64,000 nt of DNA from Homoserinimonas sp. OAct 916 (GTDB lineage: Bacteria > Actinomycetota > Actinomycetes > Actinomycetales > Microbacteriaceae), in the NCBI RefSeq assembly GCF_003260275.1, contig NZ_QJHB01000008.1, positions 124,001 through 188,000 on the forward strand, given 5' to 3'. Positions 1-64,000 of the stretch are shown here, piece after piece (position 1 is the first letter of the stretch; every line of letters starts with the position of its first letter). Position numbers and translations under genes: made by a program. The notes beneath the pieces are model-generated. The model saw nothing but the letters and a program-made list of their open reading frames with translations, had not been told where the DNA came from and made no database searches.

Positions 1-1
1 A

Positions 2-97
2 CCGAGCGAGAAGCCGTACGGCATCGATTTCGGTATCCGCGACCCGTTCGGCAACGCCATCCGTATCGGGCAGATGTTCGATTCACAGCAAGGTTGA
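2..97 (+). CDS. VOC-family protein, C-terminal end (partial)
   Basis: Only the last 31 codons are in the window, ending at TGA 95-97. The residues GIDFGIRDPFGNAIRIGQ match the final conserved strand of the vicinal-oxygen-chelate (glyoxalase/bleomycin-resistance) fold, where a D-P-x-G-N turn precedes the last strand. The rest of the gene lies upstream of base 1, so metal ligands and substrate cannot be judged. The next gene starts 5 nt downstream on the same strand, so the two are probably co-transcribed. Confidence 0.7.
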   Translation, partial: PSEKPYGIDFGIRDPFGNAIRIGQMFDSQQG

Positions 98-101
98 ATC
101 C

Positions 102-569
102 GTGGTCACGAATTCCCAAGCTGTTTCATTCGACACCACGCTGACCGGGATCGGTACCAACACGGGAATCATGGTTCCAGCCGGAGTACTCCACGAACTC
201 GCCGGCGGCAGGCGTCCCGCGGTCGATGTCGAGGTGAACGGATACTGTTATCGCAGTACGATCGGCGTCATGGCGGGGCAGTCACTCATCAGTGTGAGCG
301 CCGCCGTCCGCAAGTCCTCCGGTCTCGCGGCCGGAGACCCGATCCACGTCACGATTACAATCAACGAGACTCCCAGAGCCATCGAGATCCCCGCCGATCT
401 TGCCGATGCACTACAAGCGAATCCCGGAACCGAGGAGTTCTTCGCGACTTTGTCGAACAGCCTCCAGCGGTACCACCTCGACAACATCGCCGGCGCCAAA
501 ACCGGTGAAACCCGTCAGAGACGTGTCGACAAGACGGTCGCCCTCTTCCTAGAAGGTAAGAGGCGCTGA
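102..569 (+). CDS. DUF1905/YdeI-like (OmpD-associated) domain protein
   Basis: A 155-residue protein with a GTG start 5 nt after the preceding VOC gene. Residues about 8-95 form a small beta-rich DUF1905-like domain (GTNTGIMVPAGVLHEL, then GDPIHVTI near residue 80). The C-terminal 50 residues (LADALQANPGTEEFFATLS, later RQRRVDKTVALFLEGKRR) match the helical YdeI/OmpD-associated tail that usually follows DUF1905. Proteins of this kind are small cytosolic proteins of unknown biochemical role; some have been linked to bacteriocin resistance. Length and domain order are normal for the family. The function here is not known, and no regulation is visible. Confidence 0.7.
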   Translation: MVTNSQAVSFDTTLTGIGTNTGIMVPAGVLHELAGGRRPAVDVEVNGYCYRSTIGVMAGQSLISVSAAVRKSSGLAAGDPIHVTITINETPRAIEIPADLADALQANPGTEEFFATLSNSLQRYHLDNIAGAKTGETRQRRVDKTVALFLEGKRR

Positions 570-860
570 AACCCGGCGCACTGCTCCAAGGAATCGATTC
601 CGAAACAAGCGAGCCGGACGAACACCGGAAGGCGCATCGAATGCCATTCGTTAACGTGCGAACGACACCGATTTTCAGGCGGGAAGGCGTTCCCCAAACG
701 GGTCGGCCAGCGCGCCATGGATGCGGGCACACGCTGTGGCAGTCGCTCCAGGGAGTCCGGTCTGAGCCAGGTTCCTCGAGGCGGCTGACCCACGTCTATT
801 CGAACAGCGTCTATTCGATCAGAGACCTCCACCCCTGAGTGACCGATACCCAGGTATCGG

Positions 861-1631
861 CTATAGGTTGCGCTCGGCGAACACGGCCATCGCGTCGCGC
901 ACGAAGGTCGCCCCCGCGAGTCCGCCGTAGTTTTTCGCGAAGCGCTCGTCAGCGACGTACGTCTCGCCCATCCAGGTGAAGTATTGCTTCGTCGGGTGAC
1001 CGTCGGGCGTACGCGGAGTGCCGGGGATGCTACCCAGCCAATCGTATTGCCGTTTCGCGAGCGCCTGGGCTTCGTCGGAATCGGTCGCGACACTGTCTTG
1101 AGCCGCGTCCGCCCAGTCGGCGCCGAGTTCGGCTGCGGCGATCAAGAAGTCGTCCTTCTGATCCTGCGACAGCGACCTGTACCAGAGGTCGCTCTTCGTG
1201 TAGGAATCTTTCCCCCAACGCTGCTCGACCTCGTCTTTGTATTCGGTGTGATCGAAGCCGTCGAACATCTTCTCTGCCATCGGTTTCTCGCCTCTTTCCA
1301 GTTCTGTGATGGTGCGCTCGACGCTGGCCCGCTGCCTGCCGAGTCGCTGTTGTTCGTGAACCAACCATTCAAGGTGCGTGCGCAGCGCGGCGGTGTCGTC
1401 GCGTTGCCCGGCCAGCACTTCGCCGATTGCGGGGAGGCCGAGCCCGAGTTCACGCAGCAGCAGCACACGCTGCAGCCGTACCAGGGCGCCGGCGTCGTAG
1501 TAGCGGTATCCGTTGTCGCCGATTCGGCTAGGTGTCACAAGCCCTATGGCGTCGTAGTGACGCAAAGTGCGTCGTGTGGTGCCAGCCAACCGGGCTATTT
1601 CCTGGATACTCCAGTCGCCTTCGGGGTTCAT
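861..1631 (-). CDS. MerR-family regulator with TipAS drug-binding domain
   Basis: This 256-residue protein has a MerR winged helix at residues 7-75 (WSIQEIARLAGTTRRTLRHY, then GYRYYD), a coiled-coil linker at about 80-112, and a TipAS-type C-terminal domain from about 118 (MFDGFDHTEYKDEVEQRWG). The TipAS domain binds hydrophobic drugs or peptides and twists the promoter into an active form. ATG at 1631 is preceded by a good AAAGGAG. The upstream promoter carries the 19-bp spacer typical of MerR targets (separate entry), so autoregulation is likely. No drug-efflux gene is adjacent on the same strand; the closest candidate target is the alpha/beta hydrolase at 1780-2589. Ligand unknown. Confidence 0.88.
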   Translation of the reverse strand: MNPEGDWSIQEIARLAGTTRRTLRHYDAIGLVTPSRIGDNGYRYYDAGALVRLQRVLLLRELGLGLPAIGEVLAGQRDDTAALRTHLEWLVHEQQRLGRQRASVERTITELERGEKPMAEKMFDGFDHTEYKDEVEQRWGKDSYTKSDLWYRSLSQDQKDDFLIAAAELGADWADAAQDSVATDSDEAQALAKRQYDWLGSIPGTPRTPDGHPTKQYFTWMGETYVADERFAKNYGGLAGATFVRDAMAVFAERNL

Positions 1632-1651
1632 GCTGTCTCCTTTCCAGATCG

Positions 1652-1682
1652 ACTGTATGGGTTGACGTTACGTCCAGGTCAA
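1652..1682 (-). promoter_or_regulatory. MerR-type promoter with 19-bp spacer and dyad
   Basis: Read on the minus strand, TTGACC (1677-1682) and TACAGT (1652-1657) are separated by exactly 19 nt, the abnormally long spacer that MerR activators correct. The spacer holds a perfect 11-bp palindrome, GACGTTACGTC (1664-1674), flanked by TTGAC (1662-1666) and GTCAA (1678-1682). It lies about 20 nt upstream of the TipAS-type regulator start. The simplest reading is the autoregulated promoter of that gene. Confidence 0.65.
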
Positions 1683-1779
1683 GCGGGCGCCCCTATGTGG
1701 CCTCGAATTCTTCGGACACGCATTTGTGGGTGCATGGTCGCGTTCGCCACCGACGCCTTCGCTCCTCGGATCGTCGGGT

Positions 1780-2589
1780 TCATTGCGGCATTGTTGTCGG
1801 TTCGAAAAAGGCTAAAAGTACCTCCAGCACGAGGTCTGGCGCTCTATCAATCGCCTCATGCCCTTGGCCGGCAAGCTGGACAACCCGGGCGTGCGGGATC
1901 AGCGACTCGAGCTGGTGTGTGATCGATCGGGCCCAGACCGGGCTGGTGCTACCGAGAAGTAGGAGTGTGGGCGCGGTGATCGTGCGAGAGCTCCCGAAGT
2001 CGATGGTCTCCAGGGCGCGCGCCTCACGCGGGAGTGTTGCGGCCGCGATCGCCAGCACGTCAGTCCCGCCGCTCTGCTCGCGCAGCCGATCGATCTCTTT
2101 CGGTGATAGGGCGATAATGTCGCGCAGGAAGCTTGCTGCCGCACGGCCGACCTCATCGTGGGAGACAAGTTCGGCGACACGGTCAGCCCAACCACCGGCG
2201 ACTGTTTCCGGGCCCGGTGGTTCGTAGAGCACGAGCCGACGCACATCGGCGTTACCTGCCGCCGCGTCGATCACGAACGTTGCCCCGATGCTGTGAGCCA
2301 TGACATTGACGCCGTGGTGGGCCTGCCCGGCCAGATGATGTATGACTGCAACGATGTCGGCGCTTTCACGTGCCGCGGAGTAACTCGCCCCGTCCGTGCT
2401 GGTTCCGCGGCCGCGACGGTCCATCGCGGTCACTCGGAATCGCGAAGCCAGCGGTGCCCAGAGCGGTTCCCATCGCTCCAGGCGCCCCATGCCGCCGTGG
2501 ATCAACAGCAACGGGTCCCCGCTACCTGCGCTGATCAACCCGATTTCCACGCCGTCAGAACCGGCAACGACTGTGCGCTCACCGTCCAT
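1780..2589 (-). CDS. alpha/beta-fold hydrolase
   Basis: A 269-residue protein counted from ATG 2589; the open frame extends further upstream, but that part has no family likeness. The fold signature is clear: oxyanion HGG at 31-33, DRRGRG at 57-62, nucleophile elbow AHSIGA with Ser100 (Ala replaces the usual first Gly), and the catalytic His near residue 244 in QGHEAID. The catalytic acid is probably in the SPVWARS/TSP strand around 210-220. Substrate cannot be predicted; esterase, lactonase or haloperoxidase-like activities all occur in this group. It lies downstream of, and on the same strand as, nothing obvious; the MerR gene at 861-1631 follows it at a 148-nt distance. Confidence 0.8.
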   Translation of the reverse strand: MDGERTVVAGSDGVEIGLISAGSGDPLLLIHGGMGRLERWEPLWAPLASRFRVTAMDRRGRGTSTDGASYSAARESADIVAVIHHLAGQAHHGVNVMAHSIGATFVIDAAAGNADVRRLVLYEPPGPETVAGGWADRVAELVSHDEVGRAAASFLRDIIALSPKEIDRLREQSGGTDVLAIAAATLPREARALETIDFGSSRTITAPTLLLLGSTSPVWARSITHQLESLIPHARVVQLAGQGHEAIDRAPDLVLEVLLAFFEPTTMPQ

Positions 2590-2728
2590 GGGTTCAAAGA
2601 ATACTCCCTTGACGCGCGAGCACGCTGGGCAACCGATACAGCCTGAAACTGCTGTCTGCAGTTTCCATAGCACTGACATGAGCCGCTTGAATCGACACCA
2701 CCTGCACTTCGGTCGTAATCTTTATCAC

Positions 2729-3126
2729 ATGATCTCAGCAGAGTTCGTCGAGCTGGTTGTGCGTCGGCCACCGCCGGGGCTGGCTGACTACGTTCGTGCC
2801 TACTACGGCTATCGCGAAGCCGCAGCTGGCGGATCGTGCGTCGAACGGTCCCCGGCGACCACGTCGCGGGCGCCCGACACGCAAGACGGCGTGGAACTGC
2901 TGCTCGAGCCGGACGGGCACCTGCGGCGAAAGTGTTCAAGTCGATGCTTGTCAAGGATGGAATCCCGTTCATGAGTTTCGGCGTGGATGACGTGGGGGCG
3001 GAATATGAGCGGCTTGTCGCGCTCGGTGTTCGTTTCACCCAGCCAGCCTTGTCCAGGGCCCCGGTAACCACCGTGATCGTGGACGATGCTTGCGGCAACC
3101 TGATCCAGATCGCGAGCATGCCGTGA
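2729..3126 (+). pseudogene. Chimeric remnant: AraC N-terminus joined to frameshifted VOC gene
   Basis: Reading from ATG 2729, the first 30 or so residues (VVRRPPPGLADYVRAYYGYRE) resemble the N-terminal arm of AraC-type regulators. The sequence then changes to the middle of a VOC protein (DGVELLLEPDGH, about 2889-2924). The remaining VOC part, SMLVKDGIPFMSFGVDD through NLIQIASMP, continues in another frame from about 2930 to TGA 3124-3126. Two events are therefore visible: a deletion fusing an AraC 5' end to a VOC 3' end, and a frameshift near 2925-2935. Neither parent function can survive. A single-base sequencing error could explain the frameshift but not the fusion. Confidence 0.6.
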
Positions 3127-3509
3127 ATCTACTGGATGACGAGGGCAGGAAGACAGGACTCTGGGAAGAATCCGATCCCCACGGCGGCACCATCTCGGGA
3201 CATTACCTCGAGGGTGAGCGTTGCGGGTTATGGCGACACTATTTTCAGGACGGCGCGCTTCGCTCCGCGTTCCACTATGACGACGGCGTACTCAATGGTG
3301 ACTGCATCTGGTATCGGCAGACCGGTGGATTGCTGCAAAAAGGTGGATTTCTGAACGGTGACAAGCATGGACTCTGGCAACGCTGGACTAAGAGCGGTGC
3401 GCCCATTGATGAGGGCACCTTCGACCGGGGAGTGAAGTCCGGACTGTGGACCTACTACGACCCGGAGGGCGCTATCAAGAAAACCACGAAACATCGAGGC
3501 CCGAGCTGA
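3123..3509 (+). CDS. MORN-repeat / YwqK-like protein
   Basis: The GTG at 3123 overlaps the stop of the preceding VOC remnant (GTGA), giving 128 residues; a longer frame from 3090 has no family likeness. The protein is built of repeats of about 22 residues with the pattern G-x-W-x-x-Y/F-x-x-D-G/G-x-x (KTGLWEESDPHGG, RCGLWRHYFQDG, LNGDCIWYRQTGG, KHGLWQRWTKSG, KSGLWTYYDPEG). This is the MORN-like pattern of the YwqK family, annotated in some genomes as an antitoxin. No toxin gene is adjacent, so a toxin-antitoxin role is not supported here. There is no signal peptide or membrane segment. Confidence 0.6.
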   Translation: MNLLDDEGRKTGLWEESDPHGGTISGHYLEGERCGLWRHYFQDGALRSAFHYDDGVLNGDCIWYRQTGGLLQKGGFLNGDKHGLWQRWTKSGAPIDEGTFDRGVKSGLWTYYDPEGAIKKTTKHRGPS

Positions 3510-3616
3510 GCGGTCCCTGTCTGCACCTCTTGGGCTATAAATACGGTCCAGGGAGCCACTTCATATGGTCCGAAAATGCTTGGGATGATCGTTATGACCA
3601 AGAGAGAAACATCAAG

Positions 3617-3664
3617 GTCAACGTCAACATCAACATCAACGTCAACGTCAACGTCAACGTCAAC
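3617..3664. repeat. Hexanucleotide microsatellite (RTCAAC)x8
   Basis: Eight uninterrupted copies of GTCAAC or ATCAAC (order G G A A G G G G), preceded by one degenerate copy, ATCAAG, at 3611-3616. It sits in the 297-nt gap between the YwqK-like gene and the RibD-type reductase. No other gene is supported in this gap. Short open frames run through the array in several frames (for example ATG 3594, giving a Ser-Thr repeat), but they have no convincing ribosome-binding site. The tract could vary in copy number and alter spacing to the downstream promoter. Confidence 0.9.
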
Positions 3665-3806
3665 GAATCCTGAGAGGTATCGAAGGGCTGAGAAAACGGC
3701 AAACGGGCTCGACTTCCCGAATCTCACAGTGAATCTTCTTGCCGGTGCCGCTCTGACGCTGTAGAAACGCTGTAAAAAGTAATCACCCGTCCGACCGGAG
3801 GCACCC

Positions 3807-4388
3807 ATGGGCAAGTTGATCTACGCGGCCAATATCTCGCTCGACGGCTATCTCGAGGACGAGAGCGGCTCCTTTGACTGGTCCGTTCCGGATGAGGAGG
3901 TGCACGCCTTCTGGAATGAGCACGAGCGGCACATCGGCACATCGCTCTACGGCCGCCGCATGTACGAGACGATGCGCGTCTGGGAGAACGACGATTGGTT
4001 GACGACCGAGCCGGCGGTCGTCCGCGAGTACGCCCAAATCTGGCGGGACGCCGACAAAATCGTGTACTCATCGACGCTCGAAGGGGTGTCGACGGCGCGC
4101 ACGAGGATCGAGCGGCAGTTCGAACCCGAGGTGGTACGACAGCTCAAGGAGGCATCCAGCTCGGACCTGAGCATCGGCGGCGCGGCCCTCGCGGCGCATG
4201 CGTTCCGGCACGGGTTGGTCGACGAGTGCGTGCTGCTCGTATGCCCGGTGATCGTGGGCGGCGGCAAGCCGGCGCTCCCCCGGGGCATACGAGTCGACCT
4301 CGAGCTGCTGGACCATCGGAGGTTCGGCAATGGCGTGATCTACGTGCGCCACTCGACACGAAGCGCTACCTTCCGGGGCACCGCCTAA
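3807..4388 (+). CDS. RibD C-terminal / dihydrofolate-reductase-like protein
   Basis: A 193-residue protein with ATG at 3807 preceded by CCGGAGGC. The opening, KLIYAANISLDGYLEDESGSFDW, is characteristic of the RibD C-terminal reductase family (DHFR fold, NADPH-binding). The segment LYGRRMYETM at about residue 49-58, SIGGAALAAHAFRHGLVDE at 132-150 and PVIVGGGKPALP at 155-166 are the expected nucleotide-binding and late-strand motifs. Stand-alone members are common in actinobacteria with unknown substrates; they are not the cell's folate or riboflavin enzymes. It lies just downstream of the microsatellite and appears to be a single-gene unit. Confidence 0.85.
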   Translation: MGKLIYAANISLDGYLEDESGSFDWSVPDEEVHAFWNEHERHIGTSLYGRRMYETMRVWENDDWLTTEPAVVREYAQIWRDADKIVYSSTLEGVSTARTRIERQFEPEVVRQLKEASSSDLSIGGAALAAHAFRHGLVDECVLLVCPVIVGGGKPALPRGIRVDLELLDHRRFGNGVIYVRHSTRSATFRGTA

Positions 4389-4415
4389 CGCCGCTCAAGC
4401 GACACCAGCTGGAGT

Positions 4416-4500
4416 TCATCGACTTCCGCCCAGCACCCACGTCTTTACCCGTTCCGGATATTGCGCCGCAAAGGAAACGGTGGCGGGGCCGCCCTGATTG
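4416..4500 (-). pseudogene. Alpha/beta-hydrolase gene scrap
   Basis: On the minus strand from about 4500 the frame reads NQGGPATVSFAAQYPERV and continues KTWVLGGSR before TGA. The G-G-P/x-x-x-x-F-A-A-x-Y-P-E-R-V-x-x-W/L-V-L pattern is the helix and strand that follow the nucleophile elbow of alpha/beta hydrolases. No elbow serine, N-terminal half or C-terminal half is found in any frame nearby, so this is a short decayed piece. It is not part of the intact hydrolase at 4637, which is on the other strand. Confidence 0.4.
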
Positions 4501-4636
4501 AGGCATGCCGGTGAATCTACTCGGCAATGGTCCCGTTTGCGGGTGCGCGATCTAGACTTGAGTCCGGCTCGATCGCGCCCTCGGGAGTAGTTGCAACGTT
4601 GCGCGCCGGTGGTCCCCGAAAAGAAGAGGCGCAGAG

Positions 4637-5425
4637 ATGACCCACACCGCGACATCCGCCGACGGCACCACAATCGCTTACGATCTCGTCGGCGACGGGC
4701 CGACTCTGATCGTGATCGGCGGCGCGTTCAACACGCGCCATTCTCCTGGCGCCCTCGTGCCTCTGCTCGCCCCGCACATGCGCATCGTCACGTACGACCG
4801 GCGCGGGAGGGTCGACAGCGGAGATGCGGATGCCGTGGGAGGCGTGCCGCCATTTGCCGTGGAGCGCGAGATCGAAGATCTTGCCGCCCTCATCGACGCG
4901 GTCGGCGGCGAGGTCTTCGCGTACGGCCATTCCTCGGGCGCGATCCTAGGGCTCGAGGCCACCTCCCGCGGGCTTCCGATCAGCCGCCTTGCCGCCTATG
5001 AGCCGCCGTACACGGCAGACCCGAGTGACTCGACCCCACTCACAGACGGAGGCGTGCGAGCAGCAATCGCGGCGGACGATCGTGAAGCGGCGGCCACAGC
5101 ATTCATGCGCCTGACCGGAATGCCCGACCAGGCCATCGAGGGCGCGAAGCACGCCGCTTTCTGGCCGGGTCTCCTCGAGGTCGCGCACACCCTCCCCTAT
5201 GATCTGGCGCTCACCGGCGACGGTGTCGTTCCCGCCATGCGGCTTGGCTCGATCGCGGCACAAGTCCTCATCATGGATGGCGGGGCGAGCCCGGCGTGGG
5301 CGGCCCGTGCGGCCGAGGCGGTCGTCGCGGTGGTGCCCGGCGCGCGCCGTCTCACGGTGGCGGGCCAGGATCACAACGTCGACCCCGGGGTGCTGGCACC
5401 GCACCTGATCGACTTTTTCGGCTGA
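4637..5425 (+). CDS. alpha/beta hydrolase
   Basis: A 262-residue protein with the start MTHTATSADGTTIAYDLVGDG, typical of stand-alone alpha/beta hydrolases whose N-terminal strand names the DGTxIAY motif. The elbow GHSSG has nucleophile Ser99, DRRGR lies at 54-58, and His246 in AGQDHNVD is the likely catalytic base; the acid is probably in IMDGGASPAW near 214. The enzyme is cytosolic, with no signal sequence. It is similar in size and motif layout to the hydrolase at 1780-2589 but not close in sequence. Substrate unknown. A stem-loop 215 nt downstream may end the transcript. Confidence 0.82.
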   Translation: MTHTATSADGTTIAYDLVGDGPTLIVIGGAFNTRHSPGALVPLLAPHMRIVTYDRRGRVDSGDADAVGGVPPFAVEREIEDLAALIDAVGGEVFAYGHSSGAILGLEATSRGLPISRLAAYEPPYTADPSDSTPLTDGGVRAAIAADDREAAATAFMRLTGMPDQAIEGAKHAAFWPGLLEVAHTLPYDLALTGDGVVPAMRLGSIAAQVLIMDGGASPAWAARAAEAVVAVVPGARRLTVAGQDHNVDPGVLAPHLIDFFG

Positions 5426-5450
5426 GCCCGGCCGCACGGAGTGCGACTCG

Positions 5451-5651
5451 GTGCATGTCCAGTGCGCGTGTGAATGGGAATCCCCACGCCCGTCGCCAGG
5501 CGACGAGCGAGGTTGGGACGCGCGGCTGGAACATGAGTTCTATGGCGGACGGGTCTACAATCTGCGTGCAGATTCGGTGACCTCCGGTCACAGCGACATC
5601 CTGGGGCCGGAGGTGGCTCACGCGATCCTCGCCGCTATCGCCGCCACTTGA
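5451..5651 (+). CDS. Small hypothetical protein
   Basis: A 66-residue frame with GTG start, 25 nt after the hydrolase stop, ending within a strong hairpin (5641-5672). The second half (EFYGGRVYNLRADSVTSGHS followed by DILGPEVAHAILAAIAAT) looks protein-like, with a plausible strand-turn-helix, while the first 30 residues look random. It may be a real small gene or the remnant C-terminus of a larger enzyme. No family was recognised, and the start is uncertain. Confidence 0.35.
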   Translation: MHVQCACEWESPRPSPGDERGWDARLEHEFYGGRVYNLRADSVTSGHSDILGPEVAHAILAAIAAT

Positions 5652-5672
5652 GGCGGATGCCTCAAGCGGCGG
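5641..5672 (+). terminator. Stem-loop, candidate transcription terminator
   Basis: Perfect 8-bp arms CTTGAGGC (5647-5654) and GCCTCAAG (5659-5666) around a GGAT loop extend by five more pairs (CCGCC with GGCGG) after one mismatch. No T-run follows, so intrinsic termination is less certain than the structure itself. It follows the stop of the small gene at 5451-5651 and of the hydrolase transcript. Confidence 0.5.
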
Positions 5673-5830
5673 TGCTGGCCCCCGATCGAGACTGGGGCAT
5701 GGTTTCGACAACGAATCTACGACATTCGGTCGCTGACGCGGAAGTCGAACCACACCTGAAGCGGATCGCCGTGAACCGAAAAACAGTGAGTCTCGCAACA
5801 GGCCTTTTGTGAACTCGAGGAGGGTTTGCC

Positions 5831-6388
5831 ATGTCCATCATTGAAACTCCTGAGGAAACCGACGGGCTCGTGGCCGACCTATATGCCGCGGAGATCTCCG
5901 AGATCGGCTACGTGCCGAGCCACACCCGCATGATGGCGGTGAACCCCGAGGCCTTCCGCGCATTCCAGCAATTGGTGCGCGCCATCGTGTCGCAGCTCGG
6001 AGTGCGTCGCTTCGAGCTCGCAACGTTGGCCGCCGCGGATGCGGTCGGCTCGCGGGCGTGCCGGTACGCGCACGGCCGCAAATCGTTGAAGCTGTTCGAG
6101 GAGGAGCAGCTGGAGCGCATCGCCCGCGACTACCACGACGCGCTCCTCAGCGACGCGGACGTTGCTCTGATGGACTTCGCCGCGAAACTCAGCCGGGATT
6201 CGGCGTCGATGACGGATGCGGACAGTCTGCGGCTGCGCGAGATGGGGTTCACCGACCGCGAGGTTGTCGACATCGCCCTGGCCGCATCCGTACGCAACTA
6301 CTTCAGTCGAGCCCTGCACGCCCTCGCCGTCGAGGTCGACGTCCCGCCGGGGCTCAGCCCGAGTCTCAAAGATGCGTTGACGGTGTAG
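5831..6388 (+). CDS. Carboxymuconolactone decarboxylase / AhpD-like peroxidase-related protein
   Basis: A 185-residue protein with ATG at 5831 and GAGGAGGG just upstream. The layout (long helices, IGYVPSHTRMMAVNPEAF near the N-terminus, LATLAAADAVGSRACRYAHG at 63-82) matches the peroxidase-related branch of the AhpD/CMD family. In AhpD-type enzymes a CxxC pair plus a following His carries out thiol peroxidase chemistry. Here Cys77 and His81 are present, but the first cysteine is replaced by Ser74 (SRAC). A classical disulfide-cycling peroxidase is therefore doubtful. The 3' end overlaps the convergent LAL regulator by 23 nt. Confidence 0.78.
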   Translation: MSIIETPEETDGLVADLYAAEISEIGYVPSHTRMMAVNPEAFRAFQQLVRAIVSQLGVRRFELATLAAADAVGSRACRYAHGRKSLKLFEEEQLERIARDYHDALLSDADVALMDFAAKLSRDSASMTDADSLRLREMGFTDREVVDIALAASVRNYFSRALHALAVEVDVPPGLSPSLKDALTV

Positions 6389-9323
6389 TGACCTCGGTTC
6401 GTTCCTGGCCGCTGTGAGGACCGTCCTGATTCTTCACGAGGCGCGCAAGAGCGATCCGGTTCCTGGTCCCGGTCTTTCTCAACAGGTTCGAAACATGTGA
6501 ACTCACCGTCTTCTCACTGATGAAGAGTTCCCGAGCGATCTCACCATACGTGCGACCCGCCACAAGATGACTGAGGACGACCCGCTCCCGGTCGGTGAGA
6601 ACAGCTCGGATGGGGTCATCCGCAAAGCGCATCTCGGGTTGGACCTCCTCGACCGGTATGTGGGCGGCATCCACGAGAACGTTCAGCGCGTCGATCACCG
6701 GATCAGCCCCGAGAGAACGTGCGAGGGATAGGCCCGCCCGCACGGCCACGGCAGCCTCCGCACGACGACCACTCCCGTCAATCAACAGCGCCTCCGCACA
6801 GCGCTGGTAGCAATACGCCTCCTCCCACGGGAGTGTGGCCGCGTTCAACAGGGCGGCGGCGGTATTCCAGAGCGAAGCAGCATCGGGAGATCGGTGCGCG
6901 CGCGCCACCTCCGCGCTGTACAACGCTGCCAAGGCTTCGATCTGGCGCTTCGCGGTATCGGTCGGCTCGCCGGAGTCTCGGACGATGTCGGGAAACCGTG
7001 CTACCAACGAGTCAACGGCGTCACTGTGCGGCATTGGGTTCAGGCCCTGATCGCGTGCATGCTCCGAGAGATCGGCCAGAGCGCGTGAGGCGAGCGGAAG
7101 CAGCCATTCACAGAGGTTCGGCGAAACTCCGCTCGACTCCAACCCCGACAATGCCGCATCGTACGCGTCGGCGGGCCGACCCTCCGCCAAGCAGACTTCT
7201 GCCCGAACAACGTCGAATTCGAATGAACGGTATGCGGCGGACTCCTGAAAGATTTCTTCGGCACGGTCCAGGTGGCCGCGGGCTTCCCGTGCGCGACCTT
7301 GAAGAACGGCCAACTTCGCGGCCGTCAATCGTGCCTGCACGTCAGCCATCGGCCCGGGGTTGGCACCGAGCGCGACACGGAGACATCGAAGCCCCTCCTG
7401 CCATTCTCCGATGCCTATCCACGCTGACGCTTCCCACCCGGCCAGAATCGCGATGTAAGGATGGGCCGCCTTCATCTCGGCCATCTGTATGCGGCGCTTT
7501 CGAATGGATTCCGCGAAGCCGCGGGTCGTGACGGCGTTGACGGCTTGCGCTTCCACTACGGCTGCCCCGACGAGGGTCATCGGGTCTTTGGCTTCCCGTG
7601 CCATTTCCGCGCTCTGAGCGGCCAGTGCCACGCATCGGTCATTGTTCCCGTCGAAGAGGGCAGCCCAACCGTTGATATAGAGCGTGTAAGACAGTGCCCT
7701 CGGGTCCCTAATACCGGAGGCAATTTTGAGTGACTCCGTCGCATGATCGCGCCCGCGGGGGTCGTCATTCCAATACTCCGCCAACGCCAGCGATGCCAGC
7801 GCACACGCGTACTGAGCACTTTCAGGGAGAGCCTCAGTCAAGTTCACTACTTCGCGGGCTTCGTCAACGGAATGGAACGACACCCCGGTTCTCAGGCGAA
7901 GCCATGAACGTCGCATGAGTAGCCCGGCGACCTCCAGTGGCTTGTCTACCGGGGAGACCTCGTCGAGGAGCGCTTCGATTGCCTTCAGCTCCTCACCGTC
8001 GGCACCAGTGATTTCGGCTGCGGAGACCAAGCGCACAAGCAGTTCCTGACGACTTGGGACACCCGAGGACACTCCGCTGCGGAGGGCCAACGCCCGGGTG
8101 AGCAGTCGCAGCATTTCTGCGCCTCCGCCAGCGGCTCGGGTCGCATCCGCGGCTTTCAGCGCGCAGTCAAATGCCTGATCCATTTGCCCGGCCGCGTGGC
8201 GGTGGTCGGCGATGGCGACAATCGTCTCCACAGGGCAGTGCCCGCTGAATATCAGTTCCTGTTCGAGGTCATCAGCAAAGGCCGCATGCCACATCTGGCG
8301 CTCATCGCCAGGCGATGATTCGTGGAGTGCTTCTGCAATCATCGGATGGTGGAACCAGTACCGACCATCCGGCATCAATTCGAGCACGCCGGCTTCTACG
8401 GCTTCGTGCAACATCTCCGGGACGCCATCCCCACTCTGGCCGGCACCAGTGAGTCGGGAGAGTCGGACGGCCGAGATCGGCGCGCCGCCGATCGCGACAA
8501 CCCGACACAGCTGACGTGCCGGCGGTGACAATCTCGTCCAGGAGCGCAGGACCGCCCCCGCCAGATCAGAAGGTAGACCAGAGGCGATGTGGCGCGAATC
8601 CGGGCGGAGTCCAGTCGCCAGTAGGCGAGTGAGATACGCATTGCCGCGGGCGTGGGAGAACACGTCCTCGACCAGGGACTCGTGTGGAGGCTGACCGAGA
8701 ATGCCAGAAAGCTGGAGGGCGGTGGCGTGCCGATCCAGGGGATCCAGGAGAAGGTCCTGGGTGCCAGGCATTCGGCGCATGTCGGCTAGCCAGCGGTGAA
8801 GGGGGTGGCCCTCACCCGCTTCACCGTGGCGGATCGTCGCCACAAGGGCAAGCCGGCGGGTGCGCGGACCCGCGACGAGGTACATGATCACATCGAGCGT
8901 GCTCTGGTCGGCCCATTGCAGGTCGTCGACGAAGAGAACGACCGGGTGATCTTCGCACTGCGCGTCAAGCCACGCGTCCAGCAACACGGGCACGCCGTCG
9001 GTCGATTGACCGATCTCGAAGGTGGGGGTGGCCAAAGCCCCCGGACGGCCAGCGCCCCGGGTGCGCAGTGCAGACCGCAGGGGCAGGAACGGTACGGACA
9101 TGTTCATCAGGGGCAGACAGCCGCCGGCCAAAACGGTCATCTGGTCGGCGAACTCGGCGCAGGCATGTTCCACGAGCGCCGTCTTCCCGACCCCGGCTTC
9201 TCCGGTGACCAGCAACAGCCCGGCAGTTCCGTTGACGGCGTCTTCGAGAAACCGTCGCACCTCGGACGTCTCCGTCTCGCGACCAGCGAAGACGTTCCCG
9301 GCCACGCGTGAGCTACTGCCCAT
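6366..9323 (-). CDS. LAL-type LuxR transcriptional regulator with AAA ATPase domain
   Basis: A 985-residue regulator. An N-terminal STAND/AAA ATPase module has Walker A GEAGVGKT at 41-48 and Walker B VVLFVDDLQWAD at about 128-139. A long alpha-helical, TPR-like central region follows, from about 400 to 880. The LuxR helix-turn-helix is at about 909-970 (LTDRERVVLSHLVAGRTYGE, then SEKTVSSHVSNLLRKTG). Large LAL proteins sense small molecules such as sugars or inducers and activate transcription. It is divergent from a small secreted protein gene at 9457, a plausible target. The 3' end overlaps the AhpD-like gene. Ligand unknown. Confidence 0.92.
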   Translation of the reverse strand: MGSSSRVAGNVFAGRETETSEVRRFLEDAVNGTAGLLLVTGEAGVGKTALVEHACAEFADQMTVLAGGCLPLMNMSVPFLPLRSALRTRGAGRPGALATPTFEIGQSTDGVPVLLDAWLDAQCEDHPVVLFVDDLQWADQSTLDVIMYLVAGPRTRRLALVATIRHGEAGEGHPLHRWLADMRRMPGTQDLLLDPLDRHATALQLSGILGQPPHESLVEDVFSHARGNAYLTRLLATGLRPDSRHIASGLPSDLAGAVLRSWTRLSPPARQLCRVVAIGGAPISAVRLSRLTGAGQSGDGVPEMLHEAVEAGVLELMPDGRYWFHHPMIAEALHESSPGDERQMWHAAFADDLEQELIFSGHCPVETIVAIADHRHAAGQMDQAFDCALKAADATRAAGGGAEMLRLLTRALALRSGVSSGVPSRQELLVRLVSAAEITGADGEELKAIEALLDEVSPVDKPLEVAGLLMRRSWLRLRTGVSFHSVDEAREVVNLTEALPESAQYACALASLALAEYWNDDPRGRDHATESLKIASGIRDPRALSYTLYINGWAALFDGNNDRCVALAAQSAEMAREAKDPMTLVGAAVVEAQAVNAVTTRGFAESIRKRRIQMAEMKAAHPYIAILAGWEASAWIGIGEWQEGLRCLRVALGANPGPMADVQARLTAAKLAVLQGRAREARGHLDRAEEIFQESAAYRSFEFDVVRAEVCLAEGRPADAYDAALSGLESSGVSPNLCEWLLPLASRALADLSEHARDQGLNPMPHSDAVDSLVARFPDIVRDSGEPTDTAKRQIEALAALYSAEVARAHRSPDAASLWNTAAALLNAATLPWEEAYCYQRCAEALLIDGSGRRAEAAVAVRAGLSLARSLGADPVIDALNVLVDAAHIPVEEVQPEMRFADDPIRAVLTDRERVVLSHLVAGRTYGEIARELFISEKTVSSHVSNLLRKTGTRNRIALARLVKNQDGPHSGQERTEVTTPSTHL

Positions 9324-9456
9324 CTGTCAAGTGTCCCACTTCCGCCCTCATTTAAGGGGTTTGCGGCGCTTCCTGAGGGGGTGTGCCCGATGCCCGGATC
9401 CCCCAGCGCGACAACTGTTGAAGGTGTTACAGAACCCACACCTGAAAGGCAAGATC

Positions 9457-9774
9457 GTGAACTTTTCAACCGCCAGGGCCGCCGCAATCGCCACCTTGAC
9501 CATCGCCCTTGTAGCCGCCACGAGCGTGTCAGCGGCGTTCGCCTTCCCTGACCCCGGCGAGCCCGGATCGCCAGGCGCTGTGCGCCAGACGGCAGCTCCT
9601 CACAACGTCGCGAGCACCTCGGGCGTTGGACTGCTCGAACGTATCGGCACCGAGTTCGTACGCGGCGACGATCTCACCGGTGCGGGTGTTCCCGCTCCGC
9701 ACTGGGTGCCCGAAGATCAGTGGTCTCCGATCACCGGACGACTCCACGCGATGGGAGCGCAGATACCAAAATGA
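9457..9774 (+). CDS. Small secreted protein of unknown function
   Basis: The GTG start at 9457 is chosen because GAAAGG lies about 7 nt upstream and because the following residues form a clean Sec signal peptide (AAAIATLTIALVAATSVSAA, cleavage near residue 28-30). The mature part, about 75 residues, is rich in Gly, Pro and Ala and ends WVPEDQWSPITGRLHAMGAQIPK. No domain was recognised. It is divergent from the LAL regulator, with 133 nt between the starts. The gene is too short to judge codon bias reliably. Confidence 0.6.
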   Translation: MNFSTARAAAIATLTIALVAATSVSAAFAFPDPGEPGSPGAVRQTAAPHNVASTSGVGLLERIGTEFVRGDDLTGAGVPAPHWVPEDQWSPITGRLHAMGAQIPK

Positions 9775-9927
9775 TCAATGGTCGACAGAATTGAGCGCTC
9801 AAGGGTGCTCAAGAAATGCGCGTTGACCCGCTCGCGCACGCGAATCGCAGGTCAGTCCTCAGCATGCTCACCTACCGTGAAGCTCTCGACGCGTCGAACT
9901 CTCCCGCCTGCTCGATTTCGGACTCGC

Positions 9928-12135
9928 TCACGCATCCACCACCTCGGCCTCGTGCCAGCCGTCGCCGGAACGATAGTAGTGCTGAAGTGCGCCATCCGTG
10001 GTTTCGACGATGACCTCGAGGTTGAAGCCGAAGCTTCCCTGCAGAAGCCCCCACACATGCTTGACATCATGTCCGAACGTGGCCGACTGGTGCCATCGGT
10101 TCATCGGCTCCACAGTCGCGGCGTGGATCGGATCGGACACCTTCACGTGAGATTCAACTGCGGAGGAGTTCGCTAGGGATTCGCCGGTCGTCGACTCCTT
10201 GCCGAGCGTCATCCTGCCAAGCGTCACATTGCCGAGCGCCGATCGTGTTGCGCGCGCAACCACCTCATTCGTCTTGTCGGCGAGCAGGATCTGCAGATCG
10301 TCGGGAACCGATTTCCGATCGCTCGCGTGAGCGAGCAACGGTCCATCGACCTTGAGGTGGGCGACGTCACTCACCAGGGGGTTGGCGAAGTCTGCTCGGG
10401 GAATTTCACTGCGCAATGCAGAGTTGTCACGCCACCAATGCTGAACCTGACCGTTGACGGCTACGCAGAGTTCGAAGTTTCCGGGAGTGAGCTCATCTGT
10501 CGCACCGAATTGGCCCTGGATCATACAGATCGGGGTCTCTCCGACCTCGTGGCCGAAGACTTCGCCTCGTCTCCACGTGTGATCGCCGTCGTCGTCACGC
10601 CACCACAATTGCATGGTGCCGAAATTGCTCACGCACGCGAGGTATAGGTTGCCCTGGGTTCCGATGTTCGCCTGCACGAGAGATGGTCCGCTCATCTTGA
10701 CTTCGTCGGTGATTGTGCCGCCTCCATGCCAGACAAAGTTTGGCGCTCCCTCACGCCACCAGTGCTCCAGAATGCCGCCGCGTCGTCGCACGACAACCTC
10801 AAGATTGCCCGGGGCGCCGTAGTTGCTTTGAATGAGCGCAGGAAAACCTTCGGTGTCGGTGGGGCCGAACCGCCCGCCATCATGCCAGATCTTGTCGTCC
10901 TGCCCCATCCACCAGTGCCGGAGTTGACCGGAGAGCTCCCAATAGACCGCTTCGAAATTGCGGTCGTAGGTGGTGGATGTTGCGGCTGGTTCGCCGACGC
11001 ATCCGGCTCCGGCCGCTATGTCATTCGGATTCTCGAGCGTGGCCGCCTCGGCCCAGACAAACCCGCCGCTGCCGCCGTCACGCCACAGATGGCGTGCGCG
11101 AGGCGCTGACGCCCGTACCATTTCGAAATTTCGGTGCTCGGGCCCATTGCCGCTCTCGAAGAAGTTACCGGTGTGCAGGCGTCGCTTCGTCCACGGATCT
11201 GGGTTCGTGCCGGTCAGTCCCTGCTTGGAATAGGCGTCGATCTTGCATTCCCCGAACCCGACGAGACCGTACCCACCCATCCCCCAGCCCGCCCCCCAGG
11301 AGTTGCGCACGATCCAGCACTGCTGGCCATCGTCGTAGCCGACCACGAGCATGATGTGGCCCTGGGGGTTAGCCGCCATTGGCGACTGATGATAAACGGC
11401 GGGCCCGGTGTACGCGCTGAATTCGTCGTACGCGTCGAACCCTGCGATAACCGGTCCGACGCTGTCGAGCCACCTTTTCGCGTCGTCGACGCTGCCCAGG
11501 CTCGTATACTTCGGCACGCGTACCGTTCGTCCGTTTCGGTCGGCGGTGGGCGAATAGTTCTTGTCGACCGACGACCACGCGTAGCAGTCAGGATCTGCAA
11601 TTCCGTTGGCTGTCACCCAATCCAGCGCGCCGGTAACACCGGCCCCGTGTGCGCAGGGTGTGGCTTTCGGACCGTCACGAACCACCCAGTTCTCGCCCAT
11701 CGGGCCGCCCCAACCATCGCGAAGGTCGCCCTCTGAGCGCTTAGCCCACACGCCATGTTCAATGCGAACCATCGTCTCCACGAGAGCGGCCGTCGCAAAT
11801 GCCCAGCAGCTGAGGCACGGGTTCTGATCTTGCATAGTGGCGAGCCAGTTGCCGCCCCAGCGGGTGCGCCAATCCACACCAATGTGAACTTCGGCCTGGA
11901 GGTCGGCCTGGATCTGGAGGTTGCGCGCACGAAGAAGAGGGTTCGCCACCGGACTTGACACAAGATCGGGCAGGTTGAGTGGGGGCACGTCGCGTGCAAG
12001 GGGGATTTGGCTCAGATCTCCACCAGTTGGGAATTGTGGAATCGGATCGTCATCTTTCAATTCGGGAGCGACGCGCCACGCGCGTTCTCCCATAGTTGCA
12101 ACGGATGCCTTGAGTTCGCCAATTGTAGAAACCAT
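9928..12135 (-). CDS. Papain-like C1 peptidase fused to lectin-type propeller repeats
   Basis: The start ATG 12135 (MVSTIGELK) is preferred over an upstream ATG at 12153 because GGGAGGA precedes it. The protein is 735 residues. An 80-residue leader comes first, then a C1A papain fold with Gln104 (oxyanion), Cys110 in SCWAF, His260 in PQGHIMLVVGY and Asn278 in RNSWGAGWG, so the catalytic set is complete. From about residue 330 there are six repeats of the type N-x-E-V-x-x-x-x-G-x-x-x-H-W-W-R, as in PLL-like/tachylectin propeller lectins that bind sugars. The last blade is separated by an insert containing three LGxxT pentapeptides. No signal peptide is visible. Target protein and export route are unknown. 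Confidence 0.85.
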   Translation of the reverse strand: MVSTIGELKASVATMGERAWRVAPELKDDDPIPQFPTGGDLSQIPLARDVPPLNLPDLVSSPVANPLLRARNLQIQADLQAEVHIGVDWRTRWGGNWLATMQDQNPCLSCWAFATAALVETMVRIEHGVWAKRSEGDLRDGWGGPMGENWVVRDGPKATPCAHGAGVTGALDWVTANGIADPDCYAWSSVDKNYSPTADRNGRTVRVPKYTSLGSVDDAKRWLDSVGPVIAGFDAYDEFSAYTGPAVYHQSPMAANPQGHIMLVVGYDDGQQCWIVRNSWGAGWGMGGYGLVGFGECKIDAYSKQGLTGTNPDPWTKRRLHTGNFFESGNGPEHRNFEMVRASAPRARHLWRDGGSGGFVWAEAATLENPNDIAAGAGCVGEPAATSTTYDRNFEAVYWELSGQLRHWWMGQDDKIWHDGGRFGPTDTEGFPALIQSNYGAPGNLEVVVRRRGGILEHWWREGAPNFVWHGGGTITDEVKMSGPSLVQANIGTQGNLYLACVSNFGTMQLWWRDDDGDHTWRRGEVFGHEVGETPICMIQGQFGATDELTPGNFELCVAVNGQVQHWWRDNSALRSEIPRADFANPLVSDVAHLKVDGPLLAHASDRKSVPDDLQILLADKTNEVVARATRSALGNVTLGRMTLGKESTTGESLANSSAVESHVKVSDPIHAATVEPMNRWHQSATFGHDVKHVWGLLQGSFGFNLEVIVETTDGALQHYYRSGDGWHEAEVVDA

Positions 12136-12315
12136 CAGGTTCCTCCCGAGCAAAGAAACTGACTGGATTACCGGTTTCTGCTGGCTTGATTTTACGCGCG
12201 TCGAATCGCCTCGCCTATGGGAAAACGACGACGACCACCGCCCGAATCGAGTCCGCGGGAGCGGGAGTTAGTGGAGATGAATCTGGATGATGGCAACTCT
12301 ATCCATTGGCGACGC

Positions 12316-12654
12316 TCATACCACCAGGAATGGCCGCAACTCGACCCTCCGATTGCAGGCCTTCGAGCCGTCCGCGGCGAGCTTCAGCGCCACGTCCAAG
12401 TCAGGGGCCTCGAAAATCCAAAAACCGATAACGAACTCCTTCGATTCCGTGTGCGGCCCGGCTGTGAAGGTCGGCTCCGCGCTTCGGCCGTCAACGACGG
12501 TGGTCGCGCTGGGCGCTGCGAGGCCGCCGGCGAAGACCCAGTGGCCCTCGGCCACCATGCGGTCGTTGAATACATCAATGGCAGCCATCTCGGCCGCGGT
12601 GGCGGGGCCGCTCTGGTCGTGGATCACTGAAACCAGGTATTGCAATTCGATCAT
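12316..12654 (-). CDS. YciI-family (YCII-related) protein
   Basis: A protein of about 112 residues counted from ATG 12654 (MIELQYLVSVIHDQSG); the open frame extends upstream to 12741 without family likeness. AGG-AG immediately precedes the ATG, so the start is uncertain by a few codons. The sequence VFNDRMVAEGHWVFAGGL, TVVDGRSAEPTFTAGPHTE and SKEFVIGFWIFEAPDLDVAL follows the YCII-related domain (dimeric alpha-beta barrel, with D, H and E residues in the pocket). Many actinobacterial members lie beside ECF sigma factors, but none is adjacent here. Function unknown, probably cytosolic. Confidence 0.75.
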   Translation of the reverse strand: MIELQYLVSVIHDQSGPATAAEMAAIDVFNDRMVAEGHWVFAGGLAAPSATTVVDGRSAEPTFTAGPHTESKEFVIGFWIFEAPDLDVALKLAADGSKACNRRVELRPFLVV

Positions 12655-13029
12655 CTCCTGTGGTCGGGAAGCCTGCCCTTGCCGAGTGCTCGCCCCTGTT
12701 ACCAACCACTCTGCTCCCTTTCGACCGCAGATCGTAAGCACCCCTTAGCCGGCCAGGCCCCGACAGCTGCTAGGGAACACGCTGCTCGCCCCCGGCAAGC
12801 CACTCGGCAACGCCATGGGGGTTTCGATCATCCCTGTCAGACAAAGTGACCGTGACATCTTCGGGATGTCACTCCTGCGGGCCGAGTCCATGAATGGCGC
12901 CCCATGATCAAGGACCACCATCATTTGCAATGGGCGGAAGTTTGTACGATCACGGTCCTCAGTCTCATCGGGGAACTCCCCCAGGCCGCGCCAAGCTCTT
13001 CAATGTCGACATGGATCTGGTTCCAGGTG
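12655..13029. other. Gap with no supported gene
   Basis: This 375-nt stretch separates the YciI-family start from the response-regulator stop, both on the minus strand. Short frames on both strands lack ribosome-binding sites and recognisable motifs. It should hold the YciI-gene promoter (right end of that gene), but no clear -35/-10 pair was identified. Confidence 0.5.
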
Positions 13030-13662
13030 TTAGATTCTGACGCGGTCCGGGCGAAAGCCGTGCTCGATACCCCACAGCAGCGCGTTGGTCCTGCTGTCCG
13101 CGCCGATGCGCCGATAGCAGTTGCGGATGTAGGTTTTGATCGAATTGATTGAGAGGTATGTTCGCTCGGCGATCTCCGCATTTGAGAGCCCTTGCGTTAT
13201 CAATGCCAAGATCTCGGCTTCGCGCTCAGAAAGGCCCTCCTCCCGGCCCGGCCAGTCGCCAACAATCACTGTCTGGGCGTCCTCTTGCTCGAGGTGGAGT
13301 TGCTTGCCGCCTGCGCGGATCGTCTCCAGGGCAGAAACTAGCCCGGCGGCCGGAAGCCCTTTGGAGATGTACCCGCCTGCCCCGTTCGACATCGCCGATT
13401 CGATGTGAACCGGCTCGAGGGTCCACGAATAGACGACTACCACGCCTACCAACGGGTTCGAGACGAGGTCTCGAACCTCGGACCGGTCTCCGCGGGTGGC
13501 AGCAAAGGTGTCGTATAAGGCGATGTCCACGTGCTCGCCGACCTGCTTATTCAGATCGAGCTCAACGACGTGGATCCTGTTTCGATAAGTGCGCAACATC
13601 TCCGCGACCCCGCGCGCGACCACCTCGTAGTCGTTCACCAGAGCAACGCGCACCGCATCCAT
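13030..13662 (-). CDS. NarL/FixJ-type response regulator (orphan)
   Basis: The start is taken at ATG 13662 (MDAVRVALVNDYEVV), five nt after GGGGA; an ATG at 13683 is possible. The 210-residue protein has a receiver domain with Asn10-Asp11, probable phosphoacceptor Asp51 (DIALYDTF) and Lys101 (GGYISKGL). A LuxR helix-turn-helix follows at about 142-200 (LSEREAEILALITQGLSNAE, SINSIKTYIRNCYRRIG). No histidine kinase gene is in the window, so it is an orphan. It is divergent from the membrane-anchor gene at 13842. Inverted repeats in the shared region (13659-13677, 13697-13718, 13761-13788) are candidates for its binding. Confidence 0.85.
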   Translation of the reverse strand: MDAVRVALVNDYEVVARGVAEMLRTYRNRIHVVELDLNKQVGEHVDIALYDTFAATRGDRSEVRDLVSNPLVGVVVVYSWTLEPVHIESAMSNGAGGYISKGLPAAGLVSALETIRAGGKQLHLEQEDAQTVIVGDWPGREEGLSEREAEILALITQGLSNAEIAERTYLSINSIKTYIRNCYRRIGADSRTNALLWGIEHGFRPDRVRI

Positions 13663-13696
13663 ATCCCCACGATATGGGATCACGCGGTTCGCGCAA

Positions 13697-13718
13697 GGTT
13701 CACCCTTTGGGGTGAACC
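13697..13718. promoter_or_regulatory. Inverted repeat in divergent promoter region
   Basis: Perfect 9-bp arms GGTTCACCC (13697-13705) and GGGTGAACC (13710-13718) flank TTTG. No T-run follows, so an operator is likelier than a terminator. It is 35 nt upstream of the response-regulator start and 124 nt upstream of the divergent membrane-anchor gene. Confidence 0.55.
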
Positions 13719-13760
13719 GCTCGGTTGGAGTCGGGAGGTAATTTCCAATTACGGGGAATG

Positions 13761-13788
13761 GCGGCTGAAGCTCCCCGCCATCAGCCGC
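13761..13788. promoter_or_regulatory. Stem-loop upstream of the membrane-anchor gene
   Basis: Eight-base arms GCGGCTGA (13761-13768) and TCAGCCGC (13781-13788) pair perfectly around a 12-nt loop. It is 53 nt upstream of the start at 13842, either in its leader RNA or a second regulator site. Which one depends on the transcription start, which cannot be seen. Confidence 0.4.
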
Positions 13789-13841
13789 TATTGGCGCGTG
13801 ACCTCACAGTTCACACAAACCTCAAAAAAAGGAGAACCACC

Positions 13842-14741
13842 ATGGGCAATGACAATCCCGTCATGCTGAACCCAGCCGAAAAGCCGGGCCACGCCGAATC
13901 AAACAGCCCTACCAAGGTGCCAGGTGATCAGCGTCCCGGCAGCGTCGCATCGAGGGCGCCCGACTGGTCGACCGAAGACGGCGTCCACAGGCTCGACTCC
14001 GATGACAGTGAATCCGGCGACGGTTCGAACGGGAAGTCTGGATCGTACGTTTCAGGAGAGCCGCTAGGAACGAGCGTGCCGTCACACGGTGGCGAGGACA
14101 AACTCGAGACGGTGAAGCGCGAGTCACGTGAAACGACGAAAGTTGCGAAGGATCAGGCCGGCAATGTGGCAGAAACTGCCAAAGCCGAGGTGGGTTCTGT
14201 TGCAGCTGAAGCGAAGTCCCAAGCGAAGGATCTTTTTGCGCAAACCCAGCGTGAAATCAAGGAGCAAGCCGATGCTCAGCAAAGCAAAGCAGCGGCAGGA
14301 CTCCGAGCGATGGGTGAACAGTTGCGTGGTATGTCAGATAACTCAGACCAGGGTGGTCTCGCTGTTGACTTGGTCCACGAGGTTTCGGGCCGACTTTCGG
14401 GTGTCGGCTCTTGGCTCGAGCAGCGCGATTCTGGTTCTCTGGTCAGAGAGGTGAAGTCGTATGCGCGTCGCAATCCTGGCACCTTTGTTGCGATCGCCGC
14501 GGTCGCTGGGGTTGTCGTCGGTCGGCTGACCAAAGCGTTGACAGCCGGTGACAACGACGAGTCTGGCGAAAGCCGAATCTCCACGACGACCGAACACGTG
14601 CCGCCACAGCCTCCAATCATGCACGCGGGGGCGGAGCCACTCAGCGTCGCTGACACGCCACTGTATACGCAGCACGCCGCCTCAACGCTCGATGATGTCG
14701 ACCCAGGAAGCACCGGTCATGACCGACGCCACACCCTCTGA
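13842..14741 (+). CDS. Membrane-anchored amphipathic/stress-type protein
   Basis: The ATG at 13842 is chosen because AAAGGAGAA lies just upstream; a longer open frame reaches 13725 but is unlikely. The 299-residue protein has a disordered, acidic and Ser/Gly-rich N-terminus (1-85). A long charged amphipathic helix follows (about 88-160) with LEA/apolipoprotein-like A/K/E repeats such as VAETAKAEVGSVAAEAKSQA. A single membrane segment, GTFVAIAAVAGVVVGRL, lies at 213-229. This kind of protein is common in actinobacterial membrane-stress clusters next to DUF3618 and holin-like genes. It overlaps the next gene by 23 nt, so the set is likely one operon. Confidence 0.7.
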   Translation: MGNDNPVMLNPAEKPGHAESNSPTKVPGDQRPGSVASRAPDWSTEDGVHRLDSDDSESGDGSNGKSGSYVSGEPLGTSVPSHGGEDKLETVKRESRETTKVAKDQAGNVAETAKAEVGSVAAEAKSQAKDLFAQTQREIKEQADAQQSKAAAGLRAMGEQLRGMSDNSDQGGLAVDLVHEVSGRLSGVGSWLEQRDSGSLVREVKSYARRNPGTFVAIAAVAGVVVGRLTKALTAGDNDESGESRISTTTEHVPPQPPIMHAGAEPLSVADTPLYTQHAASTLDDVDPGSTGHDRRHTL

Positions 14742-15132
14742 GCAGAAAGCGGCGACGACATCTCTCGGTGATCTGCTCGGTGAGGTCACCAGGGATCTGT
14801 CAACGCTGATCCGGCAGGAGCTGGCCCTGGCCCGCGCTGAGCTGAAGGAATCTGCAACCAAGGCGGGAAAGAGTGCCGGCCTGATGGGAGGTGCCGGATA
14901 TGCGGCGCTGATGGCAGTCTTCTTTCTCTCAGTGGCCCTGTGGTGGGCGCTCGGAACGCTGATTGGCCTCGGATGGTCGGGCGTGGTCGTGGCCGTATTG
15001 TGGGCGATCGTCGCGCTCATCATGTTCATGGTCGGCCGCAGCCAGCTGAAGCAGATCAAGGGGGCTCCGCAAACTGTGGAGACCATGCAGGAGATCCCGA
15101 AAACGTTGAAAAGAAATGAGGAGAACCGATGA
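14719..15132 (+). CDS. Holin-like (phage_holin_3/DUF1469-type) membrane protein
   Basis: The ATG at 14719 has AGGAAG 9 nt upstream; ATG 14692 is an alternative. The 137-residue protein has an amphipathic helix (LSTLIRQELALARAELKESA, residues 28-47) and two membrane segments (57-79 and 83-106). This is the actinobacterial holin-X/DUF1469 layout. Despite the name there is no phage context, so a lysis role is unlikely. It is translationally coupled with both neighbours (23-nt overlap upstream, ATGA overlap downstream) and probably works with them at the inner membrane. Confidence 0.75.
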   Translation: MTDATPSEQKAATTSLGDLLGEVTRDLSTLIRQELALARAELKESATKAGKSAGLMGGAGYAALMAVFFLSVALWWALGTLIGLGWSGVVVAVLWAIVALIMFMVGRSQLKQIKGAPQTVETMQEIPKTLKRNEENR

Positions 15133-15683
15133 GTGATTCACCCGACGCCATCCGCGCCGATATCGAACGGACCCAGCGAGACCTAGGCGAGAACGTCGAT
15201 GCTTTAGCGGACAAGGTGGACCCGTCCAAAATCATGGACCGTCAGGCCGACAAGGTCAAGAACGCGGTTGGGTCCGTCAAAGACCGCATACTGGGCACCG
15301 ATGACGGCGACAATTCCTCGATGACGGACAGCGTCTCGGATGCGAAGGACCGGGCCGTCGCCAAGGCGCAGGGAAGCCCGCTCGCTGTAGGGCTGATCGC
15401 CTTCGGGGTCGGCCTGGTCGTGGCCTCACTGTTTCCTGCATCCCGCGTTGAAAGGGATGCCGCATCGACCGTGAAGGAGCAGGCTCAGCCGCTGATCGAT
15501 GAAGCAACGGAGACGGCCAAGGAAATCGGCGAGCATCTCAAGGAGCCCGCCCACGACGCCGCCGCCGCCGTGAAGGACGCCGCGACCGACGCAGTCGAGA
15601 ATGTTCAGGCAACCGGCCAGAATGCGGCTCACGCGGTCTCCGATCGAGCGCAAAGCGCGCAGGCGAACATTTCCGACAGCTGA
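15129..15683 (+). CDS. DUF3618 domain membrane protein
   Basis: The ATG overlaps the preceding stop (ATGA). The first 45 residues (DAIRADIERTQRDLGENVDA, then LADKVDP) are the DUF3618 signature. A membrane segment follows at about 84-103 (PLAVGLIAFGVGLVVASLF), then an Ala-rich, coiled-coil-like C-terminus (EQAQPLIDEATETAKEIGEH). The protein is 184 residues. DUF3618 proteins are found almost only in actinobacteria, usually next to holin-like proteins as here. The function is unknown; a membrane-bound scaffold is a guess. Confidence 0.85.
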   Translation: MSDSPDAIRADIERTQRDLGENVDALADKVDPSKIMDRQADKVKNAVGSVKDRILGTDDGDNSSMTDSVSDAKDRAVAKAQGSPLAVGLIAFGVGLVVASLFPASRVERDAASTVKEQAQPLIDEATETAKEIGEHLKEPAHDAAAAVKDAATDAVENVQATGQNAAHAVSDRAQSAQANISDS

Positions 15684-15759
15684 GACCTGTGGATAAGTGT
15701 CTCGCCGGATGTGGTTGCGTCAGTCGCGTCGCATCCCTAAGTGGGAGATCGAGGAGTTT

Positions 15760-16839
15760 ATGAGCACACGAGCGCGTACGCGCGCGGACGAGCCCGGCCC
15801 GCCTGACCCGGAGGACTCACGCAAGGCGGACAGCCCGGTCGATTTGAGCAAACGGTCCTGGAAATATGTGTTCGGCAAGACAGCTCGCGAATTCTCGTCT
15901 GACCAGTGCACCGATATTGCGGCGGCACTGACGTACTTCGCCGTACTTTCGATCTTTCCCGCAACGCTCGCCATATTCTCATTGCTGGGTGTGTTCGGGC
16001 AGAGCGGTGCAGCCACTGACGCGATTCTCGACATGGTGCGGCAGTTGGTCCCCGGTGAACTGGCCAACGCGCTGAAGGGCCCAATCGAGCAGATTGCGAA
16101 TGCGCCGGCGGCAGGGTTTGCCTTGGTGACGGGGATCGTTGTGGCAATCTGGTCGGCGTCGGGCTACGTAGGCGCTTTCAGCCGGGGGATGAACCGAATC
16201 TACGAGATTCCCGAGGGGCGTCCGTTCTGGAAGCTGAAGCCTGCGCAGTTGCTGGTGACCGTGATCGTTCTTGTCCTGGTGCTGATTGTGGTCGTCATTC
16301 TCATAATCTCCGGGCGGGTGGCCGATACCGTCGGTTCGGTGCTGGGCATCGGTGAAGTCGCGACCACTGTGTGGTCGATCGCGAAGTGGCCGGTCTTGGC
16401 ATTGGCGGTAGTGCTGGTTGTGGCGATCTTGTACTATGCCACCCCGAACGTGAAGCAACCCAAGTTCCGCTGGTTGAGCCTCGGCGCGGGCCTCGCGATC
16501 GTGGTGCTCGCGGTCGCGACTTTTGCCTTCGGGATCTATATCGCGAACTTTTCCAATTACGACAGGACGTACGGGTCATTGGCTGGAGTGATCATCTTCT
16601 TGCTGTGGCTGTGGATAGCGAACCTCGCCCTCTTGTTCGGTGCGGAGTTTGACGCGGAATTGGAGCGCGGACGACAACTGCAAGCCGGTATCGCCGCGGA
16701 AGAGAACGTGCAGCTCCCACCCCGTGACACACAAAAGAGTGACAAAGCCGAAGAGCGCGAAGCGAGGGACGTCGATGAGGGCCGACGTATCCGTCACCTG
16801 GCCGAAGAACCGGGCCCGGCGCGCAAGGAGCGAGACTGA
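15760..16839 (+). CDS. YihY/BrkB-family inner-membrane protein
   Basis: The start is placed at ATG 15760 because CGAGGAG is close upstream; a GTG-led frame from 15697 adds 21 unlikely residues. The protein has about 359 residues. The YihY signature begins near residue 40 (REFSSDQCTDIAAALTYFAV, LSIFPATLAIFSLLG). Six membrane segments follow, with GYVGAFSRGMNRIYEIPEGR, TPNVKQPKFRWLSLGAG and ANFSNYDRTYGSLAGVIIFL as family motifs. The tail is charged and hydrophilic. The family is widespread and of debated function (not an RNase). It is the last gene of the membrane module and lies 52 nt before the glycosyltransferase cassette. Confidence 0.9.
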   Translation: MSTRARTRADEPGPPDPEDSRKADSPVDLSKRSWKYVFGKTAREFSSDQCTDIAAALTYFAVLSIFPATLAIFSLLGVFGQSGAATDAILDMVRQLVPGELANALKGPIEQIANAPAAGFALVTGIVVAIWSASGYVGAFSRGMNRIYEIPEGRPFWKLKPAQLLVTVIVLVLVLIVVVILIISGRVADTVGSVLGIGEVATTVWSIAKWPVLALAVVLVVAILYYATPNVKQPKFRWLSLGAGLAIVVLAVATFAFGIYIANFSNYDRTYGSLAGVIIFLLWLWIANLALLFGAEFDAELERGRQLQAGIAAEENVQLPPRDTQKSDKAEEREARDVDEGRRIRHLAEEPGPARKERD

Positions 16840-16891
16840 GCGCCGGGGTCTTGATGCCGCTTCCATCAGCAGATCGAGAGTTTGAGTAACC

Positions 16892-17986
16892 GTGAAAACT
16901 ATCAGTGACGTTCAGGCGCCGCCTATGCGCATCGCCTCCGTCCCATCCGACCATGTGTATGTTCGACATCTTTCGCCTCCGGACGGTAACGATCGGAGCG
17001 TGACGCGACTACCAGATCCGACGCCGCCAGGAGCAGAGTCGGAGCCGTCTCGATGGTGGCCACCCACAATGCTGCAAGCCGACTGGGTACGGGAGCATCA
17101 CCGCGAGTTCGATGTGTTCCACGTACACTTCGGCTTCGACGCCCGGGCGCCCGAAGACCTACAAGAACTGGTGACCGTACTTCGTCAGAACGACAAGCCT
17201 CTTGTTTTGACCATGCACGACTTGCGTAATCCGCATCACCACGGGCGAAAGGAGCACGACGCCCAGCTCGACGTCCTGGTGCCCGCCGCCGACGCGCTGA
17301 TCACGTTGACCGGCGGGGCCGGTGATGAGATCAAACGCCGTTGGGGTCGCAATGCGTGCGTCATTCCGCATCCGCATGTAGTCGAGCTGGACCGGATGTC
17401 GGCGCTGCGCGCGGAACGTTCTTCCGGTAACGGAACTCCGTATCGCGTGGGGATGCATGTCAAGAGCCTGCGCGCGTGCATGGACCCGAGTGCGCTCCTG
17501 CCCGCCCTGGAACGAGCCGTCATCGAGATGGGTGATGCTCGTCTTCAGATCAATGGGCACCGCGACGTCCTGGACCCGCGAGGTGAACGCTATGATCCGG
17601 ACCTGGCTCAGTTGTTGCACGACTGCGGCGATCTGGTCGATGTCAGAATTCATGACTTTTTCGACGATGAAGCTTTGTGGCGCTACTTGTCCTCGATCGA
17701 CGTCTCAGTACTGCCCTATCGATTCGGGACCCATTCGGGATGGTTGGAGGCATGCAGAGACCTCGGCACGCGTGTCGTGGCTCCGTCGTGTGGCTATTAC
17801 GCCGAGCAGGGACCAGTGCAAAGTTATGTGTTCGACGAAGATGGCTTTGACGAGACGACGCTGATCGATGCCGTCCTGGGTGCCCGTGAGATGGACGTCG
17901 AACCATTATCAGCCCTCGACCGTCTCGGGCAGCGACGGGCCATCTCCGCCGCTCATCGTGATCTTTACGATTCGCTGCTCCGATGA
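16892..17986 (+). CDS. GT-B glycosyltransferase (cassette gene 1)
   Basis: A 364-residue protein from GTG 16892; ATG 16925 (MRIASVPSDHVYVRHL) is a plausible start 11 codons later. It is a GT-B type enzyme: FDVFHVHFGFDARAPED and LTMHDLRNPHHHGRK in the N-domain, and HDFFDDEALWRYLSSIDVS, LPYRFGTHSGWLEACRDLG and VAPSCGYYAEQG in the C-domain, where the sugar nucleotide should bind. No signal peptide or membrane segment is seen, so it works on the cytosolic face. The stop overlaps the next start (ATGA). Donor and acceptor are unknown. Confidence 0.8.
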   Translation: MKTISDVQAPPMRIASVPSDHVYVRHLSPPDGNDRSVTRLPDPTPPGAESEPSRWWPPTMLQADWVREHHREFDVFHVHFGFDARAPEDLQELVTVLRQNDKPLVLTMHDLRNPHHHGRKEHDAQLDVLVPAADALITLTGGAGDEIKRRWGRNACVIPHPHVVELDRMSALRAERSSGNGTPYRVGMHVKSLRACMDPSALLPALERAVIEMGDARLQINGHRDVLDPRGERYDPDLAQLLHDCGDLVDVRIHDFFDDEALWRYLSSIDVSVLPYRFGTHSGWLEACRDLGTRVVAPSCGYYAEQGPVQSYVFDEDGFDETTLIDAVLGAREMDVEPLSALDRLGQRRAISAAHRDLYDSLLR

Positions 17987-19047
17987 GAATTTGTCTGATC
18001 GCTTCGAGTCGTTTCCCGGTCCGGGAGCCATATCAGGGCGGGCTGGAGGCGCATACTGCGATGCTCGCAGATCAGCTCATCCGGCGAGGTCACACCGTAA
18101 GTCTCTTTGCGGCGCCGTCGTCTGATGAGCGGTTCAACATCGAACATTTGGACGTCGGCCAGTTCGAATCCAGCACAGCATCTCGTCGCGACGTCGGTGC
18201 GTTGCCCGAGGAATGGATGCGAGAACACCACGCCTACCTCAAGCTGATGCTCATGTTGATCAAAGATGGCCAAGATCGGTTTGACATCGTGCACAACAAT
18301 TCTTTGCATCATCTTCCTGTCGCGATGGCCGGTGCACTCCCGGTGCCGATGGTTTCCACGCTGCACACACCCCCGTTGGCATGGCTCGAGTCCGCAATCA
18401 CCGTGAATACCGGAAACATCGCGTTTACGTCGGTCAGTCGTTACACAGCCAAAGCATGGGCCCATGTCACGCCCTCACGCACCATTCTCAATGGCGTCGA
18501 CACCAACCTCTGGAAGGCCGGCCCCGGCGGGTCGGCGGCCGTATGGACTGGTCGTTTGGTTCCGGAGAAGGCACCGCACTTCGCCGTATTGGCTGCACGG
18601 AAAGCGGGCATGTCCCTGAGACTTGCTGGGGCTCGATTGGACTCAAATTATTTCGAGCACGTGCTGGCGCCCCTGCTGGGTGACGGCATCGAGTACGTCG
18701 GTCACTTGTGCCAACAAGAGCTCGTAACTCTGGTTGGTGAATCTGCGGTAGCGCTGGTTTCGCCGGCTTGGGACGAACCATTCGGGTTAGTCGCGGCGGA
18801 GGCGATGGCCTGTGGCACTCCAGTTGCGGCGTTCGCTCGCGGTGCGTTGCCGGAGATCGTCGGCCGCGTCGCTGGGCGTCTGGCCACGCCCGACGATGTG
18901 GGATCTCTTGCTGAAGCAACGATCGACGCACGGCGAATCGATCGCACGAAGGTTCGTGCGTACGCGGTTGAGCAACTCGGAGTCGACCCCATGGTGGATG
19001 GATACCAGCGTCTCTACAAGTCGGAGATTGAAGGGCCGACCAGATGA
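17983..19047 (+). CDS. GT4-family glycosyltransferase (cassette gene 2)
   Basis: A 354-residue enzyme starting inside the stop of gene 1. N-terminal motif YQGGLEAHTAMLADQL (residue 18 on) is the acceptor loop of GT4 enzymes. The C-domain holds WTGRLVPEKAPHFAV and the donor-binding stretch SPAWDEPFGLVAAEAMACG with the E-x7-E pair, then GALPEIVG. These are the standard elements of retaining GT4 transferases. It overlaps the downstream GT by 4 nt. Family-level assignment is strong; sugar specificity cannot be told. Confidence 0.9.
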   Translation: MRICLIASSRFPVREPYQGGLEAHTAMLADQLIRRGHTVSLFAAPSSDERFNIEHLDVGQFESSTASRRDVGALPEEWMREHHAYLKLMLMLIKDGQDRFDIVHNNSLHHLPVAMAGALPVPMVSTLHTPPLAWLESAITVNTGNIAFTSVSRYTAKAWAHVTPSRTILNGVDTNLWKAGPGGSAAVWTGRLVPEKAPHFAVLAARKAGMSLRLAGARLDSNYFEHVLAPLLGDGIEYVGHLCQQELVTLVGESAVALVSPAWDEPFGLVAAEAMACGTPVAAFARGALPEIVGRVAGRLATPDDVGSLAEATIDARRIDRTKVRAYAVEQLGVDPMVDGYQRLYKSEIEGPTR

Positions 19048-20060
19048 TTGGGTACTACGTGCACCACCACGGGACGGGACACCTGCACCGCGCGATCGCG
19101 ATCGCCTCGGAGCTCGAAACCACCATCACTGGTATCAGCTCCCTCCGCCGTCCTGCCACGTGGGCCGGACCGTGGCTCGAACTCCCCCGCGATGATGACG
19201 GGAGTGAAATGTTTGTCGACGTCGACGGGGGCGGACGACTCCACTGGGCTCCGGAATACCACGACGGTCTCCGGAAACGGATGGCCAAGATATCCACGTG
19301 GATCGACGAGGCAGACCCTGACCTGATGATCGTCGACGTTTCAGTGGAAGTTGCACTTTTGGCACGCCTTCACGGAGTTCCCGTGGTGACAATTGTCCTT
19401 CCCGGTGAGCGGGAAGATCCCGCCCACGAACTTGTGCATTCGATATCTCGGCGCATCATCGCTGCCTGGCCGCCCTCGGTGTCTGGGATGGTTCGAGGAC
19501 TCGATGAGCGGTCATCCCGACTTGCCTGGGTCGGGGGCGTCTCACGTTTCGACCATCGAGACACAGTGGAGAAACCTCCCACCGACGGTCCGCGACGTGT
19601 CGTCATGCTGACAGGCTCAGGCGGGCTCGATGTCACGGCAGACCAGCTCGCGATCGCTCGGCGACAGACCCCCGGCTGGGAATGGATCATTTTGGGAGAA
19701 GCAGGCATTTGGGCTGATGACCCATGGGACTGGCTCACCAGTGCGCACGTCGTGGTGACTCACGCAGGCCAGAACGCGATTGCAGAGGTCGCGGCCGCGC
19801 GCCGCCCCGCTGTGGTGTTGCCGCAGAGCCGTCCGTTCCGCGAGCAGGAGGTTACCGCCGCCGCGATTGCAGCATACGGACAGTACCCAGTGAAGGTGTT
19901 CGATTCCTTTCCAAGCCAAGGGTGGTCAGACGTGCTTGATTCGGTCGCTCGTTTGGATGGGACAACGTGGGAGGCATGGAACGATTGTGCCGGGATTGAA
20001 CGCGCCGTCGCGGTGATCAAAGCAGAGTTGCGGCTCACCGCTGACACGGTACTGCCGTGA
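19044..20060 (+). CDS. MurG/GT28-like glycosyltransferase (cassette gene 3)
   Basis: A 338-residue GT-B enzyme. It opens IGYYVHHHGTGHLHRAIAIA, the glycine/His-rich acceptor loop of MurG-like and UGT-like enzymes. The C-terminal donor motif is HVVVTHAGQNAIAEVAAARR followed by PAVVLPQSRPFREQE, where an H-A-G-x-N/x-x-x-E core is seen as in GT28/GT1 enzymes. No membrane anchor. It is overlapped by 4 nt on both sides. It is probably not MurG itself, because it lies outside any division/cell-wall cluster and the sequence is divergent. Confidence 0.82.
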   Translation: MIGYYVHHHGTGHLHRAIAIASELETTITGISSLRRPATWAGPWLELPRDDDGSEMFVDVDGGGRLHWAPEYHDGLRKRMAKISTWIDEADPDLMIVDVSVEVALLARLHGVPVVTIVLPGEREDPAHELVHSISRRIIAAWPPSVSGMVRGLDERSSRLAWVGGVSRFDHRDTVEKPPTDGPRRVVMLTGSGGLDVTADQLAIARRQTPGWEWIILGEAGIWADDPWDWLTSAHVVVTHAGQNAIAEVAAARRPAVVLPQSRPFREQEVTAAAIAAYGQYPVKVFDSFPSQGWSDVLDSVARLDGTTWEAWNDCAGIERAVAVIKAELRLTADTVLP

Positions 20061-20884
20061 CAGGAACGGTTGTGATCACAGTCGTGCATGGACGACATGA
20101 CCATCTTGAACTGCAGCGAGCGGGTTTGGCAGAATCGTCACGCCCCATAGCGAACCATGTCATCGTGGCAATTGACGATCCCGGGCTAGGACCCGTGGCT
20201 CGCCGCGAGCAACTGCCATATGATGTCATCGCAGTCGACGGATATGCTGCGGGCCTTCCGCTGGCCCTCGCCCGGAATGTCGGCGCTCACGTTGCCATCG
20301 ATGCCGGCGCCGATCTTCTGGTGTTTCTCGACGTGGATTGCGTGCCCTCCAGACAGTTGATTGCAGCGTACGAGAGTGCCGCTCGCATCGTGCCGCAGAA
20401 TCTTTTGTGCGGCCCGGTTGCCTATCTCCCACCAGCCCCTCCCGGCGGCTACCACCTTCGGAGCCTGCACCACTTGGCCGATCCTCACCCGGACAGGCCC
20501 AGTCCGCCTCCAGGACAGCTGCTCCACGACCGCCACCACTACGATCTGTTCTGGTCGCTTTCTTTCGCCACCACGGCCGCGCAGTGGAGTCGTCTCGGCG
20601 GATTCTGTGAGAGTTACCGAGGTTACGGTGGCGAGGACACCGATTTTGCCTACGTCGCTCGCGAGCGTCAATGCGCGCTGACGTGGGTCGGAAGCGCTCG
20701 CGCGTTCCATCAACATCACTGGGTGAGTTCGCCGCCCATTGAGCATTTGGAAGATATTGTCCGAAACGCTTCGGTGTTCTACCAGCGCTGGGGTCGCTGG
20801 CCGATGGGCGGCTGGCTAGAACAATTCAGCCGACGAGGATTGGTCGAGTGGACCGAACACTCGCTGCAGATCAGCGGTGACTGA
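20057..20884 (+). CDS. GT2-family (GT-A) glycosyltransferase (cassette gene 4)
   Basis: A 275-residue protein from GTG 20057, overlapping the previous stop (GTGA). It shows GT-A features: TVVITVVHGRHDHL, the metal-binding DVDCVPS motif near residue 94, and SRLGGFCESYRGYGGEDTDF, the acceptor-side ED motif typical of galactosyltransferase-like GT2 enzymes. It lacks membrane segments. It closes the four-gene cassette; the convergent LacI gene begins 75 nt beyond, with no obvious terminator between. Confidence 0.88.
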   Translation: MTGTVVITVVHGRHDHLELQRAGLAESSRPIANHVIVAIDDPGLGPVARREQLPYDVIAVDGYAAGLPLALARNVGAHVAIDAGADLLVFLDVDCVPSRQLIAAYESAARIVPQNLLCGPVAYLPPAPPGGYHLRSLHHLADPHPDRPSPPPGQLLHDRHHYDLFWSLSFATTAAQWSRLGGFCESYRGYGGEDTDFAYVARERQCALTWVGSARAFHQHHWVSSPPIEHLEDIVRNASVFYQRWGRWPMGGWLEQFSRRGLVEWTEHSLQISGD

Positions 20885-20959
20885 CAAGTTTTTGCAGGCA
20901 CTCGCGCCTCACCCGCACGAATGGAGACGTCCAATGCCTGGCGTCGGTGCGGCACAGCC

Positions 20960-22033
20960 TCAGAGTGACTGGCTCCCGCGGCCTGCCGATAGGTGAGATG
21001 GTCGCGACGAGGCTTCTGTCGTGCGATCGAAGGAACAGCCACATGACTCACCAATCCGCAAAGTGACCGAACCGAACTCCGTTGTCTGCCTTCCGGCAGT
21101 CGCCCCCGGACGCGTGGCTTCCCGCACCACGGCCTCTACTGCCACGGATGCCATCGCGGGGATGCTCTGTACGACAGTGGTGAGGCTCGGGTTGAGGTAA
21201 CGTGCGAACTCGGTGCCGTCGTAGGAAACGAGGGATGCGTCTTGGGGAACTCGGATGCCCAGGTCGGCACAGGCACGCATCGCTCCCATTGCTTGAGCGT
21301 CGCTGAAGGAAAATATGGCATCGAATGACGTGTCTTCCGTGATGGCACGCGCTGTCATTTCGTAGCCGGAAGCGAATGAGAAGTCTCCATGTGCGAAGTT
21401 TGAGCTCGCGCCCGGGACTCGGTCGATGATGGACTGGGCGCCCGTGCTGCGCCGTGACGTGCTGTCGAGCGCCTCCGGCCCAGCTAGGAGTAACACTTTG
21501 CGCCGCCTGTGCTCGAGCAACAGGTGTTCGACCGCCATCTGACTGCCCTTGTGGTCATCCGATTGAGCAACCGCCTTGGGGCCGGAGCGTGGTGTGCGGT
21601 CGATGAATACTGCGGGAATAGTCGGACGTTCTTCTCCGATCCATTCCGACGCGGCGGAGACCACGATGATGCCGTCGACGCGGCGATCCTCAAACGAGCG
21701 CAGGGATTCGCGTTCGCGTTCCGGGTCGTTGTCGGTCGTGGCGATGAAGAGCGCATAGCCACGGTTGCTACATTCCCACTCTATTCTCTCCACAAGCTCC
21801 CAGAAGAAGGGGTTGAGAACATCGGGAAGCAGCATCCCGAGGCTGAATGTTTGGGTCGCCCGCAACGCGCGCGCCACCTGGTTGGGCCGGTATCCGAGCT
21901 GTCGGATAGCCGCCTCGACCTTCTTTCGGCTGAGCTCACTGACGCCGCGTGGCCCACCGTTGACCACATAACTCACGACGGCTGGTGAAACTCCGGCTAC
22001 TCTGGCGACGTCTGATCGGGTGGGTTGTGCCAT
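20960..22033 (-). CDS. LacI-family transcriptional regulator
   Basis: A 357-residue protein. The N-terminal HTH (SDVARVAGVSPAVVSYVVNG, GYRPNQVARALR hinge) is followed by a periplasmic-binding-like ligand domain (LGMLLPDVLNPFFWELVERI, RRVDGIIVVSA, SYDGTEFARYLNPSLTTV). It begins directly after the stop of the permease gene (TAGATG) and so is the last gene of the ABC operon it likely represses. The 47-residue tail after IGESC is longer than usual and unordered. The effector is probably the imported compound or its product. Confidence 0.93.
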   Translation of the reverse strand: MAQPTRSDVARVAGVSPAVVSYVVNGGPRGVSELSRKKVEAAIRQLGYRPNQVARALRATQTFSLGMLLPDVLNPFFWELVERIEWECSNRGYALFIATTDNDPERERESLRSFEDRRVDGIIVVSAASEWIGEERPTIPAVFIDRTPRSGPKAVAQSDDHKGSQMAVEHLLLEHRRRKVLLLAGPEALDSTSRRSTGAQSIIDRVPGASSNFAHGDFSFASGYEMTARAITEDTSFDAIFSFSDAQAMGAMRACADLGIRVPQDASLVSYDGTEFARYLNPSLTTVVQSIPAMASVAVEAVVREATRPGATAGRQTTEFGSVTLRIGESCGCSFDRTTEASSRPSHLSAGRGSQSL

Positions 22034-22873
22034 CTACTTATCGGCCGCCTCGGCGATAGATTGCTTCGAAAACATCTGGAGCACAAACATGATTATTGCA
22101 GGGATGAGAGAAATCATCAGCGCACCGGCAAAGTTCTGCCCGAAGTTGCTCGTTTGCAGTGTAAAAGTCTTGCTCAGTGCGATCGGGGCAACTTGTAGGG
22201 CCGGGTCCGGAGCGATCAAGAGTGGCCACAAGTATGCCATCCACTGGCTCAGGAAGATGATAAGCGCCGCGTTTGCCAGTGCCGGTGTCGACAGGGGCAG
22301 GTACATCCTGCGCAGAATTGAAAACTCGCCGGCACCGTCGATGAGTGCTGCTTCGCGGATGCTCGCGGGGATTCCAAGGAAATGTTGGCGCAAATAGAAG
22401 ATCGCCAACCCGCTGCCTATGCCGGGCAGGATCAGCCCGATGTATGTGTTATTGAGGCCAGCGTCATTGAAGATTTGCGCAAGCGGAACAGCAATCGACT
22501 CGAACGGAATCAGGAAGCCGACCACCACGAGGCCGAACACGATCTCGCGCCCGCGGAACTCCACCACTGAGAAACCATACGCAGCCAGCGCGGAAACCGC
22601 CACTCCGACGATCACGGAAACGACGACCACTATGAGGGAGTTGATCAGCGCGCGGCCAAAATCCAATGGCCCCAACATCTGGACGAAATTGTCGAGCGTC
22701 CACACGTCTGGCCAAAATGTGTTCCAAGACAGTGGGGTAACGGCGTCGATCACGGCATTGCCTGGCCGGAACGCACCAAGGAACATCCAGGCAGCAGGCA
22801 GGATGAATACGAGCCCGACGGCTGCGGCGAGTAGAGTCCACAGGATTCGAACTTGGCTACGCGAGCGGAGCAT
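22034..22873 (-). CDS. Carbohydrate ABC transporter permease (MalG type)
   Basis: A 279-residue inner-membrane protein with six predicted membrane segments. The cytosolic EAA loop (EAALIDGAGEFSILRRMYLP near residue 180) is the ATPase-docking motif of CUT1-family permeases of the MalG/AraQ type. The start overlaps the stop of the other permease by 1 nt. The operon is SBP, permease, permease, LacI, with no ATPase. CUT1 systems of actinobacteria often share a general MsiK-type ATPase encoded elsewhere. Confidence 0.92.
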   Translation of the reverse strand: MLRSRSQVRILWTLLAAAVGLVFILPAAWMFLGAFRPGNAVIDAVTPLSWNTFWPDVWTLDNFVQMLGPLDFGRALINSLIVVVVSVIVGVAVSALAAYGFSVVEFRGREIVFGLVVVGFLIPFESIAVPLAQIFNDAGLNNTYIGLILPGIGSGLAIFYLRQHFLGIPASIREAALIDGAGEFSILRRMYLPLSTPALANAALIIFLSQWMAYLWPLLIAPDPALQVAPIALSKTFTLQTSNFGQNFAGALMISLIPAIIMFVLQMFSKQSIAEAADK

Positions 22874-23757
22874 CAGTTCTTCTCCTTCATAAGCCGGAAC
22901 TGGATGGCAACGATGGTGAGCATCAGCGCCGTGAGAATCACCGTCTCAGCCGCACCCATATTGGGGTTGGAGTACTGGTAGGTCTGTCGGTAGATGTCAT
23001 ACATGAGCAGAGTGGTTGAGCTCTCCGGCCCCCCGCCGGTGAGGACCTGCATGGGGACGAAGAGCGCGAAGTTGACGACCGTGTCTGCTACGAGAACGAA
23101 CAGCAATGGTCTTTTCAGCAACGGGAGTGTGATCGAGAAGAACTGGCGCAGGGTGCCTGCACCGTCAATTTTTGCCGCTTCGTAAACATCGCCGCCGATA
23201 TCGTCGAGTCCGGCCACGAGGAATACCATCCAATAGCCAATACCAACCCAACTCGCAATGGCGATGATGGACCAAAGTGCCTGATCTGGTGACGTGAGAA
23301 AAGGTTGGGAGCCGATCCCGACGAGCCCAAGTAGAGCGTTGATCGGCCCATCGCTTCGCAGCGCTATACCAGCCGCGATACTCGCGCCGACGAGTGGGAT
23401 AGTGGTGGGAATGAAGACGAGCAAGCGCCAAAAGGCTTTGCCGTAAATGCGCTGTCGCACCAGCAGCGCAACAAGCAAGGCAAGACCGATCTGCAATGGG
23501 TTGATGACGACCGCGAACAGGAGAGTCCTCAATATCGTCTGTTGGAACTCCGGAATCGTGAAAAGGTCAACGTAGTTGGCGAGACCAATGAATTCCACTG
23601 AGCCGAGCGGGCCAAAAGGTGCGAAATAGAGGCTGCTGGAGATAGCTTGACCAAACGGCATTAGACGCAATACCACGATAAGTACGATCGCGGGACCGAC
23701 GAATCCCAGGATCGTCAGCAAGCCAGGTCTTAACGCGCTTCGGCGTCTGGTTGTCAC
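22873..23757 (-). CDS. Carbohydrate ABC transporter permease (MalF type)
   Basis: A 294-residue permease with six membrane segments (LTILGFVGPAIVLIVVL at the N-terminus). Its EAA loop is YEAAKIDGAGTLRQFFSITL, near residue 197. The AKIDGAG core and size fit CUT1 importers that pair with the MalG-type partner directly downstream. It follows the binding-protein gene by 23 nt and is likely co-expressed. Substrate is inferred from context only: a nucleoside hydrolase is encoded divergently, so a nucleoside or ribose-containing compound is possible. Confidence 0.92.
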   Translation of the reverse strand: MTTRRRSALRPGLLTILGFVGPAIVLIVVLRLMPFGQAISSSLYFAPFGPLGSVEFIGLANYVDLFTIPEFQQTILRTLLFAVVINPLQIGLALLVALLVRQRIYGKAFWRLLVFIPTTIPLVGASIAAGIALRSDGPINALLGLVGIGSQPFLTSPDQALWSIIAIASWVGIGYWMVFLVAGLDDIGGDVYEAAKIDGAGTLRQFFSITLPLLKRPLLFVLVADTVVNFALFVPMQVLTGGGPESSTTLLMYDIYRQTYQYSNPNMGAAETVILTALMLTIVAIQFRLMKEKN

Positions 23758-23780
23758 GATATCTCCAGCAACCCGTCAGC

Positions 23781-25100
23781 CTACTTCTTGTACTTGGCCC
23801 AGGCGGTGTCCAACTCGCGCTCCGCCGTCTTCAGCGCAGTTGCTGAATCTGTGCCATTGCTGATGTCGCTGAACATGCGCCCTGTAATCTCCTCGAACTC
23901 AAGGTAACCAACAGTGGCAGGTCGCGGTAATGCTGTGTCCGTCTGCTCTTTGATGACCTGCGCCACCTCTTTACCGGAAGGAGTGGTGAAATCGGGCTGG
24001 GTCAGGTAGAAATCGAGCGCTTTGCGTTGCGGCGGCAGTACGCCTCCCGGACGGTACTTTGCGTAGCCGGTGACACCGTCGGCACCATCGACAAGCATCC
24101 ACTGAAGGAAGATCGCGGCGGCTTCTTTGTTCTTGCTGAAGGGGTTCATGCCGACGGCAAACCCACCAGTGCCTGAGTATGCCTCCGCGCCTTTGAAAGT
24201 AGGTTGCAAGGATGCCCCCCAATCAACACTCGACCCATCGAGTACCCCCACGAGGTCAGTAGTAGCCACTTCGAAGGCGGCCTTGCCGGAAGCGAACGCC
24301 GCGTCTGTCTGCTCCGAGTTCACGCCTTGAGGCACCACGCCGTCGGCGAACAGGCTCTGATAGAACTCCATCGCCTCAAGCCAGCCCTTGTTGTCAAGTG
24401 CCGGGGTCAGCATGTCCGTACCAGTAATCCCGGATCCGCCCCCAAGGGCTTCCGGCATGGATTGCAATTGGTAGTAGCGGTCCGGTTGTTGCAGGAGCAG
24501 ACCGTACTCGGCCCCCGCCGCTTGTGCCTTCGCACCATACTCCTTGATCTGCTCCCAGGTGAGCCGCTCATCCGGCGCGGGTGCCGGGATGCCGGCAGCC
24601 GCGAGGAGTTCCTTGTTATAAAAGAGGACGGTGGTCGAGCTACCCATGGGCACGGCGTAGATCTTGTCGTTGTATGAGTCCGCCTCGACCGCCGCTGGAA
24701 AGAACAGGTCATTGTATGTCGAGAACTGAGGCGTGAGGTCCTCAAGGTAGCCACGTTGCGCGAGCGCCGCGACGCGCGGCTGATCGACGTAGAAGAGGTC
24801 GGGGCTGCCCTGTTTATTGCTGACGCGGGAGTCGACCACAGTGTTGAGGTCGTTGAACGGCACGTACTCGTACTTCACCGTTATGGTCGGGTGCTCATCC
24901 TCGAACGCGGCGATGATCTCGTTGATATTTTGTTTGACCGGGTCGTTGATGCCCACGAAGCTTATGGTCGCCGTTGGATCCTCGGTAGGTATCGTCCATG
25001 CCTCCCCCGACGATTCGCCACTCTGCGCACTGCAACCGCTCAAAAGAAGCGAAACGGCCCCGGCGGCCGCGACGATGGTGAGGGGTATGGACTTCTTCAT
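23781..25100 (-). CDS. ABC transporter substrate-binding lipoprotein (family 1)
   Basis: A 439-residue protein with an N-terminal signal ending in the lipobox LLSGC, so Cys23 is the lipidated residue and the protein is anchored outside the membrane. The mature protein is a family-1 (CUT1) binding protein: EDPTATISFVGINDPVKQNI, GSPDLFYVDQPRVAAL, YNDKIYAVPMGSSTTVLFYN and FPAVEA-type helices. AAAGGCGG lies about 6 nt before the start. It is the first gene of the importer operon; candidate operator sites lie 70-90 nt upstream (25171-25192). Confidence 0.93.
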   Translation of the reverse strand: MKKSIPLTIVAAAGAVSLLLSGCSAQSGESSGEAWTIPTEDPTATISFVGINDPVKQNINEIIAAFEDEHPTITVKYEYVPFNDLNTVVDSRVSNKQGSPDLFYVDQPRVAALAQRGYLEDLTPQFSTYNDLFFPAAVEADSYNDKIYAVPMGSSTTVLFYNKELLAAAGIPAPAPDERLTWEQIKEYGAKAQAAGAEYGLLLQQPDRYYQLQSMPEALGGGSGITGTDMLTPALDNKGWLEAMEFYQSLFADGVVPQGVNSEQTDAAFASGKAAFEVATTDLVGVLDGSSVDWGASLQPTFKGAEAYSGTGGFAVGMNPFSKNKEAAAIFLQWMLVDGADGVTGYAKYRPGGVLPPQRKALDFYLTQPDFTTPSGKEVAQVIKEQTDTALPRPATVGYLEFEEITGRMFSDISNGTDSATALKTAERELDTAWAKYKK

Positions 25101-25170
25101 GCGTTACCGCCTTTGACGTAAGGGCGCGCGTGCTGCCGTGCACAAACGCGGGTGAGATGGAAAGTTGAAC

Positions 25171-25192
25171 AACCGCGGTTCTACTCGTGTAG
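25171..25192. promoter_or_regulatory. Candidate LacI-type operator(s) between divergent genes
   Basis: A perfect 10-bp palindrome with central CG, AACCGCGGTT (25171-25180), is immediately followed by CTAC-TCGT-GTAG (25181-25192), a second dyad. Both lie in the 118-nt gap between the ABC binding-protein gene and the divergent nucleoside hydrolase. LacI-family sites typically are palindromes centred on CG, so one regulator could control both directions. This is inferred from position and symmetry. Confidence 0.45.
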
Positions 25193-25218
25193 ATCCGCAC
25201 GGTTGGTAGCATACACGA

Positions 25219-26175
25219 ATGATGTCATCCCTTAAATCATCCGCCAGACCAAAACCTGTTCTGCTCGACTGCGACCCGGGCATTGACGATGCTTTCGCCA
25301 TCTTTCTGGCACTGAAGAGCCCCGAAATCGATCTTGTGGGGGTCACAACCGTGGCAGGAAACCAGACGTTGCCAACGGTGAGCAATAATGCGCAGGATCT
25401 CTTGGCATTCTTCGGCAGCCCGCAGGTGCCGGTGGCATTCGGGGAGGCCCGCCCGTTGCGCCGGGACCCGGTTGTGGCCACGTCCCACGGCCTGACCGGG
25501 CTAGGCGGCCGGACCCTTCCTCGCGTGGCCGGTGAACCGGCATCGCGCGATGGCGTGGGCTTCCTGCTCGACACCGTTTTTGCGCATCGCCCTGGTGAGC
25601 TCACCATTGTTGCGATCGGGCCACTCACCAACCTTGCGCGCGCATTGGAACGCCGCCCCGAAGTGGCGCAGCACGTGCACGAGGTCGTGATTATGGGCGG
25701 CGCAAATAACGCCGGAAACATGTCGCCGGTTGCAGAATTTAATTTCTTCGCCGACCCCGACGCCGCAGCGTGCGTTCTGAATGCCGACTGGAAAATCCGC
25801 CTACTCGATCTGACCCTCACCTGGCAATCCGCAGTACCCAGTTCCATCGCCCAACGGCTTGCCCGCACTGCGGACCCGATCGCGCAAACTTTCAGCGCCT
25901 GGCTTGACTTCTACTCACAGGGCGAGACCACGCCTGGCGCTGATGGCCCTTCGCTCCACGACCCGTGCGCGATGGCTGCCGTCATCGACCCCAGCCTCAT
26001 TTCCACAGTTCCTGCCTTCGTCGCGGTGGAAACGCAAAGCCCGTGGACTCTAGGCGAGAGCGTGGTCGACACAGCTGGCTATTTCGGGCGCGAACCGAAC
26101 GTCCAACTCGGCACCACTTTGGACCGTGAGGGTTTCTGGCGCCTTCTGATGGGATACATTCCCGGCACTGAGTGA
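25219..26175 (+). CDS. Nucleoside hydrolase (IUNH family)
   Basis: A 318-residue protein. The start at ATG 25219 has no strong SD; ATG 25222 is equally possible. The catalytic calcium-binding motif LDCDPGIDDAFAI is at residues 16-28. AEFNFFADPDAA near residue 173 and the LHDPCAMA motif near 236 complete the family pattern, with the essential His in HDP. It hydrolyses the N-glycosidic bond of nucleosides to a base and ribose. The divergent LacI-regulated importer suggests it works on the imported compound, and a permease remnant for a nucleobase follows. Specificity for purine or pyrimidine nucleosides cannot be read. Confidence 0.92.
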   Translation: MMSSLKSSARPKPVLLDCDPGIDDAFAIFLALKSPEIDLVGVTTVAGNQTLPTVSNNAQDLLAFFGSPQVPVAFGEARPLRRDPVVATSHGLTGLGGRTLPRVAGEPASRDGVGFLLDTVFAHRPGELTIVAIGPLTNLARALERRPEVAQHVHEVVIMGGANNAGNMSPVAEFNFFADPDAAACVLNADWKIRLLDLTLTWQSAVPSSIAQRLARTADPIAQTFSAWLDFYSQGETTPGADGPSLHDPCAMAAVIDPSLISTVPAFVAVETQSPWTLGESVVDTAGYFGREPNVQLGTTLDREGFWRLLMGYIPGTE

Positions 26176-26310
26176 ACAGGGTCAGGTTGCCGAACGCACG
26201 TTCTTGCTGCGACGCATGGCGGCTATGCGGGCGCTGCAACGAAAGGACCGTAGTGTCTGACTCGGCGCATTCGCCGGGGATCTGATGGTCTCCGGCTGTG
26301 GAGTCTTCGG

Positions 26311-26778
26311 ATGACGCAAACCATTGAAAAAACACCGACTCGCCCGATCGAGGGTGTGGAGACACGGTCGATCGACTACGTTCCTGCCGGGGAACGCGGC
26401 GGCAGGCTCTTCGATCAGGCGACTATTTGGTTCGCGGGAAGCGCTCATTTGCTGACTCTCGCGACCGGGGCGATCGGCATCTCACTGGGACTTAACTTGA
26501 GCTGGACCCTGATCGCACTCGCCATCGGCACAGTTCTGGGTACGATTCCGGTTTCCGCTCATGCAACACAAGGTCCGCACCTGGGCCTCCCGCAGATGGT
26601 TCAGTCTCGGCCACAATTCGGTCGGTACGGCGCACTCATGATCTGGGCGATGGCAATTATCGTGTACTGGGGCTACGTGGTGATCGGCGGCAGGTCGGTC
26701 CGGTACGGGTATGCTGCCACTCCTCGAGCGTGCGCGGTGAGACCCGCAGGAGGTCGGCGACCTGTTGCCCGGTCATGA
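26311..26778 (+). pseudogene. NCS1 cytosine/purine permease, 3'-truncated
   Basis: The first 125 residues are an NCS1-type transporter: an N-terminal cytosolic part with RSIDYVPAGERGGRLFDQ, then the first membrane helices with FAGSAHLLTLATGAIGISLG and IPVSAHATQGPHLGLPQMVQ, QFGRYGALM. Normal NCS1 proteins are about 450-500 residues with 12 helices. Homology stops abruptly near 26690 (VVIGG), where the sequence turns into the inverse strand of an excisionase-like gene, and the frame then ends at 26778. So two thirds of the gene is missing and the product cannot function. It follows the nucleoside hydrolase by 135 nt, a fitting salvage pair when intact. Confidence 0.8.
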
Positions 26779-26800
26779 TCTGCGCGTCGTCGGCCGTCAT
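26690..26800 (-). pseudogene. Excisionase-type HTH gene, N-terminal fragment
   Basis: From ATG 26800 the minus strand reads MTADDAQIMTGQQVADLL then RVSPRTLEEWQHTRTGP. This is the MerR-like excisionase/HTH_17 signature of small DNA-binding proteins carried by plasmids, phages and integrative elements. It normally continues with a YYRIGRHVRY-type strand, but here the sequence joins the permease remnant instead. ATG 26800 shares ATGA with an upstream minus-strand frame that ends there, hinting at a former operon. The reader can treat 26690-26800 as one side of a recombination junction. Confidence 0.6.
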
Positions 26801-26944
26801 GAAAGAGAGGTACGCCGCGTCAGCCCAGGCTCGGCCGTAGCAGGCAGGTATTCGGCCGGATCAGCCGGGGCCGACGTCGCGGAAATGGCGACCGGGAGGG
26901 GTTTCTGGCACCCAAAGTGTCACTTTTGACGGTCGAGAGTGTGT

Positions 26945-26989
26945 CTGGAAACAAAAGAACCCTCGGTTTCCCGCGGGAACTCAAGGGTT
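26945..26989 (-). terminator. Intrinsic terminator of the tRNA-Gln gene
   Basis: On the minus strand directly after the tRNA (1-nt gap), AACCCTTGAG and the matching arm ending GAGGGTT form a 32-nt hairpin (26958-26989) whose only unpaired positions are one 2-nt internal mismatch. The U-rich run TTTTGTTT follows. This is a textbook rho-independent terminator. Confidence 0.9.
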
Positions 26990-26990
26990 A

Positions 26991-27065
26991 TGGCTGGGGT
27001 ACCTGGACTCGAACCAAGAATAAAAGAATCAGAATCTTCCGTGTTGCCAATTACACCATACCCCA
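26991..27065 (-). tRNA. tRNA-Gln (CUG)
   Basis: A complete 75-nt cloverleaf on the minus strand, including a genome-encoded CCA. The acceptor stem is TGGGGTA/TACCCCA with T1-A72, as in glutamine tRNAs. The D-stem is GTGT/ACAC, the anticodon stem GAAGA/TCTTT and the T-stem CTTGG/CCAGG. The loop TTCTGAT gives anticodon CTG, which reads CAG codons. Discriminator base is G. The gene has its own promoter upstream and terminator downstream. It is single, not part of a tRNA cluster. Confidence 0.95.
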
Positions 27066-27096
27066 AGGCGCCGAGCTGAAGCCGGGCCGACTGTCT

Positions 27097-27125
27097 ACAT
27101 TATCCCACTGAACCGCGGCTATCAA
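27097..27125 (-). promoter_or_regulatory. Promoter of the tRNA-Gln gene
   Basis: On the minus strand TTGATA (27120-27125) and TAATGT (27097-27102) are separated by exactly 17 nt, close to the sigma-70 consensus. The -10 ends 31 nt before the tRNA 5' end at 27065. Confidence 0.7.
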
Positions 27126-27281
27126 ACTGGCACTGGCCGCGAACCTGCATCCGAGCACTCAGGATCGCTCCGATAGGGTTGTAACCGAAGATGTTCCTGA
27201 CGAGAACCGCCTGATCAGTAGTCAGAATCCCGCGTTCTCGATGCGTATCTGACCACTCGGCCCGCGCCAGAAAGTGACGAC

Positions 27282-27896
27282 ATGACAACCAGATGGGCAC
27301 GCTTTGTGCGCGGCTGGTTGACGGCGATCCTCGCGGTGTTCGTCGCCGCACTCTTCCACCTGGCCGCTGGCGGAGCCGCACCCGGCTGGCTCGGGGTGAG
27401 CATCGCGCTCGGATTCTCCGGGATGCTCAGCGTCATCCTTGCCGGCAAGACCGTGTCACTTGCGCGCATCACGATCGCCGTCGCGTTCGCCCAACTGCTG
27501 CTGCACATCATGTTCAGCCTCGACGCCGCTGCCGGAGGGATGACGGTGACCGGCAACGCCCACCACGGCCCGGTCTCAATCACGTTCGCCGAATCCGCTG
27601 GCGCCGCGACAGCACACGCACATTTCGACGGGTGGATGATCGTCTCCCACGCCGCCGCCGCACTGATCACCATTGCCGCCGTCTACCGGGGCGAACGAAG
27701 CTTCTGGGCGCTCGCCCGACAGGGCGCCGAACGGCTCACCCTCGTTTTCATCGGCGCCTTCACGCCGGTAGTAGTTCCGGGGCGCGCATGCCTCTACCGC
27801 ATCGCATTGCTTCTCAGCCTCACACCAGCGGGTATTGACGTACCGCTTTCAAGCCGCCAGCACCGGGGCCCTCCGCGCCTGATCCCCGGTTTCTAA
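27282..27896 (+). CDS. Integral membrane protein of the copper cluster (unknown function)
   Basis: A 204-residue protein with about five membrane segments (TAILAVFVAALFHLAAGG; LGVSIALGFSGMLSVILAG; ITIAVAFAQLLLHIMFSL; MIVSHAAAALITIAAVY). The His-rich loop GNAHHGPVSI and AHAHFDGW may bind metal. The C-terminus ends HRGPPRLIPGF, a common end of such actinobacterial proteins upstream of CopC and PCu(A)C genes, so the length looks complete. Role in copper handling is inferred from position. No SD is striking; ATG 27282 is the first codon of a long in-frame run. Confidence 0.65.
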   Translation: MTTRWARFVRGWLTAILAVFVAALFHLAAGGAAPGWLGVSIALGFSGMLSVILAGKTVSLARITIAVAFAQLLLHIMFSLDAAAGGMTVTGNAHHGPVSITFAESAGAATAHAHFDGWMIVSHAAAALITIAAVYRGERSFWALARQGAERLTLVFIGAFTPVVVPGRACLYRIALLLSLTPAGIDVPLSSRQHRGPPRLIPGF

Positions 27897-28113
27897 CCGC
27901 GCCTGCCGTTCGGCATGAGCGCGGGTTGCGTTGCGTCGTCGGCGCAGCGCTGCCTCACGGCGCCGCCCTGCGCTGACCTGCTGCCCCGCGCTGCCCTGCC
28001 ACACTGCGCTGCCACATGGAGCTGCGGATGCGGATAGGCGTGTGCCGGGAAGGCTTGCGCAGGTGCATCGCTATCACCCCCCTCGTATCCCTCAGTTCTC
28101 TGGAGTGACACTC

Positions 28114-28749
28114 ATGACCCGTTCTCGAACCAGGCGCCCAGCCGCACGGATGGCGCTCGTCGCCGCCGCGGCATTCTTCACCTTTGCCGCAGCCGGTCTC
28201 GACGCATCCGCCGCACAGGCTCACGATCAGATCTTGGAACAGACACCCACCGACGCAACTCACGTGGCACTCGTGCCCGATGAGGTCACGGTGCTGTTCT
28301 CCAACGACCTGATCGAGGTGGGGGCAGTCATGCTCGTCGTTGACACGAACGAGGTCGACTGGGCCGACGGCCCGGTGCAACTGCGGGGGCCGATCGCGGC
28401 GCAACCATTGAAACCAAATACGCCTGACGGTGCGTACACCGTGCGCTGGCGAGTGGTTTCCAGCGATGGTCATCCCATCTCTGGGGCATTCTCGTTCACT
28501 GCTGGTAACTCTGCCCCCTCCCAGGCCCAGCAGCCGACGGCTGCAATCACGCCGCCCTAGGACGACGACGAATCGCTGGCTGAAACCGGCGCCGCCGACA
28601 TGGTCGCCTCGGACGAAGCGAACGATCGGGCCGCCAGCACGGAGCCTGGCGGTGCGGTCGTGCGCATTCTGGGAATGGCCGGCCTTGGCGCGGCCATCGG
28701 GACCGCCGCCTACATCACTTTCATATTCATTCGGCGGCGCGTGGCCTGA
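28114..28749 (+). pseudogene. CopC-family copper-binding protein interrupted by an in-frame TAG
   Basis: ATG 28114 has TGGAG upstream. A signal peptide ends AAQA, leaving His37 as mature N-terminus (HDQILEQTP), the copper-binding position in CopC. The Ig-like domain ends with SSDGHPISGAFSFT. At codon 149 (28558-28560) a TAG interrupts the gene. The same frame then continues for 62 residues: an acidic linker (DDDESLAETGAADMV) and a C-terminal membrane helix with RRR stop-transfer (about 28650-28746), exactly the CopC anchor. Without readthrough the product is a secreted 148-residue CopC lacking its anchor. A CAG-to-TAG mutation is the simplest cause. Confidence 0.8.
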
Positions 28750-28818
28750 GCGTCAGCACCGCCCTGGCTCAGCACGCACAGCGTGCCGAACCGAAATCCT
28801 ACAAAAGGAGTACCACTG

Positions 28819-29409
28819 ATGAAATCTTTCCCTATCCCCCGCCTGCTGGTCGTTACGGCTGCGTCCGTGTTGTTGCTGAGCGGCTGTGCCGCTACCGCGG
28901 CTCCGGCATCTGAAACGGTTGAAGACGCACCAACGAACACCGTCGCGCTCACCCATTCCGAGGCCCTGCATATCGAGGATGCCTGGGTGAAGGCCGCCGA
29001 TGACGGCATGTCTGCAGCCTTCGGAATGCTGGAAAACAGCGGAACCGAGCCGGTCACGCTGGTGTCGGTCACCTCGGCAGCATCCGAACGGATCGAATTG
29101 CACGAGACGGTGGAGAACGATTCCGGTGCCATGGTGATGCAGGAGTTGCCCACCGGGTTCGTCATCCCCGCCGGAGGCTCGATGGAGCTGAAGCCGGGTG
29201 GCAACCACATCATGTTAATGGGGTTGGCGGCGCCAATCCAGGCCGGTGACGAAGTGAACTTCACGCTGACGTTCGCCGACGGTTCCAGCCGGGAGCTCAC
29301 CGCTCCGGCAAAGGACTACTCCGGCGCCAACGAACACTACGAGGGCGACATGGACCACTCCGAACACACCGAACACGGCCATGATGACCACGCGGAGTCA
29401 GGAAACTGA
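28819..29409 (+). CDS. PCu(A)C-type periplasmic copper chaperone lipoprotein
   Basis: ATG 28819 follows AAAGGAG by 8 nt. The 196-residue protein has a lipobox (LLLSGC, Cys23). The PCu(A)C domain holds the Cu(I) motif: His95 in IELHETVEN, Met107 in MVMQE and His130-x-Met132 in GNHIMLMG. The C-terminal tail HYEGDMDHSEHTEHGHDDH is a metal-binding His/Asp-rich extension. The family delivers Cu(I) to CuA sites of cytochrome oxidase. The DyP gene starts directly after its stop, and CopC lies upstream. Confidence 0.9.
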   Translation: MKSFPIPRLLVVTAASVLLLSGCAATAAPASETVEDAPTNTVALTHSEALHIEDAWVKAADDGMSAAFGMLENSGTEPVTLVSVTSAASERIELHETVENDSGAMVMQELPTGFVIPAGGSMELKPGGNHIMLMGLAAPIQAGDEVNFTLTFADGSSRELTAPAKDYSGANEHYEGDMDHSEHTEHGHDDHAESGN

Positions 29410-29410
29410 G

Positions 29411-30664
29411 ATGACCTCCGATCAGCCCACAACCGCTGGTCGCCGTCTCAGCCGGCGGCACCTCCTGCTCGGGGGTGCCGCCGCCGGGATCGGTGCGGCC
29501 AGCGCCATCGGTATCGACCTGGCCGGCCGCTCCAGCCAACCGGCCAGCGTCGCCCCGACCGCCGGCCCGGCCCCGGCCGCCGCGCACGGCGGCGAGACGG
29601 TGCCGTTCTTCGGCGTGCATCAGGCCGGCATTGAGACGCCACCGCAGGCGCACGGCACCTTCATCGCCCTGGACCTTCGCGACGACGTCGACCGGGCGGG
29701 GCTCATCCGCCTCATGAAAATTTTCACCGACGACGCCGCTCGCCTGAGCCAGGGAACCCCGGCACTGGCCGACTCCGAGCCAGAACTCGGAGTCATTCCG
29801 GCCGCGCTCACGATCACGTTCGGCTTCGGGCCCGGCGTCTTCACGCGCGCAGCACGTACCCAGGTGATGCCCGGCTGGGTCGGACCACTTCCGGCCTTCG
29901 GCGTCGACCGGCTCGAAGAGAAGTGGAACGACGGCGACCTTTTGTTGCAGATCGCCGCCGACGACCCCGTCACCGTGGCCCACGCCACCCGCATGCTGCT
30001 CAAGGATGCCCGCTCGTTCGCCCGGGTGCGCTGGACGCAGCCCGGGTTTCGGCGGGCACGCGGCTCCGAGAAGCCCGGCACGACCATGCGCAACCTGTTC
30101 GGCCAGGTGGATGGCACGGTGAATCTGGAGCCCGGCACTGCAGACTTCGAGCATCTCGTCTGGGGCGGGAACAACCCTGATTGGATGCACGGCGGCACGG
30201 GCTTCGTGCTGCGCCGCATCGAGATGAACCTCGACAAGTGGGACCGCCTCGACCGGCCGGGGCGAGAGGCATCCGTGGGTCGCACCCTCGACACCGGCGC
30301 ACCGCTCACCGGCACCGTCGAGTCGGATGAGCCCGATTTCGAGGCGAAGACGGCGATCGGGTTTCCGGTCATTCCCGAGTTCTCGCACATCCGTCGGGCC
30401 CGCACCGACAACCCCGACGAGCGCATCTTTCGCCGCACCTACAACTACGACGAAGTGCCGACCGGCGACCGGGTCTCCGACTCCGGCCTCCTGTTCGCGT
30501 CGTTCCAGGCGGATGTCACCAAGCAGTTCGTGCCCATTCAGAAACGCTTGGACGAACTTGACCTGCTGAACAAGTGGATCACTCCGATCGGCTCGGCGGT
30601 GTTCGCGATCCCGCCCGGTTGTGCCGCCGACGGATACATCGGCGAAACCCTGCTGGCAGGCTGA
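29411..30664 (+). CDS. Tat-exported DyP-type heme peroxidase (EfeB-like)
   Basis: A 417-residue protein starting 2 nt after the chaperone stop. A Tat signal (RRLSRRHLLLGGAAAGIGAA) directs the folded heme protein outside. The DyP motif GQVDG is at 231-235 with the catalytic Asp234, and FSHIRRAR near residue 325 supplies the proximal heme His. The final NKWITPIGSAVFAIPPGC is conserved in EfeB-type DyPs. In EfeUOB systems it extracts iron from heme, but no EfeU or EfeO gene is nearby. The context is copper delivery, so it may have a copper-linked or oxidative role. Confidence 0.92.
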   Translation: MTSDQPTTAGRRLSRRHLLLGGAAAGIGAASAIGIDLAGRSSQPASVAPTAGPAPAAAHGGETVPFFGVHQAGIETPPQAHGTFIALDLRDDVDRAGLIRLMKIFTDDAARLSQGTPALADSEPELGVIPAALTITFGFGPGVFTRAARTQVMPGWVGPLPAFGVDRLEEKWNDGDLLLQIAADDPVTVAHATRMLLKDARSFARVRWTQPGFRRARGSEKPGTTMRNLFGQVDGTVNLEPGTADFEHLVWGGNNPDWMHGGTGFVLRRIEMNLDKWDRLDRPGREASVGRTLDTGAPLTGTVESDEPDFEAKTAIGFPVIPEFSHIRRARTDNPDERIFRRTYNYDEVPTGDRVSDSGLLFASFQADVTKQFVPIQKRLDELDLLNKWITPIGSAVFAIPPGCAADGYIGETLLAG

Positions 30665-30870
30665 GCCACCGTCACAGCGTTGCGGGTGCTCACCGGTCGT
30701 GCCCGGCGAGCGCGGCGGTTCGGATCCGCCACTGAGCGACGGTCGACCGGTCGAAGGATAGGGGTCTACGATCAATTTTCGACCGCAATCACATAGCTCG
30801 TGGAAATTTCGGTTGCGGACAGTCCGATGCCGAAGGTCGGATGCGAGCAGTCAGCTGCGATCGGTCAGCG

Positions 30871-32397
30871 TCACGCCGCCAGGAGAGCCCGCAACCGTTC
30901 GAGGCGAGCGAGCGTCTCGGCACGGCCGAGGATCTCCATCGATTCGAACAGTGGGGGCGAGATGCGCCGACCTGAGATACCGACCCGCAACGGGGTATAG
31001 GCGACTCGCGGCTTCAGCCCGAGACCGTCGATCAGCGCGGCGGTCAACTGCTCGTGGACGCTCTCGAAGTTCCAGTCGGCATCCGACAACCCGCCGAGGG
31101 TCGCGATCGAGGTGTCGATCACGGTCGACGCATCCGCGGCGAGGGATGCGACCGCCTGCTCGTCGTAGTCCAGACCGGCAGCGTCGGTGAACAGGAACCC
31201 CAGCAGCGCCGGCGCCTCCCCCAGCAACGCCATGCGCTCCTGCACGAGGGGTGCGGCCTGCGCGAGGATCTCCCTCTGATCGGCGGTGATTGGCTCGGTC
31301 AGGATGCCGGCGGCCGCGAGGTACGGGATGGTGCGCACCGCGAAATCGGCGATGCCGAGCATACGGATGTGTTCGCCGTTGATCGCCTCGGCCTTTTTCA
31401 GATCGAACCGGGCAGGGTTGGGGTTCACTTTTTCGACGTCAAAGGCCGCGACCATCTCTTCGATCGAGAACACGTCGCGGTCGTGAGTGAGTGACCAGCC
31501 CAGAAGGGCCAGGTAGTTGATCAGCCCTTCCGGGATGAAGCCGCGGTCGCGGTGGTGGAACAGGTTCGACGACGGGTCGCGCTTGGAAAGTTTCTTATTG
31601 CCCTCGCCCATGACATACGGCAGGTGGCCGAACCGCGGGATCCACTTGGCGATCCCGACATCGATCAACGCGTGGTACAGCGCGATCTGCCGCGGTGTGG
31701 AACTCAGCAGGTCTTCGCCGCGCAGCACGTGGGTGACTCGCATCAATGCGTCGTCGACCGGGTTGACGAGCGTGTAGAGCGGGTGCCCGTTAGGACGCAC
31801 CACGACGAAGTCGCTGAACGACCCGGCCGGAAAGGTGATCTCGCCGCGCACCAGGTCGGTGAATGACAGTTCGGTGTCAGGAACCCGCAAACGCAGAGCC
31901 GGTTGGCGGCCTTCGGCGCGGTAGGCTGCCCGCTGGTCTTCGGTGAGGTCGCGTTCGAAGTTGTCGTAGCCCATCTTCGGGTCGCGCCCCGCGGCCACGT
32001 TTCTGGCCTCGATCTCTTCACCGGTGGCGAACGACTCATACAAGTGGCCGGATGCCTTGAGCTTCTCGATGACCGTCGCGTAGATCTCCCCGCGCTCAGA
32101 CTGCCGGTAGGGGCCGTCGGGCCCGCCGACGCCTTCTCCCTCGTCCCAGTCCAGCCGCAACCACTTCAAGCCGTCAAGCAGTTGCTCGTAGCTCTCCTCG
32201 CTGTCGCGGGCGGCGTCGGTGTCTTCCACCCGGAAGATCAGTTTGCCGCCGGTGTGCCGGGCGTAGGCCCAGTTGAACAGCGCGGTGCGGATGAGGCCCA
32301 CATGCGGCGTGCCTGTCGGTGACGGGCAGAACCTGACGCGAACGTCGGTGCCGGTGGCGGTGGAAATGGGGTGGGAGCTGGAGGTAACCATATCCAT
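30871..32397 (-). CDS. gltX: Glutamyl-tRNA synthetase
   Basis: The start is taken at ATG 32397 ([12 protein letters not shown]); ATG 32391 or 32415 are possible as no strong SD is seen. The class I catalytic domain opens [20 protein letters not shown] (HIGH-type PHVG) and carries the KMSKS-type [10 protein letters not shown] near residue 250. The C-terminal alpha-helical anticodon-binding domain ends [10 protein letters not shown]. It charges tRNA-Glu, and in bacteria lacking GlnRS also misacylates tRNA-Gln for amidation. The tRNA-Gln gene of this window lies 4 kb away. It is the last gene of the biosynthetic block. Confidence 0.97.
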
Positions 32398-32496
32398 CAA
32401 TCGTACCGGTGGCACCCGGCCGCTGTCGTGGCGGCCAGATGCAGCCGCCGGGGTGCGCGCCCCATTACGCGGAAACGAAGCACATCCTGTTGATCC

Positions 32497-32514
32497 GCCC
32501 GGAACTATCCGGGC
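32497..32514. terminator. Inverted repeat, possible terminator
   Basis: Seven-base arms GCCCGGA (32497-32503) and TCCGGGC (32508-32514) around ACTA. The plus strand continues AGATTTTCATT, but the genes here are on the minus strand, whose downstream side has no T-run. It could be a weak terminator for the FAH-hydrolase gene, a roadblock, or an operator near gltX. Confidence 0.35.
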
Positions 32515-32683
32515 AGATTTTCATTCCCGCGGCAATCTCGAAAATTCAGGACGAGAGCGCTGCCGGCCCGGCATGCGGCTCGGCCCACCTCTGCTCCTGT
32601 GCTTTATAACGTCATATCGGCGGTGCGCCCGTCGTTGGCGCGCCGGAGATCCCACCGTGCGAAGCGAATCAACCCGGAACGTG

Positions 32684-33460
32684 TCAGTCCGAAGCGCCGA
32701 CGACCGGGTTGAAGAGCGTGCCGATGCCGGAGATGTCGATCGCAACGGTGTCGCCGTTGGAGATCTGCCCCACCCCGGCCGGGGTGCCGGTCAGAATGAT
32801 GTCACCGGGCAGCAGCGTGAAGATCCGCGAGACGAACGCGATCACGTCGGGCACCGAGTGCACCATGTCCGCTGTCGAACCCTGCTGCACCACCTTGCCG
32901 TTCAGCCTGGTCTCGATGGCCAGTTCGTCCCACGCCAGTTCGGTCTCGATCACCGGCCCCAGCGGGCAGAAGGTGTCATATCCCTTGGCCCTGGCCCACT
33001 GGCTCTCGGTGCGCTGGATGTCGCGGGCGGTCACGTCGTTCGCGATCGTGTAGCCGAACACCACCTCGGCGAAATCTTCGACGGCCACATTGCGTGCGAC
33101 ACTGCCGATCACCACGGCCAGTTCACCTTCGTACTCCACCTGTTCGCTGTCGGCCGGCAGCCGAATGTTGTCACCCGGGCCCACCACCGCAGTATTTGGC
33201 TTCAGGAATATGAGGGGGGATGTCGGTGCCTCGCCGCCCATCTCGCTCGCGTGCGCGTGGTAGTTCTTTCCGACCGCGATGATCTTCGAGCGCGGGATGA
33301 CCGGGGCCAGCAGGGTGGCATCCGCCATCGGCACTCGCTCCCCGGTGGTGTCGAACCCGGCGAACATCGGGTCGGCGCTGAGCACGACCAACTCGTCGGC
33401 CTCCTCGTCGAGAATGCCGAAGGAGATAGCTTTGTCGTGGGTGAACCGTGCGATCTTCAT
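32684..33460 (-). CDS. Fumarylacetoacetate hydrolase (FAH) family protein
   Basis: Start at ATG 33460 ([11 protein letters not shown]), overlapping the ilvE stop by 4 nt (ATGA); a longer frame adds seven residues. The 258-residue protein has the FAH fold: [20 protein letters not shown], the metal-binding [21 protein letters not shown] and [16 protein letters not shown]. The family acts on 2-oxo acids with a metal-assisted C-C cleavage or decarboxylation. In actinobacteria an FAH gene often lies between ilvE and gltX, with unknown substrate. Translational coupling to ilvE suggests a link to branched-chain 2-oxo acids. Confidence 0.92.
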
Positions 33461-34566
33461 GCGTCGAGCCTCGTCATCCAACCGTGAGTATCGGCCGCAC
33501 GCCCGTATTGAATATCGGTGAGCGCCTGCCGCAGCTCCATTGTCACTGTCCCGGCGGGTGCGTCAGCGTCGCCGATCGTGAACGACTCGGAGACGACCTG
33601 TGAGATCGGGGTGACGCTGGCCGCGGTTCCGCAGGCGAACACCTCGGTGATCTCGCCGGAGGCAGCTTCTTCGCGCCACTCGTCGATCGTGACCGTACGT
33701 TCGGTGACCTGGTGGCCGGCATCGCGGGCGAGCTGGACGATGCTCTCCCTGGTCACCCCCTCGAGGATCGTGCCGGTCAGGGCGGGCGTGACGATGCTGC
33801 CGTCGCGGTGCACGAAGAAGATGTTCATACCACCGAGTTCTTCAACCATGGTCTCGGTGGCGCCGTCGAGGAACAGCACCTGGGAGCACCCATTTGCCTG
33901 TGCCTCTTTCTGCGGAAGCAACGAAGCGGCGTAGTTGCCGCCGCATTTGGCTGCGCCGGTTCCTCCCGGGCCGCTGCGGGCGTACCGGGTGGTCAGCCAG
34001 ATCTTGACCGGGGCCACACCACCTTGGAAGTACGGCCCTGCGGGGCTGGCGATGACGTAGTAGGCGACGCGTTCGGCGGCGCGTACGCCGAGGAACGACT
34101 CGTTGGAGATCATGAACGGCCGAAGGTACAAGCTGGTCTCCGGTGCGGACGGTACCCAGTCGCCGTCAACGGCCACCAGTTGACGCAGTGACTCGATGAA
34201 GTCGGTGGTGGGCAGCTCCGGCAGTGCGAGGCGGGCAGCGGAGTGCTGCATTCGCGCGGCGTTGCGCTCGGGCCGGAAGGTGTGGATCGACCCGTCAGCG
34301 TGACGGAACGCCTTCAACCCCTCGAAGATCTCCTGGCCGTAGTGCAGCACCGAGGCCGCAGGGTCGAGTTGGAGCGGACCGTAGGGCACCACTCGCGCGT
34401 CATGCCATCCTTCGTCGATCGTCCAGTCGATGGCGACCATGTGGTCGGTGAAGTGCTTGCCGAAGCCGGGATTCGCGTGCACCTCGGCCCGCTCGGCGGT
34501 GCTGCTCGGATGCTCGTTTGCCACCCGCTCGAATCTCAGCGCGGGTGCAGTGCTCGTGGAACTCAT
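33457..34566 (-). CDS. ilvE: Branched-chain amino acid aminotransferase
   Basis: A 369-residue class IV aminotransferase. AACAGGAGC lies just upstream of the start. The PLP lysine is in [12 protein letters not shown], near residue 205; [20 protein letters not shown] precedes it, and [12 protein letters not shown] near 305 is the cofactor-phosphate loop. It converts 2-oxoisovalerate, 2-oxo-3-methylvalerate and 2-oxoisocaproate to valine, isoleucine and leucine. It sits between leuB and the FAH gene. Confidence 0.97.
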
Positions 34567-34616
34567 AGCTTGCTCCTGTTCATCAGGTCTTCTTCAGTTG
34601 TACCAGTTCGTCTTGG

Positions 34617-34667
34617 GCCACAGATTTTTCGCGGCCACAGTTTCTCGACGCCCACAGTTTCTTCGCG
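34617..34667. repeat. Three tandem imperfect 17-bp repeats
   Basis: Three consecutive 17-nt units, GCCACAGATTTTTCGCG, GCCACAGTTTCTCGACG and CCCACAGTTTCTTCGCG, occupy the leuB-ilvE gap. They share the core CCACAGWTT. A fourth, degenerate unit may follow at 34668. The period is not a multiple of three, so it is not coding. Tandem protein-binding sites upstream of ilvE or decayed duplication are both possible. Confidence 0.75.
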
Positions 34668-34685
34668 GTCTCAGCGTCTACTCGG

Positions 34686-35732
34686 CTACAGCCTCGCCGC
34701 GATGGCGTCGCCGATCTCGCTCGTTGTGCGGGTGCCTGAGCGTTCGGCCACGTCGGCGGTGATTGCCCGGTTCACCCGGTCTGCTGCCTCGTCGAAGCCG
34801 AGGTGTTCGAGCATCAACGCAACCGAGCCGATTGCCGCGGTCGGGTCGGCCTTGCCTTGGCCGGCGATATCGGGGGCCGATCCGTGCACCGGTTCAAACA
34901 TGCTGGGGAAAGCACCGGTCGGGTTGATATTGCCCGAGGCGGCCAGGCCGATTCCGCCCGTCACGGCGGCGGCAAGGTCGGTGAGGATGTCGCCGAACAG
35001 GTTGTCGGTGACGATCACGTCGAACCGTGCCGGGTCGGTGACGAAGAAGATGGTTGCGGCATCAACGTGCAGGTAGTCGACCGTGACGCCGGGGTATTCG
35101 CCGGCGACTTTGTCGACAGTGCGTTGCCACAGGCTACCGGCGAAGGTGAGCACGTTGGTCTTGTGCACCAGGGTCAGCTTCTTGCGTGGGCGGGAGTTCG
35201 CCTTCTCGAACCCGTAGCGCACCAGACGCTCGGCCCCGAAGGCGGTGTTCACCGAGACCTCGGTGGCCACCTCGTGCGGGGTGCCGCGGCGCAGGGCGCC
35301 GCCGTTGCCCGTGTATGGGCCCTCGGTGCCCTCGCGCACGACGATGAAGTCGATCTCGCCGGGGTTCGCCAGTGGGCTCGACACACCGGGAAACAGTCGG
35401 CTCGGACGCAGGTTGACATAGTGGTCGAGGGCGAAGCGAAGTTTGAGCAGCAGCCCGCGCTCGACGATGCCGCCGGCCAGGCGTGGGTCACGGGGGTCGC
35501 CGCCGACTGCCCCGAGCAGGATCACGTCGTGGGCGGCGATGGTGGCCAGATCCTCGTCGGTGAGGATGTCGCCGGTCTCCAGGTAGTGCGTCGCCCCGAG
35601 TGTCAGCTCTGTCGTCTCCAACCGCACATCCGTATCTGCAACCGCGAGGTGCAACACCTTGACTGCTTCGGCGACGACTTCGGGGCCAATTCCATCTCCG
35701 GGGATGACGGCGAGTTTGACGGTGCGAGACAT
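34686..35732 (-). CDS. leuB: 3-isopropylmalate dehydrogenase
   Basis: Start at ATG 35732 ([19 protein letters not shown]) rather than the upstream ATG 35750. The 348-residue enzyme shows [28 protein letters not shown] (substrate arginines), [20 protein letters not shown] (metal-binding Asp residues) and [18 protein letters not shown] (NAD loop). It oxidises and decarboxylates 3-isopropylmalate in leucine synthesis. The other leu genes are not in the window. An approximately 200-nt gap upstream separates it from the GNAT gene, so it may have its own promoter. Confidence 0.96.
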
Positions 35733-35940
35733 TGCGGCGGTGCACTCCATTCTTACTGATACGGAACTGTGCTCCCAGACTACCGCTCACCCCCAGGATG
35801 CTTCGAGACTCCTCTCGCGCTGCGCGGGCGGCTCCCCTGTTCCGAGACCAACGCCGCGACGGTACCCGGCTCGAGCGCCGTGAACACGTGCGGGCGGTCG
35901 CCAGGGGGAGGCCGTATAGTCGCCGGGGGCTCGACCAGCC

Positions 35941-36486
35941 CTACTCCGTCTGGGTGGCGTGCCCCGAATCGGTGAGCGGAATCCAGTAACGCTCGATCTC
36001 CCCCGGCGCGTTCTCCAAGACTCCGCCCGCGGCGATGATCGTCTTGCGCGACGCCACGTTGTCGGCGTCGCAGATCATGAGCACACTGGTCAGGCCCTTT
36101 TTTCGCGCCTGTTCGAGAACCAGGTGAAGCGCCTTCGTCACGACGCGGTGGCGGCGTGCGGATGGGCGTACGCCATAGCCGATGTGGCCGCCCTCGGCCA
36201 GAAGCCAATCGTTCAGTTCATGACGCAAGTGAATCGAACCGAGCACTTCGCCGGGCTGGGCGTCGTCGATGATCCACCAGACCGTCGCGGGCACGAACCC
36301 GTTCTGGCCGGCCACACGCTGCCGGCGTTCACGATCGAGCCACTGTTCGAAGACCTGTCGGCTGCCGAAGTCCTTGCCTTCGAAATCGAACGTCGCGAAT
36401 CCTTGAAGCCGATCATCGTCGAACTCGCGCATCGCCTCGAGCCACGAACCCGACCGGTCGTGGTCGGGCAGCACAAGGGTGATCAT
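35941..36486 (-). CDS. GNAT-family N-acetyltransferase
   Basis: A 181-residue protein with a GNAT fold: VWWIIDDAQPGEVLGSIHLR, IGYGVRPSARRHRVVTKALH (the acetyl-CoA loop, with R/A-x-x-x-G/A replaced by the less usual RRHRVV), LMICDADNVASRKTIIAAGG, the usual N-x-x-S motif, and LENAPGEIERYWIPL. It resembles RimJ/RimL-type enzymes. The N-terminus (LPDHDRSGSWLEAMREFDDD) is also family-like. It is an orphan among amino-acid genes, and its acceptor is unknown. Confidence 0.85.
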   Translation of the reverse strand: MITLVLPDHDRSGSWLEAMREFDDDRLQGFATFDFEGKDFGSRQVFEQWLDRERRQRVAGQNGFVPATVWWIIDDAQPGEVLGSIHLRHELNDWLLAEGGHIGYGVRPSARRHRVVTKALHLVLEQARKKGLTSVLMICDADNVASRKTIIAAGGVLENAPGEIERYWIPLTDSGHATQTE

Positions 36487-36599
36487 GAGGAAATCCTACT
36501 CAGCGGCCTCGCGGGTTTCCTCCGGCGAAACCCGGTTGAAGGGCGTCAAGATGCCCTACTTCTGACTCGGAAAGAGCATCGTGGCCCACTTCACGAGAT

Positions 36600-37814
36600 T
36601 TAGGGGGCCAGCGTGATGGTTGGGGTGCGCAGGTCGACAGCGCGGATCGCGCGGCCGTTGGCTGCGACGTCGAGCAGGAGAGTTCGCAACGCGGGCGGGG
36701 CCATGGCGGCCGCTGTCACGGTTTCAGAGGCGGGCGGGGTCTCGGGCGCGCGGGCTGTATCGGGTGTGCGCGGAATATCGGATGTCGGCACATCCGGGTC
36801 GGACGCTCCGGGGTCGGCCGCTCCGGGCTCGGACGCGTCCGGGGCAGGTACCTCCGCGGTGAGAGGGGAGATGTGTGGAGCGAAGAAGTCGCTCACATCG
36901 TCGCCCGCACGCAATTGCGCCGCCAATGTCTGCAAGCGGGTGGCGGCCTTCTCGACCAGCGGCGCGACCCACGCGGCGTTACCGGTGACCATCGCCTCGG
37001 TGCGCGCCGGGTTGGTGCCGGCCACCCGGGTGCCGTCACGAAAGCTCCCGGCCGCCAGCGCGAGTGCCACGTCGCGCACCGGTGACAGCGCCGCCAGGCC
37101 GAGCAATTCCGCCGCCAACACGTGTGGCAGGTGACTGATCAGCGCGACCGCCTCGTCATGCTGGTCGTCGCTCAGCACGTACACACGCACACCGAGCACT
37201 CGCGTCACCAACTCGGCGATCACCAAAGCCGCCTCCAACTCCGCAGGGCAGTCGACCTGAGCAGAATCAGCCACTGCCGGGTGAGCGGAAGCCGGGTGAG
37301 TCGAAGCAGCGTGAGCGGAAGCAGCGACAGTCACCACCCACGCCGCATTCTGGAACATGCCTGGGGTTGATGCCGCAAAGCCGGTCGCTTCGGTACCCGC
37401 CATCGGGTGCGATCCCACGTACCGCTCGCCCAACCCGCTCGCAACGACCGTCTCGCGCACAGGGCCCTTTACGCTGCCCACGTCTGTCACCAACGTGTGA
37501 CCCGCAACCAGCGGTGCAAGTTCGACGCAGACCGCGCGCATTGCCGCGAGCGGCACTGCCAGCACGATCAGGTCAGGCTCCCCCGCCACACAATCGGCGA
37601 GGGTCTCGGCCACCGGGATGCCGGCAGCCTGCGCCTCGGCGCGCGTCTCGGCATCCTGGTCCCAGCTGATGAGCATGAGGTCGGAGGCAGCGTTCAGATC
37701 ACGTGCGAGCGAACCGCCGATCAGGCCGAGGCCGATGATGGCGACACTGCGGATGGGCCGGAGTCGCGTCGGCAGATCGGGCGATGATTCGGGCGGCGGC
37801 GAAGACGCGATCAT
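36600..37814 (-). CDS. tyrA: Prephenate dehydrogenase
   Basis: A 404-residue protein. The NAD-binding GLGLIGGSLARDL at residues 29-41, DVGSVKGP near 115, SHPMAGTEATGF near 133 and LPHVLAAELLGLAALSPVRD near 250 identify a TyrA that oxidises prephenate to 4-hydroxyphenylpyruvate. Two low-complexity stretches are unusual: an Ala/His/Ser run around residue 165-180 and a 70-residue tail rich in Pro, Asp, Ala and Ser (SEPGAADPGASDPDVPTSD). It is the third gene of the aromatic group and starts 4 nt after the pheA stop. Typical TyrA is about 290-370 residues. Confidence 0.94.
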   Translation of the reverse strand: MIASSPPPESSPDLPTRLRPIRSVAIIGLGLIGGSLARDLNAASDLMLISWDQDAETRAEAQAAGIPVAETLADCVAGEPDLIVLAVPLAAMRAVCVELAPLVAGHTLVTDVGSVKGPVRETVVASGLGERYVGSHPMAGTEATGFAASTPGMFQNAAWVVTVAASAHAASTHPASAHPAVADSAQVDCPAELEAALVIAELVTRVLGVRVYVLSDDQHDEAVALISHLPHVLAAELLGLAALSPVRDVALALAAGSFRDGTRVAGTNPARTEAMVTGNAAWVAPLVEKAATRLQTLAAQLRAGDDVSDFFAPHISPLTAEVPAPDASEPGAADPGASDPDVPTSDIPRTPDTARAPETPPASETVTAAAMAPPALRTLLLDVAANGRAIRAVDLRTPTITLAP

Positions 37815-37817
37815 CGG

Positions 37818-38726
37818 TCAGACGTCCAGCAGGTCGGTGTCGGCATCGCCGTGAACACTGCCCGCGGGCACGCTCGAGACCAGGTCGGTGGCGTCGGCGA
37901 TGGCGGGTGCCGGGTACGCACCGAGAAATTTGACCCAGTGCCCAGCCTCGAAGCTCTCGTTCAGGGCAGCTTTCATCGCCGGTGTCGACGGGTGCGACTG
38001 CACGGTGAAGATGAACGAGTACCGGGCCTGCTGCACCTTGAGCGGCCGTGACATCAGACTGGTGAGGTTGATCCCCCGCTCGGCAAAGCCCGTGCAGATC
38101 TGCGCCAGCACGCCGGGACCAGTGCGGGTGGGGGTGATCGCAAGCATGGTCTGCACCGGCACATCGGGCTTGAGCGCGCGTGCTCGGCGCAGCCCCTCAG
38201 CACGGTTCGCCAGCAGCAGGAACCGGGTCTGCGCGCCGGGAAAGTCCTCCACCGTTTTTTGAACGACATCCAAGCCGTAGAGGGGGCCGCAGATCGCGGC
38301 GCCGATGCCGATCTCTCCGTCGGCGAGGTCGCGGCAGGCGGTGGCAGTCGACTCCGCCGTGCGGGTCGGCAACCCCAACTCATCGATGTACCTACGGCAC
38401 TGGGCGAGCGCATGCGGATGACTGACGATCACCTGCGGAACCGAGCTGCCGGGCCGCTGGAACGCCTGGAACGACACATCCACGCTCGCCTCCCCGACCG
38501 CAAGGGCGTTGGTGGAGTTCAGCAGCACATCCAGGGACGAGGTGACGTAGCCCTCGACCGAGTTCTCGATCGGAACGACGCCGAGCCCCGCCTGCTCGTC
38601 TTCGACAGCGCGATACACCGCACCGATCGCATCCAACGGAACGAGCGCACCGGCCTGGTCGCCGAAGGCGAGGGCAGCCTGATGAGTGAAGGTGCCCTCG
38701 GGTCCGAGAAAGGCGACGTCGCTCAT
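37818..38726 (-). CDS. pheA: Prephenate dehydratase
   Basis: A 302-residue enzyme with PDT-lobe motifs FLGPEGTFTHQAA, VVPIENSVEGYVTSSLDVL and PTRTAESTATACRDLADGEI, and the catalytic TRF in GAQTRFLLL near residue 190. The C-terminal ACT domain (GVLAQICTGFAERGINLTSL followed by MSRPLK) is a phenylalanine sensor. It converts prephenate to phenylpyruvate. The start SDVAFLGPEG is unambiguous. It lies between the dehydratase-like gene and tyrA, with 4 nt to tyrA. Confidence 0.96.
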   Translation of the reverse strand: MSDVAFLGPEGTFTHQAALAFGDQAGALVPLDAIGAVYRAVEDEQAGLGVVPIENSVEGYVTSSLDVLLNSTNALAVGEASVDVSFQAFQRPGSSVPQVIVSHPHALAQCRRYIDELGLPTRTAESTATACRDLADGEIGIGAAICGPLYGLDVVQKTVEDFPGAQTRFLLLANRAEGLRRARALKPDVPVQTMLAITPTRTGPGVLAQICTGFAERGINLTSLMSRPLKVQQARYSFIFTVQSHPSTPAMKAALNESFEAGHWVKFLGAYPAPAIADATDLVSSVPAGSVHGDADTDLLDV

Positions 38727-38798
38727 GCCACGCCCTGCTGCACCGGCAGAAACCGGAGCCGGGCAGTCGACGTCACGCGGCCGCCTATCGGACCGGAG

Positions 38799-39679
38799 TC
38801 ATTCATACGGGTGCCACTCCGGCAACACCTCGGCGACCGCGCCCGGCGTGTGCTCCCCCGGTAGGATCGCCAATACGCGGTGCTGCACCTTTTTGCCGGA
38901 CAGGGTGGAGAGCAGCGCATCAAGCACGGCAGGGTCCTTGACCAGGAACGCGCTCAGGAACAGGTGGCGCCCCTTCTTGCCGGGCGCGCTGCGCAAGTGG
39001 GAGAGGTCGATGTCGAACTCGGCGAAGACGTCGAGCAGCCCCATCAACGATCCGGTCTCGTCGATCCGGGGCCCGAACGCCAGCCACACCGTCGATGTGC
39101 CGGTGATCGGCGGCCTGCTGGTGGTGTTGCGCACCAGTCCGAACCAGAGCGGCGGCAGCGCGTGCAGCAGCTCCCGCCCGGGCAGTTCCACCCAGTCAGG
39201 TGGCACCGAACCGGTGTCGACAATGATGGAACTGCCGTCGGATGCCAGTTCCATGCGCGTGCGCAGATTGGTGGCCGAAGGCACGACGCGAGGGATCACA
39301 TCCATCTCGGCGAGGATCTGGCCGCATTCGGCCAGCGCCACCCGGTCGACCACCACGGTGCGTCTGGGGGTCGCGGTGCGAGCAGCCCAGGTCCACCGGG
39401 ACGGCACCAGAACCGAGTCGACGGCCATCACCGAACCGGGCGCTTCGAGCAGCGCCCTCTCGAGTTCGGGGTCGGGCATTCCGGCGTGGCCGAGCCGCAC
39501 GACGGCACCCAGATCGCGCAGACGCGACGTCGTGGCCAGGGTTGTGTCGAGCGACCCGAGGCTCAGCAGGTCGGTGTCATCGATCAGCCAGTCGGCGGCC
39601 CGTGCGGCGCGAACAGCGTGTCCTGCAGACTCGCTTTCGCGCCGACCCAGCGCCGTCAACGGAATACCGGCGTGTTGCA

Positions 39680-39680
<1 letters not shown>
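38799..39680 (-). CDS. Prephenate-dehydratase-like ACT protein, probably non-catalytic
   Basis: A 293-residue protein whose GTG start overlaps the ilvC stop (TAGTG). The C-terminus is an ACT domain (DETGSLMGLLDVFAEFDIDL, then SHLRSAPGKKGRHLFLSAFLV), close to that of prephenate dehydratase. The N-terminal 190 residues resemble a degenerate two-lobe dehydratase (VDRVALAECGQILAEM; VPSATNLRTRMELASDG) but contain no TRF motif or NS-E-G site. It is therefore probably a regulatory or substrate-binding paralogue of pheA. The gene is between ilvC and pheA. A true enzyme with other chemistry is not excluded. Confidence 0.55.
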
Positions 39681-41309
<1,629 letters not shown>

Positions 41310-41312
41310 GGC

Positions 41313-43124
41313 CTACTCCTCCTCCCACTCCGGTGCTTTCGCCCGAGCATATTGCACACTCGAGTTGCCGACCCCCTGCGGGACCATCGGCCAGACCATT
41401 GAATCCCGGCTGACGATGAAGTCGATCACCACCGGTCGGTCGTTGGTCTCGTTCGCCAGTTTGATCGCAGCATCGACGTCTTCCTTCTTCGTCACCCGGA
41501 TCGCCAGTGCGCCGTACGCCTCAGCGAGCTTCACGAAGTCGGGCACCATCGCGGTGTCATGCCCGGTGTTGAGGTCGGTGAACGAGTGCCGACCGTTGTA
41601 GAACAGGGTCTGCCACTGGCGCACCATGCCCAGCGACGAATTGTTGATGATCGCCACCTTGATCGGGATGTTGTTGATCGTGCAGGTGGCCAGTTCCTGG
41701 TTGGTCATCTGGAAACAGCCGTCGCCGTCGATCGCCCAGACGATTCGGTCGGGGTTGGCGACTTTTGCGCCCATCGCCGCCGGCACGCCGTAACCCATGG
41801 TTCCGGCGCCGCCGGAGTTCAACCACGCGTTCGGGCGCTCGTACTTGATGAACTGCGCAGCCCACATCTGGTGCTGGCCGACACCGGCGGCGTAGATGCC
41901 TTCGGGCCCGGTGATCGCACCCACCCGTTCGATCACGTATTGCGGCGAGAGCAGGCCGTCTTCGGGCTCGTCGTAGCCCAATGGGAACTGCTCGAGCAGC
42001 CCGTTCAACCTCACCCACCACGCGTCGAGAGTGTGCTCGTGACCTTCGCTGAGCTTCTCGAATGCGGCGGTGAGGTCGGCGATGACATCTTTGGCATCAC
42101 CGACTATCGGAACATCGGCTGTGCGGATCTTGGAGATCTCCGCGGGGTCGATGTCGACATGCACGACCAGGGCGTCCGGGGCGAATTCGCTCGCCTTTCC
42201 GGTTACACGGTCGTCGAATCGGGCCCCGAGCGAGACCAGGAGGTCGGATTCCTGGATGGCGAGCACCGCGGGCACCGTTCCGTGCATCCCGGGCATGCCG
42301 AGGTGCTGCGGGTGGGAGTCTGGAAAGGCACCACGGGCCATGAGCGTTGTCACAACGGGCGCGCCGGTGGTCTCCGCCAGTTTCAGCAGCGCCGCCGACG
42401 CTCCGGAACGGATCACCCCGCCACCGACGTAGAAGACCGGTCGCTTCGCGTCACGCAACAGTTGGGCTGCGGCCTGTACTTGCTTGCCGTGGGCCTTCGC
42501 CACCGGCCGGTAGCCGGGCAGGTCGAGCTTGGGCGGCCAGATGAACGGTGCGCTGTTCTGCTGCGCGTCCTTGGTCACATCCACCAACACGGGCCCCGGG
42601 CGGCCGGTGGTGGCTATGTGGATCGCGGCCGCAATGGTGGCCGGCACCTCTTCGGGTCGAGTGACCAGGAAGGAGTGCTTGGTGATCGGCATGGTGATGC
42701 CGACGATATCGATCTCCTGAAACGCGTCAGTACCCATCGAGGTGGAGAAGACCTGGCCGGTGATGGCGAGCAGCGGCACGGAATCCATGTGCGCATCCGC
42801 GATCGCCGTGACCAGGTTGGTCGCCCCCGGCCCGCTGGTGGCAATGGCCACACCGAGCTTTCCGGTAGACGATGCGTAGCCCTCGGCGGCATGTCCGGCA
42901 CCCTGTTCGTGGCGCACCAGGATGTGACGGATCGACTCCGACGACATCAGTTCGTCATAGAACGGCATGATGGCGCCACCGGGAAGCCCGAACACGTCTT
43001 TCACCCCGAGCAATTCGAGCGCCCTGAGAATTGCACCACTGCCGGTGAGGATCTCCGGCTCCTGGTGTCGTTTTTTGGCTGACTCTTCAGCCGGCGGGTG
43101 CGGAGCGACCTGTTGGGTGGGCAT
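41313..43124 (-). CDS. ilvB: Acetolactate synthase large (catalytic) subunit
   Basis: A 603-residue thiamine-diphosphate enzyme. The catalytic glutamate is in [17 protein letters not shown], near residue 85. FAD/central-domain sequence includes [13 protein letters not shown] and [12 protein letters not shown]. The ThDP motif is [19 protein letters not shown], with the NN end in [16 protein letters not shown]. It condenses pyruvate to acetolactate, or pyruvate with 2-oxobutyrate. The 35-residue N-terminal extension is variable in actinobacteria. IlvN lies directly downstream. Confidence 0.97.
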
Positions 43125-43174
43125 TGTCGTCGTGCTTTCCTCGAACTAGAAAATGAATGAGTGGGCTTCACGCC

Positions 43175-44869
43175 TCACCCGGTGATCGCGCCTTCAGCAG
43201 CTGAATGCACGAGCTTGGAGTACTTCGCGAGAACGCCGCGGGTATAGCGCGGGGGCAGCGGGGCCCAGCCTTCGCGGCGGGCATCCAGCTCTGCCGGCTC
43301 AACCAGTAAGTCGAGCGTACGAGCGGCGATATCGACCCGAATCAGATCACCATCGCGCACAAAAGCAATCGGACCTGCGTCCATTGCTTCGGGTGCTATG
43401 TGGCCGATGCACAGGCCGGTTGTGCCGCCTGAGAATCTGCCATCGGTCAATAGTAATACATCCTTACCGAGACCCGCACCCTTGATCGCCGCGGTGATGG
43501 CGAGCATCTCCCGCATTCCGGGGCCGCCCTTGGGGCCCTCGTAGCGGATGATGACCACGTCGCCGTGCCCGATGCGGCCTTCGGTCAGGGCGTCCATGGC
43601 TTCGCGCTCCCTCTCGAACACGCGGGCCGGCCCCTCGAACACCTCGAGGTCGAAGCCCGCGGTCTTCACGACGGCGCCCTCCGGGGCGAACGTCCCGTGC
43701 AGCACCGAGATTCCGCCGGTGGCGTGGATAGGGTTGTCCAAAGTGCGGATCACATCGCCGTCCAGCGCGGGCAGATTCAGCTCGGCGAGGTTCTCAGCCA
43801 GGGTTCTTCCGGTCACGGTCATGACGTCGCCGTGCAGCAGACCGGCGTCGAGCAGCGCCTTCATCACGACGGGCACGCCACCAACGCGGTCGACGTCGTT
43901 CATGACGTAACGCCCGAAAGGCTTCAGGTCGCCCAAGTGGGGCACCGAGTCGGCGATCCGGTTGAAGTCGGCCAGGGTCAGGTCGACGTCGGCCTCGCGG
44001 GCGATCGCCAGCAGGTGCAGCACGGCGTTGGTCGAGCCGCCGAACGCCATCACCACCGCGATCGCATTCTCGAACGCCTCTTTGGTCATGATGTCGCGGG
44101 CGGTGATGCCCAGACGAATGAGGTTGACCACCGCCTCACCCGACTTGTGGGCGAAGTAGTCGCGGCGGCGGTCGGCCGACGGCGGAGCGGCCGAGCCGGG
44201 CAGGCTCATCCCGAGGGCTTCGGCGACCGATGCCATCGTGTTGGCGGTGTACATCCCGCCACAGGCGCCCTCGCCCGGGCAGATGGCGCGTTCGATCCGG
44301 CCCAGGTCTTCTTCGCTCATGGTGCCGGCCTTGCAGGCGCCGACCGCTTCGAAGGCGTCGATGATGGTGACGTCCTTCTCGGTGCCGTCGCTGAGTTTGA
44401 CCCAGCCGGGAGCGATCGTGCCCGCGTACAGGAACACCGATGAGAGGTTGAGCCTGGCGGCCGCCATCAGCATGCCGGGAAGCGACTTGTCGCAGCCGGC
44501 GAGCAGCACCGAGCCGTCGAGGCGCTCGGCCATCATCACGGTCTCAACGGAGTCGGCGATCACCTCGCGGCTGACCAGCGAGAAGTGCATGCCCTCGTGG
44601 CCCATCGAGATCCCGTCTGAGACGGAGATGGTGCCGAATTGCAGCGGGTACCCGCCGCCGCCGTGCACGCCCTCCTTCGCCCCCTGGGCGAGACGGTCGA
44701 GCGAGAGGTTGCACGGTGTCACCTCGTTCCAGGATGAGGCAACACCGATCTGAGGCTTGTTCCAGTCGTCGTCGCCCATTCCGACCGCGCGCAGCATTCC
44801 GCGTGCGGCTGTGGCTTCAATTCCGTCAGTTACGGCGCGACTGCGCGGCTTCATCTCGATTTCGGACAT
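43175..44869 (-). CDS. ilvD: Dihydroxy-acid dehydratase
   Basis: A 564-residue Fe-S dehydratase. The motifs [20 protein letters not shown] (cluster Cys) near residue 125, [20 protein letters not shown] near 197, and [19 protein letters not shown] near 475 are diagnostic. It dehydrates dihydroxyisovalerate and dihydroxymethylvalerate to the 2-oxo acids. It is the first gene of the block, 50 nt upstream of ilvB. No leader peptide or riboswitch was recognised upstream of it. Confidence 0.97.
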
Positions 44870-44910
44870 GGCTCAAGTCTATGGGTCAGCGCCAGCCGGT
44901 GCCGTCATGG

Positions 44911-45411
44911 CTACTGCGAACGGTCGTCGCCCGTCGGATCAGGCGTGGGATGGTTCGAACCCGGTGCACCGGTACCGGCGTCCCGATGCTCGTCGTCATC
45001 GCCGAACCCTTCAGGATCGTCATCGCCCAACTCGTCAGCGTTCTCGTCGTCGCCCGAGTTCTGGTTGGCCAACTCCACAGCCAGCTCGAGTTCGTCGACG
45101 TAGAGTTCCTCATCGCCGGGTTGGCCCGCCCGGTATGCGGCACGGCCCACCATGTGCGCAGACGCCGGCGTCGTCATCATCTGAAAGACCAGAACCAGAA
45201 GCAGCACTGCGATTGCCGACCAGTCACGGGTGGAAAGCACCACGGCCGTGAGGATGCAGGCCAGCCCCAGCACTTGCGGCTTGGTGCCCGCGTGCACCCG
45301 GGTGAGCGTGTCGGGAAACCGAATGACGCCGATTGCCGCGGCCAGCGAGAAGTACGCCCCGAGCAGCAGCAGCACCGAGACGAACACATCGAGCAGGAGG
45401 TCGACGGTCAT
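44911..45411 (-). CDS. mnhG: Na+/H+ antiporter subunit G (MnhG/MrpG)
   Basis: The start is ATG 45411, which overlaps the MnhF stop by 4 nt. The 166-residue protein has three membrane segments; LLLGAYFSLAAAIGVIRFPD and AIAVLLLVLVFQMMTTPASA are family motifs. An extra 60-residue acidic tail follows (ENADELGDDDPEGFGDDDEH), much longer than in most MrpG proteins (about 120 residues). It belongs to a multi-subunit sodium/proton antiporter. It is the last gene of the operon. Confidence 0.9.
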   Translation of the reverse strand: MTVDLLLDVFVSVLLLLGAYFSLAAAIGVIRFPDTLTRVHAGTKPQVLGLACILTAVVLSTRDWSAIAVLLLVLVFQMMTTPASAHMVGRAAYRAGQPGDEELYVDELELAVELANQNSGDDENADELGDDDPEGFGDDDEHRDAGTGAPGSNHPTPDPTGDDRSQ

Positions 45412-45674
45412 TTGCTTCGCCTCCTCGACACGTAGCGCGCGACGGCGATCGATGAGAGAAACCCGGTCACCGCGAGCGCGAGCATGATCGGCACGGTGAT
45501 GATGCTCCCCGTGACCACCATCTGCACGCCGAGCACACAGATCAGCGTCGTCATGAGCATGTCCGAGGCGATCATGCGGTCGAGGATGCGCGGCCCCACC
45601 AGGATGCGGTACACCGAGATGAGGGCGGCGGCGGTGAAGGCCACCCCGACGACGAGATAGACAATCGGCATCAT
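45408..45674 (-). CDS. mnhF: Na+/H+ antiporter subunit F (MnhF/MrpF)
   Basis: An 88-residue protein with three membrane segments. IVYLVVGVAFTAAALISVYR, VGPRILDRMIASDMLMTTLI and ARYVSRRRSK are typical. Both ends overlap neighbours by 4 nt, typical of tight translational coupling in the Mrp operon. It is small but complete. Confidence 0.93.
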   Translation of the reverse strand: MMPIVYLVVGVAFTAAALISVYRILVGPRILDRMIASDMLMTTLICVLGVQMVVTGSIITVPIMLALAVTGFLSSIAVARYVSRRRSK

Positions 45675-46291
45675 GGCGCACCTCGTGTGGGTCGCACCGG
45701 CGTTCTCTCCCCAACCGTCGTTTCGTCCTGGTACTCATGCCAACGCTTCAGCCGCACCACGTCGTCCTTGCTCCCCAGCGCACGGATGATGCGCTCCTCC
45801 TGCGCGAACACCTGTTGCCGCATCAACTCGACGTCTTCGGCCTGTTTCGCGTCGAGCACGTGCAGGTACAGTGTCGTGTTCACGCGGTCGACCTCGACCA
45901 CGAACGAGCCGGGGATCATGGTGATCGCCAGAGACGTCAGCGCCATCACGAGGTCGCTTCGCGTTCGCAGGTCGACCTGGACGATGGAGCTGACGGTGAT
46001 CGGCCTTGGCCGGATCGAAAGCCAGGCCACCTGGAATGCAGACCGCACCAGGTCGAAGATGAACACGGCGACCAGGATGACGAAACGGTAGGGGTTGAAC
46101 CGGTCGGGATGCTCGGCCGGCGGCAGGTAGAAGAAGCGCTGCACCAGCAGGGCCACGATGATCCCACTGAGCACGGCCACCAGGTTGAACTGCCCCCACA
46201 ACGCCAGCCAGACCACCACCAGCCAGAGCGTGAAGGGCACCTGCACGAGGGCCTGCCGACCGAGTTGCCGCTTGCTGATCATCGGGCTCAT
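45671..46291 (-). CDS. mnhE: Na+/H+ antiporter subunit E (MnhE/MrpE)
   Basis: A 206-residue protein with membrane segments at the N-terminus (LWLVVVWLALWGQFNLVAVL; VILVAVFIFDLVRSAFQVAW), followed by the cytosolic domain MIPGSFVVEVDRVNTTLYLH and MRQQVFAQEERIIRAL, the family signature. The C-terminal 25 residues are unconserved. Overlaps 4 nt with both neighbours. Confidence 0.93.
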   Translation of the reverse strand: MSPMISKRQLGRQALVQVPFTLWLVVVWLALWGQFNLVAVLSGIIVALLVQRFFYLPPAEHPDRFNPYRFVILVAVFIFDLVRSAFQVAWLSIRPRPITVSSIVQVDLRTRSDLVMALTSLAITMIPGSFVVEVDRVNTTLYLHVLDAKQAEDVELMRQQVFAQEERIIRALGSKDDVVRLKRWHEYQDETTVGERTPVRPTRGAP

Positions 46292-47862
46292 CGGTTGACC
46301 TCCGGCAGGACAGTGCCGGGGAGAACCGCTTCGATGTAGTGCCGGGCGCCGTCCAGGTCTTCGCTGGCCCGCAGGCTCATCGCGAACAGCGGGCCGGCGA
46401 ACACGGTCAGTGCAATGCTGAGGGCCACCATCGCTGCAGTGGCGCGTACCATCAGGCGCGGGGCCTCTCGCGTGCTCCGCTGCTCCACGTCGCCCGGCGC
46501 CTCGGCGAGGGTGGCCGTGTACGGCGACGAGTGCTCGTCGAACTCTTCCTGGCTGCGCCAGAAGGCCACGTTCCAGGCTCGCATCATGGCGTACAGGGTG
46601 AGCAGGGACGCCAGCGCGCCACCGGCGATCACGATGTAGGCCAGCGGCGTGCCCAGTTCAGCGCCCGCCACGAAGAGCCCCAACTTTCCGAGAAAGCCGG
46701 AGAACGGTGGAATGCCGCCCAGGTTGAGCGCCGGAATGAAGAACAGCACTCCGATCATGGGCGACAGTTTCAGCAGGCCGGCCAGACGGTTGATCGACGT
46801 GGTTCCGCCGATGCGCTCGACCAGGCCGGTGGCCAGGAACAGGGTCGTCTGCACCACGATGTGGTGGATCACATAGTAGATCGCGGCCGCCACACCGGCG
46901 ACCGTGGCGATGGCGATGCCGAAGATCATATAGCCGATATGGCTGAGCAGGGTGAACGACAGCATCCGTTTGATGTCAGCCTGGGCAACGGCGCCGAGCA
47001 CCCCGATCACCAGTGTGAGAAGGGCCACGATCATCAATGCGTTCGACAGCGCACCGCCGGGAAACAGCACGGTCTCGGTACGGATGATCGCGTAGACACC
47101 CACTTTGGTCAACAGGCCGGCGAAGACGGCGGTGACCGGGGCCGGTGCGGTCGGGTAGGAGTCGGGCAGCCAGAACGACAGCGGGAACACCGCGGCCTTG
47201 ATGCCGAACGCCACCAACAGCATGACGTGGATGATCAGTTGCACGTCCGGCGGGATCTCCTGGAGCCGAACTGCGATCTGGGCGATGTTCACCGTTCCGG
47301 TCGCCCCGTAGATCATGGCGACCGAGGCCAGGAACAAGAGCGAGGAGAGCAGGCTCACCACGATGTAGGTGATCCCGGCCCGGATTCGCGCGCGCGTTCC
47401 ACCGAGGGTCAGCAGCACGTAACTGGACGCGAGCAGAATCTCGAATCCGACATACAGGTTGAACAGGTCGCCGGCCACGAACGCGTTGAACACCCCGGCA
47501 GCGAGGATCAGGTAGGTGGGGTTGTAGATCGACACCGGCGTCTCGTCGTCACCGTCGGCAAGACCCTGGCCGACCGTGTAGAACAGTACGACCAACAACA
47601 CCGAAGCAGAGACCACCAGCATGAGGGCGGTCAACCGGTCAACGACCAGTACGATCCCCCACGGAGCCGCCCAGCCGCCCACTTCAACCACCAGGGTGCC
47701 CGACGAGTCGACGACGAACAAGAGCAACGCGGCGACCGCGAGTGCCAATGTCAGTGCGCTGACGGTCACCGCGACCTGCACGCGCGGCAGGCGACCGGTC
47801 ACCAGTGCCGCTGCCGCTCCGATCAATGGCAGCAGCACGACCAGGGGAACGAGGGCGTTCAT
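46288..47862 (-). CDS. mnhD: Na+/H+ antiporter subunit D (MnhD/MrpD)
   Basis: A 524-residue, NuoM/NuoN-like proton-pumping subunit with about 14 membrane segments. GDLFNLYVGFEILLASSYVL, FGIKAAVFPLSFWLPDSYPT and LTKVGVYAIIRTETVLFPGG include the conserved Glu and Lys of the family. The C-terminal 60 residues are soluble. It is coupled with MnhC and MnhE by 4-nt overlaps. Confidence 0.95.
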   Translation of the reverse strand: MNALVPLVVLLPLIGAAAALVTGRLPRVQVAVTVSALTLALAVAALLLFVVDSSGTLVVEVGGWAAPWGIVLVVDRLTALMLVVSASVLLVVLFYTVGQGLADGDDETPVSIYNPTYLILAAGVFNAFVAGDLFNLYVGFEILLASSYVLLTLGGTRARIRAGITYIVVSLLSSLLFLASVAMIYGATGTVNIAQIAVRLQEIPPDVQLIIHVMLLVAFGIKAAVFPLSFWLPDSYPTAPAPVTAVFAGLLTKVGVYAIIRTETVLFPGGALSNALMIVALLTLVIGVLGAVAQADIKRMLSFTLLSHIGYMIFGIAIATVAGVAAAIYYVIHHIVVQTTLFLATGLVERIGGTTSINRLAGLLKLSPMIGVLFFIPALNLGGIPPFSGFLGKLGLFVAGAELGTPLAYIVIAGGALASLLTLYAMMRAWNVAFWRSQEEFDEHSSPYTATLAEAPGDVEQRSTREAPRLMVRATAAMVALSIALTVFAGPLFAMSLRASEDLDGARHYIEAVLPGTVLPEVNR

Positions 47863-48548
47863 CGTCTGCCTCCCCGATCGGTTTCGGCATCAGGCGCCAA
47901 GTCGGGCCCGGTGCCGGGTTCCCCATCGGGTTCAGGGGCGGAATTCTGGCCGGGCCCCGGTTCGGCCACCGCGCTCTCTCCGGGTTCAACACCGGGGTCG
48001 CTGCGCACAGCAGTGGCAATAAGAGCTGACTTCTCGCCTGCGATCTCGGGTCCGATGCCACTGGTCTGGCCGGTGTCGACCGGGTGTGCCGCCGACCGTT
48101 CGGCTTCGAGCTGCTCCTCCTCCAACTCGCCGGGGTCGAAGTCGCTGTCGACGGCGTGGTCGGGATCGGACTGTTCGTCTTCGAACGCGAACTTGCGCGT
48201 GCCGACGGCAATGTCCTCCTCGTCGTCTTCCACCTCGTCCATGCGTCCGAGAAACCACGAGCGGTAGATCAGCGCGAGCAGAAAGGCCGAGATCCCGAAC
48301 GTGATCACGATCGCGGTCAGGCTGAGTGCCTGTGGCAGTGGGTCTTGCATTTCGGCCGCGGTCACGCCGTCGGTGACGATCGGGGCGACCCCGATCCGGC
48401 CGGCAACGATGAGGATGAGGATGTTCGTGGCGTTGCCCAGCAGAAGAAACCCGATCAACACCCGGGTCATGCTGCGTTCGAGCAGCAGGAAGATCCCGCA
48501 GGCGTACAGCACCGCCATGGCGATCACGAGCACTCCGGAGACACTCAT
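47859..48548 (-). CDS. mnhC: Na+/H+ antiporter subunit C (MnhC/MrpC), long acidic tail
   Basis: A 229-residue NuoK-like subunit with three membrane segments in the first 100 residues: ACGIFLLLERSMTRVLIGFL, LGNATNILILIVAGR and DPLPQALSLTAIVITFGISA. The remaining 125 residues are a hydrophilic, acidic tail (DEVEDDEEDIAVGTRKFAFE, LEEEQLEAERS) that is not in typical MrpC (about 115 residues). The subunits MnhC and MnhG of this operon both have such tails. Overlaps its neighbours by 4 nt. Confidence 0.9.
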   Translation of the reverse strand: MSVSGVLVIAMAVLYACGIFLLLERSMTRVLIGFLLLGNATNILILIVAGRIGVAPIVTDGVTAAEMQDPLPQALSLTAIVITFGISAFLLALIYRSWFLGRMDEVEDDEEDIAVGTRKFAFEDEQSDPDHAVDSDFDPGELEEEQLEAERSAAHPVDTGQTSGIGPEIAGEKSALIATAVRSDPGVEPGESAVAEPGPGQNSAPEPDGEPGTGPDLAPDAETDRGGRR

Positions 48549-51499
48549 CGGGTGCTCCGTTCGCCGAACAGCATGATGGGGCCGGTGCTGTCGATGGCCG
48601 CGTGTTCCTCCTGTTGCCGATCAACCTCGGCGCCGAGGCTGCGCAACACGTCAATGATCAGCCCCACCACGATCAGGTACACGCCGAAGTCGAAGATCGT
48701 GGTCGTGCCGAACTCAAGGTGGCCGAGCAATGGCACACTGCCCTCCCACCACGCGGATTCAAGAGGGTTCATTCCGAAGAACAGCGGCACCGTCGCCGTG
48801 CCCACCGCCAGCAGCAGTCCGAAGCCGAGCACCTTGCCCGCATCGACTGACACTGCAGCTCCCAGCTCGAACCGACCGCCGGCCAGATAGCGGGCGGCCA
48901 GGGCCAGGCCGGCGAGGAGCCCGCCGGAGAACCCGCCGCCGGGCAGGTTGTGGCCGACGAACAGCAGGTAGATCGACAGCACGATGGCCGAGTGGAACAG
49001 CAGCCTCACCACGACTTCGAGAACGATTGATCGGTTGTGCGGGGCGAGAGTCCAACCGGCGAGCAGCCACGTGCGCTGGCTCGGTGCCTGGTCGCCGTCG
49101 GGGGCATCGCCGGCCCCTCCGTTCCGGGAAGACGCCGGCTCGGTGAGAGGTTTCAGCCGGGCACGGAGCCCCCGCCTACCCTCGTCTTCGGCCAGACGGG
49201 GTGCGCTGCCGGTGCGCTGCTTGATGAAGATCAGGCTCGCGATCCCGGTGGCTGCGACGACCAGAACGGAGATCTCCCCCATGGTGTCCCAGCCGCGGAT
49301 ATCCACCAGGGTGACGTTGACCACGTTGCGACCGTGCCCCAGCTCGTACGCGAGGGCCGGGAACTGCAGCGAGATGGGTTGGGCGCTGCGCACTCCGAGT
49401 GTGATCATGACAACCACGGCCATCAGCACGCCGACGCTGGCCGCGAGCACGGCACGACCCACCCGGAAGGCGGTGCCGTGTTTCGCACCCAGCTTGATCG
49501 GAAGCCGCCTGAGAACCAGCACGAATGCGATCAGGGTGACCGTTTCAACCAGAACCTGTGTGAGCGCGAGGTCGGGAGCTCCCTGCAATGCGAACAGCGC
49601 GGCCAGACCGTAGCCGGTGATACCCAGCAGAAGCACCGCTGTGAACCGCTTCGTCGCCCGGGTGGCTCCCACGGCGGCGACCACCATCGCGACGACGATG
49701 GGCACCTGGGCCGGATGGTCGAAGGGCAGCATGGTCGGTGGCCATGACCGGTTGATGATGACCGTGAACCCGACCGTGCCCAACAGCACCATCAGGATCA
49801 CGCCGAGGTAGGCCGGCAGTGACCCGCTCTGGGTGATCGCCGTGGTGCGGGCGGCCACACGGTCCACCGTCCGCATCGAGACCCAGTAACCGCGCCCGGC
49901 ATCGACCAGGGCGGGAACCCTCGACTGCAGGCGGTAAACCCGGTCGCGCATCCAGAACAGTCCCAGTCCGGCTGCCAGGACGAGCATGGAGACCCCGAAC
50001 GCGGGTGAAAGGCCGTGCCAGAGCACCAGCTCGGCCCCGGCTGTGGCACCGGGCGGAAGCGTATCCGAGTAGCCGGAGAGCCAGTGGTTCAACTGCGGCG
50101 TCAGAAACCCGAAGGCGACCCCGGCGGCGGCGAGCGTCGTGGGCGCGACGAACATGCCCCGGCCGTGGTCGGTGTACGGGGTGCGGACTACGTCTTGTTT
50201 CGACGCGAACGCCCCCCAGAGAAAGCGAGCGGTGTACGCCGTGGTGAGGATCGAGCCTGCGATCAGGCCGTACAGCGCAATCTGGCTGAGTGGGCGGCCG
50301 GATCGGGCCTCGTCGATCAGGGCGGTGAACACACCCTCCTTGGCAACGAATCCGAGGGTCGGCGGTATCGCGGCCATCGACGCGGCAGCCAGAACGGCGA
50401 CGGTGACAAGGGCAGGGTGGCGCCCGCCCAGGCCGCTGAGTTTCCTCAGATCGCGGGTGCCCGTGTTCCGGTCGATGATGCCGACCACCAGGAAGAGTGT
50501 CGATTTGAAAAGGGCATGCGCGAACACCAGCGCGAGGCCGGCCAGCGCAACGCCCGACACACCGTAGCCGGTGACCACAGTGAGGAACCCCAGTTGGCTG
50601 ACCGTTCCGTACGCGAGCAGCAATTTGAGATCGTGTTGTTTGAGCGCTCGCCAGCCGCCGACGAGCATGGTCAGCACCCCGAGCAGGATGACGACCTCCT
50701 GCCAGCCGGGAGTCGTCGCGAATCCCGGTGCGAACCGCGCGATCAGGTAGATGCCCGCCTTGACCATTGCGGCGGCGTGCAGGTAGGCGCTGACCGGCGT
50801 TGGCGCCGCCATCGCTGCGGGCAGCCAGAAGTGAAAAGGCACCAGGGCAGATTTGGAGATCGCCCCCACCAGCATCAGCATCACCGCCACAGTGATGATG
50901 CCGCCGCTCGGCGGTTCGGCGATGATCTCCGAGATGAGGGTGGTACCCGATTGCACCGCCAGGATGACCACACCGACGAGCATCACGAGCCCGCCGGCCG
51001 TGGTGACCAACAGAGCCTGCAGCGCGGCGCCCCGGCTGGCGATACGGTCGTTGTAGTGTCCGATCAGCAGGTAGGAGAAGACGCTGGTGGCTTCCCAGAA
51101 GATGAACATCAGGTAGAGGTCGTCTGCGAGTACAAGTCCGAACATCGCACCGGCGAAGGCGGTCAGGTGTGCTGCGAAACGGCCAACCGAGGGGTCGTGC
51201 GCAGTGAAGTAGCGCGGGCAGTAGAGCAGCACGAGGGCTCCGATCCCCGTGACCACCAGGGCGAACACCCAACTGAGGGTGTCCAGGCGCAGCGCGAACT
51301 CCAGGTTCAGCGTCGGGATCCACTGAAAACCTTCGGTCAGCACCCCGCCGGCCAGCACGGTCGGTGCGGCCAGCACCACCACGGCGAAAGCACCGATGGG
51401 CACCAGTGCTGTCAGATAGAAGATGCGATTTCCGAGCCGGCCGGCCAGTATGGGGATCAGCGCTGCAACGACGAAGAAGGCCGCCAGGACAACCAGCAT
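48545..51499 (-). CDS. mnhA: Na+/H+ antiporter subunit A fused with subunit B (MnhA-B)
   Basis: A 984-residue polytopic protein. GGGGGGACA precedes the start. The first 760 residues are MrpA-like (NuoL-related): GRFAAHLTAFAGAMFGLVLA, FIFWEATSVFSYLLIGHYN, KSALVPFHFWLPAAMAAPTP and HDLKLLLAYGTVSQLGFL. From about 815 (NRSIVLEVVVRLLFHSAIVL; FVGHNLPGGGFSGGLLAGLA; FDFGVYLIVVGLIIDVLRS) it is MrpB, normally a separate gene or the end of MrpA in some bacteria. It starts the operon AB-C-D-E-F-G. It pumps Na+ out in exchange for protons. Confidence 0.95.
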   Translation of the reverse strand: MLVVLAAFFVVAALIPILAGRLGNRIFYLTALVPIGAFAVVVLAAPTVLAGGVLTEGFQWIPTLNLEFALRLDTLSWVFALVVTGIGALVLLYCPRYFTAHDPSVGRFAAHLTAFAGAMFGLVLADDLYLMFIFWEATSVFSYLLIGHYNDRIASRGAALQALLVTTAGGLVMLVGVVILAVQSGTTLISEIIAEPPSGGIITVAVMLMLVGAISKSALVPFHFWLPAAMAAPTPVSAYLHAAAMVKAGIYLIARFAPGFATTPGWQEVVILLGVLTMLVGGWRALKQHDLKLLLAYGTVSQLGFLTVVTGYGVSGVALAGLALVFAHALFKSTLFLVVGIIDRNTGTRDLRKLSGLGGRHPALVTVAVLAAASMAAIPPTLGFVAKEGVFTALIDEARSGRPLSQIALYGLIAGSILTTAYTARFLWGAFASKQDVVRTPYTDHGRGMFVAPTTLAAAGVAFGFLTPQLNHWLSGYSDTLPPGATAGAELVLWHGLSPAFGVSMLVLAAGLGLFWMRDRVYRLQSRVPALVDAGRGYWVSMRTVDRVAARTTAITQSGSLPAYLGVILMVLLGTVGFTVIINRSWPPTMLPFDHPAQVPIVVAMVVAAVGATRATKRFTAVLLLGITGYGLAALFALQGAPDLALTQVLVETVTLIAFVLVLRRLPIKLGAKHGTAFRVGRAVLAASVGVLMAVVVMITLGVRSAQPISLQFPALAYELGHGRNVVNVTLVDIRGWDTMGEISVLVVAATGIASLIFIKQRTGSAPRLAEDEGRRGLRARLKPLTEPASSRNGGAGDAPDGDQAPSQRTWLLAGWTLAPHNRSIVLEVVVRLLFHSAIVLSIYLLFVGHNLPGGGFSGGLLAGLALAARYLAGGRFELGAAVSVDAGKVLGFGLLLAVGTATVPLFFGMNPLESAWWEGSVPLLGHLEFGTTTIFDFGVYLIVVGLIIDVLRSLGAEVDRQQEEHAAIDSTGPIMLFGERSTR

Positions 51500-51538
51500 G
51501 TGTGTCCCCCCGGTTCGCTCGTTTCGGGCTTCACAGCC

Positions 51539-51560
51539 AGTGGTCTACAGTCTGACCACT
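51539..51560. promoter_or_regulatory. Inverted repeat upstream of the Mrp operon
   Basis: Seven-base arms AGTGGTC (51539-51545) and GACCACT (51554-51560) with an 8-nt centre lie 40 nt upstream of the mnhA start. It may be an operator for the antiporter operon; no regulator is known. Confidence 0.4.
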
Positions 51561-51619
51561 CCACAAACGCTCATCACTCGTGGGCCGGAGGCTATTGGCG
51601 GGTGGTTCGGGTCTTGATT

Positions 51620-52435
51620 TTACCGGAAGTCTGAACCGGGTGTGTCCGCCGTGGCGGCGCGAAGATCGGCCAGCCGGTGCAACACCTGGGCGACGTCAGC
51701 CGGTTCACTCACCCGCACATTCGCGTGGGTGTCACCCTCACCGATCTTCATGCCGAGGTCGCCGGCGACGAGTGCGGCGAATCCGTCCTCGTCGGTGACG
51801 TCGTCGCCGGCGAAGAACACGGCGGTGGCGCCGGTGTGGTCGCGCAGGCGGCGAACGGCGTCGCCCTTGGTGTCTTCGCGAACGGAGAACTCGATCACAT
51901 TCTTGCCCGACCGCATCGTGAGTGGCTGCAACATCGCGGTGCCCGCGAGCACGCGTTCATGCGCGATGCGGGTGTCGTCGGCGGTGGCCAGCCGGGTGTG
52001 CACGGCGAAGCCCGCCGGTTTGGTCTCGATCCACACCTGGGCGAGCCCGTCTATGGCGGCGTCGAGCGTGCGCCGCAGCGCCGCTACCCTGGTGCGGTCC
52101 TCCGCCGTGAGGTCGAGTTCCACCTCAGCGGTGTCGAGCCTTGTCTCCACTCCATGCGAACCCACCAGTAACACCGTGCGTGCGGGGCTGGCAACCTCGA
52201 TGAGGCTGGCTGCAGCACGACCGGAGATCAGCGCCACACGCGTGTGCGGCATGGCGAGCAGGCGCTCGATCGCGGTCACCGCTTCAGGGATTGCACGGGC
52301 GGCGCCCGGACTGTCCACCTCGGGGGCCAGGGTGCCGTCGAAGTCGAGGGCGACGAGAAGGGTCGGAGTCTGCGCAATCGATCGCAGTGCCGAGTCCAGT
52401 GCGGCCTCTTCGGTCGGGGTTTCTGGGTGCGTCAT
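51620..52435 (-). CDS. otsB: Trehalose-6-phosphate phosphatase
   Basis: A 271-residue HAD-type phosphatase. LLVALDFDGTLAPEVDSPGA carries the nucleophile Asp (D-x-D-G-T). VALISGRAAASLI near residue 70 and VFFAGDDVTDEDGFAALVAG near 220 are the family motifs for trehalose-6-phosphate phosphatase. It dephosphorylates trehalose-6-phosphate to trehalose. It is 27 nt downstream of otsA on the same strand and completes the OtsAB pathway. Confidence 0.96.
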   Translation of the reverse strand: MTHPETPTEEAALDSALRSIAQTPTLLVALDFDGTLAPEVDSPGAARAIPEAVTAIERLLAMPHTRVALISGRAAASLIEVASPARTVLLVGSHGVETRLDTAEVELDLTAEDRTRVAALRRTLDAAIDGLAQVWIETKPAGFAVHTRLATADDTRIAHERVLAGTAMLQPLTMRSGKNVIEFSVREDTKGDAVRRLRDHTGATAVFFAGDDVTDEDGFAALVAGDLGMKIGEGDTHANVRVSEPADVAQVLHRLADLRAATADTPGSDFR

Positions 52436-52462
52436 AGTGCTTTCTTGGTGGGGCTGGTTGAT

Positions 52463-53971
52463 TCAGTCGTCGTGAATTGATTTGAACCGCGGCGCATGTG
52501 CCAGCGAAGATGCCTCGGTGAGCGCGTCGAGGAACGATTTCGACCACTTCGTGACATCGTTGTCGCGCACCCTTTTTCTCAAGGCGCGCATCCGGCGTGC
52601 CCGGTCGCGTGCGGGCATCGCCATTGCCTGCAGGATCGTTTCCTTCAAGCCTTCGATATCGTGCGGGTTGATCAGCAACGCCTGCTTGAGGTCGTCGGAG
52701 GCCCCCGCGAACTCGCTCAGCACCAGCACACCGTCATTGTCGAAACGACTCGCCACATACTCTTTCGCGACCAGGTTCATCCCATCCCGCAGGGCGGTGA
52801 CCAGCATCACGTCTGCGGCCAGGTACAGGGCCACCATCTCTTCACGCGGATAGCCCTGATGGTGGTAGCTCAACGCGTTGTGACTGATGGTGGAGAACTC
52901 CCCGTTCAGACGGCCCACCTGCAATTCGATCTCATCGCGCAGATCCTGGTACGCGGCGACCCGTTCCCGGCTCGGGCTGGCCACCTGCACAAGCGTGACG
53001 TCTTCGACGTTCAGTCGCCCCTCGGTGAGCAGCTCGCCATACGCTTTCAAACGGTGCCCGATGCCCTTGGTGTAGTCGAGACGGTCGACCCCCAGCATGA
53101 TCGTGCGTGGGTTGCCCAGGTCAACCCTGATCTGCCTGGCCCGTTCCTGCACCTCTGGGCGCCTGGCCATCTCCTCGAAGCTCTGCGTGTCGATCGAGAT
53201 CGGAAACCGCTTGGCTATGACGGTGCGTACCGTCTCCCCGCGTTTCGACGTGGAGACGTGACTGGCGAGGCCGGCGTCTTGCAGGTCTCTGTCGACCGGA
53301 ACCTCGATGTGCGGGCTATTCGTGTTGTAGCCGAGGAGGCGCCGCACGGCGGTGGTGAAGTTGTTGGCGTCGGCCGCGCGTTGGAAGCCGATCACGTCGG
53401 CGCCGAGAAGCCCCTCGATGATCTGCGTGCGCCAGGGCAGCTGTGAGTAGATGCCGTAGGGCGGGAATGGGATGTGATTGAAGAAGCCGATCACCAGGTC
53501 GGGTCGGAGTCCTCGCAACATGCGTGGCACCAATTGGAGTTGGTAGTCCTGCACCCAGACGACGCCGCCGTGTGCAGCGGTGCGTGCCGCGACTTCGGCG
53601 AACCTCTGGTTGACGGCCAGGTACGTATCCCACCACTCCCGGTGATAACGGGGCGGGGCGATCACGTCGTGGTACAGCGGCCAGAGGGTGCCGTTCGAGA
53701 AACCCTCGTAATAGTTCTCCAACTCCTCACCGGACAGCGGTACGGGCACGATCGAGATGCCGTTGTTCTCGAACGGGTCGACGTCGAGGTCGGGCGCGCC
53801 GGCCCAACCGACCCACGCCCCGTGGTTGACCCTCATCACCGGCTCCAGTGCGGTGACCAGACCGCCGGGCGACTGGGTCCAGCTGGCGGTGCCATCTTCG
53901 GCCACGATGCGATCCACCGGCAGCCGGTTCGAGACGACCACCAGGGGGAAGGTGGCGTGCTGGGACTTCAT
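52463..53971 (-). CDS. otsA: Trehalose-6-phosphate synthase
   Basis: A 502-residue GT20 enzyme. VVVSNRLPVDRI near the start, QSPGGLVTALEPVMRVNHGA, WVQDYQLQLVPRMLRGLRPD, GFFNHIPFPP and LGVDRLDYTKGIGHRLKAYG near residue 275 match UDP-glucose-binding OtsA. It makes trehalose-6-phosphate from UDP-glucose and glucose-6-phosphate. otsB follows. Upstream is a 465-nt gap containing its promoter. Confidence 0.96.
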   Translation of the reverse strand: MKSQHATFPLVVVSNRLPVDRIVAEDGTASWTQSPGGLVTALEPVMRVNHGAWVGWAGAPDLDVDPFENNGISIVPVPLSGEELENYYEGFSNGTLWPLYHDVIAPPRYHREWWDTYLAVNQRFAEVAARTAAHGGVVWVQDYQLQLVPRMLRGLRPDLVIGFFNHIPFPPYGIYSQLPWRTQIIEGLLGADVIGFQRAADANNFTTAVRRLLGYNTNSPHIEVPVDRDLQDAGLASHVSTSKRGETVRTVIAKRFPISIDTQSFEEMARRPEVQERARQIRVDLGNPRTIMLGVDRLDYTKGIGHRLKAYGELLTEGRLNVEDVTLVQVASPSRERVAAYQDLRDEIELQVGRLNGEFSTISHNALSYHHQGYPREEMVALYLAADVMLVTALRDGMNLVAKEYVASRFDNDGVLVLSEFAGASDDLKQALLINPHDIEGLKETILQAMAMPARDRARRMRALRKRVRDNDVTKWSKSFLDALTEASSLAHAPRFKSIHDD

Positions 53972-54436
53972 TTGATCGCGTGGCGGGGTGATGGGACATC
54001 CTCCATTCGGCTGGGCCTCGCAGCGTCAGCATTGTGATTCCAGAGTATCAGCCGGCCCATTCTCGGTTCGCGGCGCGACCAGTAGCCAGTTGGCACCCCC
54101 GGGTCACTTCCGAGCGTTCGTGGCCAGGATGGTCAGCATCGGCGGCAGCGGTGTCCGAGTTCTGGAAAGCGTCGCCCATGCACATGAATCGTCATTCCCG
54201 ATTCCTGCCAAAAACCTCGTACCCCGTGCTGAAAACCTCGTATCGTAGGGATGGAGCGGCGACGCCCCACCAGGCGACAGCGGCGGTGAAGCCCTCACCG
54301 GGCAGCTGTCTCCACTGCACGGCAGCGGCACCGACGCCACCCAGACCGAAGCGGTGTTCGCCACCATGTCCGCGCTGTGCCTGCGGGCGGTGAGAGCATC
54401 CGAACCCGTGGCCATCCGCGCCGGAAAGGTAGTGTT
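53972..54436. other. Divergent intergenic region with possible remnant frame
   Basis: The gap between otsA (minus) and the AidB-like gene (plus) has no complete gene. The open frame 54249-54440 (plus strand) ends with TGA overlapping the AidB start (ATGA) and reads GDSGGEALTGQLSPLHGSGT, later FATMSALCLRAVRASEPVAI. It has no ATG near its beginning and no recognised domain, so it may be a decayed gene or chance. A minus-strand frame from 54871 down to 54104 is taken as a shadow of the AidB gene. Confidence 0.4.
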
Positions 54437-56080
54437 ATGAGCACCCGCAGCGTCAGCAACCAGTCTCCGCCGCGCATCGACGTCAACGAGTTCACCTCGA
54501 ACAGGCCGCTCGTCGAAGGCGTCGGACATTATGACGCGGGGTGGTCTGTCGAACAGCTGACCCAGATCGGCGCCCATGTCGCCACGGCAGAGTTTCAGGC
54601 CGCCTCGAAAGCCGCCGACAGGAACGAGCCAGAATTGGTCGCCTTCGACCCGTATGGCAACCGTATCGACGAAGTGCACTATCACCCCGCTTACCACGAA
54701 ATCATTGCCTCCGCCGTTTCGTACGGTGTGCATACGAGTGCGTGGGCCGAACCCGGGCCGGGCGCGAACGTGGCGCGAGCTGCGGGGTTCATGCTCTTCG
54801 CCCAGATCGAGCCCGGCCACGCGTGCCCGATCTCGATGACGCATTCCGCCGTACCCACTCTGCAGCTGCAACCCGACCTCGCCGACGAGTGGCTGCCGCG
54901 CGTGCTCTCACGCGGCTACGACAGTGCGCTGGCCGCGCCGTCTGGAAAGCCCGGAGCACTGTTCGGAATGGGAATGACCGAGAAGCAGGGCGGGTCGGAT
55001 GTGCGCGCCAACACCACTCGCGCGGTTCACCGCGGAGCGAACGAGTATGTCCTCACGGGGCACAAGTGGTTCTGCTCCGCACCGATGAGTGATGCGTTCT
55101 TCGTACTGGCGCAGGTGTCAACGGCATCGACCCCCGATGCGTTGACCTGTTTTCTGGTGCCCCGCGTGCTGGAGGACGGAACCCGAAACGTGTTCAACAT
55201 CCAGCGGTTGAAGGACAAACTCGGCAACCGGTCGAACGCGTCTGCCGAAGTCGAGTTCGAGGGCACCGTCGGGTACCTGACCGGCGAGATCGGGGCCGGC
55301 GTTCGCACGATCATCGAAATGGTGGCACGTACGAGGCTCGACAACGTGTACGGGAGTGCAGCCGGAATGCGTCAGGCCGTGGCGGAGGCGCTGTGGCATG
55401 CACGAAACCGCCGGGCCTTCGGGGCGCTCCTGATCGACCAACCCGCGATGACGTCCGTGCTGGCAGACCTCGCCCTCGAGTCGGAAGCGGCTACAGCAAC
55501 AGCGCTGCGCCTGGCTCGCGCGCACGACGATGACGCGAGCGATTCAGAGAAGAGTTTTCGGCGGCTGGCCACCGCCGTTGCAAAGTATTGGGTGTGCAAG
55601 CGCGGCCCGCAGCACGCCTATGAGGCAATGGAGTGCATGGGGGGCAATGGGTACGTGGAGACGTTCCCGCTGGCGCGCCGCTACCGGGAACAGCCGGTGA
55701 TGGCGATCTGGGAGGGCTCCGGCAACGTCATCGCACTCGATGTGTTGCGGGCAATGGCCCGTTCCCCCGAAAGCGTGACTGCGTTTTTCGATGAGGTGAT
55801 GCTCGGTGACGGCGGCAACTCCGTGCTCGATGCCCACATTGCCGCCACGACCCGGCTTGCAAGAAAGATCAGTGCAGCTGACAGCGGTGCCGCCCAGTTT
55901 CAGGCCAGGCGCCTCGTGGAAGATATGGCGCTCGCTCTTGAGAGCTCGCTGCTGGTGCGACGGGCACCTTCGGCCATCGCCGACGCATTCATCAGTGCGC
56001 GGTTGGGCACCGATCGCAGGCACGAATACGGGAGCCTTCCTGCGGGCACCGACTTCGACGCGATCCTCGTTCGCCACTAG
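54437..56080 (+). CDS. aidB: AidB-type acyl-CoA dehydrogenase family flavoprotein
   Basis: The start at ATG 54437 follows GGAAAGGTAG. The 547-residue protein matches AidB: VEGVGHYDAGWSVEQLTQIG, FDPYGNRIDEVHYHPAYHEI, MTHSAVPTLQLQPDLADEWL, GMGMTEKQGGSDVRANTTRA (FAD-binding), DNVYGSAAGMRQAVAEALWH and MECMGGNGYVETFPLARRYR. AidB is induced by alkylation stress and binds DNA; its enzymatic role is uncertain. The last 100 residues are AidB-like. No ada gene is adjacent. A hairpin at 56134-56165 lies after the stop. Confidence 0.93.
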   Translation: MSTRSVSNQSPPRIDVNEFTSNRPLVEGVGHYDAGWSVEQLTQIGAHVATAEFQAASKAADRNEPELVAFDPYGNRIDEVHYHPAYHEIIASAVSYGVHTSAWAEPGPGANVARAAGFMLFAQIEPGHACPISMTHSAVPTLQLQPDLADEWLPRVLSRGYDSALAAPSGKPGALFGMGMTEKQGGSDVRANTTRAVHRGANEYVLTGHKWFCSAPMSDAFFVLAQVSTASTPDALTCFLVPRVLEDGTRNVFNIQRLKDKLGNRSNASAEVEFEGTVGYLTGEIGAGVRTIIEMVARTRLDNVYGSAAGMRQAVAEALWHARNRRAFGALLIDQPAMTSVLADLALESEAATATALRLARAHDDDASDSEKSFRRLATAVAKYWVCKRGPQHAYEAMECMGGNGYVETFPLARRYREQPVMAIWEGSGNVIALDVLRAMARSPESVTAFFDEVMLGDGGNSVLDAHIAATTRLARKISAADSGAAQFQARRLVEDMALALESSLLVRRAPSAIADAFISARLGTDRRHEYGSLPAGTDFDAILVRH

Positions 56081-56133
56081 CGGGCTGCCCGGGCCAGCGG
56101 GCCCAGAACGGCGCGAAGGTGACCGACGACGAA

Positions 56134-56165
56134 GGGTGCGAGACGCGTATCTGCATCTCGCACCC
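56134..56165. terminator. Bidirectional stem-loop between convergent genes
   Basis: Ten-base perfect arms GGGTGCGAGA (56134-56143) and TCTCGCACCC (56156-56165) with a 12-nt loop lie between the AidB-like gene (plus) and the MMPL gene (minus). No strong T-run follows on either strand, but position and stem suit a shared terminator. Confidence 0.6.
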
Positions 56166-56195
56166 TCCTCAGATCACATCGGCCCGAGGCCTGCC

Positions 56196-58748
56196 CTACT
56201 TCCCCGACGCCTCTGCTGCTGGCTCCAGCTCCAGCTCCGGCTCCGCCTGGGCGGCGACATGCGCGGCACCCGGGTGCGAACGCTCGAGGGAGGCACCTTC
56301 GACGTCGACGTTCGGCAAAATGCGATCAAGCCATTTCGGCAGCCACCACGCCGCGTCACCGAGCAGGTGCATCGCGGCGGGAATGAGCAGCATCCGCACG
56401 ACGAAGGCGTCAAAAATCACACCGAACGCGAGGCCGAGGCCGATCGACTGGATCATCACAGAGTTCGAGAATATGAACCCGCCGAAAATCGCAGCCATGA
56501 TGAGTGCCGCAGCAGTGACCACCGCACGTCCCGCGTGCACTCCCCGCTGGACGGCGAGCCGGGACGGGCTGCCGTGGGCGTAGGACTCGCGCATGCCACT
56601 GACGAGAAACAACTGGTAGTCCATTGCGAGGCCGAACAGCACGCCAACCACCAAGATCGGCAGGAAGCTCAGGATGGGCCCGGGGTCGTGCACTCCGAAC
56701 ACGGGGGCCAGCCAGCCCCATTGGAAGACAGCCGTAATGACACCGAACGAGGCGAACAGCGACAATATGAAACCGATGGTGGCCGTCAGCGGTACGAGGA
56801 TCGAGCGGAACACGAGGATCAGAATGATCAACGAGAGCCCGACGACGACGAGAAGATAAAGCGGCAGGGCACCCGCCAGCTTCTCGCTCACATCGATGTT
56901 GCCTGACGCATTGCCGGCAACGCCGAGGGAATCAACACCCTCCAGGTTGAGCCCGCGCAAGTCGTGCACGAGCTGCTCGGTTGACTCGCTCGTGGGTCCG
57001 CCCTCGGGCACGACCTGAAAAGCGAGCAGCATATCGTCATCAGATACGCCGATCGGGGCGACAGCGACCACGTTGTGCTCTGATTTCAACGCTGTGCCGA
57101 TGCGCACCTGTTCGGCGACGAGATCTTCGCCGGAGACCTTCTCCGACATGTCCGCGACGACGACGAGAGGGCCGTTGACGCCGGCGCCGAACTTGTCTTC
57201 GATCAACTTGTACGACTTGTACGCGCTGGAGCTGACGGGTTCCGATGACCCGGCGGGCAGGCCGAGGCGCATGGAGAGCGCCGGCATCGCCACGATGAGA
57301 AGCACGATGACGCCGGCAACCACGGTGACGATGGCACGCATGGTGTTCATCGGCTTGTTCGGGACACGGACAGGGTCGGCGTGGCCGATCTTGGCCCGTG
57401 CCTTCTTCGTGAGGATCCGCGGACCGACCAGGCGCAGCAGCGCCGGAGTCAGCGTGATAGCGACGAGGATCGCCACAAACACCGCAACCGCACCCACCGT
57501 GCCCATGAGGCCGAGGAACGGAATCCCCGTGAGGTTGAGGGCCAGGAGGGCGATGAGCACCGTGGCCCCGGCGAACACGACGGCGTTGCCCGACGTGCCG
57601 TTCGCGAGCCCGATCGACTCCTGCAGTGGCACCCCGTTGCGCAGTTGCTTGCGATGCCGGTTCAAGATGAACAACGAGTAGTCGATGCCAACCGCAAGCC
57701 CCAGCATGACTGCCAGCACGGGTGTGACCGAGAGCATATCGACCGTACCGGACAGCGCCAATGATGCGAGCACGCCGACACCCACCCCGATGAGGGCGTT
57801 GATCAGGGGGAGGCCCGCGCCAATCAAGGTGCCGAGCATGACGAAAAGCACGATGGCAGCGAGAATGACGCCAGCGATCTCTCCCGGGCCCAGAATGTCG
57901 GGGATGGTCGCAGCGAGGTCGTTGGTGACCTCAACGTCGACGCCGGCGATGCCGGCGTCGTTCATCTCGTTGACGACGGCCTCTTTCGCCTCTGCCGAGA
58001 CCGTGTGGAGAGACTTGTCGAATTGGATGATGGCAATGGCGGTGGTCCCGTCACTCGAGACCTGGCGAATCTCGGAGGACAGCTCAAGCAGTTGGGAACC
58101 CTGCTCCAACGTTGCACTCTGCTTCTCCAGCTCGATGCGGGTCTGGTCAAGCTTTGCCTGCGTCTCTACGATCTGTGCAGTCCCGGCATCGATCTCGGCC
58201 TGCTGCGCGTCGAGCTGGGGCCCGGCGGCCTCGAGCTGACCCGCTGCCTCGGCCTGAGCGCGCGCTGCATCAAGTTGCTGCTGGCCCGCGTCGAGCTGCG
58301 CCTCGGCAGCGTCCACCTGAGCCTGACCCGCATCGAGCTGGGCGTTGCCGTCGGCGATCTGCTGACGACCGCTCGTGATCTGCTGTGACTGCTCGGCGAG
58401 CTGCCCCTGCACGACGAACGGGTTCGTGGCGCCCTTGACGCTCTCGAGGGCAGTGGTTTTCTCCAAGAGCTTGCCGATCTCCGCCTTCTGGGCCTCGGTG
58501 AAGCCGGAGTCATCGGTAGTCGTGAACACGACCGTGCCGAGACCTCCACTCGCTGCCGGGAACTTCTCGGCGAGCTGATCGCTCACCTCCTGAGTGGCAG
58601 TGCCGGGGATAGTCACGGCAGAGGTGAGCGTGCCGCCGAACACCGCGAACGCGCCGGCGGCGAGGGCCAGCAGGAGCAGCCACGCGACGACGACCGACCA
58701 GGCCTTGCGTGCGGAGAACCGACCGAGTCGGTAGAGAAGGGATGCCAT
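56196..58748 (-). CDS. MMPL-family RND-type exporter
   Basis: An 850-residue transporter from ATG 58748 (MASLLYRLGRFSARK); a TTG at 58757 is possible. Twelve membrane segments in two halves, with the conserved GIDYSLFILNRHRKQL (residue 350 area) and its mirror LFGLAMDYQLFLVSGMRESY, as in MmpL lipid or drug exporters. The large first periplasmic loop is rich in Gln/Ala, with a heptad-like stretch of about 100 residues (AQVDAAEAQLDAGQQQLDAA) that forms a coiled coil. The tail is hydrophilic (EPELELEPAAE). It follows its TetR regulator by 87 nt, and both are on the minus strand. Confidence 0.94.
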   Translation of the reverse strand: MASLLYRLGRFSARKAWSVVVAWLLLLALAAGAFAVFGGTLTSAVTIPGTATQEVSDQLAEKFPAASGGLGTVVFTTTDDSGFTEAQKAEIGKLLEKTTALESVKGATNPFVVQGQLAEQSQQITSGRQQIADGNAQLDAGQAQVDAAEAQLDAGQQQLDAARAQAEAAGQLEAAGPQLDAQQAEIDAGTAQIVETQAKLDQTRIELEKQSATLEQGSQLLELSSEIRQVSSDGTTAIAIIQFDKSLHTVSAEAKEAVVNEMNDAGIAGVDVEVTNDLAATIPDILGPGEIAGVILAAIVLFVMLGTLIGAGLPLINALIGVGVGVLASLALSGTVDMLSVTPVLAVMLGLAVGIDYSLFILNRHRKQLRNGVPLQESIGLANGTSGNAVVFAGATVLIALLALNLTGIPFLGLMGTVGAVAVFVAILVAITLTPALLRLVGPRILTKKARAKIGHADPVRVPNKPMNTMRAIVTVVAGVIVLLIVAMPALSMRLGLPAGSSEPVSSSAYKSYKLIEDKFGAGVNGPLVVVADMSEKVSGEDLVAEQVRIGTALKSEHNVVAVAPIGVSDDDMLLAFQVVPEGGPTSESTEQLVHDLRGLNLEGVDSLGVAGNASGNIDVSEKLAGALPLYLLVVVGLSLIILILVFRSILVPLTATIGFILSLFASFGVITAVFQWGWLAPVFGVHDPGPILSFLPILVVGVLFGLAMDYQLFLVSGMRESYAHGSPSRLAVQRGVHAGRAVVTAAALIMAAIFGGFIFSNSVMIQSIGLGLAFGVIFDAFVVRMLLIPAAMHLLGDAAWWLPKWLDRILPNVDVEGASLERSHPGAAHVAAQAEPELELEPAAEASGK

Positions 58749-58834
58749 GTTCGTCAAATTTCTTTCTTTGTGGCGGGGTTAACAGGTGGCGGCCTCGCGG
58801 CGCGTGATCGAAAGGATGCGGTGCGAAGCCTGAT

Positions 58835-59497
58835 TCAGCCGGTTGCCGAATCGGCGTCCCCGGTTTCGGCGAGCCTCGGCAATGGTGCCGGTGACAGAAG
58901 CTCGGAGACCACTTGGATCAGCGCGAACCGGATCTCGTCGGGCGGGCCCAATGCGTCGCCGGCGAAGGTCATGCCGGCGACAAGTGTGTAAGCCGCGCCC
59001 CCGAGGGCGACACCGAAACGGATTCTCTCCTGCGTGGTGGAATCAGCCGCGAAAAGACTGGCCGTGAGCTCGGCGATGAGTTCGTTGGCCCGGTCGATGA
59101 CGGGTGTTCCGCGCATCGATTGCCCCTGGTTGATGAAGATGTGCACTTCCAGTCGGTGCTCGAGCAGAAAGTCGACGAATGCCTCGACGAATGCGTCGCG
59201 GTCCATACGGGCATCACCCGCCGGCGTGAATGCGGCCAGAACCCGCCCGAGTCGGTCGATGGCGGGGCCGAGCACGGCCTCAAGCAAGGCCTCCTTCGAT
59301 GCGAAGTGATAGAGCACACTCGACTTCGAATATCCGGCCGTATCGGCGATGGCCTGCAGTGAGGTCGCACCGAACCCGACCAGCGCGAACTGCTCCAGCG
59401 CGATGGCCTTCAGCTCCGTGGCAGGGCTGGGCCTGGTCGAACCCGGCGTGATCGGTCGACCCTGCGCAACTGAGGCGTCAAGGGGGGAAGTGGACAT
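58835..59497 (-). CDS. TetR-family repressor of the MMPL exporter
   Basis: A 220-residue protein from ATG 59497. The HTH is IALEQFALVGFGATSLQAIA and TAGYSKSSVLYHFASKEALL; the ligand domain follows. The start has only GGAG-C before ATG, so it may be leaderless or start slightly differently. A 32-bp perfect palindrome (59503-59534) lies just upstream, overlapping the promoter, so autorepression together with the downstream MMPL gene is likely. Inducer unknown. Confidence 0.92.
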   Translation of the reverse strand: MSTSPLDASVAQGRPITPGSTRPSPATELKAIALEQFALVGFGATSLQAIADTAGYSKSSVLYHFASKEALLEAVLGPAIDRLGRVLAAFTPAGDARMDRDAFVEAFVDFLLEHRLEVHIFINQGQSMRGTPVIDRANELIAELTASLFAADSTTQERIRFGVALGGAAYTLVAGMTFAGDALGPPDEIRFALIQVVSELLSPAPLPRLAETGDADSATG

Positions 59498-59502
59498 GCT
59501 CC

Positions 59503-59548
59503 GACAGTATCTGACCGATCGGTCAGATACTGTCCGATCGGTCAGATT
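59503..59548. promoter_or_regulatory. Double operator for the TetR/MMPL operon
   Basis: A perfect 32-bp palindrome spans 59503-59534, with core CTGACCGATCGGTCAG at 59511-59526. It overlaps a second, near-identical copy in tandem: 59511-59529 and 59530-59548 are direct repeats of 19 nt (CTGACCGATCGGTCAGATA and CTGTCCGATCGGTCAGATT) with two mismatches. Two regulator dimers could bind side by side just upstream of the repressor gene. Confidence 0.85.
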
Positions 59549-59666
59549 CTCAGTTGTTTGCCAGAGAGTTCGACCGTTTTTCACGCAACCCAGACCTCCG
59601 TTGCAGGTTGCCCGGGGAAGAACCGCAGATTACCGGTAGCGTGGATGCCCAGGAGGTACTACTTCG

Positions 59667-59855
59667 ATGCGCAAATTCATTTTCAACACCAGTGTCCTCA
59701 GCGCGGTCTTCGGCGCCTGGTCGATCATTCAGACCACGCGTACCGGCCCGCGCGACTGGCGCCTGATCCTGATGTGGTTGAGCTGGGGCGCAACCGTGGC
59801 CATTGCGATCGGTTCTGCAAAGAAAGAGGCCGACGAGCTGCGCATCGAAGAGTGA
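59667..59855 (+). CDS. Small membrane protein of unknown function
   Basis: A 62-residue protein with CCAGGAGG upstream of ATG 59667. The sequence holds two hydrophobic stretches (IFNTSVLSAVFGAWSIIQ at 4-21 and LILMWLSWGATVAIAIGSA at 33-51) separated by a charged turn (RTGPRDW). The N- and C-termini are charged. It is divergent from the TetR operator and could be controlled from the same region. No family recognised. Confidence 0.6.
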   Translation: MRKFIFNTSVLSAVFGAWSIIQTTRTGPRDWRLILMWLSWGATVAIAIGSAKKEADELRIEE

Positions 59856-59999
59856 GTCCGACTGCCGGCCAAACCGTGGGCAACCGTGCGATACCACGGT
59901 TCCGCACCCCCCGTCGGCGTGTCATGGCGACTAACCGGCTGCGATCGGCGAAACTGGGGCCATCAGTTCAATTGGCAACAGTGCGTGAGGAGGGTTCCC

Positions 60000-60428
60000 A
60001 TGAGATTTCGTTGGCGTCGGCACGCCGCCGAGACGGTGGCCCCTGTCGTTCACGAACCACGGTTGACCGACGAGCAGGTGCTCGCGGTCGTTGAAATGCG
60101 ACTGAACGAGCATTTCGGTCCGCGCGGCTCATGGAGCGTCGTTCCCCGCAGCGCTTCAGACACCGATGTGCTGTTCCAAGAGTTCTTGACCCACTCGATC
60201 GCGGTGGAATTGACCACGGCCCTCGCTGAACGCTCTGCGGCGCCGGTCGAGGCAGTCGCCACCCCGGTTTCACCCGAGTGGCAGCCAGAGCCGATCACAC
60301 TGTGGGCCGAGACCGAAGACCAGTTGTTCCGTCCCGACCCCGCAGATCTGACTGCCTTGGTGGCTTCGATGACCCCGGTCGCACCCTCGGAGAACACTCC
60401 GACGGGGGCACGCCGCCACGTCGCCTGA
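60000..60428 (+). CDS. Hypothetical soluble protein
   Basis: The start ATG 60000 follows GAGGAGGG closely; a longer frame to 59886 is rejected. The 142-residue protein begins MRFRWRRHAAETVAPVVHEP and has a plausible helical middle (RLTDEQVLAVVEMRLNEHFG, LFQEFLTHSIAVELTTALAE) and a Pro-rich C-terminus. No known domain. It is on the same strand as the preceding small protein, 144 nt away. Confidence 0.55.
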   Translation: MRFRWRRHAAETVAPVVHEPRLTDEQVLAVVEMRLNEHFGPRGSWSVVPRSASDTDVLFQEFLTHSIAVELTTALAERSAAPVEAVATPVSPEWQPEPITLWAETEDQLFRPDPADLTALVASMTPVAPSENTPTGARRHVA

Positions 60429-60505
60429 CGGGCCTCAGTTCAGCGATCCACCGTCACCACGCCTCAGCCACAGCGCGTCCCACATCGAGCGGCATAGACC
60501 AAGCG

Positions 60506-61879
60506 TCAGTCGCCGTCCCAGTTCGACGGCCCCATGGTTCCGGCCTCATATTCGTCCATCGGGAACCCTTTCGCGTGCCACGCCTCCAATACTGGGCCCA
60601 CGATGCGCCAGCAGTGTTCTGCGGTATCGCCGCGCACTGACAGGGTGGGGTCGCCATTCAAGATGCCGGCCAGCACTTCGCCGTAAGGAAGCAGCTCCCC
60701 TGCCCCGAGGTCGGTGGTCAGCGTCGCGCGATCCAGCTCCTCCGGTTTGCCCGGGCCATTGACATTCAGCTCGAGGCTCAGCCGATCAGGGGTGAAATAG
60801 ATTCGCAGAACGGTCGGGCCAGTGAGTCCGGTCAGCCCGGTCGGCAGGTGCGGAACGTCTTTGAAGGTGACGATGATCTCGCGGCGCTTGTCGCACAATG
60901 CCTTGCCCGACCGCAGCACGAATGGCACGCGCGCCCACCGCCACGTGTCGATCTCCACCGTGACCTCGGCCAAGGTCTCCGTTCCCATTTTCGGATCAAC
61001 CCCATCTTCGTCGACGTAGGAGGGAATCGAACGGCGCCCGACCTTTCCGGCCGTGTACCGTGCTCGCCTTGAGGATTGCTGCGGGTTCGAGTCATACACC
61101 CGGGTTGCACGCAGAACCTGCCCCTTGGCGTCGCGCAGGTCGGCGGCCGACATGCTCGACGGCGGTTCCATCGCAAACACGGCCAACACCTGCAGCAGGT
61201 GGCTCTGGATCATGTCGACCAGGGCGCCGGCCTTGTCGTAGTAACGAGCGCGGCCCTCCAGCGCGAGTTGCTCGTCGTAGACGATCTCCACCTTTTCAAT
61301 GTGGGAGCTGTTCCACACCGGCTCGAAGACGCGGTTCGCGAACCGCAGTCCGACCAGGTTGAACACGGTCGATACGCCAAGGAAGTGGTCGATTCGGTGC
61401 ACCTGGGTCTCGGGAACCAGACTGAGGAGCTTCTTATTGAGGGCGTGCGCGCCGGCCTCATCGGTACCGAAGGGTTTCTCCAGCGCGAGAATCGTTCCCT
61501 TCGGCAGTGACACGTCAGACAACGCGTCACAGGCACGCGCGGTGATCGCCGGCGGCAGCGCGAAGTACATCGCCGGGGTGCCGTCGCAGGCCTCGAGCGC
61601 GGTGGTGAGGTCTCCCGCCTTTGTCACGTCGAGCCTCAGGTACCTGGTGTTCTTCAGCACGCGGTCGACCACGGCGGCGCTGGCCCCACCCTCTGTGAAC
61701 GACGCCTTCAGGATCGACTTCCAGCGGGCGTCGGTCAGTTCGTCGATCCCCGCTCCGATCAAGGTCACCCGCCGCTTGGGCTCCCGCGTCAACAGCTGCC
61801 CCAGCGCAGGTAGTAGCAGTCGGGCCGCCAGATCTCCACTCGCTCCCAGAATCAGAATTGTCTTGATCTGTTGTGCCAT
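60506..61879 (-). CDS. zwf: Glucose-6-phosphate dehydrogenase homologue (short)
   Basis: Start at ATG 61879 (MAQQIKTILILGASGDLAAR). The 457-residue protein is shorter than typical Zwf (about 500). The Rossmann motif GASGDLA, EKPFGTDEAGAHALN and the active site HRIDHFLGVSTV are recognisable. The catalytic pair RIDHxLG is present (His165), but the conserved Lys after LG in RIDHYLGK is Val169 here. FDFA-type NADP loop and downstream NNWRW-type features are blurred. A substrate other than glucose-6-phosphate, or low activity, is possible. It is divergent from the GH15 gene, with 38 nt between starts. Confidence 0.8.
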   Translation of the reverse strand: MAQQIKTILILGASGDLAARLLLPALGQLLTREPKRRVTLIGAGIDELTDARWKSILKASFTEGGASAAVVDRVLKNTRYLRLDVTKAGDLTTALEACDGTPAMYFALPPAITARACDALSDVSLPKGTILALEKPFGTDEAGAHALNKKLLSLVPETQVHRIDHFLGVSTVFNLVGLRFANRVFEPVWNSSHIEKVEIVYDEQLALEGRARYYDKAGALVDMIQSHLLQVLAVFAMEPPSSMSAADLRDAKGQVLRATRVYDSNPQQSSRRARYTAGKVGRRSIPSYVDEDGVDPKMGTETLAEVTVEIDTWRWARVPFVLRSGKALCDKRREIIVTFKDVPHLPTGLTGLTGPTVLRIYFTPDRLSLELNVNGPGKPEELDRATLTTDLGAGELLPYGEVLAGILNGDPTLSVRGDTAEHCWRIVGPVLEAWHAKGFPMDEYEAGTMGPSNWDGD

Positions 61880-61917
61880 ACCCAACAGAGTAGACCGCAC
61901 GGTGTCATGATGGAGCA

Positions 61918-63732
61918 ATGAGCCTCAACATTGAGGAATACGCCTTACTCAGCGACCGCCACACGGCGGCCCTGGTGGGCAGAGACGGCAGCATCGACTG
62001 GTTGTGCATGCCCCGGTTCGATTCACCGTCAATGTTCGGTGCACTCTTGGGCGATGAGAACCACGGCCGGTGGCTGCTCGCGCCGGAAGATCCTGACGCC
62101 ACGGCCAGCCGCTCCTACATCGAGGACACGTTCGTTCTGACCACGAGATGGACGACACCGACCGGTGTGGTGGACGTGACCGAGTTCATGCCCCTCGGCG
62201 ACGACTACGGCCGTGTGGTGCGGCGCGTGCACGGTGTCAGCGGCACGGTGAAGATGCGCCAGCGCCTGACCATCCGCTTCGGGTACGCCACAGCGATGCC
62301 CTGGGTCAGACAGGTACTCGATGATCACGGACATGGCCTGCTGGCGGTGGCCGGGCCGGATGCCATCATCCTGCGCGGCCCCCGCCTGCACGCGACCGAT
62401 CACCACCACGAGGCCACCACCACGATCGCCGCCGGCCAGACGGTAGATTCGGTGCTCGCCTGCTTTCGCTCGCACGTGGACACGCCCGAACACATCGACA
62501 TCGATGCCGCCCTCGCGAGCACTGTCTCGTCCTGGTCTGACTGGGTGGCGTCCTGCAACCACAGCGGCCCCTACCACGACGAGGTCATCCGCTCCCTCCT
62601 GGTGCTGCGGGCCCTGAGCCATGTGGAGACCGGCGGCATCGTCGCCGCGGCCACGACATCCCTTCCCGAAGACTTCGGCGGCTCGCGTAACTGGGACTAC
62701 CGCTACGTCTGGTTGCGGGATGCATCATTGACCCTGAGCGCCCTTCTCGAGCACGCCTATGTGGATGCCGCCCAGAGTTGGCGCAACTGGCTGCTGCGGG
62801 CGATCGCCGGCGACCCGAACGATGTGCAGATCATGTATGGGCTCGCCGGTGAGAGGTTTCTCGAGGAACGGGAGATCCCCAGCCTGCCCGGATACCAGGG
62901 CGCATCACCCGTACGCGTCGGAAATGACGCGGTCGGCCAGTTCCAGGCCGATGTGATCGGTGAGGTGATGGTGGCCCTGCACCAGGCGAGGGAGGCCGGT
63001 GTCGCTGAGGACGCGTTCTCGTGGCCGCTGCAACGAGCCCTCCTCAGCTTCATCGAGAAGAACTGGCGACGCCCCGACCAGGGCATCTGGGAGATCCGTG
63101 GCCCACAGAGGGAGTTCACCCATTCGCGGGTGATGGTGTGGGCGGCCCTCGATCGCGCTATCCGGGCGGTACGCGACTACGGCCTGCCTGGACCGGTTGA
63201 TCGCTGGGAGCGTCTGCGCGACCAGGTGCGCGAGGATGTCGAGAACAACGGCTTCGACGAGGCGCGCAACAGCTATACCCAGTACTTCGGCACCGACCAG
63301 GTGGACGCTTCGCTGCTGGTGCTCGCCCAGGTGGGGTACTGCGAGCCGGATGATCCGCGGATGCTGGGCACCGTCGCCGCGATAGAGGAGGATCTGCTGC
63401 GCGACGGGCTGCTTCTCAGGTACCGCACCGACAGCGGTCTCGACGGGCTGCCACCCGGAGAACATGCGTTCCTGGCGTGCTCGTTCTGGTTGGCAGAGCA
63501 ATATGCCCGTTCGGGAAGACTCGACGACGCCCACGAACTCATGGACCGGCTCGTCGGCTTCGCCAACGACGTCGGCCTGCTCTCCGAAGAGTACGACACC
63601 GGCGATCGCCGTCAGGCCGGTAACTTTCCGCAGGCGTTCTCCCACCTGGCGCTCGTGCAGGCGGCCGACGCCATCGCGGCGGCACAGACAGTGTCCACGA
63701 AGGCACCCACCGGGCCGACGCCCGCCAGCTGA
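61918..63732 (+). CDS. GH15-family trehalase/glucoamylase
   Basis: A 604-residue (alpha/alpha)6-barrel protein. ATG 61918 is 7 nt after TGGAG. N-terminal beta-sandwich: LLSDRHTAALVGRDGSIDWL. Catalytic region: SRNWDYRYVWLRDASLTLSA around residue 259-270, WEIRGP with general acid Glu392 and LLSEEYD with general base Glu557. GH15 members in actinobacteria include trehalases and glucan-1,4-alpha-glucosidases. The otsAB genes in the window favour trehalase, not proven. Lacks a signal peptide, so intracellular. Confidence 0.92.
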   Translation: MSLNIEEYALLSDRHTAALVGRDGSIDWLCMPRFDSPSMFGALLGDENHGRWLLAPEDPDATASRSYIEDTFVLTTRWTTPTGVVDVTEFMPLGDDYGRVVRRVHGVSGTVKMRQRLTIRFGYATAMPWVRQVLDDHGHGLLAVAGPDAIILRGPRLHATDHHHEATTTIAAGQTVDSVLACFRSHVDTPEHIDIDAALASTVSSWSDWVASCNHSGPYHDEVIRSLLVLRALSHVETGGIVAAATTSLPEDFGGSRNWDYRYVWLRDASLTLSALLEHAYVDAAQSWRNWLLRAIAGDPNDVQIMYGLAGERFLEEREIPSLPGYQGASPVRVGNDAVGQFQADVIGEVMVALHQAREAGVAEDAFSWPLQRALLSFIEKNWRRPDQGIWEIRGPQREFTHSRVMVWAALDRAIRAVRDYGLPGPVDRWERLRDQVREDVENNGFDEARNSYTQYFGTDQVDASLLVLAQVGYCEPDDPRMLGTVAAIEEDLLRDGLLLRYRTDSGLDGLPPGEHAFLACSFWLAEQYARSGRLDDAHELMDRLVGFANDVGLLSEEYDTGDRRQAGNFPQAFSHLALVQAADAIAAAQTVSTKAPTGPTPAS

Positions 63733-63817
63733 TCCGGTGGGACAGCGCCCGGTTCAGCTGCAGAAGAGTTCAGATACCGAACAGGTCAGATCCTCGTCGA
63801 TGGAGACACCCGGGGCA

Positions 63818-64000
63818 TCAGAGGTTGAAGCCGAGGGCGCGCATCATGTCGCGGCCGTCATCGGTGATGCGTTGCGGGCCCCACGGCGGCATCCAGACCC
63901 AGGTGATGAAGAACTGGTCCACCACCCCGTCGAGCGCCTCGGCGACCTGCTCGGTGATCACATCCTGCAGCGGGCATTCCGCAGTGGTCAGGGTCATGTC
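63818..64000 (-). CDS. MIP18/SufT-type Fe-S assembly factor, partial
   Basis: The last 60 residues of a minus-strand gene whose start lies past the window. MTLTTAECPLQDVITEQVAE, WVWMPPWGPQRITDDGRDMM and RALGFNL are the DUF59/MIP18 signature; the Cys in AECPL is the conserved functional residue. These proteins help mature Fe-S clusters and often sit next to suf genes. The stop is at 63818-63820. Suf genes may lie upstream, beyond base 64000. Confidence 0.9.
   Translation of the reverse strand, partial: DMTLTTAECPLQDVITEQVAEALDGVVDQFFITWVWMPPWGPQRITDDGRDMMRALGFNL

Follow-up and report, generated by a model that had tools for sequence, protein, structure and literature searches.

The sequence that we analysed, hereafter the window, is a stretch of 64,000 nucleotides from Homoserinimonas sp. 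OAct 916, and it contains four consecutive glycosyltransferase (GT) genes, here called GTa to GTd, which are listed with their upstream neighbours in Table 1. The four open reading frames and their 4-nt overlaps, already described in an original prediction made from the DNA alone, were confirmed, the junctions being ATGA, ATGA and GTGA in this order.

Table 1. Genes of the GT cassette and of the region upstream of it (window coordinates).
Feature	Coordinates	Strand	Description
Actinobacterial Holin-X (PF07332) protein	14548..15132	+	upstream; true start probably later
DUF3618 protein	15129..15683	+	upstream; possible operon member
YihY/BrkB-family membrane protein	15697..16839	+	52 bp upstream of GTa; possible operon member
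GTa	16892..17986	+	GT-B glycosyltransferase, GT4-type fold, 364 aa (GTG start; alternative ATG 16925)
GTb	17983..19047	+	retaining-type GT4 glycosyltransferase, 354 aa; overlaps GTa by 4 nt
GTc	19044..20060	+	GT-B, UDP-glycosyltransferase/MurG-like, 338 aa; overlaps GTb by 4 nt
GTd	20057..20884	+	GT-A-type, galactosyltransferase-related (PF02709), 275 aa; overlaps GTc by 4 nt

In a Pfam family search, GTa passed only PF13439 Glyco_transf_4 (29.1 bits, cut-off 28.5), GTb passed Glyco_transf_4 and Glycos_transf_1, GTc passed Glyco_tran_28_C (25.3 bits, cut-off 22), and GTd passed Glyco_transf_7C (28.1 bits, cut-off 23). The four genes had been assigned to the GT-B, GT4, GT28/MurG-like and GT2 families, and while all four are indeed GTs, the GT2 label is less apt for GTd, since Glyco_tranf_2_2 remained under its cut-off, and this protein is better described as a GT-A-type, galactosyltransferase-related enzyme. 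Its D92, D94 and a GYG-[GA]-EDTD stretch are conserved among homologues, and its closest solved chain is chondroitin synthase. The AlphaFold2 model of GTa (pLDDT 92.3) shows two Rossmann domains in a GT-B fold that resembles known GT4 structures, thus GTa and GTb are less dissimilar than the phrase "four unlike transferases" had suggested. The best structural match of this model is BshA (Z 21.9, 322 aligned residues, rmsd 4.5), and because ten other structures, including sucrose-phosphate synthase, GlgM and MshA, lie within 1 Z of it, we did not read the function of GTa from its fold. Residues H109, K191, R194 and E286 of GTa are invariant in 48 sequences; when the alignment was read by eye for the E-x7-E motif, the second glutamate proved to be E286, and the position eight places earlier is F278. 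The start of GTa is uncertain, since its homologues align well only from approximately residue 12, the in-frame ATG. The maximum 19-residue hydropathy of GTa to GTd ranges from 1.27 to 1.82, and no clear transmembrane segment is apparent in any of them.

Several 4-nt overlaps in a row are nothing unusual in the window, and a second run of three occurs among the hand-listed open reading frames at 45671-48548. A run of overlaps could therefore be due to chance, but order and overlap conserved across loci are not. Of 80 named actinobacterial loci, 64 have the order GTa-GTb-GTc-GTd, and a -4 overlap is present at 39/65 a/b, 59/76 b/c and 58/77 c/d junctions, where the gene starts and junction distances outside the window were set by a script. 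Moreover, the inter-protein distances correlate (b-c 0.87, c-d 0.83, b-d 0.77, a-b 0.73, a-c 0.70, a-d 0.57), which, together with the kept gene order, bears out the idea that the four genes form one unit that is conserved in relatives. The GTb/GTc/GTd core is also present on proteobacterial plasmids. The distribution of the cassette was patchy (16 of 296 genomes sampled across the phylum). The scan that supplied the loci most similar to the GTd of the window confirmed at least 548 relatives.

The genes flanking the cassette are less constant. The Holin-X frame probably starts later than listed, because it overlaps an open reading frame at 13725-14741. A YihY/DUF3618 pair is annotated upstream of the cassette in one other locus (L019), and on Rhodococcus megaplasmids approximately 1 to 9 kb separate YihY from the cassette. 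In 26 cassette genomes, only 1 of 82 YihY copies was located within 10 kb of the cassette versus 0.42 expected, so that YihY/BrkB was rejected as a constant partner. Downstream, on the opposite strand, lies an ABC operon of the solute-import type. Among the window proteins scanned, no flippase, polymerase, transporter or priming enzyme adjoins the cassette.

The original prediction held that no flippase, polymerase, sugar-nucleotide synthesis or acceptor gene accompanies the cassette. This is correct for a flippase and a polymerase nearby, but the four genes do not stand alone: a partner unit is encoded on another contig of the same genome, and in other genomes the two are found at a single locus. 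The unit consists of an acyl-CoA-dehydrogenase-like flavoprotein, a PIG-L deacetylase, a NodS-like methyltransferase and a GT2 enzyme. In the phylum sample, the flavoprotein was found at E 1e-30 in 13 of 16 genomes with GTd versus 22 of 280 others (P 4e-11), and at a threshold of at least 170 bits in 11/16 versus 7/280. Counting by genus, which was the only way in which ancestry was handled, gave 11/13 with the cassette versus 16/180 without (P 3e-9). In a set of relatives, 10 of 12 genomes with GTc carried the flavoprotein versus 8 of 47 others (P 3e-5), leaving out G040, G048 and G053, whose GTc matches were weak (E 4e-4 to 1e-7); one of the three, G040, does match the flavoprotein. No flavoprotein match was obtained in the cassette genomes G026 and G042 of the relatives set and G278, G298 and G341 of the phylum set; as the phylum searches scored no more than 6 to 8 candidates from a first look at each genome, misses are possible.

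Genes for PIG-L, the NodS-like enzyme and GT2 adjoin the flavoprotein gene in 20 of 20 further loci, all of them higher-scoring and drawn from 50 genomes with a match. The cassette and the partner unit are interleaved or adjacent in L133, L066, L075 and three sphingomonad plasmids. The merged locus L133 runs on one strand in the order catalase/flavoprotein/PIG-L-NodS/WcbI/GT/GT2-like/GT2/GTb/GTc/GTd, and with starts picked by the script, 7 of its 9 junctions show overlaps of 4 or 8 nt. Often, all eight genes are not inside one stretch, and in the window genome and the cassette genomes examined alongside, the two units are on different contigs or far apart. The cassette and the partner unit might thus be independent pathways brought together only by common habitats and stress islands, to which the 22 of 280 genomes with the flavoprotein but without the cassette also point, as does a mycofactocin cluster (mftD/mftF) beside the partner unit in the window genome. 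However, in view of the loci in which the units are joined and of the strong co-occurrence, also by genus, we consider two unrelated islands very improbable. The partner unit was rejected as a part of mycofactocin, since no such adjacency occurred at the 20 other loci.

The relation between GTa and the partner unit was examined in a set of 118 loci, which is not a random sample, as 78 of them come from the 80 loci nearest to the GTd of the window (the best 80 of at least 548) and related plasmids are included; L034-L036 (weak matches to other GT clusters) and L032 (a duplicate of L131) were dropped before counting. Presence was called by bit-score thresholds set by hand. With the partner unit, or module B, scored as present when PIG-L was found, or a NodS-like gene plus the flavoprotein, 8 of 10 module-B loci lacked GTa (Fisher P 1.5e-5), a count in which L081, a short contig, relies on PIG-L alone and L132 has no PIG-L match. 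Strict alternation of GTa and module B was rejected, because L132 and L133 contain both, and the two are rather combinable parts. Some relatives carry two further, divergent GTs; a six-GT pathway was not retained for the window genome, which gave no match to one of them, an empty result obtained without a positive control. The flavoprotein is nearest to DszC-type monooxygenases, with the nitrososynthase DnmZ further down the list, and these similarities, the second of them weak, combined with what is known of nitrososynthases, suggest that it may oxidise an amine, an idea on which nothing was found in the literature searched.

Stress-defence genes occur near the cassette in some genomes. In the 26 cassette genomes, 3 of 7 long catalases were located within 10 kb of the cassette versus 0.034 expected, and the association was weaker for SigBFG factors (3/37 versus 0.157 expected). 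In L133, the catalase gene lies immediately before the flavoprotein gene and overlaps it. A stress marker was present in 24 of 69 GTabcd loci without GTf, an add-on GT, when the YihY of the window is counted, versus 4 of 27 with GTf (P 0.08). The window genome itself has no long catalase and no SigBFG factor over the cut-off (best 133 bits, cut-off 234). The promoter consensus of SigB/SigF-type factors is GTTT-N13-17-GGGTA, and it has 0 matches in the window, where 0.44 would be expected by chance, which makes this a weak test; a SigB/SigF promoter in the window was not retained. The stress link is thus observed in relatives and not in the window genome.

The closest solved chains to GTb are those of glucosylsucrose synthase (7FG9/8X3Q, E 2.8e-66 with a profile), followed by tetrahydrobiopterin glucosyltransferases (E 1e-56), whereas PimA scores far lower (E 4.7e-24). 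Residues H128, R191, K196, E265 and E273 are identical in 36 of 36 GTb sequences, and in the alignment the last four correspond to Arg179, Lys184 and the acidic pair of glucosylsucrose synthase, so that the core of a retaining GT4 enzyme is kept. The glucosylsucrose synthase of Thermosynechococcus, TeGSS (tll1591, PDB 7FG9/7FGA), acts on a soluble sugar and adjoins the sucrose-phosphate synthase tll1590, and five alphaproteobacterial loci, all without GTa, carry a comparable partner beside GTb/GTc/GTd, a fusion resembling sucrose-phosphate synthase and phosphatase (SPS/SPP). The TeGSS paper states that the sucrose and glucosylsucrose levels of cyanobacteria increase under salt and heat stress. 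Unlike TeGSS, the cassette operon has three more GTs, and two of the three sucrose contacts are not retained in the 36 GTb sequences: the position of Trp10 is occupied by R in 30 sequences, by K in 3 and by Trp in none, and that of Tyr18 is never Tyr. In addition, the window genome has no match to the sucrose-phosphate phosphatase family PF05116 at 1e-10, and a partial match occurs in 3 of the 26 cassette genomes. The missing phosphatase match and the replaced contacts argue against sucrose as the acceptor in the window organism.

As judged from sequence, the family match of GTb does not separate a sucrose-like from a pterin-like acceptor. UDP-glucose:tetrahydrobiopterin glucosyltransferase (BGluT, PDB 5ZE7) also uses a soluble small molecule, but scores lower than glucosylsucrose synthase and is a single enzyme, in contrast to the GT series of the cassette. 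Glycosylation of a specific small molecule, such as a pterin, a redox cofactor or an antibiotic-like aglycone, with the glycosylated metabolite as product, would agree with this similarity, with the structural likeness of GTa to the thiol cofactor makers MshA and BshA, and with a deacetylase, a methyltransferase and a DszC-like flavoprotein, which are typical of tailoring. Yet no aglycone-forming family is prominent among the annotated recurrent flanking families, and the SPS/SPP-like fusion in five loci suggests a sugar primer, which makes this alternative improbable.

A lipid or a peptide had been proposed as possible acceptor. A lipid is possible, and the cassette might build the head group of a cell-envelope glycolipid or a surface glycan, with the lipid acceptor and the flippase encoded elsewhere in the genome. 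A GTf/GT2g pair is added in 27 of the 118 loci, 20 of them with a WcbI-family polysaccharide gene, MurG is among the closest solved chains of GTc, and PimA is a structural neighbour of the GTa model (Z 19.4). The YihY/BrkB membrane protein upstream of the window cassette and an ABC-transporter ATPase family near 7 of the 80 loci, where a Na+/H+ exchanger family recurs near 4, would also fit. We nevertheless regard this explanation as possible but rather unlikely, and a lipid acceptor is not favoured, because the acceptors of the solved enzymes nearest to GTb are soluble and because no lipid-carrier, flippase, polymerase, priming or ligase family was seen among the 27 recurrent flanking families of which representatives were annotated, out of 35 present in at least 4 of the 80 loci. 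The lack of a clear membrane anchor in GTa to GTd also argues against it.

The cassette differs from Wzx/Wzy or ABC-type polysaccharide clusters in that neither the window proteins scanned beside it nor the 27 annotated flanking families include one of the flippase, polymerase or priming kind. Comparisons with other systems gave partial likenesses. Synthesis of Nod factors (lipo-chitooligosaccharides) likewise combines a deacetylase and a NodS-like methyltransferase with GTs, but the deacetylase here is of the PIG-L type, and no family annotated near the cassette is named NodA or NodC. The fold of NodB differs from the PIG-L type. GTd and the add-on GT2g weakly resemble the mycofactocin enzyme MftF (TIGR03965), but with 17.7 bits for GTd and 82.8 bits for one GT2g they remain far from the cut-off of 280, and no mftD or mftF was found in the cassette loci L019-L127 scanned. 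The imp cluster of Actinoplanes missouriensis has four GTs (three GT4, one GT2) in one actinobacterial cluster; in contrast to the cassette, which has other GT families and no integral membrane proteins, it also encodes three such proteins, which its authors read as a Wzx/Wzy-dependent route (PMC12691653). In the literature searched, we found no described pathway with such synteny and no description of the four-GT cassette, in line with the prediction of an undescribed system, which does not imply its absence from print.

The product of the cassette is probably a short sugar chain, modified and apparently undescribed, since the cassette is conserved, travels with sugar-modifying genes and lies near stress-defence genes in some genomes. 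GTa may start or prime the chain, judging from its family and from the five alphaproteobacterial versions that carry the SPS/SPP-like fusion in its place. GTb, GTc and GTd would each transfer a single sugar residue from a nucleotide-sugar donor, and the partner GT2 an N-acetylhexosamine that could be deacetylated by PIG-L, then methylated by the NodS-like enzyme and oxidised by the flavoprotein, as their families suggest. The predicted limit of four residues fits the cassette alone, but a longer chain could result from the GT2 of the partner unit and from other add-on GTs. At the weakest step, the product may remain intracellular as a stress protectant or antioxidant, in agreement with the lack of lipid-carrier, flippase and polymerase genes among the annotated recurrent neighbours and the absence of clear transmembrane segments in GTa to GTd. 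The assembly is well supported, whereas we infer the acceptor, the sugars and the role. In our estimate there is an even chance that eight cytosolic enzymes from two operons of a single pathway build a short, chemically modified oligosaccharide for stress survival, with a small and probably soluble molecule as acceptor. The bolder version must be regarded as doubtful: a new modular, horizontally spread pathway of Actinomycetota and Proteobacteria for an oligosaccharide with an N-methylated, N- or C-oxidised amino sugar, which would be tied to catalase and, during oxidative stress or desiccation, would protect the cell from inside or act as a redox-active sugar.

GT genes are many and are seldom assigned a function. 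Conserved order, co-occurrence and shared loci join a series of imprecise annotations ("glycosyltransferase", "galactosyltransferase-related", "PIG-L deacetylase", "SAM methyltransferase", "acyl-CoA dehydrogenase") into one testable pathway. This pathway predicts a metabolite that would be lost upon deletion of either operon, from Rhodococcus to sphingomonads, and would link this metabolite with catalase and, for some of the genomes, with SigB/SigF factors.

The original prediction had described four glycosyltransferase genes linked by 4-nt overlaps, and the reading frames and all three overlaps (GTa/GTb, GTb/GTc and GTc/GTd) are indeed present on one strand at 16892-20884. The window corresponds to G000:C125:124001-188000, from a draft genome of 3.64 Mb.

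Glycosyltransferase genes of the cassette and their family placement
Gene	Window position	Strand	Placement
GTa	16892-17986	+	Pfam Glyco_transf_4, barely above cut-off
GTb	17983-19047	+	Pfam Glyco_transf_4 and Glycos_transf_1, firm placement
GTc	19044-20060	+	GT28-C-like by Pfam
GTd	20057-20884	+	Pfam Glyco_transf_7C; "galactosyltransferase-related" in plasmid annotations

No clear transmembrane segment was found in GTa-GTd, the highest 19-residue Kyte-Doolittle mean being 1.27-1.82. The cassette is preceded on the same strand by genes for Holin-X, DUF3618 and YihY/BrkB proteins, and followed on the opposite strand by a LacI regulator and an ABC transporter of the solute-import type. GC3 is 0.64-0.67 in GTa-GTd versus a mean of 0.78 (sd 0.06) in 26 other, hand-picked window ORFs, and is likewise low (0.68-0.73) in the ORFs at 20960-28560, which suits an accessory region. 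Elsewhere in the window, at 9928-12153 (minus strand), a 741-aa protein has a papain-family cysteine protease domain at residues 93-306 and no further Pfam match at 0.01.

Consecutive 4-nt overlaps, taken alone, are weak evidence against chance, since the window holds a second run of three, unrelated to the cassette, at 45671-48548 on the minus strand, and conservation is therefore the test. A GTd profile search of genome contigs confirmed at least 548 relatives, of which the best 80 were retained. In 64 of these best 80 the order is a-b-c-d, so the concern that the four genes might not be conserved as a unit does not hold; the remainder have b-c-d (9), b-c-d-a (2) or other or incomplete orders (5). 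Using script-chosen starts, the same loci showed a 4-nt overlap at 39/65 a/b, 59/76 b/c and 58/77 c/d junctions, and the full order occurs, among other genera, in Rhodococcus, Nocardia, Mycolicibacterium, Streptomyces, Nocardioides, Aeromicrobium, Agreia and Janibacter. Pairwise-distance correlations over 67 complete cassettes, including that of the window, were 0.87, 0.83 and 0.77 among GTb, GTc and GTd, and lower between GTa and the others (0.73, 0.70 and 0.57). The four-gene cassette is thus a real conserved unit. Its distribution is patchy: with 8 first-look candidates scored per genome, GTd was found in 16 of 296 genomes sampled across the phylum, and GTc matched at 1e-3 in 15 of 59 relatives, 3 of these weakly. 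In some cassette genomes of the phylum sample there is a second GTa-like gene (L139:7587-9308 and 12649-14094; L140:10335-11414 and 13637-15985), pointing to a probable duplication of GTa.

Relatives of GTd were present on 39 plasmid records, those of GTc on 38 and those of GTa on 7, the latter all from Rhodococcus (7/7). In the alphaproteobacterial plasmids viewed, GTb, GTc and GTd are present and GTa is missing. An extra gene annotated as HAD hydrolase occurs on five of these plasmids (Sulfitobacter, Croceicoccus, Paracoccus, Sphingomonas and Roseomonas), and all five such genes match a profile made from themselves. Pfam analysis for two plasmids revealed a GT4 domain and a sucrose-6-phosphate phosphatase, and for three the best NCBIfam model was the sucrose-phosphate synthase (SPS) glycosyltransferase domain at 309-322 bits, under the equivalog cut-off of 576, so these predicted proteins are SPS-like, yet below equivalog level. 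Three sphingomonad plasmids have the order catalase, GTb, GT2, GTc, acyl-CoA-dehydrogenase-like (ACAD-like) flavoprotein, PIG-L, NodS-like, GTd, and their megaplasmid block also includes a Crp/Fnr regulator (L021:4165-12813, L046:5725-14211, L047:5635-14247). A sulfotransferase lies beside the core in Croceicoccus (L022:12962-13765), and a polysaccharide pyruvyl transferase with a GT2 in Sphingomonas (L042:13124-14961). In the set of 118 loci that combine GTb, GTc and GTd, GTa is found in 96, module B (scored as PIG-L, or as NodS-like together with flavoprotein) in 10, the SPS-like fusion in 5 and an extra glycosyltransferase pair in 27, of which 20 also contain a WcbI-family gene. GTa and module B are mostly mutually exclusive per stretch, both occurring in 2 loci. 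One locus, L133, has ten genes on one strand, namely catalase (reaching the edge of the stretch taken), ACAD-like, PIG-L/NodS, WcbI, GT, GT2-like, GT2, GTb, GTc and GTd, with successive junctions of -4, -4, -4, -4, -8, -4, -1, -4 and +22, and GTa adjoins GTd on the opposite strand.

The claim that no accessory genes accompany the cassette has to be revised, as modifying genes are present in the same genome, apart from the cassette, on contig C104. The ACAD-like protein of another locus, L066, gave a single strong match there (E 1.2e-71, 46% identity), followed by PIG-L (93.5 bits), NodS-like (58 bits) and GT2 (40 bits) genes. In the 296-genome draw, with six candidates scored per genome, this flavoprotein was found in 13/16 genomes with GTd versus 22/280 without (Fisher P 4e-11), and at 170 bits or more in 11/16 versus 7/280. 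Counted by genus, the sole correction for kinship in these statistics, the numbers were 11/13 versus 16/180. Among the 59 relatives it occurred in 10/12 cassette (GTc) genomes and 8/47 others (P 3e-5). The operon adjoins a mycofactocin cluster (MftD, 699 bits; MftF, 377 bits; both above cut-off), which ends, with mycofactocin-coupled SDRs, beside it (L146:24-7402). This adjacency looks incidental, since mftD/mftF were absent (0/20) from the 20 kb taken around each of 20 other flavoprotein loci, picked among the higher-scoring of 50 genomes with a match; PIG-L, NodS-like and GT2 genes accompanied the flavoprotein in all 20.

The top match of the GTb profile was the Thermosynechococcus glucosylsucrose synthase (E 2.8e-66), followed by tetrahydrobiopterin glucosyltransferases (1e-56), with sucrose-phosphate synthase, MshA and PimA far lower (8e-27 to 5e-24). 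Glucosylsucrose synthase is described as lengthening sucrose using UDP-glucose, its gene lies near a sucrose-phosphate synthase gene, and in cyanobacteria sucrose and glucosylsucrose rise under salt and heat stress (PMC9909042). By alignment, its UDP-binding Arg179 and Lys184 have invariant equivalents in GTb, whereas the sucrose contacts Trp10 and Tyr18 are not retained in 36 GTb sequences, suggesting that GTb works as a soluble-acceptor GT4-like enzyme, rather than being a proven glucosylsucrose synthase. For the GTa model (pLDDT 92.3, pTM 0.90), numerous structures of GT4 type scored Z 19-22 and none stood out; BshA, sucrose-phosphate synthase, GlgM and MshA were tied. GTc is similar to UDP-glycosyltransferases and MurG, and GTd to chondroitin synthase, polypeptide GalNAc-transferases and beta-1,4-galactosyltransferase. 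The nearest matches of the ACAD-like protein are DszC-group flavin monooxygenases, the nitrososynthase DnmZ coming lower in the list.

In annotated Rhodococcus megaplasmids, SigB/SigF factors, their ATP-binding partners, TspO and DUF4383 genes lie less than 15 kb from GTa-GTd. Thirty-five flanking families recur in at least 4 of the best 80 of at least 548 loci, including SDR (21), zinc alcohol dehydrogenase (17), SigB/SigF-type factors (12), GAF-ANTAR proteins (11), long catalases (8), an ABC-transporter ATPase (7) and a Na+/H+ exchanger (4). Representatives of 27 were annotated, 3 without a Pfam match, and no flippase, polymerase or priming enzyme was found among these 27. As a control, all copies of three families were located in 26 cassette genomes. 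Those lying no more than 10 kb from the cassette were 3/7 long catalases (expected 0.034, P 6e-6) and 3/37 SigBFG factors (expected 0.157, P 6e-4), and YihY was not enriched (1/82, expected 0.42, P 0.34). A long catalase occurs within the stretch taken in 9/10 module B loci. Counting against a stress setting, the window genome has no long catalase and no SigBFG factor above cut-off, and the window contains no match to a SigB-type promoter consensus. Stress markers accompanied 24/69 plain cassettes versus 4/27 with the extra pair, which was not significant (P 0.08); for sigma factor or catalase alone this was 18/69 versus 3/27. In four Agreia loci (L049, L052, L116 and L119) GTd is followed by an ECF-type sigma factor and an RskA-type anti-sigma factor, possibly another regulatory link.

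No published description of the cassette was found in the literature searched. Its function is partly constrained to several sugar transfers, and one product would also be deacetylated, methylated and flavin-oxidised. The cassette falls within oligosaccharide or glycoconjugate biosynthesis, and is not a new category. Most probably, it forms one pathway with the flavoprotein/PIG-L/NodS/GT2 operon, here split over two operons, and there is an even chance that this pathway yields a soluble oligosaccharide linked to stress.
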